From the NCBI RefSeq assembly GCF_964355755.1, contig NC_092679.1, forward strand, positions 21,886,432-21,950,431: a stretch of 64,000 bases of DNA, given 5' to 3'. A program made the position numbers and the translations under genes. The stretch's first letter is position 1; every line of letters starts with the position of its first letter. Positions 1 through 64,000 of this stretch are shown one piece after another. The notes beneath the pieces are model-generated. The model worked only from the letters and a program-made list of their open reading frames with translations, ran no database searches and was not told the DNA's origin. Source of the stretch: Antedon mediterranea (taxonomy: Eukaryota > Echinodermata > Crinoidea > Comatulida > Antedonidae).

Positions 1-2602
1 TCATAGTTATAGTCTTTTTCTACATTTTCATCATTATTATTCTCATTTCATAACATTTATCACCTTTACACAGAAATAAAGTTTCCAGTTTTCGTATTGT
101 TTTTTCCTGATGTCATATTTTTTGAGTAATTTTTATCCTTAGTGATTTTGTTTGGTATTGTAGTGAGCTAGTAATTTATTACATTGTAAATAATTGTAAT
201 ATATAATTGATAAACCCCTAGAATATGTGTACTGTATGTTCAAATACATTACCTTTAGGACCTGATTGTAATATCAAATCACTATAAGCAGTTAGCTAGC
301 TTTAGATTTTGTCAAAAGATATGACTTGTTCATGATTTGAAAAATATTGTCTAAGCCTAGATTTTGTGCTTTTAAATTTAGTACGTCTGGTTGTAGGATC
401 CAGTATGGTGCTTCTTTCATAAAGCACATAGGAAGGATAGCTTAAAATATTCATAGGCTGATTTCAAGTAGACCCGCCCCTGTCATCTACACCTAAATTT
501 TGAAATTGTAATAATGGGCTCTTATTTTAAAATCCTAAATCTTCTACTATTGTTTTTTTCCACTGGCTTAATGAATATTTTTTTTTGCTGGTATTCTATG
601 GATTCAAACAGTAATGTAAGAAATAGGAATTAGTAGAAGATAAATGAAAAGTTACTGAATATACTATAGGTAGATGCTAAATAGTAATTCAAAACTAATT
701 CTATAAAAAGAAAACACATTTACATGAAAATTGAGGTAGTGGAGCTGGTGGGTAACATGCTCGCCGTTGAATCCCAAGGTCTAGGTTCAATCCTAAACTG
801 GTACCAGAGTATGTGACTCACACATGTTTTACTCCACTCCCTCAAATTAAACGATAAGGTTTATTTGTCATGTTCGTGAGTTAGGATATCTTTGTTCTCA
901 AGCATAATAGTAATAAATATTTATGAGTTTTCAAAAAGATAGAAAATACAATACTATTAAAGAAATCAATAGAAAAACATATCAAACATAGTGCTATTAT
1001 TATATTTGAACATGCAATGTCTTTAAATTAAACAATTGTCTTGACTGTCTTTGTAAAAGCCTAAAAAAACATGATGTAATTGGCTTTGTAAAGACGTTAT
1101 TGAAGCCCTTAAGAAGTGAATATAAGATTGAGACAGAGTAGATAATTATTTTGTGGTCTGTTTATATTGAGATGGAGATGTGTTGTCATTATGTATCGTA
1201 AATCTATCTAGTATAAAGTGTTTGAAAAACATATTTACAGTAAACGCAAGAATAACATGAAAGACAGAATTTTTAATTTTCGTTTTATTGGTGTGTGCTT
1301 TTGCATAAATCGCATTAGCCTAAATATATAGTGAATTACACATTTTTATTATGTGAAAAGATAATAATATATATGTTTATAAAGTATAAAATTCGGCACC
1401 AAAAAAAGAAGGGAAATATGTTCCCAAAATTTGCATAATTAGGTATATATTTATTTAAAATATCTAGAGACCTTAAAATAAATACTGATATTATAATGCA
1501 CATACTGGTATAGCATACCTAAAAAAGTGAAAAGGAAGATATGGAAGGTTTTATTAGTGGGAATGTTAGATGTTGAAAATAGGGATGGGTGGGAGGCACA
1601 CAATTTAGGAATTAGGCATTTGGCTATTATCTTGTAATGTTACAAGCATGTATCTCTTTATTGATTCCATTTTTGGAAAATGCTATTAATAAACTTTATT
1701 ATTGTTGTTATTTATTATTATGCTAATTAGTGTTTTTTTGTATGTTTAAATCACCCTTATTCTGTAAGTGATGTTCCTACCATACATTTACTATTTGTAA
1801 TAATCATTATTTCAATTGATATTAATAATTTCTTCACATTGTACCCTTGTTGTTCTCCATTTTGTTAGATATTTTCACAAAATATAGAATTATTAAATAT
1901 GTATTTTAAATATTGTCTTTGTATTTATATATTGTAATGATGCCATAGTTTATTTATATAATATTTGAATTTATATATCTTTGTCTTCTACTGTAAAATA
2001 CCATTGTAATTGTCGCATGGAAAACTTTGTCGTTTAGTTTAGTACCGTAGTAACATTGTAATAAAGTTTTATGGTTTAATTTGCAACATATTCATGTTGT
2101 TTATTATCACCATGGCGATGTTGTTAGTAGATATATATATAGCCTTTTGAAGTTATTGCAAGCAATGGTAAAGTTGTTTTTACAATGCAATGACATCATG
2201 GAGATAATTTTGAGAACAATTAATTTAGATGAAGTATTCACCGAAAACTAAAAACAGTGAATCAATTTTCAACAAATGACAAACCACCTGTTATATGATA
2301 ACAGCCTTTAACGTATTCATAACTCGTTGTGTACGTGTGCCATTTTGGTTTTCTTCTCAATACTAACTCCATGTGTAACACTTGCAAAATAAAAATTTGC
2401 ATATAACATCTACCTTAAAGCTAGAAAGATAAACACATATCATTGGAAAAAAATTTGAATGCCATGTAGACGTGATGTAACTTGGCTGTTAAATTAATTT
2501 CTGAGAAATATTATCTTTCTATTTTAAAGGTGAATCATGTTTTGGCTCGTAAATGATTTTTTAATATGAAAATGACATGGTATGTTATTAACTTTATTTC
2601 AG
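1..2602 (+). other. 5' flank: intron of the SNAP-25-like gene, no exon seen
   Basis: The first recognisable SNAP-25 exon starts at 2603 in phase 1, so this stretch must be at least partly intron. I searched it for the N-terminal Qb helix of SNAP-25 and found nothing, so the upstream exons lie left of the window. It is AT-rich and holds one tRNA-like SINE fragment (735-830) and short TAT/TTG microsatellite-like runs near 1690-1730. Nothing else could be supported. Confidence 0.6.
735..830 (+). repeat. tRNA-derived SINE fragment
   Basis: The sequence reads like a decayed tRNA gene: an A-box-like TGGTGGGTAACATGCTCG followed by a B box, AGGTTCAATCC, at 783-793. The tRNA-unrelated tail does not fold as an acceptor stem, so I call it a SINE rather than a tRNA gene. 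The same head, inverted, is present at 39511-39568. Confidence 0.55.
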
Positions 2603-5600
2603 AGCAACTGGACCGAATCGAAGAAGGTCTGGACCAAATTAATGCCGACATGAAGGAGGCGGAAGAGAATTTAGCTGGATTAGAAGCCTGTTGCGGAATA
2701 TGTACATGCCCGTGGAAAAAGTAATAGGGCGCTTTCGATTTGCAATTACCTATGACATAGGTCATGTTATTCGATCTGTCGTCGGCCATTACATGGAGCT
2801 GGACGCCACCTATGTATAGAGCAAGGAAGCACATCCCCAACTTCCCCTCATGCGCACAATGAATTAAAATCAACATGATGTAGTAGGTTGTCGGTCGTCC
2901 CAAATCCCAAACATGATGTTTAACACTCGACTGGCTCCTTGATTTTGAGCGGCCTTTGATCCTTTGATATCATTCTCAAAATTAATAAATTCATTTTTGA
3001 ATTCTATGAGTAATCTGTAAACAAGTCATAAGAGATCAAATAAGCAATTTTAATATTAACGTGTACAATAAAGGTCATATGAGAAATTGACCTAGTAATT
3101 TACTGGATTGAAAATTGTTGTTAATTTCTTAGTGTAATGGCTAGTAACACCATTTATGTTTATTGGAGATAATATAAATCTTTTGACTATGTGTTTTGTA
3201 GCTAGTTTATGAATGTAAACACTGTCAAATGTTAATTGGTTAACACAAAATACTTACACACATTGAAAATTGGCTAGCAAGCAATACCATTTATGATTGG
3301 ATATAAATATTTTGACTGTGTTTTGTAGCCAATTTACTAGATAAGGAATGTAAACACTATCAAATGTTCATTGATTAACGCACAAAATAAAGTAAACACA
3401 TCACATCAGATCATTAATTGAATTTACTGACTATTATTACAGATGTTTTTTACGTTAAATTTTACAGAAGTGCTTGTTTGATCTTTTATGAAAATGAATG
3501 AAAATAATTGTTAAATTAATTATATTTCTGTCTTTCCAAATTTTAGAATGTTTAACTTTGAAGGTGGTGATGATTACAAGAAGACTTGGCAAGGCAATGA
3601 TGATGGTGCGACGGGCGCTCAACCGATGCGTGTAGGCGATGATAGAGATGCCTGTGCGGGCAACTCTTCCTATGTTACTAGGTATCTTTTGAATGTTCTA
3701 GAGCAGCATGGTGCAATCATTTTTTAACCTTTTTGGTTTAAAATTTATTTTATAATTAGAATTCTTTGATAAAGGTTTAAAAAGATTGTGGAGGTCACTC
3801 CAATGTGATAAAGATTAATAAATAGATATTACATTACAGTACTTAAATATATATTATATTACTGCAAGCACTGAGTACCTACAGAAATGGCACTCTCAAA
3901 GTAAAATTGAGAGGAATATTACACTTAACACAACAAATACACTATTTCAAATAAACATATGGCACAATAGCTTAGCGGTTAAATTTGTATACTAATTCCA
4001 AGGTCCCTGGTTCAAATCCAGACTTTGCCACGATACCATGATTTTTCTTTATGACCTCCTCCATCTTTAAATGAGATTTTGTTTAAATAGAAAGCAAGGT
4101 TTAAGCCGTCCTCTACTGTAATAGGCATTCCCTCCGCAAAGCTCTGTTTAAGCCGTCCTCTACTGTAATAGGCATTCCCTCCGCAAAGCTCTGTCTACAT
4201 TTTATGTGACAAAAAAAAAGTGATTTGCCCATATGGACATGATGATGTCATGTCACTAAAACATATTTCGCCATATCACACTACCATATTTTGGCAAATC
4301 ACACTTTTTTTGTCAAACTAGTTTGATAGTGTAGACAGAGCTTTGGGGGGGGGGGGGGGGAATAGAATGTTATAAATAAGTTCTTCATGGATACTGTCTA
4401 CCGTTTGATGATACATGACTATTTTTTAGGATAACGAATGACGCTCGAGAAGACGAGATGGATGAAAACATCGGACAAGTCAACTCTTTAGTAGGCAACC
4501 TACGGCACATGGCTCTTGATATGCAGAATGAAATATCGGGCCAGAACCAACAAATCGACCGCATTAACGACAAGGTGAGGAGGCTTGCATAAATATAAAA
4601 AGAACTTTTATCATTTCATTTATTTCATCAATTTAAAAACATGATAAAACAAAACAGGACTAAACAACAGGATTAAACAAAAGCAAACTTAATTGCTGTA
4701 CAAATTTTCTCCACCGACAACAGGATTAAACAAAAGCAAACTTAATTGCTGTACAAATTTTCTCCACCGTCACATCAATTTGTGTGAACCATTGTTTGTG
4801 TAGCTTAAGCTCTATCTACACTTTCAAACTTTATGTGACAAAAAAAATGTAATATGCCCATATATAGACACGATGATGTCATATCACTACCATATTTGGG
4901 TATACCCCTACCATATTTGGGCACATCACACTTTTTTTTTGTCAAACTAGTTTAATAATGTAGACAGAGATCTACATTACTATAGTTGACAAGATGCTTC
5001 AAAACTTGTACATCACGATGACATTATTCAAAGAGAACATTTCAAAATTCATCCAATAAATATTTGATTATTATCAACCATGAATAATTCAGTTAACACC
5101 GATGAAATTCAACCCTGGTTTTAATCTAATATATTCTCCCATACCTACATTTTAAATTGAGTTATCAACATCAATAGCAATTTAGTAGTCATTCAGGGAC
5201 AGTGCAATTATATGTGTGAAAAATGATTGCATGTTTTTTCCCTATGATTTCAATCGCTATGGGTTCAGACTTATCAAAATTGGGTAGCAAAAAAGTCATC
5301 TTTTCTTTGTTGTAAATTTTTAAAATAATATAGCGGTAAGCAAAAATGTGTGCATATTTTTTTCTAAAATCTTAAGGTCTATCTACACTATCAAACTTTA
5401 TGTGACAAAAAAATGTGATGTGCCCATATATGGACATGACGATGTCATATCACTACTATATTTGACCTACGTAATTTGACCAATCACGATGTGATAGGTC
5501 ATCCGAACTGTCGCTTTTGATTGGTTAACATACTTGCATTGCGCCTGTGTCGTTTAATGGATATCCCGGATTTTGAAACAGAGGGTCTAAAATGAAGTCT

Positions 5601-8600
5601 TAAACTGAAGAATCTTATCAATATCTTTTGCATTGTAAATTTCACATTTTGGGGTTTGGATTCCCTCCACACTTGGATTTGCCTAGTGAAGGATGGTGAG
5701 GTCCCAAGTATTGAGATTTCCAAGGTTTTTTATATAAATTTATAAAAACGACGTAGTAGTTGGTGGTTGGAAGGGTCTTTGATGCTTTAATTGCAAAGAA
5801 AACTGCATCACCTCACCTTCCCCCATTACTATCAATTCCAGCATGAGCATGATTAAAGATTATGTATAAGTGGATCAGGTGTTAACAGAGTGATCAATTT
5901 TTTTAAAGTTATCTATAATTAACTAGAAAATGTTTTTCTTTTTTCTTTACTGGATATTTTGTCTAGACAAAATTAATCTTCATTTATCTAAAAGAATATT
6001 AAATTGAAGCTTGGTTGCACAGTGTCCATACTACAATTTAAAACAAATTAAATTTGGAACATTTTCTGCACACAATTAACAGTCTTTATGCTAGAAATAT
6101 CCAACCAGGGGCTGATTCAGGATTTGTTAAACATTGAATGCTAATATATAATATTAATAGTCTGTCAAAAAGTAGTTCATATGCGGTGTCTGGATCTGCC
6201 TTCCACCCAACCCCTAAAACTAGTTTGACAAGAAAGTGTAATGTGCCCAAATATGGTAGTGATATGACGTCATCATGTCCATATATATGGGCACATCACA
6301 TTTTTTTGTCACATTAAGTTTGATGGTGTAGACAGAGCTTTATTTTGGCTTTGCAAAACAAGGAAATACAATTTATTTTGGTGATGGGTATACTGTATTT
6401 GGTGTGTTGGGCAGGTATTATGTTGTTTTGCTTGGAAACATTTTTATGAAAATAATTTTTTTCAAATATATTTTTCCAACTAATCATAAAGATTTCTTTT
6501 ATTTTTTATTATAATTATTACAGTCTATTAACTATTGCTATTTTTATTACTATAACTTATACTAACTAATATAAATAATTCTTATTAATATTATATAATG
6601 GTTATTTTATATTATCTAGATTACATTTTAAAATCATATTCATAACAGTACAATATTAACGTCATACTAACCTTTCATATCAACTGTTTTTTTCTCTTTT
6701 TCTCTTCAATCTTGCATCGCAAACTTCAACAGGCACAATCAAACGTGGGCCGCATATCAGTGGCAAACGAACGTGCAGCTAAGCTACTCAAATAGCGGGC
6801 CGCTTCTAAATAAAAGGCATTCGACCAAGATTGCAGCACAGCATGTGTCAAGGAAACACAAATTCTTGGTGGTCACATATGTGATATGTGAAGAGATACT
6901 TTAAAAAAATCGCGTCGTTATCTTTGTTCAAAATTTAACCACCCTGTATTGTTAGATTTCCAGTTGATTTTATTCCAAAATGACTAGAGTTTGTTTAAAA
7001 AAAATCAGCATCTATCACGATGTTATATTTCAAAAGAGTTAATTAAACATTCTGTATGTTGGGCTGAGTTGGCATTTGAGCGACAGCTATTTTAAAACGA
7101 TAATTAAACACTGTATATATTTAAACTCAACTCAGAGTTTTTAAATTTTGACGGAAACTATTTTAAAGAAATAAAATACTTTTATGTGACTGAGGAAAAG
7201 TATTTAAAAGTTACCATACAAAAATGCTTGTGTTTTCTCCAATATGGGTATATATTATAGTATATTTATTTTGGAAAATTCATGAATAAATTGTCTGACC
7301 ACTATGATTACACTTTCCTGTGGTCTGATGAATATACTAAATGTTTAATGCAATACAACTCAACGGCAACTGTTAAATAACAGTATTACAAATTGAATAG
7401 TATTGTGGTATAGCTTATAACCAACTTGGGGTATAAGCCTTACTATCAATCTCTATTTAAATTCATTGGAAGAGACTTTTAACCAAAATCATAAATCGCT
7501 AGTCATTTTGGAATAGACTCGGTAGAACAAGAATCCCCCCTTCTTTGACCAGTAAGTCTGTGTGTCCCCCTCTTCTTATTAGGTATCAAACCCATCATGT
7601 ATTCTAATTCATCACTACATATGAAACGTAAATCTTAGGGCTAAGATAAGTTTTTTGTATTTTTAGAACATTTTATCCAAATAAGGGATGATTTATTGTA
7701 GGATTATAGCATTAAGTGTGTTTAAAGTGCACAATTTATTCAGTACTTTTTCAATAAGATTATTTTTTGTCTTTGTTTAAAAAAAAGTGTTTTTATTTAA
7801 ATTTGTGCAATATCGTTTAAATGTTCATAAATTACTTTAGATTCTTTGTCATATAGAATAGTATTGTATCGTATTTTTCTGTTGAAATCACCTTTGAATC
7901 AATTTATTTAGTGTAATAGATCAAAACAAAATTAGTTGACTTACTACATAGTTTGTTATTGCTAGGCCTAATCATGAATGATAATATGTAGCTGTTTGTT
8001 TTTTTTATTCTAGCTATACTCAGTAAAAATGTCAATTAAGTTCAACCACCTCTAATGATAGAGCAGGGAGCTGTTATTAGCCCGGATAGAGTTAGCAGTC
8101 AGCTTTCCCAATTAATGCTCTGCCTACACTATCCAACTTTATGTGACAACAAAATGTGATGTGCCCATATATGGACATGATGACATCATATCGCTACCAT
8201 ATTTGAGCACACACTGGTTTGATAGTGTAGACAAAGGTTAAGACGAATGTTTGAATTTCCATTTTGTATTGGGAGAGTTGACTAAATATTATAATAAAGT
8301 TTAGTTAGATAAGGTTTAGATTACTGTCTTATTAAACACATTAGCATAGACATCCATAGTACTATTCCATCCCATGTTTATCATTCCTTGTTCATCATAT
8401 TGTCACCGCAGGATTTTCATTAAGGCACTAAACCATATTCTAGTCAGTATCTAATAGAGAGAGCTTTTGAATCGATTTTCATTCACCTAGTAGCTGTAGT
8501 ACCTAAGCCTCGATCAGAGACATCACATATACTATATTATCACAGCAGTTGTCCTACACTTAGCCCTATACTTCCCTACCTATTTTCTCAGTCCGTAGAT

Positions 8601-10371
8601 CACCATTTCCTCCCCCTACCATCACCATACTAGATACCTAATCCTTCCAGTTTTTTCCCCCCAGTAGGTCGAAATGCCTAAAGAACAAGTTGTAGCCTAT
8701 TCATAATTTGTCGTGTTGAGATCCATTTTAGATGTATATAGATTAAATATGTACAGTACACATTAAGTTGAATTTCAGTATTCAGTATCCAAATAGTTCT
8801 ACTTAAATTGATTTATTGTATTATAATTAAGGTACAATTTTGTTTCCATTTATTTTATGTTGATATATATAAATTTCTTATGCATTACATTTTTTTGTAA
8901 TGTCCAATTAGGTAATTTTTTTTCATATACGTCCGTGTGTGCAATAGATTGTACAAAATAATAACACCTGTATTTGTAATAGAGAAATGGCACCACCAAT
9001 AATGTTCAAATCAATTTTAATCCTATTAATTATTTATTTTTAATATAATAAATGTTTCAGCTTACTTACAATATTTCATGTATTTATATTCAACTAGTAT
9101 ATATATCACAAATTTTACTTTTTTTTTTTTTCATGCTTTTTCCTACACATATGATTTCAATATTTTTCAAGCACATACAAATGTTAATGTTTCTTAATTC
9201 CATATACTAACATTCAGCCAGTTTTAAAAAAATTAGGCACAATTTGGATGCCAAATTGGCAGCCATCAAGCCTCCAGGAAAATGTTTGTTTTGGTATTCA
9301 GGAAAGTAAAAAATCTCTCACATCTCCCGACAATCACCGTCAGTTGTTTTATGATATTTCAAGTGATATCCCGTCTCCTGCTAAAGGTGGAATTTCTCCC
9401 GATTGATGGTATTGGATATACAGTACCTTGTATACTACAATGGTATATAGGGATAAATAAAATTGATAGCAAGGGTGGAAGAAAAGGTGGGATGGAGTGC
9501 GATGTGTAGGATGTTGGAGAAGGGAGAGAGAAGAGACTTATTTACTACACTACACCTGAATACCATAAACAGTCATTTTCATGCATGCCATCCTGTTGCT
9601 TTATTTTCCTTTTATTTGCTTGAATATCTGTGCACGTACTGAACAGTATAAACTTTTTTGTTTTCATATTTTGTGAATATTAACATTTTTCTTATACAAT
9701 TTTATTTTCAGCTTTTTAAACAACTTTATTTGACATTTATCAATTTTTCACAATAGCATACAAAAAAAACTCTTTACTTAACAACAAAGATGAGAAAATG
9801 CACTAAAAATGTATACATTTTGTTTATAAAGTAGAACCTCTATTAAGGGGACACCTTCTTCAAACAAATTTCCTAATATGGCTGTACCATGAATAGGTGT
9901 TGGTCATAATGCTAAAACATATATGTCCCCTTGTTTGTTTTATGAGAAAGTGGCCCTTTAATAAGATGTCTCCTTAATAGGATGTCCAATTAATAGGGTG
10001 TCCCCTTAATAGGGGGTGTCCCATTAATAGGGTGTCCCATGAATAGGGGTTTCCCCTTAAATATGGGTTTCCCATAAATAGGCTGTCACTTTAATAGGGC
10101 GTCTCCTGAACCCTAATATGGGGCCCCATTATTAATAGGATGTCCCCTTAATAGGATGTCCCCTTAATAGGGTGTCCCCTTAATAGGGGTTTCTCTTAAT
10201 AGTGGTGTCCCCAGAGGAGAGTTCTACTAATCTATACTTTTGTACAATGTTAATAGGTATTTCTTTCAATATCTATCTAATTTCAATGTCTCCTATTCAC
10301 AGGCCGAGTCCAATAATGAACGTATACAAGTAGCAGACAAAAGGGCCAAGGATATATTAAGAAAACAGTAA
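2603..10371 (+). CDS. SNAP25: SNAP-25/SNAP-23 family t-SNARE, 3' part of the gene
   Basis: Qb/Qc SNARE that pairs with syntaxin and VAMP to drive membrane fusion at the plasma membrane. Visible coding exons are 2603-2720, 3547-3681 and 4430-4574, then either 6733-6795 or 10303-10371. All introns are GT-AG and the phases agree (1, 2, 2, 0). The fragment begins at about residue 52 of a 206-residue family protein and encodes 153 or 155 residues. In order it has the end of the Qb helix ([14 protein letters not shown]), a palmitoylation-type cluster ([10 protein letters not shown], four Cys), the acidic linker, and the Qc helix ([18 protein letters not shown] onward) with the zero-layer Gln in NQQIDRI. 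The 5' exons are outside the window. SNAP-25 versus SNAP-23 cannot be settled, because invertebrate members predate that split. Confidence 0.93.
3959..4035 (+). repeat. tRNA-derived SINE head in a SNAP-25 intron
   Basis: A-box-like TAGCTTAGCGGTTAA followed by a B box, GGTTCAAATCC, at 4009-4019. The spacing is tRNA-like and the flanks are unrelated, so it is a SINE remnant rather than a working tRNA. Confidence 0.6.
4099..4192 (+). repeat. 47-bp tandem duplication at the edge of a MITE
   Basis: Two nearly exact copies (4099-4145, 4146-4192) of a unit starting GTTTAAGCCGTCCTC. Each copy ends with the first bases of the MITE terminus (AAAGCTCTGT), so the duplication took in the edge of the MITE at 4186 and happened after it inserted. 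Confidence 0.85.
4186..4344. mobile_element. Family-1 MITE, copy 1
   Basis: Inverted termini AAGCTCTGTCTACA and GTAGACAGAGCTTT enclose inner inverted arms (GTGACAAAAAAA / TTTTTTTGTCAAACTAG). It lies in the SNAP-25 intron before exon 4430. It is one of 14 related copies in this window and carries no coding sequence. Confidence 0.85.
4345..4360 (+). repeat. Poly-G tract
   Basis: Sixteen consecutive G directly after the end of MITE copy 1, about 70 bases before the acceptor of the SNAP-25 exon at 4430. The exact length may be unreliable, as homopolymers often are. Confidence 0.8.
4665..4770 (+). repeat. 53-bp tandem duplication
   Basis: Two almost identical copies (4665-4717 and 4718-4770) of a unit beginning CAACAGGATTAAAC, in the SNAP-25 intron just before MITE copy 2. 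Confidence 0.85.
4807..4972. mobile_element. Family-1 MITE, copy 2
   Basis: Begins CTTAAGCTCTATCTACAC and ends GTAGACAGAG. The centre carries ATGATGTCAT and a repeated ACTACCATATTTGGG. The left side shows TTAA and the right side is decayed. Confidence 0.8.
5374..5466. mobile_element. Family-1 MITE, copy 3 (truncated)
   Basis: The left half is intact (GGTCTATCTACACTATCAAA, then ATGTGCCCATATATGG). The right arm is missing after TACTATATTTGACC. Confidence 0.7.
6216..6341. mobile_element. Family-1 MITE, copy 4 (left end lost)
   Basis: Starts inside the left arm at AAACTAGTTTGACA and runs to a good right end, GTAGACAGAGCTTT. The centre has the palindrome TGACGTCA. It lies between SNAP-25 exons 4430 and 6733. 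Confidence 0.75.
6733..6795 (+). CDS. SNAP25: SNAP-25 alternative terminal exon A
   Basis: After an AACAG acceptor the exon reads [20 protein letters not shown] and then TAG. It joins in phase 0 to the shared exon ending in DRINDK and completes the Qc SNARE helix. A poly(A) signal, AATAAA, lies at 7170-7175, so this exon could end its own transcript. It competes with the homologous exon at 10303. The two share the pattern A-x-S-N-x-x-R-I-x-V-A but differ at most other positions. Confidence 0.88.
   Translation, partial: AQSNVGRISVANERAAKLLK
8116..8240. mobile_element. Family-1 MITE, copy 5
   Basis: Left end GCTCTGCCTACACTATC after TTAA, right end GATAGTGTAGACAAAGG followed by TTAA. The right arm is shortened by an internal deletion. 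It lies between the two alternative SNAP-25 terminal exons. Confidence 0.75.
9831..10229 (+). mobile_element. Pogo-like MITE with internal CCCTTAATAGGGTGTC repeats
   Basis: Imperfect inverted ends GTAGAACCTC and GAGAGTTCTAC enclose a degenerate tandem array of a ~16-bp word like CCCTTAATAGGGTGTC. Ends of the GTAGAACCTC type recall Tc1/mariner-pogo non-autonomous elements; the class is inference. It lies just before alternative exon B of SNAP-25, and related elements are at 24491, 32903 and near 49640. Confidence 0.6.
10303..10371 (+). CDS. SNAP25: SNAP-25 alternative terminal exon B
   Basis: After a TTCACAG acceptor the exon encodes a 22-residue end ([18 protein letters not shown], then LRKQ) and TAA at 10369-10371. 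It joins in phase 0 to the exon ending at 4574. Its length matches the last exon of vertebrate SNAP-25 better than exon A, which is two residues shorter. AATAAA at 10444-10449 follows 73 bases after the stop, and another lies at 11308-11313. The charged RAKDILRKQ ending differs clearly from exon A. Confidence 0.9.
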   Translation, partial: AESNNERIQVADKRAKDILRKQ

Positions 10372-13300
10372 CATATGAAGATGATCTTATAATGTGTTTG
10401 TGCTAAATTTTCTACTTCAAGTGACAACCAATTTTTAATATGAAATAAAGATACTCAAAATAGAAGTTATGATTAATAGAATAAATTACAATGACTGAAT
10501 TAATGTTTTACAAGTTATGAAAATGAATTTGTAAAAAAATCCCAGAAAGTTTTTGTGTAAAACAAAGAGTTAACAAAAAAAAAATGTATTGTTAATTTGG
10601 CCCATAAATTATATAATCACTTTGTCCCATAAATTAAACTAAATATGTAATAATTTTTATTCTCATAGATTACTTTAAATATGATATTTCAAACAAACTT
10701 AACTAAAATCTCTTTTTATAACAAATTTTTCGCTTAAACAACAATTGACATACATTTATACAGTACCAAAAGATCTACTGAATTTCAAGTAAAACAAGGA
10801 TTTTTGACTGTTAAATTGAAAACAAGTTTATAGACTTCAAAAAAATTATTAATAATAATAAAAGTTTAATAAAATATTTTAACCATATGATTTGTTTTCG
10901 TCATATGGTTGCATATGTTTATTTTTAATAACAATTCTTTGTATAAAAAAAAATGTTGTTATGCGGCATAGAATTTATGGATAAGGTATGTATGTTTGTA
11001 GCTGTCGTAATAAGCTAAATTTATTGTATTCCCTGTTTTCCAGGCATGTATCTCAGTGAAAATGTTTGTAGTATTTGTGATTTTTGTAGCATCGATTATA
11101 GTGTTATTTTTGTAGCACTTGAGCATGTTGATATATAGATTATATATGAATTTTTCTTTTTTTGTTACACAAACTATATTATATTAAGTATTGTTTAACC
11201 TTTTTTATGCTATATGATTTTTATAGGAATATTTCTTTGTATTAGTAAGCCAAAGTTCTTGATTTTAATTTCTATTGTTAATATTTTCCTAGATTTATGT
11301 TACTTAAAATAAACATTGTACTAAATCATATGTGACGTGTGTATTTCCACTCATTAAAATCTCCCCTTCCCAACTATAAGCCAATATAACTCAGCAATGC
11401 ACTGTACAAATAAAGAGTTACATCAGATAAGAGTAATTAAGGTGTATTCTAAAATAAATTAAGCTTAAAGAGAGGATGGAGAAGACAGAAATATTCACAA
11501 TAATACTGTATTGTTAAAAAATAAGTAGATATAATATATGTGTACCAGTGATATGTGAACATAGTAAAAGTATTGTACATAAAGTATAACAATTATTATA
11601 AATGTATTCTTATTTTCTTTAATTTTAAGTACTATATAATTAATTATAGGATGATAATAACTTAAAATGTAATAGATGTCTTTAAATTTAAGTTCTAAAA
11701 ATGATCTTCTAAATTGTTGTATACCAATGCAAAATTATCCATTCCATGGAGCAACCGTAATATTTTTAGTGTGAAATAACAAAAAAATGTCGTGCTTTGG
11801 GTATCCATATTGCACACAACTTATCAGATGTATGAGGAATGTTAGCTGATCAAGCCCATAGCCAGGGAGGTTCCCTTTGTTTCTGTGGGTTTCCCTTTTT
11901 CAAACTAGAGGCACAACTAGCCCAACTATCCCAGCTAATGATAAGGCTTTCCGCTTTGTAGAAAAAAAGCGACCCTCTTCGTCCAGGCTGTGGGCTTGTT
12001 TTAAACAAATGAATATTGACGTATTGAACAAAATGGCTGTAAAATTTTTAATCCATCAAATAACTCATTTAAGAGCTAATATAATGGAAAACGAATTTAC
12101 AGATATAACTAGTTCCTAGGTTGTCGTAAATCAAAAGCTCCATAATATCATAAAACCGAAATGCTCTTATATAACTGATTATATTCGTTGCTAAGTAACA
12201 GACAATGATTAGCATTAGAAAAACATAAATTTAGTCTTTCAAAATTTTGCTTGTGATGTAAAAAATAAATCAAAACAAATTACAATTGCGTTTCTTTTAA
12301 ATGTTTCCATTCAATAACTATAGGTGTATATTTTCATTTTAGATAAAATTTGATGGCCGTATTGATTCTGAAAAAAATGACGAAAAAATTGTTAAATCAA
12401 TTTTAGTTTTACTCTAATTGCCAATGGTGATATTTCTATATATTTTTTTATTATGATATAACAATCTGAATTGTTAAATTTCAAAATTTTAATAAGTAAA
12501 AATTATTTTTTTTTGTATTCCAATATTTTATCTGCTACTTTCTTCATGGTTTTGTATCATTTTTCATCTGATAATTTTTGGAAAATTGATTTTTCAATTT
12601 TTTGAGTCGTTTTCAATGCAGTCAATACATTTATCACTTTTTAGTATGTGAGTGTTAATAAATCAGAAAAAAAACTAACAGTATTTTGATCAATTCATTA
12701 ATTATCCAACCAAGCGGAAGTATGGCTTGGTTGTTGATTACCATTGGCTGATTATGAAGACGTCGTTTGAATTGCACGTTGGAGAGAACTTTGAACTGAG
12801 CCAAACAAATTCTAAAATTGGAAATATCAAAAGGCAATAAAGTCAAGTCAAAGTTCATAGTTTAAATTGCTGATAGAGGGCAGTATTCACTCCGATCAAG
12901 ATACTGTAAAATAATTGCTTATGCTAAAATGTATATTTTTTATGCTGAAGTCGTCCTTTTTTTACACCTAGGCACAAAATAATCAAAAGTATATGAACCA
13001 TTGCAGTTGTCTATGCTGTAAATTTCATTTTTCACCTCATGAAATTATTCGTACCATTGCACTCGTAAACAGTCATTATTTGTTACTTATCAAATAAGTA
13101 TAGAACTAGCAAGCACATTGAAAGCCATAAATTTTTAAAAGATTTCATGTTTAAGAATTTGTGTATCCGCCATACCACAGTACCTTTTTTCCAGTGTGAA
13201 TTATTAAATTAATAGCACCACTGCTGTAGGCCTACAAAATGTAAACTACTTTTCTTATTTTAAATGTAAAACAATCGTTTTAAAACAGATATTGATGTAC

Positions 13301-13837
13301 ATTTAGCTTTTTTCAGTGTCATTTGTACATACATAGAAATATCTGGGATTAAGGATGCCAGCGTAAGGACCGTAAACATACAAAGCTTCTTTTTTTTTTT
13401 GAGTCAAGTTTGACCTTTAACCTAGCGGTCAAACTTGTCAAGTTGTTCAGTCTTATAAATCCAGTGCTTATTCTGAATATTATCAGTGTTAATAAAGATT
13501 CAAATATAAAACAAAACTATGCGTAATTATAATAATATGTGTTTTTGTTGTTTATTATACAGTATTATTATTGCTTTAGAAAAAAAATTCTACAGATATT
13601 ATAGAAATATTAAATAAATAATTGTTTGTCCTGTAGGCCAGATTATTCCATTCATGTTCAACTTGAATATATAATTATATATATATATCCAATCTGCAGA
13701 CCGTACTGTTTCCATCTATATTATAGATATGGTATCTCGGATCAATGCTGTCATATTCGGCCGTAGAGGGGAATTCCCCTAGTCAACGTTGAGAGAGCTA
13801 TTTACCGACGTTAAACGATGCGTGACCGTTTTGTTGA
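10372..13837. other. Intergenic: SNAP-25 3' UTR and AT-rich DNA
   Basis: Holds the 3' UTR of SNAP-25 isoform B, with AATAAA at 10444 and 11308, then AT-rich DNA up to the promoter region of the first DEGS gene. A short open stretch at 11877-12119 has no recognisable domain. Text near 11857 (CCATAGCCAGGGAGGTT) looks like a fragment of an old dispersed repeat. One hairpin is listed separately. No other gene or RNA seen. Confidence 0.6.
13403..13439. repeat. Short inverted repeat (hairpin)
   Basis: GTCAAGTTTGACC at 13403-13415 and GGTCAAACTTGTC at 13427-13439 pair with one mismatch around an 11-base loop. It may be the terminus of an old transposon or just a palindrome. Confidence 0.55.
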
Positions 13838-14028
13838 CACGTGACCAGTGACACCATCAGCTGATGTCTAGTTTTGACCAATCAGTAGCAACCAGTCGCA
13901 TCGCATGTGTACGTGTGTGAAAAATCCGAGGAAATCGGAATAAAATCGCAAACCGGTATCGTATCTCAAAAAAGACAGGTCTATTTTTACTAGCTAGTAG
14001 GGTAGGTCAGACAACTATCTGATAAGAA
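13838..14028 (+). promoter_or_regulatory. Putative promoter of the first DEGS gene
   Basis: An E-box, CACGTG (13838-13843), and a CCAAT box (13878-13882, in GACCAATCAG) lie 191 and 151 bases before the ATG. The second DEGS gene shows the same pair in the same order (22222 and 22254). No TATA box is evident. That these sites work is inference. Confidence 0.4.
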
Positions 14029-17000
14029 ATGGGAGGTACTGTATCTAGAGATGATTTTGAGTGGGTTTATACAGAAGAACCACATGTTTCAAGACGCAAA
14101 GCAATACTTAGTGAGTACTTACTGTAGAGTGTAAGCCTAGGCCTAGCCTATTTATATTATAATCATCAGGGTGATGGAAAATTCTGAGTGAGCTGTTCAC
14201 ACGTAGAGTCTATAGGCTAGGCCTAGTAGTAGTAGGGCGGCCGGCTATTAGGCTAGATCATGGAAACGAAATAGAGGATAGTTAGGCCTAGGCTATATAC
14301 AGCCTACGTACTAAGGCCTAGGCTAGCCTATATATAGGCCTAGTAGGATGATGGTTTTTGATTTACTTTTAATTTATAATATTTAAATGAAGGAAAGGGG
14401 AGAGGGGCTATTCTATTGTTAGGGCCTAGGCTACATACAGTATCTAACCATCATAATAAAGGTAAGTTTATGTACGAATATATGGGCCTATTCAATTTTG
14501 TTTTATGTTAAAATTATGTTGGGTATTAATAGGCCTAGAGGCCTATAATTATGACAATTCAAATAAATAATAAAGCAATGGAATAGGCCTATCTATAGAA
14601 ATAGGCCTAGTTAGTAGAGGCTTTTAGGTAAACCTAGGCCTATCCTTCAAAATTACAATTAAAATTTATTTATAGATTCCACTAAATTCAGAATTTCCAA
14701 GGTAGGCCTAGATCCTTCAACAAGAAGACTGTTTTTGTTAACTTTCTTAGTATTACTTGTTTGTACAGACAGATAATAAGACTAACTACCTTGTTGACAG
14801 CAATGCAAACAATACAAAAGCCTGTTCATATTTGCTTTGCTTTGTTGATTGTTTTTTTATAATCTTGTGCTGATATTATTGTCTAGATAACTAAATAAGG
14901 AAACATGCTACTGTCATTTTATTGATAGCATGATTACATAGGTAAATAACGTCCAAATTTGTTCCTAAAATAAGACAATGAAATGAAAACTAAATATTTA
15001 CAAGCAAATGCATTAAATTAGAAACCATCTTTAGAATTAGAAAAATCTTAATTTAATTCCAATGGGGTCCTTTAAAAACAGCATTGACAATCGCAACAAA
15101 CGGTATACTAACATATCAAACACGCATGACAATAAAATATGGCAGAGAAGATATACAATTTTAAAATATGAGACAAACAAAATTGGATGACCTACACTAA
15201 TTGCAAAAATAGGAGAGCTATGTCTACACTCTCAAACTATTTTGAAAAAAAAAGTGTTGTGCCCAAATATGATAGTGATATGACATCATGTCCATATATG
15301 GGCACATCACACTTTTTGTCACATAGAGTTTGATAGTGTAAACAAGGCTGAAGACTAGAGTAAGACTTCTTTTGTGTTCTGAAAACCCTTTGTCTAATTT
15401 CTCTCTAAAAAACATAGATGTATGCTACACATACAAATTTGTTTAGTCAATAATAACACCTGCAAAGTCTGAACTATAATCTTGAAAATGTCTATGATTA
15501 TTATTTGCCAATAAAATGTCCCATAAAAGCTTTGCTAGCGGAAGTTATATTGGCTATGCTTTGTATATGTCCATCTAAAGTTCAATTGTTTAGTTTTTAA
15601 TCACAAATGAAGTGAACTGAATGACTTTTAGGGTGACCTTCAATCTACAAATAGGTATTATCAAAACCGATTTGATTTAGGTAATTGTAAATCATGCACC
15701 ATCTTCTACAAAAGGTTTGATTTAATAGAAAGATTAACATTGGTCTGAATGTATGCCTGGCTGGGAAGATTAAATGAAGGATTAAGCTTATAAATGTGTA
15801 CAGTATCAGTACCACTCTCTCTGATTGGATTGGTCCTTAATCATCCAAATACTATGGTTCTTGTTAAAAATTATTATTTTTGTTAAAATAGGAAATGTTT
15901 AAATTGACTAATCAGGGCTCGAAATTAACTCTTTTTTTTTCTCTGCGCATATTGTCAACTCTCCCAATACCAGATACCTTTGGGCTGGCCTAATATGTCT
16001 GGTTTTCTATAAAGTCTGGTATTTAATTCCTTAAAAATTGAATTTACAGTCTTTTTTACAAGTACTGTACAATCAAAAGCATAAACTAGAAGTGTGACAT
16101 TTTTGCTTGCTTTTGAAAATTTGGAAACAAAAATGAGTAGTTTGTTATAGTAAATTTTGTGCCCAGATAAATATAATCTGATAATACTGACTAAATATTT
16201 AATTGATACTATTCAATTTTACATTTAAATTTTTTCAGAAAAATATCCGGAAGTTAAGAAGTTGATGGGTCATGATGACAACACAGCTTCTACCATGGTT
16301 GTTATGGTATTGACCCAGGTCTTGACCAGTTACCTACTCCAAGACCAGTCATGGTTGACCATACTAATAGTAGCATACTGCTTCGGAGGCGTAGTCAATC
16401 ACTCTATGACACTTGCCATTCACGAAACCGGACATAACCTGACGTATGGCCACGGTCATCCGATGCGGAATCGTCTGATAGGTTTCATCGGTAACACCAT
16501 ACTCGGTGTACCAATGTCGGTTTCGTTTCGGCGCTACCATCATGACCACCATCGTTATCAAGGGCAGGAACATATGGATCCGGATATACCAACTCATGCA
16601 GAGGGCGTACTATTTCATAATAGAATCACGAAAATGATATGGATGTTTTTCCAACCGTTGTTTTACACTCTACGTCCATTTTTTTTACGACCAAAAGTTC
16701 CCGGACGTTTAGAATATTATAATCTCACGGTACAGTTAATATTCAATGTATGCCTTGTGTATTTCACAAGTTATAAATCGTTGGCATATTTATTGCTTTG
16801 TACTTTTATAAGTTTAGGACTTCACCCGATGGCGGGACACTTTATTTCAGAACATTACGTAGCTGTTGGAGATTATGAGACGTATTCGTATGAAGGGGCG
16901 TACAATTACCTAGCTTTCAATGTTGGATATCACGTTGAGCATCACGATTTCCCAAATATACCGGGCAAGAATCTACCACTGGTAAGTCTTATTTCATGCT

Positions 17001-17522
17001 AGAGTATGCTTATAGCAAACTTTCCTTTATGGAGGGTAAACAATTTAACATTGAGCCGAAACAAAAGGAACATGTATTCTGTCTAATAGTAAACTTAGTA
17101 TAATTTAATAACTATAAAATAAAACAAATAATATTTTATTTGTCATTGAATTAGTGACACATTTTAAGGTATGCTTAAGTCAACAGATAACAAGAACGCT
17201 CGTGTCAACTGAAAAGTATGAGGGCGCTTCTGTCACCATGAAACTGATTGCTAAAACTACTTTAGATTGGGCTGATGTCATAACCCAGTTGAGTTCATGT
17301 CGGCCTTACAGTAACGTCCCTTAAAATCCTATGTTATATTTATAACTTCATATTTTTCAGGTTCGTAAAATCGCACCAGAATTCTACGAAGACCAGAAGT
17401 GTCATGAATCGTTCACGGCTGTTGTTTGGGACTTCATTATGAACCCTGAAAATGGACCATTCAACCGTATCAGACGACCCGACGCGCGCGACCCAAGTCT
17501 ACCTGATCCTTGGATACGTTGA
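14029..17522 (+). CDS. DEGS1: Sphingolipid delta4-desaturase, copy 1
   Basis: Membrane di-iron desaturase of the endoplasmic reticulum that inserts the delta4 double bond into dihydroceramide to give ceramide. Exons: 14029-14110, 16239-16981 and 17361-17522 (phases 1 and 0, GT-AG), 328 residues against 323 in human DEGS1. The N-terminus [19 protein letters not shown] matches the family's Lipid_DES start and keeps the Gly2 used for myristoylation in known members. The three histidine boxes are HETGH (about 89-93), HHDHH (128-132) and HVEHH (259-263), the last followed by DFPNIPG. Hydrophobic segments lie around the boxes. It ends in [11 protein letters not shown] paralogue follows at 22455. 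DEGS1 versus DEGS2-like activity cannot be told from sequence alone. Confidence 0.93.
14111..16238 (+). other. Intron 1 of DEGS copy 1, rich in GGCCTA words
   Basis: Between 14130 and 14710 the word GGCCTA, mostly as TAGGCCTA or CTAGGCCTAG, occurs at least ten times, giving a patchy self-complementary texture. The rest is plain AT-rich intron apart from one MITE (15215-15349). No extra exon seen. Confidence 0.7.
15215..15349. mobile_element. Family-1 MITE, copy 6
   Basis: Left end GAGCTATGTCTACACT, right end GATAGTGTAAACAAGGCT. The centre reads GATATGACATCATGTCC. It lies in intron 1 of the first DEGS gene. Confidence 0.8.
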
Positions 17523-17634
17523 GCAATAATTGGGTAACATCACAATGTTTACTATTTGTTTATGAACACATATGCATTTAATATGGAATGTGGAGAACTA
17601 GGTGGTAGTTTAACTAAGGCAAGGCTAAAGCTAC

Positions 17635-17960
17635 TTTCACATTGCACCAGGATTCAGTCCCGCGCCCTGAGAAAAATATTGTGAGCGTTGCGCACGCGTG
17701 CTTTCACACCGAGAATGAATTTGGTTGTCAAGTGATGTCATTCATGCTCAATGCTGATTGGATGAAAGAAATAAATCGTACAATTTCAGAAACAAATGGC
17801 TACTTGATCCATTGCTACTAATTCAGAGCTTGAATAACGTACGGATTTATATTGTACGAATTTGGTGTGAACAATGCTATGCTTTGCCACTGAACCCATT
17901 TTCCACAATATTTTTCTCAGCACCGGACCGAATCCGGGTGTGATGTGAAAGCAGCTTTAA
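17635..17960. mobile_element. TTAA-type MITE with ~55-bp inverted ends
   Basis: The left arm TAAAGCTACTTTCACATTG (then CAGGATTCAGTCC and GAGAAAAATATTGTG) is matched inverted by CACAATATTTTTCTCAG and GTGAAAGCAGCTTTAA on the right. It lies just after the stop of the first DEGS gene and may be part of its 3' UTR. The open frame inside is not a gene. Confidence 0.75.
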
Positions 17961-19437
17961 ACAAGGCTGATTTGATATCACATATAACACAACAATTACT
18001 AGTATTTATTAGTCCGATCTGACTGTATTCTGTTGTCTATACAAATAGATCAATCCATGATGAACCACTGCCTTGTTGACAAAGTATTCTCTCTGCTACT
18101 AGTTTCAATCCCTTGTGAATGCATACTAGTCTTGTTTACACTCCAGTATTAGTTTGTTTAGCCTCAGTAGATGACTCGAAGAGTCGCTGATGAGCCACAA
18201 AAACAAAAAATGCATTGTAGGCCAATCACAACGTTTCTTTGAGAATTTTAGTGATGTAAATGTAATAATTAAATTCTAGGATTCAAAGTACAGTATATAA
18301 ACTTTAATCCTAGGCCTACCATTATTTGCTTATTATATTGAGCTCATATTTAAAAAAATGATCTATAAATATTAAAAAGGTCTACATTTTTATTTTACTA
18401 CTTAGAGATGATTTTGTATTTTTACTCTGAACAAAAAATGTATATACTGCCCTCTGTAGTTACCATGTGGCATGATGTTTATAAGTAGACTCTAGGTGGT
18501 GCTGTTGCTTTTTTCTTGATTTTGCAAGTTCTTCCTGTACTACCTTAATGTTATGCTGCAGACACACAACATTTACTTTTAATATAATTTAGCTTAAATA
18601 CAGTTATTTATAGTATTAAGGCAATATTAGTTTAGAATATGACATTTGGAGGCTTAAAGTATTGGTGTTCAATGAAAAATGAAGGAATAGTAGAACGATT
18701 TTGCAATATTTACTTAACCAATCAACTACATAACTGCTATATTTGGCTAAAGTAAATTTGTTTAGTCTGTTTACTTTAGCCATACTAATTCATTCACTAT
18801 TGTACTTAACTGGGAAGTTTGTTGAAATACCAGTTGAAATGAACTGATATGAGCTTGTACAGTATTACCAAGTACCACATGACTAATAATACCATCCTCC
18901 CTCATATTATTTTTATGGACGGTGGGTTACTGTGTTCACCACTATACCCTAGAAACACACAAGCATGGGTACAACTCTCCCAAATTCTTGATGACTTCAA
19001 ACTAATATCCCAAATTCTTATGTAAAATCTGAAAACCGAATATTTCCCGAAAACAGGTCACTCTAGTCTGAACAACCATGTCATCATAGTCAAATTATTT
19101 AGCTGGTTAGGTTAAGTACATTTAGGAAGGTAATCTCTTCTTTTTCTGTTTAGGCAAATGTGACCGAGGAAGAAGAGATTACAAACATTTTATGGTTTAT
19201 TAATTCCATTAGAATACCATTACAATACTAGAGACTTATTTCTTGCTTTTTGTTGGTTATACAATGCCACTATATTTAGTTTTTATCAGATAGAATATAA
19301 ACCAATGACATCAGAGGCATGCTAGATTCTAAACAATAAATTTGTAAGTACACAGTATATACCAGGCTCCTGTTAGCTGCTATACTGTAACAAATAAATG
19401 TATTTATACAGTACTATGTGTTCATATCAGCTATTTT
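17961..19437. other. Intergenic DNA between the DEGS copies, left part
   Basis: AT-rich with no recognisable gene, RNA or complete repeat. It probably contains the end of the first DEGS 3' UTR. Confidence 0.5.
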
Positions 19438-19600
19438 CTAAAGCGTGGTTCCCACTAGCGACGCAACACAAGGACGCAACGCAAGTGAATTGACCAATCA
19501 CAAGCGATGGCTTATTCGCTTGTGATTGCTATCTGTCTATAACTTCGCTTGTCATTGGTTAAAACGCTTGCGTTTACGTTCTAGTGGGAACCAAGCTTAA
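19438..19600. mobile_element. Family-2 MITE, copy A
   Basis: Inverted ends AAGCGTGGTTCCCACTAG and CTAGTGGGAACCAAGCTT. The inner part has two facing arms (ACCAATCACAAGCGATGG / TTCGCTTGTCATTGGTT). It is immediately followed by copy B. Confidence 0.85.
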
Positions 19601-19615
19601 GCTTACGTTGCGCTT

Positions 19616-19784
19616 AAGCGTGGTTCCCACTAGCGACGTAATGCAACGCAAGTGAATTGACCAATCACTAGCGATGGCTTATTTTCTTGTGATTGCTAAC
19701 TGTCTATAACTTTGCTTGTCATTGGTTAAAACGCTTGCGTTGCATTTACGTTCTTGCGTTACGTTGTAGTGGGAACCAAGCTAA
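19616..19784. mobile_element. Family-2 MITE, copy B
   Basis: Same ends as copy A (TTAAGCGTGGTTCCCACTAG and GTAGTGGGAACCAAGCT), starting only about 15 bases after it. Two copies back to back suggest insertion next to, or into the TTAA of, the first. Confidence 0.85.
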
Positions 19785-20162
19785 AGCCTATTTTCCACTA
19801 GGCGAATTTGTTCGCGCGAATCAAACGTTTCGAAGAGAAAAAAATCGCCTACTCTCTTTCCACTACATGAGCGAATAGCTGCAACGTTCATGTTCCTCGC
19901 GTGGTTGCTGAGCATTTCGATTCGCATGACTGCACATGAAAGCGTCATAACTCATTTCCTGAGCTCTGATTGGTTGCGCAATATTTCGCTTCGCAAAAAG
20001 TAGAAACAATTCGAACTAGTAAATTTCGCTGCAGCGAAAAATCAAGGAACTAGAATTCGTCGCAGAAGGGAGTATGACAGACAGAAACTCGAATACGCAT
20101 GCGCAGAGCATGACGTTTTCGATTCGCGCGAACAAATTCGCCTAGTGGAAAATCAGCTTTAA
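19783..20162. mobile_element. Family-3 MITE (GGCGAATTTGTTCGCGCG ends)
   Basis: The left arm reads CTATTTTCCACTAGGCG then AATTTGTTCGCGCGAATC. The right arm is its near-perfect inverse (GATTCGCGCGAACAAATTCG, then CCTAGTGGAAAATCAGCTTT), followed by TTAA-like sequence. It abuts copy B of family 2. The 61-residue open frame across it is a by-product. Confidence 0.8.
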
Positions 20163-20990
20163 TCGTCTTCTTTTATGCATAACTGCATACTTTATAGGCC
20201 TTGTACTCATTTTAAGCTGGTCACAAAAATATGTTATATTTTCAATTTATCACTAGTCCTACAATTTGTTTGCATTTCCTGATGTATATTTATCCCAAAA
20301 AAATTGTTACAATGTTCAGAAATGATATCAATTGAAAGAATTGTTTATTCAAGTGTTCTAAGGTGTGTAATATTGACTGGACTTTAGACTATTATCGTCA
20401 TGGCAATACATGAACAATTTAGCTAATTATTATCATAATAGATAATAGTATTAACAGTCCTGGCTTGGTCTAAACAATTTTTATTTGGCCTTAATATTAA
20501 AATATACAAATATTCTCCGAATTTGATTTTAGGATTATTACAGTATATATTACAGTATTACTATTCTTAAGTTGTTTTTTTTTTTGTGAATTTATGTAAA
20601 ATTTATTTCTATGCATTATTTATTCTATTACAAAGATGTGTAAAAAGTAAGGTACTTATATCCTTGTTTTATTATATAGTAACATTTTTCTACAGTATTG
20701 TAATTGTATTATTCAATAATTAGAAACAAAAATGATATTACCCATGATATGATATAGGTATTTACTTATTACTTTCACAATATTCCTATACCTTCATGGA
20801 AGCGTTTGTCTGTGATGGCCCATTCGATATCTATTGTAAAAATCAGTTGTATATTTAATTGGAGCCTGATGATGAATTATTGGAATAAGAGTTTTGTTTT
20901 ATGGTTGTTAAAATATATTGATTGATCAATTAATGTTTTCAGTGTTTTTCATTAAGTGTGCCTGTTCTCAGAGTGTATTGGGAATATTGT
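20163..20990. other. AT-rich intergenic stretch
   Basis: No gene or complete repeat recognised between the family-3 MITE and the LINE fragment. Confidence 0.5.
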
Positions 20991-22061
20991 AGGCCTACTC
21001 CTGTACTCTTTGCTGATGATCTTCTCATTTATAGACCCATTCATTCAGATACCGACTCTACAATTCTTCAATCTGATCTTCATTCCATTCACCAGTGGGC
21101 ATCTGCAAATTCTATGTCATTTAACCCAAAGAAGACAAAAGTGATGCAAGTTACTCGGAAGAAAATATATATGTCTCACACTTACTTCTATAATGGTCAA
21201 CCTCTTCTCACTGTCTCCTCACACAAATATCTTGGTCTTACTCTCGACAACAAATTATCCTGGAATGAACATATAAATAATGTTGTTTCTAAGGCAAACA
21301 GAATGTCGGGGCTTATTTTTAGTGTTGCTAATAATGCTTCAAAACCTGCTTTACTGTCTCTTTTTAAATCTTTAATTTTACCAATTCTTGACTATGGACT
21401 TCCTGCTTGGTTGCCTCAAACCAAGTCCCAGTCAATCCGCATAGAGCGCATCCAACAAAATTTTACAAGAAGAGTTCTAAAATGTAAAAGAGGAGAGATA
21501 CCATACCTTACCAGGTTAAATTCTTTTAACCTCATGTCTCTTGAAAACCGTCGCAACAAAATCCTTTTTCACTTTATTTTTAAATGTCTTTATGGCTTTA
21601 CTGACTGCTCTTCTGTCATCCAGAATCTCACTATCAATCCTAGACATACTGAAGACCTCACTTTTAATCATCTCTTTTCTCGAACACTGGCCCTTCGTAA
21701 TTCTATAAACCGCTTCCCTAAACTTTGGTCTCGGTTACCTTCCTCATTACGCCAATTACCTGTTACTGAATCTTTTCCTCATCTTTTATCATCTATTGAC
21801 TCTTTCCTTCTTGATAATTATCTTTAATTATTTTTTATTCAAATTTTTTTGTATATCATATCTGTTTTGTTTTTTCTGTATACTCACAGCTTTATACTTT
21901 ATTTGTTTATAAAATTATATAATTATTTTAGTTAAGATCATGGGACTGCTGACTCTTGTAGTTACAGTAATCGTATTACTTTAGCAGTCCCTGACCAATT
22001 CATCTTTGTACATTGTATATTATGTTTTGTTGGTCAAATAAATAAATGAAATGAAATGAAC
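20991..22061 (+). mobile_element. 5'-truncated non-LTR retrotransposon (RT C-terminus)
   Basis: An uninterrupted reading frame to 21827 starts within the reverse-transcriptase palm at TPVLFADDLLIY (catalytic FADD) and continues through KTKVMQV, YLGLTLDNKLSW, the thumb and the LENRRNK region typical of CR1/Jockey-type elements. The polymerase N-terminus and any endonuclease are missing, so it is a dead 5'-truncated insertion. An AT-rich 3' tail follows and ends in an AAATG-type microsatellite near 22040-22060. The clade is a family-level guess. The frame is free of stops, so the insertion may be fairly young. Confidence 0.85.
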
Positions 22062-22454
22062 TCCACTGTACTCCTATGTTGACCAGTGATTAATTATTTT
22101 GTATATAATATTTATCACTGATGATAACGAAGAATAAAATGGTTCAACACATTTCAGAAAAAAACATTAATATTTTTTTAAAGTTTGTAAATTTACAATG
22201 GGAACGTACGTCCACACAGTACACGTGGTTATAAAAAAAACAATAAGAAACCACCAATCAAGTTACGTCTTGATCGATAAACCACGCCCACTTTACTTTG
22301 AGTGGAGTGCGCGTATCCAGATAGCAACCAACCATGAGCAGACGACCTTTGGACTGGTGGTAAGTAAGTAAACCACGCGCGTTCTGAACCGAAGTGAAGA
22401 CCCAAAGACATCATGGTGAATAGTTTATTTACGCCTTGGAAAATAAAAAGTATA
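22062..22454 (+). promoter_or_regulatory. Putative promoter of the second DEGS gene
   Basis: An E-box, CACGTG (22222-22227), and a CCAAT box (22254-22258) precede the ATG by 233 and 201 bases, as in copy 1. A CCACGCCC GC-type box lies near 22283. No TATA box was recognised with confidence. Confidence 0.35.
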
Positions 22455-25230
22455 ATGGGAGGGGTTGTTGGTACGGTTTCAAGAGATTCATTCGAATGGA
22501 CTTACACCGAAGAACCGCATTTTTCACGCCGAAAAGAAATGCTGAGTAAGTTGTCCTAGATTGTTGTTTACTTATTAATATTACTAGGCCGTTATGAATG
22601 GAGCGGGATCTCTGGATTTGGTAACCTGATACGAATCCACTGAGGTACAATCAATTAACTATTTAGGAGGAATGTTGTAGGCCTAGCCTTTTAAATAAAG
22701 AAAAACAAGACAACTTCGCGCTTTATTGTTGCATTTTAAAGATTTAGAAATTTAGTTTAGAGATTTAGTACAAGAAAATCCATATGGCATTGCATTCATG
22801 CTTTCTTTCACCATTGAAAAGATCGATATTTACTATCTTACCACACTCTATTGATAACGCAAGCAAACATGCGGTGGTGACGAACGTGGATTTTGTGTTT
22901 GTTTTTGCATTGCAAGATTAGAAATACGGAGTACGTGACGTCGGACTTGTCATACATTTTAAACCGGTCGATGATATAATTTTCTTTTCATCACAGTTTA
23001 GTCTTATTAATAATTAACTGTTAATACAAATTTTAAAATCAACTTCCCCCTACCCATACATACATTCCATAGAAAAGAGCTAGCCTGTATTTGCTCCTAC
23101 TAATAACTAGGCCTACATAGTTTATCATGAAATTAAACCAGGCATGTTATTTCCCTTTTTATGCTTGATGATGGCCAGCACCACATATCCATCTTGCATT
23201 GTGATTGGTCAATAGTTTTAACATGTGGTTTTCGATACCATTGGCAATATGATGCCTAACTTAACAGCGATTTGGAAAAGAACTTTTTTATTACAAGTTG
23301 TTAGAACTCTTAAAATAACATTTTTAATATAATTTACATATTGACCAATTTCTTATCTGACCCCCTGTATTATGAAATATCTATAATTAGTCTTATCATA
23401 ATCTCATCAATCAAACCCAAACTTGTCTTGTGAAAGTCATAAAATCAAATTTAGGTCAAAGTATAGAGATCATTAGCCACTGTAGCTTTATATAAGTTCC
23501 AAATATTCTCACCGCATATCATCGTGTGTATATAAAGTACAATTAATAAAGGTTTTGGTTTTAATACTATATATGTGGTATGTCATTTTATTTTTTAAAA
23601 TTTTGTCCAATGAGTTTCCACAGAACATATTAAATATCCAATTTTATTTACTTTTTCTTCAGAAAAATATCCTGAAATTAAAAAATTAATGGGCCATGAC
23701 AACAACATGGCAATGATTATGGTTGCTATGGTGATAACCCAGGTAATAACGTGTTACCTAATACAGGATGAATCTTGGTTGACGGTTTTGATTGTCGGTT
23801 ACTGCTTCGGCGGCGTTGTCAACCATTCAATGACTCTTGCACTCCACGAAACGGGGCATAACCTACCGTTTGGGCACAGCAGACCATTGCGGAATCGATT
23901 GATTGGTTTCCTAGGCAACTGCGTCATTGGTGTCCCCATCTCTATATCATTCCGTCGTTATCATCACGATCATCACCGTTACCAGGGTGAGGATAAACTT
24001 GATCCAGATATACCATCAGATTTGGAAGGCGTACTTTTTCGTAATCGCTTCACAAAAATGATATGGATGATTCTGCAACCAGGATTTTATGCAATTCGAC
24101 CGTTTTTAAAGCGTCCGAAAGTGCCTTGTAAAATGGAGTTTTATAATTTATTGGTGCAGCTTATATTTGATATTGCAATAATTTATTTTATGAACTGGAA
24201 AGCATTGGCTTATCTGTTTTTCGGAACTGTACTCTGTATGGGGATACACCCATTGGCTGGTCATTTTATTTCTGAACACTATTTATATGCTGGTAATGAT
24301 GAAGAAACATATTCTTATTATGGTCCCTACAACTACATTGCATTCAATGTAGGCTACCACATGGAACACCATGATTTTCCCAACATACCAGGACCGAAAT
24401 TACCTCTGGTAAGACATTTTCTTTTTTTTGTATATCGAGTCTGGATATATAAATTTTTTTATAAATTTTAAACGAATGACATAATAGTGTACTACAGTAA
24501 AACCCTGCTTTGGGACAACTCTAATAATGGGACACCTCTATTAATGGGACACCTCTATTAATGGGACATCTCTATTAATGAGACACTATTAATAGGACAT
24601 CTCTATTAATGGGACACACCTATTAATATTACATCTCAATGGGACACACCTACTACAGTATTAATGGGACATACCTATTAATGGGACACACCTATTAATG
24701 GGACATACCTATTAATGGGACATACCTATTAATAGGACATCTCTATAATTGGAACACACGTATTAATGAGACACACCTATTAATGGAACATACCTATTAA
24801 TAGGACATCTCTATTAATAGGACATCTCTATTAATGGGACACCTCTTTTAATGGAACACCTATTAATGGGACATCTTTATTAATGGGACACACCTATTAA
24901 TAGGACATATCTATTAATGGGACACTCCTATTCATGAACACTTATGTGTGAAACAAACAAGGAGAATATGTTTAAACATTACATACCCTTCCCTCTATTC
25001 ACTCCTATAAAAGACGCATCGGAAATAAAATATATTATAGGCCATAAAATCAATGTTCTTTCTTTCAGATTAGAAAAATTGCACCTGAATATTATGATGA
25101 CTTACCGTCACATGACTCGTTTGCAGCTGTGGTTTGGGATTTTATAATGAATCCACAAAGTGGACCATTCAATCGTATCAAACGGCCAGCGTCCAAGGAT
25201 CCTACAACACCTGATCCATGGGTTATGTAA
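22455..25230 (+). CDS. DEGS1: Sphingolipid delta4-desaturase, copy 2
   Basis: Paralogue of the gene at 14029, with the same reaction and location expected (dihydroceramide to ceramide, ER membrane). Exons: 22455-22545, 23663-24408 and 25069-25230, with the same phases (1, 0) as copy 1, 332 residues. The N-terminus MGGVVGTVSRDSFEWTYTEE has three extra residues. Histidine boxes: HETGH (92-96), HHDHH (131-135) and HMEHH (263-267). Intron 2 holds a minisatellite (24491-24945). The last 13 codons plus TAA form a 42-bp unit that is repeated twice more downstream of the stop. Alignment by eye shows the two copies very similar across exons and unrelated in introns, so this is an old tandem duplication. 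Confidence 0.93.
22546..23662 (+). other. Intron 1 of DEGS copy 2
   Basis: Ordinary AT-rich intron between the GTAAG donor at 22546 and the TTCTTCAG acceptor. No repeat family recognised. Confidence 0.6.
24491..24945 (+). repeat. Minisatellite of CCTCTATTAATGGGACA units
   Basis: More than 20 degenerate copies of a ~17-bp unit (CTATTAATGGGACACAC and variants) fill most of intron 2 of DEGS copy 2. The left edge, CTACAGTAAAACCCTGC, resembles the pogo-like TIR seen at 9831 and 32903, so the array probably grew from the subterminal part of such an element. Confidence 0.8.
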
Positions 25231-25314
25231 GCATCCAAGGATCCTACAACACCTGATCCATGGGTTATGTAAGCATCCAAGGATCCTACAACACCTGATC
25301 CATGGGTTATGTAA
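25189..25314 (+). repeat. 42-bp tandem triplication covering the DEGS stop codon
   Basis: Three copies at 25189-25230, 25231-25272 and 25273-25314. Each encodes ASKDPTTPDPWVM and then TAA. The second and third look identical; the first differs by one synonymous base (GCG for GCA). The phase is kept because 42 is a multiple of three. Only the first copy is translated unless a stop is read through. Confidence 0.95.
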
Positions 25315-25871
25315 AGACTACTGTACGGGGCACGATTAAAACAATGACATTTTTGTTGCTTAATTTTCAATTAATGGTATATTGTCCTCCAATTGTGGCC
25401 CACAATTATATTTAGGATACACTTTTTGATTTAAAGTGGGATTTCTATACCATAATAATACTACTATACTGTATATTATGACCGAGCAGTAATAGTTCCA
25501 TGCTCGAGTATATCCAACCCCTATTTAGGCTAAATTTGGACATAAGACTTTGTAAATTCCATTCTTAAGGCAATCCGAGTATAATCCCATTTTTGTAAAA
25601 TGTCATACCCGGGCCTACTTGGACTACACTCAGGCATATATGGTGTATATTTCGCACTAAATTATTCAATTTTGTTATATTTTATGTACAAATTTAAAAT
25701 TTAGGTTTTAATAGAAAAATAAATTACATAACTTTATTTACCCATGGTTAAGTACAGTATTTAATTAATTAGCAAGCCAAAATGATATAAACAGTTAGTT
25801 TAAGTTTTTTACCCTTATTTAAGCATGGTCTATCTTATTTCTTCAGCACCTTGATGCCTTTCTCCAAATTT
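25315..25871. other. 3' UTR of DEGS copy 2 and intergenic DNA
   Basis: AT-rich, with an AAAAATAAAT poly(A)-type signal near 25710. Nothing else recognised. Confidence 0.5.
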
Positions 25872-26032
25872 AAGCTCTGTCTACACTATCAAACTAGTTT
25901 GACAACAAAATTGTGATGTGCCCAAATATAGTATTGATATACCTAAATATGGTATTGATATGACGTCATCATGTCCATAATATGGGCACAATTTGTTGTC
26001 ACATAAAGTTTGGTAGTATAGACAGAGCTTTA
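25872..26032. mobile_element. Family-1 MITE, copy 7
   Basis: TTAAGCTCTGTCTACAC on the left and GTATAGACAGAGCTTTA on the right, with TGACGTCA in the centre and an internal duplication of AAATATGGTATTGATAT. One of the best-kept copies. Confidence 0.88.
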
Positions 26033-26499
26033 CAACATGCCTACTGTGTGTATACAAAACAACAAAGAATATTGATCATGCTATATGGTACTTCACACTT
26101 GTTTTGGTGGTATTCAAGTTGTAATCACACTTCAGTAATGGTAACTGAATAAGTTATTGTTGATGATGACCATTTGTTGAGGCATTACGCTTAGGAAGTA
26201 AATGGTTTGAAATGTTTTTAAAAGTATTCAGTTTAAATAATACTCTGTTATATACTCATATTGAGGTGTTATTTTTATGGAAAAATATTTTTACTGGTTA
26301 TAATAAAATCTGCCAAATTGTTCAGGAAGTATATAATCTCTATGTTTTAAGAATATATAATACAATTTTTAAAGGATGAATAGAATATTTGAATGACAAA
26401 CTCTTAGAGAACGAATAGAATCCAGGCCTTTGAAAGAAGTTATAAGCTAGGCTTTAAAGCATTAAGTATGGTATGCCTGCTCATGTACGTTGGTTTATT

Positions 26500-26692
26500 T
26501 ATACTTCCAGTTTGTTGCATATTGTTTTCTCATATTCACATCATTTATTTATGATTTAATTCAAATTCAAATTAGCTTAAGTATCCGTATCCGTCTTTTT
26601 ATGTTAATTGTGTTCAATATGGATGCACCACTTCTTGTGTGTGCCACCGATGTAAAGGTGCAATTTCCAAATAAATTGATTGATTGATTGAG
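26500..26692 (+). mobile_element. Probable 3' end of a non-LTR retrotransposon
   Basis: An AT-rich tail ending CCAAATAAATTGATTGATTG, a short TTGA microsatellite of the kind that closes CR1/L2-like LINEs. No coding part remains. Identification rests only on the tail form. Confidence 0.35.
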
Positions 26693-27480
26693 ATCTAATA
26701 CTTTATGCTCAAATGGCTTTCTATGAATATTATATATTATTTATATTATGAGTATTTTATAGAATAGTACTTTATTGTTAGGATATAATAATGTTATTAT
26801 AATAAAGGTATTATCTATAATCTCTACACCAGGATGTGTATGGCAACCGAATAATGGTTGACCATCTTTTTTACAAGTTTATGTTATGAAAAAATATACA
26901 TAAAACAGTGGTTGTACCTTTGATGTTTTTACCTGTGCATACTGTTATTCACTCATAAGCCAGAATTGGCTGATCTTGTGTTAATCAATTCTGATAATTA
27001 AATGAATAAAATCAAATAAAATAAATTATAATTGTATGTTATTGCAGTAATCAAATGTAGTTACTGCAGTAACTGACAGTAGAATCATTTTGACAAGATT
27101 CATATTGTTCAGCTACAATATAATGCTGTTTCAGGTGTTGGGTGCATGTTGTAATCTAATTGTCTGTATATAAATTACAAATATTAACTTTTATAGAGAT
27201 TTTTATAGATTAATTTGGTGACTATATATCGACTATATCGAATGTAATTGTTATAAATTATTAATTAATTTTGATAAATAAATTATATGTGTATTTTGGT
27301 GACTTTAATCAGATTATTCATTTTTATAAATTAAAGAACTGGTTTGACAAATGAAGTAGCTTCAGTTTTCACTTAAGCACACTTAACTATCTTGACTTAA
27401 GCAAAAAGATAGATTACACCAGCTTTGGTTTTCAGTACTAGGCACTGGATTAAATTCTACCTTTAGAGCGTAGTAGAACC
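26693..27480. other. AT-rich intergenic stretch
   Basis: No gene, RNA or repeat family recognised. Confidence 0.5.
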
Positions 27481-28040
27481 ACTAAATACATCATAGCCAG
27501 GATCGACAGCTATGAACGCTCGCTGGCTAAAACCAGGGCCCAGAGTATGAGCAGTCTAATGTTGGAGGGCCTCTTAGGAGTGCTAAGCCTGGGTCCTTTG
27601 CTTCCTGCGTTCACCACTGACTATGTAGTGGAACCATAGCCAGTAGCGACAGATGTGATTGCTCACTGGCTAAACCCAGGGGCCCCAGATCTTAAAGCGT
27701 GGTTCCCACTAGCGACGCAACACAAGGACGTAACGAAACGCAAGTGAATTGACCAATCACAAGCGATGGCTTATTCGCTTGTGATTGCTAACTGTCTACA
27801 ACTTCGCTTGTCATTTGGTTAAAATGCTTGCGTTGCGTTTACGTCCTTGCGTTACGTTCTAGTGGGAACCAAGCTTAAGGGGTCCCGGAGTATGAGCAGT
27901 CCAATGCAACTACAGTGTTGGAGGCCTCCAAGGAGTGCTAAACCAGGGGCACCAGAGCTTGAGCAATCCAATGCAAATACCCAGCATTGGAGTGCTAAGC
28001 CAGGGGCCTTTGCTTCCAGCATTACGCCACTCACCATACC
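27481..28040. repeat. Degenerate ~120-bp repeat units split by a MITE
   Basis: Related blocks share GAGTATGAGCAGTC, GTTGGAGG, GGAGTGCTAA and GGGCCTTTGCTTCC, once at about 27540-27610 and again at 27885-28025. A family-2 MITE (27696-27874) sits inside the second block. The open frames on both strands here come from this repeat and are not genes. Confidence 0.6.
27696..27874. mobile_element. Family-2 MITE, copy C, with TTAA on both sides
   Basis: Element AGCGTGGTTCCCACTAG...CTAGTGGGAACCAAGC flanked exactly by TTAA at 27692-27695 and 27875-27878. The internal arms match those of copies A and B. This copy shows the TTAA target duplication most clearly for the family. Confidence 0.85.
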
Positions 28041-28535
28041 TAAGTATGGCTTATTTTCCAATAGGCATTTGTGTGTTGGATCATTTCTGATCCAGCCCTG
28101 AAATGCTTCTCAACTTGAATCAACACTAATAAATGCTGGTATGTATTATGAAATATTGAATATTGAAATAATCTGAAAATACAGCAACAAGCCATACAAT
28201 TTAATTTGAATAAAGAGTTGTGTACATGTACCAAGGCAGTAAGATTGCATGTACTAAAAAATGCTGGTACTACTGGATAATGCATATGAATAATATATAC
28301 AGTATTGGAATATTATGAAAATAAAGCAAGTCAACTACAATACTATAACTATAATTATGTAATGTAGTACAGGCCTACCAAAAGATATGTCCCTTTTCTG
28401 TCCTTTTAAGTCAAATAATGATTTTTTTTTTGTTTTTTTTTATGGAAGGGAATAACTTTATTAAAACTGAAATGGTCTATTCAACAAATTTTATTATTCT
28501 TTATTTTTTATGTGTTTAGGGAACAATACATCTGT

Positions 28536-28690
28536 AAATCTCTGTCTACACTACCAAACTAGTTTTACAAAAAAAAAGTGTGGCCAAATATGGTAGTGAT
28601 ATGGCCATATATGGTAGTGATATTACATCATGTCCATGGGCACATCACATTTTTATGTCACAAATAATTGATAGTGTAGACAGAGCTTAA
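28536..28690. mobile_element. Family-1 MITE, copy 8
   Basis: TCTCTGTCTACACTACC on the left, GTAGACAGAGCTTAA on the right. The centre repeats ATATGGTAGTGATAT. Confidence 0.85.
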
Positions 28691-29645
28691 TAAAAAGATA
28701 CAATTAATCACACATTTGTATACACAATATATTATTGAATGCAAATGCTCTTATTGAGATCAGTGCGATTGTGCAATACTGTAACCTTAATATTAGATAT
28801 GCAATTTATTCTGCATTAAATTATGTATTCAGAATTTAAAATATTATTTGATATATGCAATCATATTAATAAGCTGCATTTCATACAGCTTATTTCTTAA
28901 TCAGACTAATTGTTTAGGTATCCAAGCAACCAAACAAAATCTTTTTCAACTCTTTTCCTACACAACCAGGTGCATCAATAGGAAAGAATCAATCAATAGC
29001 CAGGAATAATCAGTCACGGTTGAATAGACACAAGGAGATTACTTTATAACTGTAAGGTAAATTGTCAACATTTTTTCAATCAATAATAAGAGCTGATAAA
29101 GAATAAGCAGTGTTCTCTCAATATAGTCTGGCAAATTAAGTGGAATACCGAATTATTGATACTACTGTATTATTTATATACTACAAGATATCAGTAATCC
29201 ACTAAATACAAAGATGTCAAATCATATTGTACTTCGTCTCTCCAAAAATATAGCCTTTGATTTCTCTTTGTCTATGTTTATAATGGCTAAGCCTAACCTA
29301 CCACTACTAGAAAAGTGTTTATTTTATGCATAATTTTCTTACGCCAGTTTTAATACCAGTTGGAGTAAATTTAAACCGGCAAATCTGGCTGGCAAAACCT
29401 GCTTCGCGAGAAGAAGAAACCTTGGGTTAGGTTGGTTTCATTATAGTCTAAGCGCTAGATGGAAATTGGGCTTAATAATAATTATAAACATTTTGGCACA
29501 TATGGTGTGTCATACACTTTAGCTGGAATGGCATGTACACATTAAATACGCCAACTGGTGTTGCTTGTAAAGGAATACCAACAAAAAAGACAACAGCTTG
29601 CATACAGTTTAAATGTGGCGTTAACTAGAGCATATAGATAGTATC
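28691..29645. other. AT-rich intergenic stretch
   Basis: No gene or complete repeat recognised. Confidence 0.5.
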
Positions 29646-29780
29646 AAGCTATGTCTACACAATCAAACTAGTTTGACAAAAAAAAGTGTGAAGTTCCCAA
29701 ATATGGTAGTGATATGACATCATCATGTCCATATTATGGGCATATCATATACAGTTTTTAAGAGTGTAGACAGAGCTTAA
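29646..29780. mobile_element. Family-1 MITE, copy 9
   Basis: AAGCTATGTCTACACAATC on the left, GTAGACAGAGCTTAA on the right. The centre reads ATATGACATCATCATG. Confidence 0.85.
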
Positions 29781-30073
29781 GATTTGAGTTCCGCACTAAA
29801 TCAGTTACGTAGGTTTTGATGTCGATTAGGCTAAATTTGTTGAAAAGAACATTCTGCCACACACATAGCATGGCATAACTGTAATGCTTGAGCTTGAATA
29901 AATTCCTGTTGGCAGCACTACTAGATAAAACAATTCAAGTCTGTAAAATAATATTGTAATTCTAATTGCAGATGTTGGGAATGTGACTTTGGATTTCCAC
30001 ATTAACAACATACAACCAGCATTGGCAGCACTGGAGCAAAAGTTTAGGGCAACCTCTTTCAATGCGACAGGTA

Positions 30074-30231
30074 TTAAGCTGTATCTACAATATCAAACTT
30101 TGTGACAAAAAAAATGTAATGTGCCCATATATGGACATGATGTTGTCATATTACTACCATATTTGGCCATACTGTATCACTACCATATTGGGCACTTATT
30201 TGTCTATTTTGAAAGTGTAGACAGAGCTTAA
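30074..30231. mobile_element. Family-1 MITE, copy 10, with TTAA on both sides
   Basis: TTAAGCTGTATCTACAATATC on the left mirrors GTGTAGACAGAGCTTAA on the right, so both sides carry TTAA. The internal arms are AT-rich, with ATATTACTACCATATTTGG. Confidence 0.85.
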
Positions 30232-31751
30232 CTCTTATTTATAAGTACAGCACATACAACAAAATTAAGTTCACATCCATGGTCTTTTAATTAAAAAAAA
30301 AAGCTCTACATAGCCAACAATACAAATAAAACAAAAAGATCATTCTGAGAAATATGACTAACCCATCAATGGTTCCGATTATAGTGTGCATTTACATTGA
30401 TTAATGCTAATATTGTATTGAACCATATAATTACCCTTTCACACAGAGATGACACACTGGACTAAGTCATGTTTACACTCGACAATTCTGAGTTACTAAA
30501 CAACCACAAAGCAACAAATCACATGTATGCATACTAACTGTAATTAATTATCAAACAAACCCCACTTAAGTTGCATTCGCACTAAGAATAAATGCAAAAT
30601 GATCAGTTTTTCTAATTTAAAACAAAGCAATATAAAGGGATAGTACAGTAACATGATCAATTAATATATACAATGTACTCCTTCATCCAAAATACTTTTA
30701 CGATACAAAATGGTTTAAAATTTACAAATTGTCTAAGAACGGTTGCCGATAATCTTCATAACATTATCTTGTCAAATAAAAAACAGTTTTTTAATTGGGA
30801 TAATATACATTTATTGGTAGTTTATACAATTTCTATAACCCGGAGTATTTCATTATCTAGAACATGCATATTTGTTCTATTGAAGAATCAACTATTATAT
30901 AACAGTAGATAAATTTATGAAACCTTTATAAAGGCGTATTGTAAACAACCATCCAACGGGTATTAAGTATAGTTGCAACTACAAAGAAACTAGGCGTTGA
31001 ATTGGTTCCAATAAAGAGAGATTCCAAAAAGATTTGTCTAGGATAGTTAATGGGTACAGTAAGCGTAAGGCCTGAATATATACATTATAGTGGCTGGAAG
31101 TCAAGTAATGACGGGAGACTAAACTTCAGTATTTTGCCTTGTTTAATTATACTTAAGACCAAATAATTAATTTTTGATTGGTTTAATTAACATAATTATG
31201 ATATTTAGATATCCACTTTTTTTTTAAACATGAAATGTGCAAAAAACAAACAAAATACTATCTCTTTTTGAGACAGTGTGTTTTTTTTTATTATGTAGGC
31301 CTATATTTGTTACATATCTGAGTATTAATAATTATAACCAAGTTTGAAAAATGTACACTTAAAATTAATAAACAATTGTTTTCAGTATGTCCCTACAATA
31401 CAGCTAAAAACGTGACAAGCATTGATTTGACAAATCTTTTTCATCGGTTGCTCATTTATCATTTCAGATTACTACTTTGAAATGAGTTTCTCGCACGATC
31501 TACAAAACAAAAAAGCAAGATTTACGTCAATGTAAAATCAGGTACAGAATCTGTTTTTCAGTTTTAAAAATCTGTTCTTAACTTGCATTACAAATCACAA
31601 TGTGAAACGGTCTTGACGAGATTGTGAAACACAATGTGAAATGGTCTCAACTTGTATTGTGAAACACAATGTGAAAATAGTCTTAGCAAGATTGTGAATC
31701 ACAGTGTGAAACAAGATTATACATTTACATTACATTACATTTACTTACATT
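30232..31751. other. Intergenic DNA, probably with the RBM4-like 3' UTR
   Basis: AT-rich. Near 31600-31700 a ~30-bp phrase (ACAATGTGAAANGGTCT) recurs loosely three or four times. The RBM4-like gene on the - strand ends at 31752, so its 3' UTR should reach into this stretch. The poly(A) site could not be placed. Confidence 0.45.
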
Positions 31752-34700
31752 TTAGAAGTTCACATCTTCTGTAAAGTTAATGCCAGGTACATTAGAAGTT
31801 TGCTGATGCATGTAATGACCATTCTCTGGCATTCGTTCTGCTTCTTCGAACTTTCTAGGCATCGGTCGCTTCCCTTCACCCATGCGCCTGTAGTACTCCA
31901 AGTCTCGCGGCAACGGCTGACGCTCACGGAATTCTTCTGGAGGTGGACGGCGATATTCTTCAGGTGCTCGTCTGTATTCTTCCTGCGGCGCTCTTCGGTA
32001 GCCCGCACCCGATGGGGAAAGCCTGTTGTAGAAGCAAATCAAGAATTCTGGGAATGGTGGGAATGGTTGTACTTCCATTCCTAGAAAAAAATGGTTAATT
32101 TCTGTTAACTGAAAATCAAAACAGTAGTGTTAACGCGTAAGGTGCGACTCTGGTGTCAAGTACACAGCGATGAGGCCAACATTTTAAAGTTTATTTTAAG
32201 TCCCCAACTTCAAAAATTCTGCTCGGCAGAACACAAATCGCTGTTCATTTATATCGATCTTTAACCACAATGCATAATTCGAGCAACAATATTGAAAATT
32301 ACGATAAGCTGTCGATTTTTTTCGTCAGTTAAAAACGATAAATCTGCGAGATACAGTAGTTTTACCGATAGCAAATACATAATCCGTTGCAACATATTTT
32401 TAAAGCTGAATTCTGTTTTTATACATTACCGTACCGGGCCGCAGTACATTTAAATACCGAAGGCACCCGTGTCGAACTTGATTTCTTGCTTGACCTGTCC
32501 AAAGTTCTCGATAACTTTTAAACACAATATTGTACAACTCATCGTCATAGTCCAATTGATCCACGAGGATTCTTTTCATCTTGACATGCCCATGTCAATC
32601 ATACTTTGTGAATGTTCATTGTTCTTCGATGTTATCCATTGTACTGCGATACGTGATGTTGAGTTGCGGTGTTTTCCGATCCATGAACCACGATGTATCA
32701 TCCTGCGATTATTTCCATCGTTTTTTCTCGCATCAGTTTAAACAAATTTACTTACTATAACATTTTTATTACTAATCTGGAAAAGTTCATCTTCGGAAAA
32801 GAAGAATTTTAAATGATCTACGCAACGACATAAACACATTTCTATGTTAATGTTCGAAAGCTTAGTGACTTTAATCTTTGATGATAATGCTAATGTAATA
32901 GACAGTAGAACTCCTTTGGGACACCCCTTTTCAAGAGACAAACGAAAAGATGCCTGAACGCTTCGGCCAGCCCACATTCAGAGAACACGTTTTTTAAACG
33001 GCCCTTTGGTCGTGAAGGTGTCCACTTAATAGGGGTCCTACTGTATTTGAAATGTATTTGTGAGAGCTTATGGTGAGATAAAAGATTATTCGAAATTTTA
33101 TAGGAAATGTTTCTGTACACATTTGCATATTTAACAATAGACACACAAACTGGGATATTATTTAATGCACACAAAACCATCTTCTGTTTAAAAGCGCGAG
33201 GGCACGGCCTACTTGAAGTTGACGTCTTGACGCACAACACGACTCGTGACATACGCGTTCATAAAATGAAGATAATATTGGATTAAAAAAACAGTTTCAA
33301 CGAAAACAAACTTCATTAATAAAATATCAAATTGTGAAAACATTTTCTAAATGCACGAGTGATTATTAACTATGATTTTACTATTTATAATTCTTCACAA
33401 ATAATGACTGTACGAATATGGAATAATAGAACATTTTATCGAATGGAAAAGAAACCCTGGAGGAAATCTTACCTTACGACACCAAAAATAAATGGAAGAT
33501 TTAGTCTTCGAAGACTTTACCCATACCCCACCATTACTAAGTGCCAATTGACGAGGAAATAAATTCCATTATGTGGAATTAAAACTTAATGGCAGGTTTT
33601 TTATCAATTAAGGTCCCAACCCTTTCCCAATACGGGAACCACCTAAAAATGAACCCGTTGCCTACCTTCTAGAATAATCGTAATACGGATCCCTCGCCGG
33701 CACTCTTTCATAGTAACGATCATAGTATTCTCTATGATTGAAAAACAAAAGGTTTTTGGATTTAATTGTAAAGAAAAACAATACGCATGAAGACACTAAT
33801 ATCCCTATCGTGTCAGTTAATGACCATATTAGGAATATTCATGGAGTTTAAAATATGAAGAAACTAAGTTTATACCTTGTTGGAGAAAATCGTCGTCTGT
33901 AACCAGGAGGGGTAACAGGTCGTCTCATGGGTGGACTACGGCTTCGATCTCTGTAACCATAGCCTGGCGGAGGCATGGGGCGCCTGTAGTAGTCGTCATA
34001 ATAGTCATAACCATAACCTTCTCTCATTGGAGGTTGAAAGAAATCGCCATTTGAGAAACCGCCACGTCCACCACCTCTTCCCCCTCCTCCTCTCCCACGA
34101 CCACGCCCTCTACCCCTTCCTCTTGGTCCACTACTGCAATAAATACAAAATGTTTACATGTAAAGAATTGGTAAGCCAGTTAAGGATTTAGCAATAACTA
34201 TTGTGCTGGGATATACAGTACTACATTAAAAATGATATGCCAGCTTTGGCTCACTTAGCATACCAATAACCGCAGATAAAGGACTGTGCCTTATATGTGC
34301 AAAAATAATTTTAACCGTCGAATAAAATAAATAAACAAATTACCCATCTTTATTTGTTGGGCATTCACGTGAAAAATGGCCAGTTTCTCCACACCTAAAA
34401 CACTCGCCCTTTGACCCTATGCCAGGATTTTTATGTACTTCAGTAGTGGAATACTGAACATTAACTTGGCAGTCTCCCATCATTGAATGATGTAGGGCCA
34501 TTACTGCTCGTTCAGCCTCGTCTTCATTTTCCATATGCTATTATTAAATAAAAAAATTGCAATTGTTGTAAAATATCAAGTTAATTATAGGAGATTTTCT
34601 GATCAGTGTATAAAAGTGCATGAATGTATGAGAAAATTGTTATTGAAGGATTTTGGATCACATGATATTCAATTAAATATTCTGTTGAACTATTAATTAT

Positions 34701-35078
34701 GTCATCGAGAATGCAATGTACGAGTAATTATTTATTACATTTTTTTTGCATTATCTACTTTGCATCTAAAGTAAAATTGGGGCAATGCTTTTTCGAATGG
34801 TTAAAAGTGAATGACGAAAATCTGTTCATTCATCATTATTTGTACCAACCACTGCAGTTGCGATTAATAATTCAATTAGTAATTACTGAAAAGCATACAT
34901 CTGAAATTGAGAATAGCCTATATATTAAATTAATTATTAAATCATGACGTACAACAAAACCATAATTTCTTAAGACATCGCACTCAGCAACTATACCATA
35001 CTGCTCAAAGCTTTGTCGCAACTTTTGACTCGAATAGCCATTTGGTAAATTTCCAACGAACAACTTCTTCTTTACCAT
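31752..35078 (-). CDS. RBM4/lark-type RNA-binding protein (RRM plus CCHC knuckle)
   Basis: Nuclear RNA-binding protein; relatives act in splicing and translational control. Coding exons in order: 35078-34953, 34537-34344, 34133-33876, 33731-33666, 32022-31752, all GT-AG with consistent phases, 304 residues. An RRM spans about 4-72, with RNP2 LFVGNL (6-11) and RNP1 NYGFVHM (38-44). A CCHC zinc knuckle, CFRCGETGHFSREC, is at 88-101. Then come an RGG/GRG stretch, a Tyr-rich part (YGYDYYDDYYRRP), SR/SP dipeptides (RDRSRSPP) and a YRRAPEEYRRPPPEEF tail. Vertebrate RBM4 and fly lark have two RRMs; this has one, closest in form to their second RRM plus knuckle. The ATG lies one base after a TTTTCAG acceptor, so the 5' UTR is in an upstream exon. 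The divergent neighbour is UTP25. Confidence 0.88.
32903..33043. mobile_element. Short pogo-like MITE
   Basis: Ends CAGTAGAACTCC and GGGGTCCTACTG are an inverted pair, with internal TTTGGGACACCCC and GGTGTCCACTTAATAGG. The 141-bp element lies in the last intron of the RBM4-like gene. It is the intact short form of the family that has minisatellite expansions at 9831, 24491 and 48800. Confidence 0.75.
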
Positions 35079-35199
35079 TCTGAAAATTTGAACAAAAATA
35101 ATTATTAAATTCAATTCTGACAAAAATTTAACAAAGCAGCCTATGCCTCTTACATGGGCGACGATTATATAGGTTAAACTTAGCTTGGATTTGACGTTC

Positions 35200-35943
35200 A
35201 CGTAATCAAATAGATCATATAGGCTAGCCTAGCTAGGCTACTCTGTATTTTCTCTTTACCACGCACCTGCCCCACCGACCACGCGGTGAGATTACCATGC
35301 GGCGTAGCGGTGGACCCAAACCAAGCAACAGAACTTTTGGTTTTAATTTATAAAAACCTTCATATTTATTTAATTTCTTAAAAATTAACACCAAATCAAA
35401 CACTAAATACTCAGTATATTTCAAAGTATTACATTATCCTTATCTAAACAACTTACGTGACTATCTTACGTTGAAATAGAAAGAAATTAAGATGTAAACC
35501 ACGCTTCCAACACCTCTCACGAAAAAAGCGCACACAAAGATTGGATATAGATCCGTTCGCGTCTGTCGGGCAAATAGCAAATTAGTGTTGCATTGTGGGA
35601 CGGTTTAAAGTCACATGCTGGATGATGAAACATTATAATTTTAATTAATTTGTCATTCATTTATTTTGTAAAAATTAAAGCAGTAATAATTAGATCAATC
35701 TAAATAATAATATTAAAATATATGTTGTAGTAAATAAATCAATTAATTGATTCTACGAATAATTTTGATAAACAAAAATTTTGTATGGAAACAAGGGTCA
35801 CCTCACTGATACCTGGGTCACACGTTGTAAACATGAAAATAAAAAACGTGTGTGTGTGGACGATGATCGTCGAGGATAGCCTAGCCTTAGGATCGAGAGC
35901 AAGAACTCTTTTAAATAGGGCCTAGAATATAATAGAATAAATA
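35200..35943. promoter_or_regulatory. Divergent promoter region of the RBM4-like and UTP25 genes
   Basis: The two start codons face away from each other across 865 bases. On the - strand, candidate 5' UTR donors are GGGGCAGGTGCGT near 35274 and GTCACGTAAGTTG near 35457, so the RBM4-like transcript probably starts around 35480-35600. The UTP25 ATG at 35944 follows directly. An AAAGTCACATGC/GTGGGACGG-type mixed sequence is present but no TATA box. Exact start sites cannot be read from sequence. Confidence 0.45.
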
Positions 35944-38900
35944 ATGAGAGGGAAGGGAAAACGACAGAGAAATAAAGGAGGAATGCGTGGTCGTGGCAGA
36001 GGTAGAGGTTCGAAAAAACGACGTGTTGACATCGGTCAACAGCAACGACCAGAAAACCACAACTTCACGGCTGGGAGTGCACTCCAGGCGACGAATTCAC
36101 ACGGGGCAACTCGGTAAGTCGTGGTGGTCAGTTCGACCCAAATGTAAATAATGACATGTATTGACGGATGCTAGTCAAGTCGCCCCATACAAAGTCGCCC
36201 CTTACACAGTCGCCCCAAAACAAAGTCGCCCCATCGCAAAGTCGCCCCATCGCAAAGTCGCCCCATCGCAAAGTCGCCCCAACGCAAAGTCGCCCCATCA
36301 CAAAGTCGCCCTATCGCAAAGTCGCCCTATCGCAAAGTCGACCTAAAACGTTAAAAAATAGTTTACAAGTGCGTAAAATGTTGCAATGATAGTCTCAGGT
36401 CACACGATCGGCACGCACCCCCATCAGAGAGGAAGCCCCCGACTAATCACTCTGCGGTCGCACTCTAACGTGCTAGCTTACAAGAGGGAAACCCCCGTAA
36501 TTACTCCGCCGTTACAACGCACCATCTGAAGATGCGGAAACCCCGCCGGAGTTTTACGATGATATCAGTCGCGTTCGAAATCGGTTGCGTTTAATTTTGG
36601 TCGCGATAAAATGATGTTATACGATCTAGATTATTTTTACTTTTGGTTGATGAATATTTATTATTATTATTAAGCCTATATTAATAATTTGTAAACATAG
36701 TTTAAGATTATAGTATTATCCAGCATAATGTCATTTAACAATACATAATTATTTAAATGTGAAATATTTTATAGGAAACGTAGGCTACGTCTGTGTCTTT
36801 TATTTTATATGCAACAAATTACGTAAAACAATTTATTTATAAACATTCAGTTTACTATTATATACATAACAATGAACATTGATTGGAAAGGCAATGAACA
36901 TTGATTGGAAAGGCAATCCCATCATTATATCCATTATAAAATTGCATCATATCACCACTATATGTCGTAAATGATGACGTGCGTGTGTGTATTCGTCGTA
37001 CGTCCGTCGTGTACGTATTATTCCGTGCCTCTTCACTGTCTTGTTTAATTTAAAATTAAATAAACACCCGATATTTATTAGGCATGATAATTAGAATGTT
37101 CTATAACCAAAAGGGTTGAAAAGAATTTCTTCAGTAAAATTATCATTGTGCTGTTGAATAAAAGGCGACTCGCCATCTGAAACATTCTCTGAAACCAATC
37201 GGAGCTGCGCCTTCGGGTATCTGTTTCCTCACAGCTGCTACGTCTTTCTGCTGACCGTCGGGGATTTCCCTTTTTAAAAAACACGCACACGATACTGTAC
37301 GATGGTTTTTCCATGGTCAAAATGTAGCGTTTTAATTTTACTAAAATACCTGCATGTAAAACAATCATATCGGCGATGAAATCCTTTTTTTTTTTTATTT
37401 CTTCATTTTGAAAAGTCATTATAAAATTAAGACACATAACTTGTCAATAAATGCAAAATGATCAATAAGTAGCCTATAACACTCATTGTCTCACAACACT
37501 GTTATTTTTTTAACTACTGTAAATCTATACGAAGGCCTACTACACATTTATACATTTATTATATTATCCTAAAAAATTAGCTGGTATCCACGCGTAGGTT
37601 GAAGAAAGATTCGTAATTTTGGCTCTGGTAACTAATTTTAAAATCATATTAAATTAACATTTTCGAAACTATAAATCAGGGATAATCTTTTTAGGGACTA
37701 TTTTTTTAATGATTTTTAAAAAGCACATCACTCCATTAAAACCTGTAAAATAAAAATTAAAACACAAATTATGTATACAATAGGATAAACATTATAATGT
37801 ATACGACATTTAGCGCGACCAAAGTAACAACGCAATCGATATCAAACGCACCCAAAACTCATCTCTTCAGAGAAGCATAATCGCACGCTACTACTTGCAC
37901 AGATCTTGGAAAACACAGCGCTTTGAAACCTTTGTCTCTTGCGCTTTATAAATGTTATTTATTATTATTATTATTAAAACCGTGGGCGACTTTGCAATGG
38001 GGCGACTTTGCGTTGGGGCGACTTTGCGATGGGGCGACTTTGCGATGGGGCGACTTTGTAATGGGGCGACTTTGCGATGGGGCGACTGTGCCGGGGCGAC
38101 TTTGTTTTGGGGCGACTTGGTATGGGGCGACTTTGCGATGGGGCGACTTGACTGAATCCCGTATTGACATGATAATCTTTGGGTTTTATGATATAAAGTG
38201 TTATCAAGTACATGCTAACATAATATTAAATGTTATTGTGATATTTGATAAATTTAATTGTACGTTTTATACATTTTTTAATATAAAAAATAAAAAACTG
38301 TTCAACTACTGACTGATTCTGTTTTTCCTGAAACTCCTGAAGACCCTCCTCTGTGATACTGATAAGTGATGTTGTTGTTGTTGACACGTTGTGATGAATG
38401 ACAGGGAAAAAATATATAAAAGTTAAATTTAAACTAAAGAAAGCATCTTACCTTAACATACTTGACTGTCAAGTTGACATCATTTCAAAACCCTCCCAGG
38501 CGATACTGGTATTATTTGTAATTTACCAAAAAATGATTAATTCATTTTATTGTTTACAGCAATTTGAAGAGCAGAAAAGTTCCACCTTCATTGCTACAGC
38601 AAACAGAAGTAAGAATAATGACATTTATAAATTGTAATAATATAATAATCAAAGTTACAAATTACAAATATATTTTTTAATTTATTTATGTTTGTCATGT
38701 TTTAGTTTGGTTGTGATAAATCAATTAGACAACCTAATTTTTTCTTAGCTAACTTTTAATGTTATGTATTAAAATAATTGTTTTGTATACAATTTTCATT
38801 TTTATCATTCATACTGTATGGATATTAATTTTGGATATAACTCATTTTACCTTTTCTAGGAAAATTGGAGTTCAGAAAGTGAGGATGAAAATCCACTTTA

Positions 38901-41900
38901 TCAACTTCTTTCATCATTTGGTGACAGAAAATTGACAAATAGTAGGTTTAAAAAATGAAAATAGAATTTTGTTTTCATATGCATCCAACAGAGAGTAACT
39001 TGCCAATTACAGGATGGATACTATTTTATAATTTTTCTCATTAGTCTTATTGTTTGAGCATTGGGAGTGGAGTTGTGAGTTTCAACCCTGGGACCAAGTC
39101 AGGATTGAACCCTGGGAATAAGTCAGTATTGAACCCTGGGACCAAGTCAGGATTGAACCCTGGGACCAAGTCAGGATTGAACCCTGGGACCAAGTCAGGA
39201 TTGAACCCTGGGAATAAGTCAGTATTGAACCTTGGCATTGGGTCAGGATTGAACCCTGGAACCAAGTCAGGATTGAACCCTGGGACCAAGTCAGTATTGA
39301 ACCTTGGCATTGGGTCAGGATTGAACCCTGGGACCAAGTCAGGATTGAACCCTGGGACCAAGTCAGGATTGAACCCTGGGAATAAGTCAGTATTGAACCT
39401 TGGCATTGGGTCAGGATTGAACCCTGGGACCAAGTCAGGATTGAACCCTGGGACCAAGTCAGGATTGAACCCTGGGAATAAGTCAGTATTGAACTCTGGC
39501 ATTGAGTCAGGATTGAACCTTGCAATTCAAAGGCAAACATGTTACCACCAAGCTACAGCTCCACTACTAGTTTACAATACCAATTAGATATTTTCTTATT
39601 TTCCTACTTCTACTACTCAGCTGGCCAGTATGAAGATGTAGATGAGGAAAAGGAAGAAGAAGATTCAAGTATTTATAGTGAAAATGGTAAATGTTTTAAA
39701 TACTGTAAGGCCATGAGCAGGCAACACAAATTCAGTTGAATACATTCTAATAATTATCCATCTGTCTGGTAAAAAAACTCTAACTTTGTTCGAACAACGC
39801 TTTTGTTTATAAAACAGTGCATTCAAACATATACAATACAGTACAGTTACAAAAATAAATTGCATCAAAGCCAAACATATATAAACTGTAAGAACAGCAG
39901 CAAATACATTTAAATATATAAAAATAGAATTACAGCCAATATTTAAAGCCCCCTTCCCTACGTTTTTTAGATCTAATTTAAGATCACAAACTATATTTAA
40001 TGTAAAAATAATACTATATGGTCCTATTGCGATAACTTTTTTCATCTTTAAACGGTTAAAAATACGGCTATAAATCCCAAAATGCATTGCGCGCGGATTG
40101 ATATTTTTGTTTTTCACCTGTAATTCGCCCACTTTTCGATCGATCGTGAGGCCAAAACAAATGGAAGACTCCTAACTTTTCAGCGAAAATACCGGGTTTT
40201 GCCCAATTTGTATCAACGGAGTCTGGAAAAAATAGAAAGACAATTAATGCAGCAACTATACAACGTCAGGCTAGGTATATAGCTAGCGTACGATGTTCGT
40301 ACGTTACCGATGTTTACCAGCTAGGCCTACAAAACTAAGCCTAGCTAGGCTAGGCCTAAGACCGTCCACGAGAGGTCGATCGCCGCGAGCTACTTAGGTA
40401 GTGCATTGTTTCTCACTTTTTATCATAATTTACCATAAAACGTACATTTAAGACAAGGAATGACATGGTTTAATGTTTTTAAAGTGATATATATGTATTA
40501 TTTTCCAAAAAACGTCCAAAATTGCAGGGAAGGGGTCTTTAACTCAAAGTGGAGATTTTTTCAAGCCTATTAGTATTAGTTAACTATTTGAAAAAGATTA
40601 TTTTTTATAGCAAGTTTTTTTCTTCAAATATTTGTTGCAGATGTAGATAGTATTGAGAACATAGATTTGGAAGGTAAGGAAAATATAATTGCAGATGATG
40701 AAGAGATTAATGATTTAGAAGATGATAGTGATGAGGAAGATGAAGACATCGAAGATGAGGATGCAAAAATTAATGAAGCATTTTCAACTGAGGAATTAAC
40801 AGCAGATGACTACAAGGGTAATTTTCATCTGAATTTTTCCAACCCAACCGTTATATGATCCTGTTACAAATTCATTTTCAACTTATGGTATTTGTTGCCA
40901 GTTATGAATTCAGCAACTACCTACCTATTTAACCAAGATCATTAAGAGTGTGTTTTAGGTTTTGAACTTCTGATCATGGGATCAGGATTTCAAATCAAAC
41001 GTCAATCATTTCGTTTTCATGTGGCTATACTCACATATCGATTGGCATTTGATTTTCCTGGAGCAGAACCGTGCCGGAACAGGTGTGAAAACCCCTTTAT
41101 GCTTGCTTGTAATTTGAAGCAAGAAACTTTACTTATGTTTGTCGCTCTTCACACAGGTTTAAGCACAATTGTGCTGATAACTAGCTGCATAGAGCTACAT
41201 TCACACTAGTTTCATTTCACAGAATGGAAGACCGCACTGAAAATAGGCAATCATATACAGAATTAAGCGTCATCCATTCCGATGGAACAAATCTAAATGC
41301 AGCTTTTTTATGTGTGCTGTCCATACAGATTTGATCCAATGACGCACAGTAATAGTGTGCAGCTTTGAATAACAAGTGCTATATAAGACATGACATGATT
41401 ATTAATAATAACTTAGAATTACAATTATATAATATTATTTTATAGACCCCTTTTTCAAAAGAGTTAATCACACCATGACCCAAGAGGATGTAGAAAAGCT
41501 AAAGAAAAAGGCAAATGCTACTGAAATGAAGGTAAACAACAAGAACTGTAGTGTGGCTAGCCAATTTATAACAGTTCTAGACATTGATTAAAAATGCAAG
41601 CGACAGACTGATTAAATATAAGTTTACTTTACTGTGTCATAAAACGAATAATAAATGTTTTGTATTTGTTGAATTGGGAAATTTTCATCAGCGAGAGAGC
41701 CACTAAGTGCTCAGTCATTTGACATAAACATGCATTTCCCAAAAAAAGCAGTTTAGTATAGAGCTTCACAAAACACACACTTTATCTTAAAGACATATTA
41801 TGTTTTTTACATGCCTATAAAGCTAGTTAATTCAGCTATTAAAAGGTGTAATTTTATTGTAATCTTGTTAATGAACTAGTATGTTAAGGCTAACATTAGT

Positions 41901-44900
41901 GTCACTTTGTGAAAACACGCAATCTATTTAATGCGTGTAGTGTCTATAGCCGCATTAGTGTCACTTTGCGGCGGCGCCTACGATATTGCCGCCTTGTTCA
42001 ATAGTAAATAAAATCTTTTAAATAAATCTTTTAACTCATGAAAATAGTATTCCCTGTCGTTTCATTATTTGTATACAGCGTGTATTTTGTAAAAAAAATA
42101 AATTGTGTTCTTTGTTTATTTCAGTGGCCACAGCTGGGTAAATTGAAATTCTACACACATGAAGAAAATGATTCACATCCAAGAATATATAAAGAAAAAT
42201 CACTAGCCAAGCTTTATGTAAGTTAGTAAAGATTGAGAAATCTCTGAAATTTATCCTCAAAACTGAAATTGTCTGTGAATATGGAATCTCTGAAATTTGT
42301 CCTTAAAACTGAACTTGTCTGTAAACACGAAATCTCTGAAATTTGTCATGCTCAAAACTGTACTGTCTAAAAAGATGCCCAAACGTGGCCAAAAGTTCAA
42401 ATGAGTTTGTGTGCCTAAAACAGTCTTGTTTTCCTTACCCAGGTCCGCAAGAAGGTATCGGTGCGATGGTCTGAACTCAATCAGAAGCAGCTTGAATCTG
42501 ATACACCTGAAGAGATGTTTTGTCCCTTGCAAAGAGAGGTCTTCTCTATCATGAACAACTACAATGCAAGTATATCTATTTTGAATTTCACCCTTTTTCG
42601 CACCTGCAAAATGTAACTTGTAACCAGGTTTGCATCGTGTGAAGACAATTTTGTGGAAAATCTCTCAAGATTTCACAAGGGACCTCTCTGAAATTTCGAC
42701 AAGAAAAACACAGATGAAAGGTATATTCTTGTTTAAGATGTTCCGAGTTCTTACTGCACGCGCATGTATTGCAATGGTATTAAACTGACCAATCATAGCA
42801 CTCAAAAAGCGAGTAACTATGTTTCTACCAAGATTTCTCGCAGTATATAAACCTGTAATAAATTGGGAGATCAAACCTGGTTACACAAGTTGTAACAATT
42901 TATTCAGATGTGAAATGTTAATAGTCTCAAAAACTTGCTTAAACTTTCTCGTTTTGTTTAAATGATGATGTATTACTGGTAATCCATAAGAAGCAACAGT
43001 TAAATCAATTCTAATAATATAATTTGTATATAATTTATTTATAGCGATAAATTAATTGATCATTTATTCTTATGAATTCTTAACAAATATAACCATTTAA
43101 ACAATGGTTTTGCATTCCATGTGCTCTTGTTTTACATTTCACATAAATTACGCTTTTCAGAAATTATGAACAGTCTATATGAAATCTCTTAATTGTTGAC
43201 TTTTTTTTTTTTCAATTCAACAGGATATTTTATTTTGCAATAGGACACATGTAAATGCCGAAGAACTCCGCAATGCATACTGTCTACACGTTCTCAATCA
43301 TATGATTAAGTGAGTTTTACTATGTTTTTTATCTGTGTAATATAGAAAAACAAATTGAATGGAGATATTATTTAACTGATTTTCTACTAATAATTATATA
43401 GCCTTGCTAACAGAAAAGTATGAATAAAAAATGCATGCAATTTCTACAAACATGTAATTCTCAATTACAAAAATTAAAGCCAATCTTATATTTCGTCAAA
43501 GTTTTGACATGTCAGGCTTAGGCGACATTTTTTAAAGATACATTAACTATTCTTTGTAATGATGATTTTTGTTTTTTGACTTCATAGATCCAGACAAGTT
43601 GTACTAAAACACAACACTATGTTGTCTCAGGATCCAAATCTTGATGCAGAGTAAGTAAAATGTGAACCAGTTTGGTTATTGTGAACCAGCTTGGTTATTG
43701 TGAACCAACTTGGTTATTGTAAACCAGCTTGGTTATTGTGAACCAGCTTGGTTATTGTGAACCAGCTTGGTTATTGTGAACCAGCTTGGTTATTGTAAAC
43801 CAGCTTGGTTATTGTGAACCAGCTTGTTTATTGTGAACCAGCTTGGATATTGTGAACCAGCTTGGTTATTGTGAACCAGCTTGGTTATTGTGAACCAGCT
43901 TGGTTATTGTGAACCAGCTTGGTTATTGTGAACCAGCTTGGTTGTTGTGAACCAGCTTGGTTGTTGTGAACCAGCTTGGTTGTTGTGAACCATCTTGGTT
44001 ATTGTGAACCAGCTTGGTTATTGTGAACCAGCTTGGTTATTGTGAACCAGCTTGGTTATTGTGAACCAGCTTGGTTATTGTGAACCAGCTTGGTTATTGT
44101 GAACCAGCTTGGTTATTGTGAACCAGCTTGGTTATTGTGAACCAGCTTGGTTATTGTGAACCAGCTTGGTTATTGTGAACCAGCTTGGTTGTGGTGAACC
44201 AGCTTGGTTGTGGTGAACCAGCTTGGTTGTGGTGAACCAGCTTGGTTGTTGTGAACGAGCTTGGTTATTGTGAACCAGCTTGGTTATTGTGAACCAGCTT
44301 GGTTATTGTGAACCAGCTTGGTTATTGTGAACCAGCTTGGTTATTGTGAAATAGCTTGGTTATTGTGAACCAGCTTGGTTATTGTGAACCAGCTTGGTTA
44401 TTGTGAACCAGCTTGGTTATTGTGAACCAGCTTGGTTATTGTGAACCAGCTTGGTTATTGTTAACCAGCTTGGTTATTGTTAACCAGCTTGGTTATTGTT
44501 AACCAGCTTGGTTGTTGTGAACCAGCTTGGTTATTGTGAACCATCTTGGTTATTGTGAACCATCTTGGTTATTGTGAACCATCTTGGTTATTGTGAACCA
44601 GCTTGGTTATTGTGAACCAGCTTGGTTATTGTGAACCAGCTTGGTTATTGTGAACCAGCTTGGTTATTGTGAACCAGCTTGGTTATTGTGAACCAGCTTG
44701 GTTATTGTGAACCAGCTTGGTTATTGTGAACCAGCTTGGTTATTGTGAACCAGCTTGGTTGTGGTGAACCAGCTTGGTTGTGGTGAACCAGCTTGGTTGT
44801 TGTGAACGAGCTTGGTTATTGTGAACGAGCTTGGTTATTGTGAACCAGCTTGGTTATTGTGAACCAGCTTGGTTATTGTGAACCAGCTTGGTTATTGTGA

Positions 44901-47900
44901 ACCAGCTTGGTTATTGTGAACCAGCTTGGTTATTGTGAACCAGCTTGGTTGTTGTGAACCAGCTTGGTTGTTGTGAACCAGCTTGGTTGTTGTGAACCAT
45001 CTTGGTTGTTGTGAACCATCTTGGTTATTGTGAACCATCTTGGTTATTGTGAACCAGCTTGGTTATTGTGAACCAGCTTGGTTATTGTGAACCAGCTTGG
45101 TTATTGTGAACCAGCTTGGTTATTGTGAACCAACTTGGTTATTGTGAACCAACTTGGTTATTGTGAACCAACTTGGTTGTTGTGAACCAGCTTGGTTGTT
45201 GTGAACCAGCTTGGTTGTTGTGAACCAGCTTGGTTGTTGTGAACGAGCTTGGTTGTTGTGAACCAGCTTGGTTGTTGTGAACCAGCTTGGTTGTTGTGAA
45301 CCAGCTTGGTTATTGTGAACCAGCTTGGTTATTGTGAACCAGCTTGGTTATTGTGAACCAGCTTGGTTATTGTGAACCAGCTTGGTTATTGTGAACCAGC
45401 TTGGTTATTGTGAACCAGCTTGGTTATTGTGAACCAGCTTGGTTATTGTGAACCAGCTTGGTTATTGTGAACCAGCTTGGTTATTGTGAACCAGCTTGGT
45501 TATTGTGAACCAGCTTGGTTATTGTGAACCAGCTTGGTTATTGTGAACCAGCTTGGTTATTGTGAAATAGCTTGGTTATTGTGAAATAGCTTGGTTATTG
45601 TGAACCAGCTTGGTTGTTGTGAACCAGCTTGGTTGTTGTGAACCATCTTGGTTGTTGTGAACCATCTTGGTTGTTGTGAACCATCTTGGTTATTGTGAAC
45701 CATCTTGGTTATTGTGAACCATCTTGGTTATTGTGAACCATCTTGGTTATTGTGAACCAGCTTGGTTATTGTGAACCAGCTTGGTTATTGTGAACCAGCT
45801 TGGTTATTGTGAACCAGCTTGGTTATTGTGAACCAGCTTGGTTATTGTGAACCAGCTTGGTTATTGTGAACCAGCTTGGTTATTGTGAACCAGCTTGGTT
45901 GTGGTGAACGAGCTTGGTTGTGGTGAACGAGCTTGGTTGTGGTGAACCAGCTTGGTTGTTGTGAACCAGCTTGGTTATTGTGAACCAGCTTGGTTATTGT
46001 GAACCAGCTTGGTTATTGTGAACCAGCTTGGTTATTGTGAAATAGCTTGGTTATTGTGAACCAGCTTGGTTATTGTGAACCAGCTTGGTTATTGTGAACC
46101 AGCTTGGTTATTGTGAACCAGCTTGGTTGTTGTGAACCAGCTTGGTTGTTGTGAACCAGCTTGGTTGTTGTGAACCAGCTTGGTTGTTGTGAACCAGCTT
46201 GGTTGTTGTGAACCAGCTTGGTTGTTGTGAACCATCTTGGTTATTGTGAACCATCTTGGTTATTGTGAACCAGCTTGGTTATTGTGAACCAGCTTGGTTA
46301 TTGTGAACCAGCTTGGTTATTGTGAACCAGCTTGGTTATTGTGAACCAGCTTGGTTATTGTGAACCAGCTTGGTTATTGTGAACCAGCTTGGTTATTGTG
46401 AACCAGCTTGGTTGTTGTGAACCAGCTTGGTTGTTGTGAACCAGCTTGGTTGTGGTGAACCAGCTTGGTTGTGGTGAACCAGCTTGGTTGTGGTGAACCA
46501 GCTTGGTTGTTGTGAACGAGCTTGGTTATTGTGAACGAGCTTGGTTATTGTGAACGAGCTTGGTTATTGTGAACGAGCTTGGTTATTGTGAACCAGCTTG
46601 GTTATTGTGAACCAGCTTGGTTATTGTGAAATAGCTTGGTTATTGTGAAATAGCTTGGTTATTGTGAACCAGCTTGGTTGTTGTGAACCAGCTTGGTTGT
46701 TGTGAACCAGCTTGGTTGTTGTGAACCAGCTTGGTTGTTGTGAACCAGCTTGGTTGTTGTGAACCAGCTTGGTTGTTGTGAACCAGCTTGGTTGTTGTGA
46801 ACCATCTTGGTTATTGTGAACCAGCTTGGTTATTGTGAACCAGCTTGGTTATTGTGAACCAGCTTGGTTATTGTGAACCAGCTTGGTTATTGTGAACCAG
46901 CTTGGTTATTGTGAACCAGCTTGGTTATTGTGAACCAGCTTGGTTATTGTGAACCAGCTTGGTTATTGTGAACCAGCTTGGTTATTGTGAACCAGCTTGG
47001 TTGTTGTGAACCAGCTTGGTTGTGGTGAACCAGCTTGGTTGTGGTGAACCAGCTTGGTTGTTGTGAACCAGCTTGGTTGTTGTGAACCAGCTTGGTTGTT
47101 GTGAACCAGCTTGGTTATTGTGAACCAGCTTGGTTATTGTGAACCAGCTTGGTTATTGTGAACCAGCTTGGTTATTGTGAACCAGCTTGGTTATTGTGAA
47201 CCAGCTTGGTTATTGTGAACCAGCTTGGTTATTGTGAACCAGCTTGGTTATTGTGAACCAGCTTGGTTATTGTTAACCAGCTTGGTTATTGTTAACCAGC
47301 TTGGTTATTGTTAACCAGCTTGGTTATTGTGAACCAGCTTGGTTATTGTGAACCAGCTTGGTTATTGTGAACCAGCTTGGTTGTTGTGAACCAGCTTGGT
47401 TGTTGTGAACCAGCTTGGTTGTTGTGAACCAGCTTGGTTGTTGTGAACCAGCTTGGTTGTTGTGAACCAGCTTGGTTGTTGTGAACCAGCTTGGTTATTG
47501 TGAACCAGCTTGGTTATTGTGAACCAGCTTGGTTATTGTGAACCAGCTTGGTTATTGTGAACCAGCTTGGTTATTGTGAACCAGCTTGGTTATTGTGAAC
47601 CAGCTTGGTTATTGTGAACCAGCTTGGTTATTGTGAACCAGCTTGGTTATTGTGAACCAGCTTGGTTATTGTGAACCAGCTTGGTTATTGTGAACCAGCT
47701 TGGTTATTGTGAACCAGCTTGGTTATTGTGAACCAGCTTAGTTGCTGTGAACCAGCTTGGTTGCTGTGAACCAACTTAGTTATTGTATACCAGCTTGGTT
47801 ATTGTGAACCAGCTTGGTTATTGTGAACCAGCTTGGTTATTGTGAACCAGCTTGGTTATTGTGAACCAACTTGGTTATTGTGAACCAGCTTGGTTATTGT

Positions 47901-50900
47901 GAACCAGCTTGGTTATTGTGAACCAGCTTGGTTATTGTGAACCAGCTTGGTTATGGTGAACCAGCATGGTTATTGTGAACCAGCTTGATTATTGTGAACC
48001 AGCTTGGTTATGGTGAACCAGCTTGGTTATTGTGAACCAGCTTGGTTATTTTGTTATATTTAAAACGGCTTTAAAATTTACTAGAAAGTTGAATTTATTG
48101 TTCGGCACAATTCCTTGCTATCAAGAAGGCTGGATCCTCTATTAAAAAAGATATTTTCTGGATTACGCAAACAATAATCGCTTTCGCATTCTGTAACTAC
48201 TTTATATTAGACTGGCTACGCCTTCTTAAGCTCTACACTATCAAACTTTATATGACAAAAAAATGTGATGTGCCCATATATGGACATGACGATGTAATAT
48301 CACTACCATATGTGGGCATATCACTACCATATATGGTCATGTAACACTTTTTTGTCACATAAAGTTTGATATTGTAGATAGAGCTTTAGCGAAAGGTGCA
48401 TATTATAAGAACAGTAAGTTATATTACCAATCTTGTTCTTGCAGCTTATTTAGAGATCAAGGCTTAACCAGGCCCAGAGTTCTGATTCTAGTTCCTTTTC
48501 GAGATGCAGCTTATAAAATAGTAAATATCTTTGCTAAGCTCTTGCTGCCTGAGGACCAACAGCAGTTTAGCCACCGTAAACGATTCAATCAGGATTATGG
48601 CGATGAAATGTTGGAACAAACCAAAATTAAACGACCAGGTATGTTTGTTTTTTTAAAAAGTGTATTTATCTTTAAAATATCCCCGTGGACATTTCTATTT
48701 AGGGAAACCCTTATTAAGGAGATAATTTTGTACACAAACAAAATGAAACATAGTTTTTAAAACTATGCCCAGCTCATATAGACAGGACACCCTCCCCGCT
48801 TTTCACACCACCTCTCCCCCCTCCCACCCTTCAGGGGTCATTCAACACTTTATCTGATGTCAGTATCCCCCCCCCCACCCTTCAGGGGTCATTCAACACT
48901 TTATCTGATGTCAGTATTCCCCCCCCCACCCTTCAGGGGTCATTCAACACTTTATCTGATGTCAGTATTCCCCCCCCCCCACCCTTCAGGGGTCATTCAA
49001 CACTTTATCTGATGTCAGTATCCCCCCCCCCCCACCCTTCAGGGGTCATTCAACACTTTATCTGATGTCAGTATCCCCCCCCCCAATTCAGGGGTCATTC
49101 AACACTTTATCTGATGTCAGTATTCCCCCCTCCCCCACCCTTCAGGGGTCATTCAACACTTTATCTGATGTCAGTATTCCCCCCCCCCCCCCCCACCCTT
49201 CAGGGGTCATTCAACACTTTATCTGATGTCAGTATCCCCCCCCCCCACCTTTCAGGAGTCATTCAACACTTTATCTGATGTCAGTATCTCCCCCCCCCCC
49301 CCCCACCTTTCAGGGGTCATTCAACACTTTATCTGATGTCAGTATTCCCCCCCCCCACCTTTCAGGGGTCATTCAACACTTTATCTGATGTCAGTATCTC
49401 CCCCCCCCCCCACCTTTCAGGGGTCATTCAACACTTTATCTGATGTCAGTATCTCCCCCCCCCCCCCCCCACCTTTCAGGGGTCATTCAACACTTTATCT
49501 GATGTCGGTATCCCCCCCCCCCCCCACCCTTCAGGGGTCATTCAACACTTTATCTGATGTCGGTATCCCCTCCCCCCCCCCACCCTTCAGGGGTCATTCA
49601 ACACTTTATCTGATGTCAGTATCCCTTAATAGAGGTTCTACTGTATACATATTATGTATAAAATACATAAATCAATTTAACAATTTTTTTATGTTATAGT
49701 TGACTTTGAAAGTACATTTGCGGGAAATATCGATGATCATTTTCGGCTTGGTGTGGCGATCTCACGCAAAGGTATACGTCTGTACACAGATTTTTATAGA
49801 TCCGATATTATAATTGCATCGCCGCTTGGACTAAGAACTGTGCTTGGAGCTGAAGGGTATGTCTACTCATTCAAATTTTGTTTAAAGATATGTTGTCCCC
49901 CTGAAAAAATAATCCTTAAAACCTTTTTTTTTTTAAATGCCATTTTAATATTACATAATATTTATCCACTTTGACCAAAAATTGGATCGAAAAAAAATGT
50001 ATTTACCTGCAAAAAATGTAATGTAAATCAAAAAAATAGTCAAATTAGCTGGCAGCCAATGGATTTTTGTTTGAATTTAACCATTTATTTTGTCATTTTA
50101 TATTTGTTTGCATGATAACATACAACATTTTCAACTTATCCTGAATTTGTTGATCATCACAGGAGCATAATGAAGGTGCTGTCCGCCAAATGAAGATTAC
50201 TAAAATCAGATTTTTTCTAGCCAATTTTGTATTTTTAATGAAGTTCGCTTCCTCAGAAAAATAAACCACAAACAAATAATGTTATGCTTATAAAAAGACT
50301 AAATTAATTGTTAAATTCAACCAAAAATCCTTTGGCTTGCAGGAAATCTGATTTTTTGCTTTAAATTTTTATTTTTTTCAGATAAAATATTTTTTTTTTT
50401 TCTCGATCCAATTTTGGTCAAAGTGAATAATAACCTATATGTGACATCAATTTGGCATTGCAACAACAAAAATTGTAAAATATTTTCTTAGAGGACAATA
50501 TATCTTTCAAATATTTAGTCAAAAACACAATTGTAACAATTTCAAATAATCTCTCTTTAACCCTTTCACTGCGTATACCCGATACTACCGGGTATAAACA
50601 AACGTCGTTGAAGTGCGTATACCCGGTAATACCGGGTATGGGCAAAACAATGATTTAATCGTATTTGCCTATAATATATAGCACCTCTATATTTGTTCGA
50701 TGAACTTGAATATTTTTGCAAGTCATTAAAAAAATTTTCCAGCAAAAAAAACGGCCCTCTATAGCTGTATTACTGTCTTGAAAATCATGCGCCCTCTATA
50801 GTTATATTATATATAGTATAGTGTATATAATAGTATTCTATCTTGGAAAGTTGTTTTGAGTAGCGTAATGGCGGCCATTTTGAAAGTAACCAAAATTTAC

Positions 50901-53900
50901 CAGCCCCAATAGGGCAACATTGTGTTTATCACAACACGCAAAAAAAAAAAATTCTGAAACAATAGTTAGTTTTGTACTATAGTGAATTTTTGGGAAATTT
51001 TTCACGATTTTGCCCCAAAACTTTGATTTGTGCATAATTTTTATAAAATAATAAAAATAATTCAATTTTTTTTTATATTTTTATTTGTTATACGTATCTT
51101 TATCAATATCCAGTTGGAAAAACGTATTCCATAAGAATTTCTTATAGAAAATATAGTTTTTATCATTGATTCGATAAAAAACACGAAATCCAAAATACCT
51201 GTAATGACGTCACATGACGTCATCAATATGCAAATTACATTTTTTTTTATACCTAACTGTAGACTAACCCTTTGCCCATCACACACCACAAAAATAATTA
51301 CACAATTATCTCAATTAGTATTTTTTTGCAATTTATTAAAATACCATATGTTTTTCTTAAATATACATTACGCACAGAGGTGGGAATAATGCTCCGCAGT
51401 GAAAAGGTTAAAGTGGAATTCAAAATAATTTAAGGTGTAAGAGTTGTGGATAAAAACCATTGTCATCTACCCAACACTGCACAATAGGGTGGTCAATCAA
51501 GCTAAGCTACAGTCAAGGCTTTTTGGCTGTATTTACTATTACTTGCCTTTACAATTAAAAAAATATCCTACTAAATGAATACAATTGAAGGGAAATACTT
51601 TATATTTGAAGTGTGTTTTCCCAGAAATCAAGTGTAATTGATGAATACAGCCAGCAGGGGTCCCAAGTCTACCGCTTTTAGTACCCATCTACCGCGCTAC
51701 CGCTATCTCAACGTTTTCTACCGCATTTTGATTTTTGTACCGCATTTTCAAATTTCCCCATATTTTTGGACAAATTGATTTACGGGTTACACCCAGGCTC
51801 AGCCCAGGTCAACAGTAGTCAATAACCAGACAAAAGTGAGGCAGGATGTTGAAACAATGTCTATTCATGCAGTCTCCGTGGTCTATTATTGTATTTTTAT
51901 TTGTATGCACTGCCTTTGTTAAACCGTAACAATAATATAAACATGCACGGTACTACACGCCGGACGTAGAAGAAAAAGAAGCGTGCAACCAACCGTGAAT
52001 CAATCACGTGGTAACCGGAATACGCGATTATCAATTTTGGGAAGATCCAAGTTTTAACTAAATAAACGCTTTGATTACACAGTGGTTGAGACACGTTTTT
52101 AATAGTTATTACATTTTTAAACACCCTCATAATTAATGGACTCTACCAATGTTGATCCGCTGCAAAGAACAACAGATCGCACATCGCACGAGGTTGTTGA
52201 GGCGGTGTTTTAATTGGTTTTACTGTACGATCCAATAATACGAACATGTTAAATGATTTAAAAGGCATGGATTCGCCAAGCAAGTAGGCCTACATTTAAT
52301 AAAAATTTACCTAAGATTGTCGTAAGCTCTTTTGTTCAAACTTGTTATTTATATAGCAATAATCCACCCGTTCCGGCATGCACGCTAGGCCTCTAGTCTA
52401 AGCCTACTCCTCGAACGACCGATGTCGCTGGTGGGGAATTTCCCAGCGATAAGAAATCGGCGAAGTAGCTCATAAACGGCCTACATTTTAATGTTATATC
52501 TTTAATGCCAGTGTAATTACGTATGGATAAAACAATATAAAACTCAATGTTTTTCATCTGAAATTATATGTTAACTCGCGTAATGTAGCATAAGACGGAT
52601 TCGGAATAGTTATTTCGATTGTTTTTGGGTTTTAAAATGGTAGCTAGCTAGGGCCTAGAAGTAGAAGCCATAGGCTAGGCCTGTGCCTAAAAAAAATGAG
52701 TAAATTCTATTGGGCAATACTATCATGTATAAATATTGTACATTATGTAATTAAGTTAAATTATTTTATATGCTGAATTTTAGTTAAAATACAGTATATA
52801 TTTTTTAAATTCTTTGTACTGAGGGTGTGTCCATAAAAAAAATAAGAATGTAAAAATACTTATGGATAAACCTACAGTATGTAAAATTTAAGCCAACTTA
52901 TGTGTAAATATTGTATATACTGTATATGTAACATATTTAGTTAATTAAGAGACGTAAACGACACGCGTGTTGATTTTCGATTCCCAGCGCGTTGACTTTC
53001 GCCGCCCCGGCGAATTGAATGTGGTTCACGACAAAATCTCCTGCGAATGGACTTTCCCAAGTTGGGACCTCTGCAGCCACTAGCATTTATAATTTTAGGA
53101 CACTGAAAACTGGAATCCTTCCAAAAACAACTTATGTTTTACAATTAAAATATCATCCAGGATACTCAAGACCTTTCACACCTGCTCCTGTATATTGAAT
53201 TATTTATAATATGTGGGTCACTTTGTACTGTATTTTTTTGTATTGATTTTTCAACACACACACACATCTGTTGTAAACTAAAATAAATTTGAAACTAGAC
53301 ATGTAACTCGTCACTTTGACGAGTTAGTTATCCGCACGACAAAGGCCACGTGCACGTCATACGTTAGAATATTGCACACAGAAAAAGATTATGGCAATAT
53401 GACCTGAACTGAAGAATATGATATGTTGTTATTGCTGAATTCTGTTATTTTTTGTCATATAGTATACAATATAATCTGTATACATATTACATACAGTGTA
53501 GAATAGGTGAAATGACTGGACCCGCCATTTATTACAATTTTTAACATGGCGACGGTATCAAAATGAAACACTAAGATAGCAATTTCGGAAGGAAATTATC
53601 TCGGCAACAACATATTAATGTGTAGAAGAAATTTAAATACGTAAAATATTGATGCGCGCTCTTTTAAATGGAATAAATTATGACGCAAAAGATGAAAATA
53701 CGACTTTTTTATTTAACTGGTCATATGATGACGTCACAACATCCGATTGGCAAAATTTTCACATGATTTTATATCTACAATCCAATAGCTTCCAGAAAAT
53801 GTTTTAATCGTGATTATCAAATTTTATTTTTAAGGGCTATTACAGATTAAAATTTACTGTAAAGATGAAATTAATGACCCACGTAATTAAAATTTTTAGG

Positions 53901-56900
53901 CATGATGACGTCATAAAAATTAAAATATTTTTATCCCATGCGAAAGATAGTTGATTGACCTAGACAATATTAAAATCTCGGAGAAAAAGGAATACGTATA
54001 AGCGTGATGCGCTCCATTGAATATGATGAGCAATAACGAAAGACAATAAAATCCTATATTTTACATTCGTGTGGCCATATGATGACGTCACAACATCCGT
54101 GAGGTAAAAATTCTGCATGAATTCATATCTACAACATATCTGCTTACATATTAAGTTAAAAAAATTAGGGGTAATCGTTGATCCTGAGAAGCTATAAAAG
54201 ATTCAAAATAGGCATAATTTTGACAACATTTTGTAACTTTTTCAACTAAAACGCGCGCAAATGGGCTAAATCAACGTGTTCGTATGACGTAATTTTAATT
54301 TGAAATGATGTCAATCTTTTTGAAAATGAGTAGGAAAAGCTGGAAAATCACAATTCAAGAGAAAAAAACATGATTTTCATCCTCTATGCGCACCGTACGC
54401 GTAATATTTTTCGCGCGCGCGGTAATTTTTGACATGCTTAAAATTACATGAAACGCGTAGAAAATTGATTAGAAATTATTTTTGCGCATTTTGAAATTTT
54501 AAATGCGCGTGCGCGCGTAACTTTGTGTAAAACACGCAATTTTTTTCCAACAGAAAGTTAGCGCATGATATAAATTAAAATTTCACAAAGTGTCAATTAA
54601 AAATCACTTTTAGTTTTTAATCTATGATCAATCATAACAAATCATAAATCGCGCGTAAGTCACGTTGCGCAACTCTGACGTCATTAAAAAATAGGAGGTA
54701 CACAACTTCACGTAAATGCCCACATGTTTTCAAAGTTATGAAATGTTATGTTTACACATGTTAGAGAAACGCTCTACACAAAAATGGAAGGAAAGAAATA
54801 AGAACTAGACATGTAACTCGTCACTTTGACGAGTTAGTTATCCGCACGACAAACGCCACGTGCACGTCATACGTTAGAATATTGCACACAGAAAAAATTA
54901 TGGCATTATGACCTGATCTGAAGAATATGATATGTTGTTAGTGCTGAATTCTGTCAATTTTGTGTCATATAGTATATACATGCAAACAGTATAATCTGTA
55001 TACATGTTACATACAGTGTAGAATAGGTGAAATTACGGGACCCGCCATTTATTCAAATTTGTAACACGGCGACGGTATCAAGATGAAACACTAAGATAGC
55101 AATTTCGGAAGCAAATTATCTCAGCAACAACATATTAACGTGTAGAAGAAATTTGAATACGTTTAATATTGATGCGCGCTCTTTTGAATATAATGAACTA
55201 TGATGCAAAAGATGAAAATACGACTTTTTTTATTTAACTTGCAATATGATGACGTCACAGCATCTGATTGGCAAAATGTTCACATGATTTCATATCTACA
55301 ATCCAAGAGCTTCCAGAAAATGTTTTAATGGTGATTATCACATTTTATTTTGACGGGCTATTACAGATTAAAATTTACTGTAAAGATGAAATTAATGACC
55401 CACGTAATTAAAATTTTTAGGCATGATGACGTCATAAAAATTAAAATATTTTTATCTCATGCGAAAGATTGTTGATTGACCTAGACAATATTAAAATCTC
55501 GGAGAAAAAGAAATACGTACAAGCGTGATGCGCTCCATTGAATGTGATGAGCAATAACGAAAGACAAAAAAAATCCTATATTTTACATTCGTGTGGCCAT
55601 ATGATGACGTCACAACATCCGTGAGGTAAAAATTCTGCATGAATTCATATCTACAACATATCTGCTTACATATTAAGTTAAAAAAATTAGGGGTAATCGT
55701 TGATCCTGAGAAGCTATAAAACATTCAAAATAGGCATAATTTTGACAACATTTTGTAACTTTTTCAACTAAAATGCGCGCAAATGGGCTAAATCAACGTG
55801 TTCGTATGACGTAATTTTAATTTGAAATGATGTCAATCTTTTTGAAAATGACTAGGAAAGGCTGGAAAATCACAATTCAAGAGAAAAAAACATGATTTTC
55901 ATGCTCTATGCGCACCGTGCGCGTAATATTTTTCGCGCGCGCGGTAATTTTGTACATGCTTAAAATGACATGAAACGCGTAGAAAGTTGATTAGAAATTA
56001 TTTTTGCGCATTTTGAAATTTTAAATGCGCGTGCGCGCGTAACTTTGTGTAAAACACGCAATTTTTTTCAAACAGAAAGTTAGCGCATGATATAAATTAA
56101 ACTTTCACAAAGTGTCAATTAAAAATCACTTTTAGTTTTTAATCTATGATCAATCATAAAAAATCATAAAATCGCGCGTAAGTCACGTTGCGCAACTCTG
56201 ACGTAATTCAAAAATAGGAGGTGCACAACTTTACGTAAATGCCCACATGTTGTCAAAGTTATAAAATGTTATGTTTACACATTTTAGAGAAACGCTCTAC
56301 ACAAAAATAGCGAGAAAGAAAGAAGAATAATACAGAAAAAAATATTGATCCCATACAATAACAAGGAGTTATCCGCCAAGTGCGGATAACTAATAATACA
56401 GAAAAAAAAAAAAATGATGATCCCATACAATCACAAGGAGTTATCCGCCAAGTGCGGATAACTAATAATATAAAAACATGAAAAAGAAGACAAAACACAT
56501 ACTTAATAGTCAGCATATGCTAACTTTACAATGGGATATTAAAATAAATGATCGATTTAATGTAAGTAAGAACATTAATATACAAATATGTGTAATAAAA
56601 AACAAATGTTAAATTTACAGTAAATGTATTATTGTTACTGTACAGTATATATAATAATATACTGTATATAAATCCAATTGCACAATATATTTAAAGATGT
56701 ATTGTCCCCTGAATTATTAACATTTTTTTTGTTGAATATGCCATTTTAATGTCACATAATAGTTATTCACTTTGAGCAAAAATTGAATCGAAAAAAATAT
56801 ATTTACACATCACATTGGCTGCCAGCCAAGGTTTTTAGTTGAATTTAACTCTTTATAATTTTTATTCATTTTCATGTTTATGGAGGACAATATACTTTAA

Positions 56901-59900
56901 TTAATACATTTTAGTATATCACTGGGCGGTTTAGATCATAATTGTTCTGTGTTCGTGGTGTATATATATATACTGTATATAACACAAAGGTAAATTATTG
57001 AAATTAATGCTGTGGATATCAGTAGCTGGATTTTAAAGATGTATTGTCCCTTGAAACACAAAAAATGAAGGTCAAAATATTCTAAATCTAATTTGGCCAT
57101 ATCAATGTAATATTAAAGTTATTCACTTTAAGTCGAAAATTCGAGCCAAAAGCAACAAGTTTACATAATTAACAGGTAAATTAGTTTGATTACATTTCGT
57201 CTGGAAAATCGTCGTGAGCAAAAGTAAACAAAGATTTCAAACCACGAGTACGCATTATGCATATGCTAATTAGGATTGTTTACAACTCGCCACAGTTGAG
57301 AAAGTGTTTTCAAACAGATCGTGAGGAAGTTTTATGATTATGCATATACAGAGTAGCCAAACAAGCGCGTTTCATTATGGGATATGTTTTGACCGAAAAC
57401 TGATTTTTTTTCCGACAAATTTTTGGTGATAGTTAATAGCTATTAGGATACTTCAAAATGACCCACTTTTTTTCAAAATCTGTTATTTTTTATTTTTTTT
57501 GGAATTAGTCAAAGGGACAATACATCTTTAATAAGCAAAAAGCAAGTTATAACGATTAAGTAACATTTCCATAATTAAATATCAAAGCTTCCTCAGTGCA
57601 ACTGTACATATTTAAAATAAAAATACATGTAAGTGCAAGCTTAATTTGAGCTATACCATAAATGCCCAGTGTAGGATGTCTGCATATCAAGCAGAAGATT
57701 GTGGTTCGAATCCTGGTTGGGGCAGACTTTTCTCATTCTCTCATAATTCCTCAAAAAATGTTTTCTATCAGGCATATCAATTATTTTTACCAATTCTGCT
57801 GTGCCTGCATACAATTGAGATATAATGCTGTTCCAATTAAAAACAGTAAAAGAGTCGCTATCCAACAATATTTTAACTATATCATAAATGCCCCAGTTTT
57901 CCAATGGTTAGATATCAAGCCGAAGATCCAGGGTTCGAATCTCAGTGGGAAAGCTTTTTATCATTCTAACAGATGTGCCCAACAAACAAATTACTTAATT
58001 GATTTACAATATATCACCAGGCGATTTAGAGTTTCCTTATAAATTATATAGTATAAATATGTTTTATAGATAATGGTGATTGTCCTCCCACCCAGTAACA
58101 TTTCGAAAAATATGTTTGTGTCTATTAGTATTACTGTATTACTGATTTTGTTATTACTTTTTAGTATATCTCTTTACTAGCTGCATTATGGGAGTATGTT
58201 TCCATACGTATTTGATCCAAAAAAATGACTGGGGTAATAATGTTCAGCGCTTAGAGGTTTCACAACATTAGGCGCTATATAATTCTAGAATATTATTATT
58301 ATTATTATCTTTATTTCATCATTTTAATCAATGAATAGATATATATCTATAAATACTAATAAATATTTCAATTTTATTTGTCAATGTTACTGATGCAAAT
58401 ATCCACATAAACCGACAAAACAACATAAATACATAATAGACTAAAAACAATTTAAAACTTACAATTATTTAAAATTCAGTGAAATTTTGATATCGTCCGA
58501 GAGGGTAAAAATAGTAGATTAAGGGTAGATTGAGTTTTCTAGGCCTAGCCAAGACACCTAGAAGATCACCGTCTATTCCATACATTTCCATTTATTACTA
58601 ACTTGTTGTATTATATGTACAGTTTATAAATTACTCTAGTCTCTGTACAACTATGCATCATATTTTCTTTGCAATAAAAACTTTTTACTAATATTTGTTG
58701 AAACTTATTTACCAACTTTAATACTTTTTTACCATACATTTTTCCATTTATTCAATTCAATTCAATTTCTTTATTGCTGCAAATGCCATCAATGGCTAAT
58801 ATCCGCTTAAACATTCTACATCATACAAACATATACACATTTACAATTTAAACACATAAAAATTATAGTCATTACTACTGTTTTAGTTATTATTTTTTTA
58901 ATTATTGTAATTATTGTTATTATGATTATTGTTGTTGTCTAGTTTGCCTTACAAACTGATTTGATTTTCTGTAGACTGTCGCAATCAACGCAAAAGGGTC
59001 ATTGGTTCCCATTTGTGATTATGCAATCTTTGATTCATTATTACTGATGGCTTATGTAATTTAACTAAATAAAAATAAATCTATAATTTCAAAGTGACAA
59101 AGACCGAGACTGGGACTTCCTCTCCTCTATTGAAGTTTTAGTAATTGATCAAGCGGACGTCTTTCTCATGCAGAACTGGGAGCATCTAATGGTAAGAATC
59201 TAACATAATACTAATCAATGCAGAAATAATGAGAATGTTGGTAGTCTTATATAGCACTTATACAATGTTTCTAAAGCTCTGTCTACACTATCAAACTAGT
59301 TTGACAAAAAGTGTGATGTGGCCAAAAAAATGGTAGTGATATGTTGTCATCATATCCATATATGGGCACATCACATTATTTTTTCACATAAAGTTTGATA
59401 ATGTAGACAGAGTTTAAGCGCTTTACACACAAAAATGATCTATTAAATATCCTAAGATAACCACAAAATGAAGAAGCAGATGAAATATTACCCTTGTTGA
59501 AATATAGAACAAATATTAAACCTTGTCCACACTATCAAACTTTATGTGTGTGTCAAAGTGTGATATGCCCATATATGGACATGATTATGTCATATCACTA
59601 CCATATTTAGGTACATCACACAACTAATTTGATAGTATAGACAGAGCTTTTTGCAATTAGTGATATTTCACATCAGGAAGGTAAATTAAAGGGGACAGCC
59701 ATTTATACAAAAGATTCAACTAATTACATACATTATTGCAGTAAAAATAGTTACTGCAGTAGAATGATTTTGACAAGTTAACAAATACAATGTATGATCT
59801 TCGAGTTTGATATTCAGGAAACTAGGACAATTGAGAAACAATCAATATAGAAATAAAACCACAATACATATAAACTCCTACTTTACTTTTATTGATTTTT

Positions 59901-62639
59901 GATGAACAACACAATACCTTAACTGTGTTTATACACACATTTTATTATAGCTAGTAAAGTTAATATCAATATTAGGGAACCAATTATATTAATTCAGCTA
60001 TTTAATGGTTAAAGATGTATTGTCCCCCTGAAAAAAACATTTTTGTTGAATATGCATATAATAATATTAATGTATTTACCTGGAAAAAAACTGTAATTTA
60101 AAGCAAAAAAATGGTCAAACAGTCAATGGGTTTTTAGTTGAATTTAAAGATGCATTATCCCTTGAAACACAAAAAAATGAAGGTCAAAATATTCTAAATT
60201 TATAGTGGCCATATCAAAGTAATATTAAAGTTATTCACTTTAAGTCGAAAATTTAAGCCAAAAACAACAAGTTTACGTAATTAACAGGTAAATTAGTTTG
60301 ATTACATTTCATCTGGAAAATCGTAACGAGCGAAAGTAAACAAAGATTTCAAACCATGAGGTACGCATTATGCATATGCTAAATTAGGATTGTTTACAAC
60401 TCGTCACGGTTAAGAAGGTATTTTCACACAGATCATGAGGAAGTTTTATGATTATGCATACAGAGTAGCCAAACAAGCGCATTTCATTATGGGATATGTT
60501 TGGATTGAAAACAAAAAAACGTCTGTATTTCAGTAAAAATTTCTTTTTTTTTTTCGAAAAATTTTTGGTGATAGTTAATTAACTATTATGATACTTCAAA
60601 ATGACCTACCTTTTTTCGAAATCTTTTATTTTTTTGGAATTAGTCAAAGGGACAATACACCTTTAACAATTTATTTTGTCATTTTATAAGTGAAAACATT
60701 ATTTTTTTCTGCTTTTTTTTCTACTAAAACTACAAAATAACATTCAAAGTCTGATTTACTTAATCTTCATTTTTAATGTTTTTTCGGGACAATATACATC
60801 TGTACCTATCTACATTTGATTATGTGATAAACTATATATATTAATTATATATTTTTAATCTAAATTTTGTTTACAGCAATTCTGGGTTATGCCTGATTTC
60901 CAGTCATTTCGGGGGTTATTTTCACATAAAATTTTCTGGCTTTATGCCGTGATTGTAACTTTTAAAATAAAAACTTTTTATAAAGCTTGCCAAGAGTCTA
61001 ATTTCCCCAATATATATGTATGCATTTTGGTCAAATATTAGCACGTAATACGTGTAGGCCATGCGGAAATGATGATTCTTAACTATTCTATTTACATTAT
61101 GTATTAACAAACCATTTGTCACAAATGATCCACGCATTGAATACGATGCGGGTCATCAGTTGTGCAATGTAATACCAGGATGTTGAGCGGCAGAGATCAA
61201 AGGGTTTATCTGTGGCTGCAACACTATCAGTTACATGGCCTTAACAGAAGCCGCAGAGAATATGTACATTAGTACTGTTGGTATTTGTCGCAGCCAGACA
61301 TAAGATCAAATGACTGTTACGAGTTCCTATCTTGGCAAGGCGTGTCCTGTTGTTAGATTGCCTTAACCTTACCAAATCTACAATGCAAAAGTAATTGAAA
61401 ATTTATAGGATCTGGATGAATTTATTTTGATATAGCATGTTATAAACCACCTTCATCTCCAACCAAGACAGCCACATGACGTGGACTTCTCAAGGGTCAG
61501 AATGTGGACATTAAATGATTGGTATGTATACTGATGATAAGTATAACTTTAAGTATACATGAAATGTTTAATACTGTACACCTTCTCCTCCCCCTTTTCA
61601 AGACCACAAAAATCCTCTTCAACCAAATTACCAATCATACTTACTTAGTCCGGGACATACCCGTACTTATATGACTAGATTCCTACATAAGTTCCTATCT
61701 TCCATTGTGACAGCAAGTTCTTTTTGTTGCATACCAGCATCCATCTCTAGTTTATCAATGTAATGTGAGTGCTGGTCTTGTTTTGCAAGCCCATGTACCA
61801 CTGCCACAGTAGAACATCTGAAATGTTTTACCAATCATCCCTATCTTCATCTTCAACATCCCAAAAATCCACTTCATTCCCCCAACTCTTTTTTATACAC
61901 CAATTTTCAAATCAGCAACTCCACACTAAAACTCTTTTTCCCTCCCTCTAATTAGCAAACCTAAACATCATCGACAGAGGCACACTCTTATATAAGAGGT
62001 GTGTCCCACAAACTTGTCCCCTAATTCACTCTACCAGGGAAGAGTGAATTCATTCTATCAGGGAAAAATAAATTCATTCTACCAGGGAAGAGTGAATTCA
62101 CTAATTCACTCTATCAGGGAAGAGTGTACTCACCAATTCACTCTACCAGGGAAGAGTGAATTCACTCTACCATGGAAGAGTGAATTCACTCTACCATGGA
62201 AGAGTGAATTCATTCTATCAGGGAAAAGTGAATTCATTCTACCAGGGAAGAGTGAATTCACTAATTCACTCTACCAGGGAAGAGTGAACTCACTAATTCA
62301 CTCTACCAGAGAAGAGTGAACTCACTAATTCACTCTACCAGGGAAGAGTGAACTCACTAATTCACTCTACCAGAGAAGAGTGAACTCACTAATTCACTCT
62401 ACCAGGGAAGAGTGAACTCACTAATTCACTCTACAAGAGTGAACTCACTAATTCACTCTACCAGGGAAGAGTGAATTCACTCTTTGTTGGTAGAGTGAAA
62501 TCACTCTTCCCTGCACTAACTGATAAATGTATCTTCTCTCAGGTCTTCATATTATCGACAGACGCTCATTTTGAGTGAAGTTTCTACTCCAGAAGTAAAC
62601 GCCCTGTTTAACAAGAAGTGTCGAAATATCCTTTCATAT
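35944..62639 (+). CDS. UTP25: UTP25 (digestive organ expansion factor), C-terminus outside the window
   Basis: Nucleolar small-subunit processome protein needed for early 18S pre-rRNA processing, related to DEAD-box helicases but without a helicase P-loop. Exons: 35944-36113, 38560-38608, 38860-38941, 39621-39686, 40641-40817, 41446-41531, 42125-42217, 42443-42565, 43224-43309, 43588-43650, 48445-48638, 49700-49856, 59095-59191, 61436-61521 and 62543 to about 62639 (last donor uncertain). Phases agree throughout. About 542 of the roughly 750 residues usual for the family are visible. An RG/KR-rich N-terminus is followed by an acidic stretch ([20 protein letters not shown]), [18 protein letters not shown], the core [47 protein letters not shown], the DEAD-like [14 protein letters not shown] (DQAD about 467-470), FSRVRMW and SSYYRQTLI. 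Intron 8 uses a GC donor (AAT|GCAAGT). Confidence 0.93.
36165..38160. mobile_element. Foldback-like DNA transposon in UTP25 intron 1
   Basis: Both ends are tandem arrays of a 16-bp unit in opposite orientation: AAAGTCGCCCCATCGC on the left (36178-36340) and GGCGACTTTGCGATGG on the right (37984-38150). Outside these, CGGATGCTAGTCAAGTCG mirrors CGACTTGACTGAATCCC. GTATTGA flanks both sides (36158-36164, 38161-38167), a 6-7-bp target duplication. Further in, the left GATATCAGTCGCGTTCG...GGTCGCGATAAA at 36560-36610 loosely matches the inverse of 37803-37850, so the inverted ends may reach ~450 bp. Tandem repeats inside long inverted ends define foldback (FB/Galileo-like) elements. No transposase frame was recognised. 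Confidence 0.75.
36876..36919 (+). repeat. 22-bp direct tandem duplication
   Basis: AATGAACATTGATTGGAAAGGC occurs twice in a row (the unit is given in the 20-base core ATGAACATTGATTGGAAAGG). It lies inside the central part of the foldback-like element. Confidence 0.8.
39078..39523 (-). repeat. 24-bp minisatellite carrying pol III B boxes
   Basis: About 18 units of 24 bp (on the + strand AGGATTGAACCCTGGGACC then AAGTC, with AGTATTGAACCTTGGCATT variants) fill most of UTP25 intron 3. On the - strand every unit contains GGTTCAATCC or GGTTCAATAC, matching the B-box consensus GWTCRANNC. The array runs straight into a tRNA-like SINE head, and its unit matches the B-box region of that SINE. Long open frames in three frames come only from the period being a multiple of three. 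Confidence 0.85.
39511..39568 (-). repeat. tRNA-derived SINE head, source of the 24-bp minisatellite
   Basis: On the - strand: GGAGCTGTAGCTTGGTGG, an anticodon-loop-like TGCCTTTGAATTGC, then the B box AAGGTTCAATCC. It is the same family as the fragment at 735-830. Confidence 0.7.
39947..40538. mobile_element. TTAA-flanked MITE in UTP25 intron 4
   Basis: AGCCCCCTTCCCTACGTTTT on the left and CAGGGAAGGGGTCT on the right form imperfect inverted ends next to TTAA (39943-39946 and 40539-40542). The inside includes GC-rich CGATCGATCGTGAGG and several GGCCTA words. No coding sequence. Confidence 0.7.
43663..48050 (+). repeat. 4.4-kb minisatellite of a 19-bp unit in UTP25 intron 10
   Basis: About 231 head-to-tail copies of GAACCAGCTTGGTTATTGT, starting 12 bases after the splice donor at 43651. 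Each unit holds a small hairpin, AACCA-GCT-TGGTT. Variant units occur in runs: TTGTGGTG, GAACGAG, GAACCATC, GAAATAG and GTTAACC. The last unit of each TTGTGGTG run falls at 44229, 44780, 45939, 46490 and 47041, spacings of 551, 1159, 551 and 551 bases (29, 61, 29 and 29 units), which shows a higher-order repeat. It is the bulk of a 4.8-kb intron that splicing must skip. Confidence 0.97.
48236..48388. mobile_element. Family-1 MITE, copy 11
   Basis: TTAAGCTCTACACTATCAAA on the left, GATATTGTAGATAGAGCTTT on the right. It lies between the 19-bp array and UTP25 exon 11. Confidence 0.85.
48800..49624 (+). repeat. Poly-C minisatellite in UTP25 intron 11
   Basis: Fifteen copies of a conserved core (CAGGGGTCATTCAACAC then TTTATCTGATGTCAGTAT) separated by C tracts of about 7 to 17, giving units of about 50-60 bp. 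The right edge CCTTAATAGAGGTTCTACTG is the terminus of the pogo-like MITE family, so the array appears to have grown inside one. The C tracts could form i-motifs, and the G-rich strand G-quadruplexes. Confidence 0.92.
49886..50506. mobile_element. AGATGTATTGTCCC-type MITE, copy i
   Basis: AGATATGTTGTCCCCCTG after TTAA on the left, GAGGACAATATATCTTT on the right. Inner arms TTTGACCAAAAATTGGATCG and CGATCCAATTTTGGTCAAAG pair closely. It starts 30 bases after UTP25 exon 12. Confidence 0.8.
50561..51407. mobile_element. piggyBac-like non-autonomous element
   Basis: Ends CCCTTTCACTGCG and CCGCAGTGAAAAGG are flanked by exact TTAA at 50557-50560 and 51408-51411. TTAA targets plus CCCTTT-type termini are typical of piggyBac elements. 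Inside are a GCGTATACCCGATACTACC-type duplication near the left end and a TGACGTCA near 51205. No transposase frame. It lies in UTP25 intron 12. Confidence 0.8.
51656..53079. mobile_element. Possible hAT-like element
   Basis: CAGGGGTCCCAAGT on the left and TTGGGACCTCTG on the right are imperfect inverted ends of hAT form. Flanks CAGCCAGC and CAGCCACT could be an 8-bp target duplication with two differences. No transposase seen. The middle holds GGCCTA words and TACCGC repeats. Confidence 0.45.
53293..56465 (+). mobile_element. Tandem pair of a 1.5-kb hairpin-ended element
   Basis: A ~1510-bp sequence starts at 53293 and again at 54803 (AACTAGACATGTAACTCGTC) and stays very similar throughout. 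Near the left end a hairpin, AACTCGTC-ACTTT-GACGAGTT, is followed by TTAGTTATCCGCAC. The right end of the second copy has a hairpin, GTTATCCGC-CAAGT-GCGGATAAC (56368-56390), duplicated at 56440-56462. The first copy lacks this right end. Each copy carries three TGACGTCA sites. Hairpin ends and head-to-tail tandems fit a Helitron-like or other rolling-circle element, but the CTRR end is not clear. No protein recognised. Confidence 0.7.
56695..56896. mobile_element. AGATGTATTGTCCC-type MITE, copy ii (short)
   Basis: AGATGTATTGTCCCCTGAA with TTAA at 56691-56694, and GGAGGACAATATACT with TTAA at 56897-56900. A deleted form of copy i. Confidence 0.8.
57037..57527. mobile_element. AGATGTATTGTCCC-type MITE, copy iii
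   Basis: AGATGTATTGTCCCTTG after TTAA (57033-57036) and AAAGGGACAATACATCT before TTAA (57528-57531). The interior (GTAAACAAAGATTTCAAACC, TACGCATTATGCATATGC) matches the nested copy at 60148. Confidence 0.85.
57655..57960 (+). repeat. Two tRNA-derived SINE heads in direct repeat
   Basis: ATCATAAATGCCCCAG-type starts lead to GATATCAAGC(C)GAAGAT and B boxes GGTTCGAATCC (57702-57712) and GGGTTCGAATC (57931-57941), about 228 bases apart. Both lack full tRNA stems. They lie in UTP25 intron 12. Confidence 0.6.
58280..58320 (+). repeat. ATT microsatellite at a repeat tail
   Basis: GGCGCTATATAATTCTAG is followed by a run of ATT repeats, the usual look of a SINE or LINE 3' end. Confidence 0.5.
58748..58815 (-). 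mobile_element. Probable 3' end of a non-LTR retrotransposon, - strand
   Basis: CAATTCAATTCAATTTC and TTTATT read, on the - strand, as an AATAAA signal then an ATTGA microsatellite tail. No coding part kept. Confidence 0.35.
59273..59416. mobile_element. Family-1 MITE, copy 12
   Basis: AAGCTCTGTCTACACTATC on the left, GATAATGTAGACAGAG then TTTAA on the right. It starts about 80 bases after UTP25 exon 13. Confidence 0.88.
59517..59650. mobile_element. Family-1 MITE, copy 13
   Basis: CCTTGTCCACACTATCAAAC on the left, GATAGTATAGACAGAGCTTT on the right. Only 100 bases from copy 12, in the same intron. Confidence 0.85.
60013..60800. mobile_element. AGATGTATTGTCCC-type MITE, copy iv, split by copy v
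   Basis: The left part AGATGTATTGTCCCCCTG runs to AGTTGAATTTAA at 60147. It resumes after 60662 with TTAACAATTTATTTTGTC and ends near CGGGACAATATACATC. Copy i at 49886 keeps the unsplit form (GAATTTAACCATTTATTTTG). Confidence 0.8.
60148..60662. mobile_element. AGATGTATTGTCCC-type MITE, copy v, nested in copy iv
   Basis: AGATGCATTATCCCTTG with TTAA at 60144-60147 on the left and AGGGACAATACACCT with TTAA at 60663-60666 on the right. Comparison with the unsplit relative at 49886 shows a single TTAA there, so TTAA is the true duplicated target. Confidence 0.88.
62023..62515 (+). repeat. Hairpin minisatellite in UTP25 intron 14
   Basis: About 16 copies of TTCACTCTACCAGGGAAG then AGTGAA, separated by short spacers (ACTCACTAA), in units of 24-32 bp. 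Each unit is an inverted repeat, TTCACTCT...AGAGTGAA. The last unit is inverted (GGTAGAGTGAAATCACTC then TTCCCTG). The array ends 27 bases before exon 15. Confidence 0.9.
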
Positions 62640-64000
62640 GTTATAACAACATACAAATTGCAGTCAAAAGAGCAAAAAGATAATGTGCAAAAAATATTTT
62701 TCTCTATTTTTTCAAGCATCTGCCTTCAATCTCTCAAAGCTATTTTCATTTAATCTTCTTGCATTGTATTTTTCTTATTATTTTTGTCAGAGTTTGTAAA
62801 TAATTTTTATGAAAAATTAAATATCTTAAGTTATCTATCTTCAATATGGACGGAAATATTAGCATGCTCTCTTTTCTAAATATTTCTAATTATTTATTCT
62901 GAAATCTCAGATCGGATTAGTAATAGTACATAATTATAAAAGTGCAGTACTCTTAATTATAGTATAGACTTTATAATACAAGTGATTGAATTGTGACTAG
63001 GACTAAGCTGTATAGTTTGACAAAAAAATGTAATGTGCCCATATAGGGCGGTGATATGCTCAAATATGGTAGTAAAATGACATCATTGTGTCCATATATC
63101 CACATCACCTTTTATTTTTTCACATAAAGTTTGATAAACCTTAAACTCCTTTAATTTAATAAATTTGATAATAAAGATAAATAACAAAAAGATAGTAAAC
63201 AATAAGTAGTGATAACAGTATCAATAAAATGTAATTTAAAAAAATAATTGTAGCCTGTGCACATATAAAAATACTACATTTATAGAAGAAGTAGTTTACT
63301 TAATATGATTATTCACTCACATCCTGTTTGTAAAGTCTATGTTTACATTAGATTATTCCCTTGTTTTGAATTTTGTATACTGGTACTTGTAAAAGGCTTA
63401 ATAACATTATTAATATTTATTTGGATCAACACTTTTTTAACAGTGGCACACATGCTAGATGGTGCGTCCATACAATTACAAAATTACAACAAAACTATAC
63501 AAAAACAATGGATCATAAAACTGAAACTAAAGAGACATTTGTACTATTTGATTAGGAACTTTCGTTCTCAACATAAAATTTGATTTGACATTTTGCATAA
63601 TTACTCAACGTTATAACAAACCATAAATGGAGAAATATACATAAATAAACATTCATATTGTCTTTGATGAAAATAATATTTCAAAAAAATGTCAAACGTC
63701 ATTATCAGTAACAGTAATACAATCATTATGATACAATGATTTTATTTATTATATTTTTTTTTTTTATTGTGAGGTCAATTGATTTATTTTAATTTTATGA
63801 CAGTATAGCATCTTCAGTGCAATTGTATTACAACTGAACATTCTAAATGGATCAGAGCGCTTGAAGAGAGTACTTGGGTTTCTGCCAGTAGTCTTATTAA
63901 TATATATATATTTATTTGAACTTACACCTTTAAATCGGTGGCACTCAATCAATGACAATTGGTGCGTTCTTAAGTAAAAGTTACAAATTCACAAACTTAT
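62640..64000 (+). other. UTP25 intron running off the window
   Basis: The frame of exon 15 stays open to 62753, but after [12 protein letters not shown] it no longer resembles the family. GT at 62640 is therefore the most likely donor. No later UTP25 exon was found up to 64000. The stretch is AT-rich with one MITE (63004-63143). Confidence 0.5.
63004..63143. mobile_element. Family-1 MITE, copy 14 (decayed)
   Basis: AAGCTGTATAGTTTGAC on the left and CATAAAGTTTGATAAACC on the right. The inner part keeps ATGTGCCCATAT and AAATGACATCATTGTG. The terminal CTGTCTACAC words are lost. Confidence 0.7.

Follow-up and report, generated by a model that had tools for sequence, protein, structure and literature searches.

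Two tandemly duplicated exon pairs, one of them predicted alternative last exons, in the SNAP-25 gene of the crinoid Antedon mediterranea

SNAP-25 belongs to the core of the machinery for fusing vesicles to the cell membrane. The alternative splicing of its gene is a standard textbook example, associated with the vertebrate brain and with a duplicated exon 5. Vertebrates also carry two Qbc SNARE genes, SNAP-25 and SNAP-23, which serve different exocytosis. Among the syntaxins, C. elegans unc-64 and the syntaxin-3 splice forms have alternative last exons. PMC2581893 reports that exon 5 is duplicated in bony fish and higher vertebrates but not in Torpedo or Drosophila. In the mouse, RBFOX2 controls the choice between Snap25 exons 5a and 5b, with sites downstream of the second exon, and its loss in a beta-cell line lowers exon 5b use, as described in portions of PMC10676425. 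For mutually exclusive exons, excerpts of PMC6071210 set out docker-selector and bidirectional models, in which long-range RNA pairing controls exon choice.

The SNAP-25 gene of the crinoid Antedon mediterranea resembles vertebrate SNAP-25a/b in that tandem duplicated exons bring small surface changes into a conserved SNARE protein of the same family. It differs in which exons are duplicated, exon 5 in vertebrates but exon 4 (E4) and the last exon (E8) here, and the duplications are therefore separate from the vertebrate event. The counterpart of vertebrate exon 5, E5, is single in the visible sequence and lies between the duplicated exons, and the initial annotation was right to place the last-exon variation elsewhere than the vertebrate swap. 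No second E5 was found in 119,000 readable bases of the region (5,000 bases of the E4b–E5 intron being masked) or by DNA search of the assembly. Each vertebrate mRNA takes one copy of exon 5, whereas inclusion of a single E4 is here predicted from the reading frame. SNAP-25 and SNAP-23 are two genes, whereas a single locus with alternative exons was detected here; that exon choice might stand in for these paralogs is only an idea. Like the syntaxins, the crinoid locus is a SNARE gene with variation in the exon for its C-terminus. The syntaxin swap, however, concerns the membrane anchor or its neighbourhood, while here an anchorless SNAP-25 would be varied on the outer face of a SNARE helix. 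Exon duplication in SNAP-25 was known already, from vertebrate exon 5; the E8a/E8b and E4a/E4b pairs are new here. None of the matches listed in the open-access literature described alternative last exons in SNAP-25 or a duplication of its exon 4, and the predicted E4/E8 isoforms may be present, unnoticed, in genome annotation databases.

The window, the whole stretch of 64,000 nucleotides that was analysed, begins at position 21886432 of its contig and contains only the 3' part of the gene. An additional 60 kb upstream in the same assembly was examined to complete it. Measured from the ATG in E2 to the E8b stop, the gene extends over ~62 kb (Table 1). The 5,000 masked bases (N) directly before the window fall inside the E4b–E5 intron, and outside this masked segment no further clear copies of E2–E8 were seen in the 119,000 readable bases.

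Table 1. Exons, repeats and candidate control elements of the A. mediterranea SNAP-25 locus. Positions are given in the window or on its contig (G000:C10, here C10).
Feature	Description	Position	Strand	Remark
E2	start-codon exon, MAMDEDNAMRSELEELQRKADATTDE	C10 21834890-21834967	+	5' limit open
E3	42 nt, SLESTRRMLTLVEE	C10 21871977-21872018	+	
E4a	49 nt, SQDVGIKTLVMLDEQG	C10 21874259-21874307	+	
Arm A	19-nt inverted repeat, +72 to +90 after E4a	C10 21874379-21874397	+	
Arm C	from +686 after E4a	C10 21874993-21875015	+	
TGCATG	278 nt before E4b	C10 21877921-21877926	+	
Arm B	19-nt inverted repeat, -107 to -89 before E4b	C10 21878091-21878109	+	
TGCATG	71 nt before E4b	C10 21878128-21878133	+	
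Arm C partner	E4b polypyrimidine tract	C10 21878164-21878185		
E4b	49 nt, AKDSGLNTLVMLDEQG	C10 21878198-21878246	+	donor gtggtg, weak by eye
E5	shared exon, 118 nt, Cys cluster CCGICTC	window 2603..2720	+	
E6	linker exon, 135 nt	window 3547..3681	+	
E7	shared exon, 145 nt, second SNARE helix through layer +2	window 4430..4574	+	ends in phase 0
MITE-like repeat	copy before E8a, in opposite orientation to that at 8100-8250	window 6210..6350	+	limits by eye
E8a	predicted alternative last exon, 63 nt, 20 aa + stop, layers +3 to +8	window 6733..6795	+	
AATAAA	13 nt past E8a stop	window 6809..6814	+	
MITE-like repeat	copy downstream of E8a	window 8100..8250	+	limits by eye
Minisatellite	16-nt unit, GTGTCCCCTTAATAGG, 15.5 copies, TAGG-rich	window 9950..10212	+	
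E8b	predicted alternative last exon, 69 nt, 22 aa + stop, layers +3 to +8	window 10303..10371	+	
AATAAA	72 nt past E8b stop	window 10444..10449	+	

Judged by homology, the locus is the SNAP-25 gene of the Qbc SNARE family. Queried with their E5–E8 part, both predicted isoforms match SNAP-25 chains in the PDB (E = 7.2e-50 and 1.5e-48), and each scores 61.7 bits against Pfam PF00835 (cut-off 25). Aligned to rat SNAP-25, the protein has two SNARE motifs with a zero-layer Gln in each, one within LDEQG of both E4a and E4b and the other in E7. The cysteines of E5 correspond to the Cys cluster of the linker, their palmitoylation being putative. An assembly search for the PF00835 domain returned one locus, pointing to a single detected SNAP-25 gene. 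No spliced or processed copy was found in the assembly, where 398 nt of joined E5–E7 DNA matched just the three home exons; this query held no E4 or E8 sequence and could not reveal the isoform of any retrocopy. A whole-genome search with E7+E8a protein gave two matches, E7 and E8a of the home gene, and missed E8b, which marks the search as weak for short exons. The V-SNARE_C family had one match elsewhere on the same contig (24347325).

The initial annotation placed E7, E8a and E8b at their exact coordinates and proposed E8a and E8b as two homologous last exons behind E7, and both proposals stand. E7 ends with AAG, followed by gtgagg at the donor. E8a and E8b have the layout of tandem alternative last exons: each has an AG acceptor, opens in phase 0, the same incoming phase, and carries its own stop and an AATAAA poly(A) signal. 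The two are identical at 10 of 20 residues (50%) and at 32 of 60 bases, with 15/20 second codon positions but only 7/20 third positions shared. Their pair score is 45 (BLOSUM62, 20 aa). Among 1000 sequences generated by a first-order Markov model of the 10.4 kb that follow E7, the highest-scoring acceptor-plus-stop frame came to 29 (0/1000 as high as the pair). In the roughly 59 kb of the window beyond E7, the plus strand contains no acceptor-plus-stop frame scoring >15 other than E8a and E8b. No shared intron sequence adjoins the two exons in 1500-nt flanks, which hold four short matches of 16–29 nt elsewhere. At the level of sequence, E8a and E8b are thereby confirmed as homologous, intact and constrained last exons.

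What the exchange alters is the surface of the protein. The initial annotation had described it as swapping the layers after the zero-layer Gln together with the C-terminus; the C-terminal tail does change, but the core layers are kept, and layers +1 and +2 lie in the shared E7. Residues were compared in rat numbering, and the layer numbers given to residues of E4, E7 and E8 are those we take to be correct. Layers +3 to +7 read A, N, I, A, A in E8a, E8b and rat alike, and layer +8 is L in E8a, I in E8b and M in rat. Outside the layers, E8a and E8b agree at 5 of 14 positions. With the core retained, the swap would alter the outer surface and the C-terminal tail, not core packing. Between residues 186 and 197 there are three acidic residues in rat and in E8b and one in E8a. 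Positions 186 and 193 are D and D in rat, Q and S in E8a, and E and Q in E8b. The tail ends at the equivalent of rat 204 in E8a and of rat 206 in E8b. According to PMC9623538, D186 and D193 belong to an acidic patch implicated in synaptotagmin-1 binding. Long-term depression of release requires C-terminal residues 198–206, a requirement linked to G-beta-gamma (PMC3102109). Any functional meaning of the surface changes in E8, and likewise in E4, is transferred by analogy from mammals, and exon choice may on this basis tune fusion.

Both duplicated pairs appear to be old and constrained. For the E8 pair pS is 0.73 and pN 0.385, and for the E4 pair 0.656 and 0.214. Synonymous differences are thus near saturation in both, and the E8 duplication is, on this measure, old. 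When neutral evolution was simulated 20,000 times with nucleotide identity set to the observed value, at least 10 identical E8 residues were reached in 0.125% and at least five of six identical E8 layers in 0.245%, whereas the E8 frame remained open in 31%; these numbers are rough, as the simulation mutates one copy only, draws on an AT-rich mutation pool and concerns short exons. Near-saturated pS, a lower pN and the rarity of such retention in the simulations together indicate that both last exons were under selection for much of their history, and in their sequences E8a and E8b show purifying selection. Duplicated exons can nevertheless survive as relics, and E8b could be a silenced exon marked by the TAGG-rich minisatellite, whose end lies 90 nt upstream of it. 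It is therefore conceivable, if improbable, that only one last exon is in normal use, the other being a relic or rarely used while still intact-looking. Against this stand the age of the duplication and the open frames, conserved layers, acceptor and AATAAA of both exons; in the neutral simulations, retention of layers was far rarer than an open frame. E8a could be the sole last exon used, or E8b could be fading; the constraint on E8b argues against either.

For the preferred reading, in which both last exons are used, the simplest route would be a competition. E7 would be spliced to E8a, with cleavage and polyadenylation past the E8a stop, or E8a would be skipped and E7 joined to E8b. The products would have the same fusion core, and their differences would fall on the second SNARE helix, in the tail and outward face of its membrane-proximal half. 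Past the E8a stop there are donor-like sites, GTATG at 7054 and GTAAG at 7552 (five donor words from 6796 to 7600), which would allow E8a to act instead as a stop-bearing cassette exon that switches the gene off or leaves E8b untranslated. We regard this as very improbable: the SNARE end encoded by E8a is complete, with none of its layers lost, and an AATAAA follows close behind the E8a stop, and a poison exon would need no such coding constraint.

The MITE-like copies on either side of E8a have a computed duplex energy of -154.7 kcal/mol, and such a duplex could, in this model, loop E8a out. Several copies of the family are present in the region, however, and the duplex around E8a may therefore be accidental. 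The repeat, with ends near AAGCTCTGTCTACACTATCAAAC, recurs in both orientations in introns, with further copies at window 4184-4340, 4810-4960, 5380-5460 and elsewhere (limits by eye). TAGG occurs 10 times (0.93 expected) in the 300 nt upstream of E8b, but this sequence is the minisatellite and we do not claim the excess as a regulatory signal. The same holds for ACTAAY, found four times in the 300 nt before E8a (0.19 expected), which may be branch-point or AT-rich sequence. Within window 6640-6732, a perfect TACTAAC lies ~60 nt from the E8a acceptor and is followed by a long U/C tract.

Upstream of the window the gene has another duplicated pair, E4a and E4b. Each exon has 49 nt, runs from phase 0 to phase 1 and encodes the part of the first SNARE helix from layer -4 to layer 0. 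They are identical at 11 of 16 residues, and their pair score is 58, whereas 1000 random sequences gave at most 22 (0/1000 as high). The exons encode residues 39–54; D51 and E52 are present in both forms, and residues 39, 40, 42, 44 and 45 differ. In the mammalian protein, D51, E52 and E55 belong to a patch of the primary interface, as presented in part of PMC9623538. All four combinations of E4a or E4b with E8a or E8b translate through, giving 209 or 211 aa, whereas both E4 exons together, or neither, cause a frameshift and a stop. Adjacent, homologous, equal in length and phase, and breaking the frame when jointly included or skipped, E4a and E4b have the layout of mutually exclusive exons. 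Since only single inclusion keeps the reading frame, either E4a or E4b would be chosen in a productive mRNA. The early stop that follows from including both or none would also permit regulation through decay, so that joining or skipping the pair in some transcripts would lower output and not make two proteins. That this accounts for the pair seems most unlikely, because rat residues are kept at 13 of 16 positions in E4a and 12 of 16 in E4b, with the zero-layer Gln in both.

The intron between E4a and E4b contains a perfect 19-nt inverted repeat, whose arms A and B lie within 110 nt of E4a and E4b. In the readable 354-Mb assembly the 19-nt arm has two exact copies, which are arms A and B themselves. 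Allowing two mismatches gave seven matches, the five inexact ones on other contigs, compared with 43 for a reversed-pattern control, so the inexact matches are due to chance. The A/B duplex is computed at -28.3 kcal/mol; across 2932 background sites the mean was -5.6 and the minimum -17.4, and none of 150 random 19-mers had an equally strong partner within 4.5 kb. The next best partner of arm A lies inside E6 (-20.2 kcal/mol), its others reaching -17.4 or weaker, and the other partners of arm B reach -16.6 kcal/mol or weaker. In the readable sequence between 30 kb upstream of the window and window position 12000, the scan found no third arm that would compete for A or B.

Whether this repeat forms a regulatory stem or is accidental, for example a small recent inverted copy, we consider an even question. 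An accidental origin would fit the lack of a competing arm in the scanned stretch, and long inverted matches are not rare, as 4 of 5000 random pairs of 300-nt windows contained one of at least 19 nt. Most long inverted matches in the region, however, are MITE or tandem-repeat copies, whereas this sequence has just its two exact copies in the readable assembly, both beside alternative exons. Moreover, a pair placed at random has a chance of 7.25e-5 of lying no more than 120 nt from the two ends of a single SNAP-25 intron, and about 6e-4 such placements are expected, given eight low-copy pairs of at least 17 nt in the region.

As a regulatory stem, the A/B pair would share with the RNA-pairing models described in parts of PMC6071210 a strong pairing of distant complementary intron elements at tandem duplicated exons. 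In docker-selector systems, as presented there, at least two selectors compete for one dock; here the scan of the readable stretch, in which 5,000 bases of the E4b–E5 intron are masked, gave one strong duplex and no competing arm, and a docker-selector layout is thus not seen in the readable sequence. A weaker duplex, between arm C and the polypyrimidine tract of E4b (-25.2 kcal/mol), crosses the A/B stem because of the order of the arms, and one would hinder the other. This recalls the pseudoknot of the bidirectional model in the same excerpts of PMC6071210, although both duplexes here lie within the intron between E4a and E4b and the second is marginal. Among random T-rich pieces, 7 of 150 reached -25.2 kcal/mol or better, which makes the arm C duplex a lead only. 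The E4b acceptor was the strongest of eight acceptors tested with the standard piece (-23.9), and no other site in the assembly matches arm C at fewer than three mismatches. Crossing duplexes, one of them hiding the E4b acceptor, would form a possible switch, which we likewise offer only as a lead.

TGCATG occurs twice within 300 nt before E4b (0.05 expected) and nowhere else within 500 nt of the eight exons. The scan covered nine motifs and 16 flanks of eight exons, and for that reason the excess is only suggestive. The RBFOX sites of the mouse gene lie downstream of exon 5b, whereas the TGCATG copies here lie upstream of E4b. That RBFOX-type sites govern the choice of E4 is a good lead and should be taken as nothing further.

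Together, the most probable account, in which we have good confidence, is one SNAP-25 gene diversified by two tandem exon duplications, with both pairs alternatively used. We infer that both alternatives enter mRNA, that the stem and the TGCATG sites may control E4, and that the choice may affect release. E4a or E4b would be chosen upstream and E8a or E8b at the end of the transcript. The effect would most likely be felt by partners that recognise the outside of the SNARE bundle, such as synaptotagmin, G-beta-gamma, complexin and Munc18, and altered recognition by these partners would shift release properties by cell type or stage. A more specific version, which we think doubtful as a whole, is a 2 x 2 protein set in which the synaptotagmin-binding acidic patches are varied while the fusion core is fixed, crossing stems and RBFOX-type sites set the E4 choice, and the system is separate from the vertebrate exon-5 switch. 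Under it, E4 would keep D51 and E52 and vary their neighbours, and E8 would rewrite the C-terminal patch at D186 and D193. If true, this would amount to a combinatorial splicing code for release sensitivity.

Two duplicated exons other than vertebrate exon 5 would show which surfaces evolution may vary while the fusion core cannot change. E8a and E8b would serve as natural variants for probing the role of the SNAP-25 C-terminal patch, and the 19-nt pair is a specific, testable candidate for an RNA stem in mutually exclusive splicing.

The remainder of the window holds further open frames. Two of them, at window 16229-17002 and 23614-24471, carry the fatty acid desaturase domain PF00487 above its cut-off, with sphingolipid desaturase PF08557 below its own, and look like neighbouring paralogs. 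On the minus strand, open frames at window 31752-35228 resemble an RNA-binding gene by eye, with RRM-like and RGG-rich stretches. A 297-aa open frame at window 20934-21827 appears, also by eye, to be the end of a retrotransposon reverse transcriptase.
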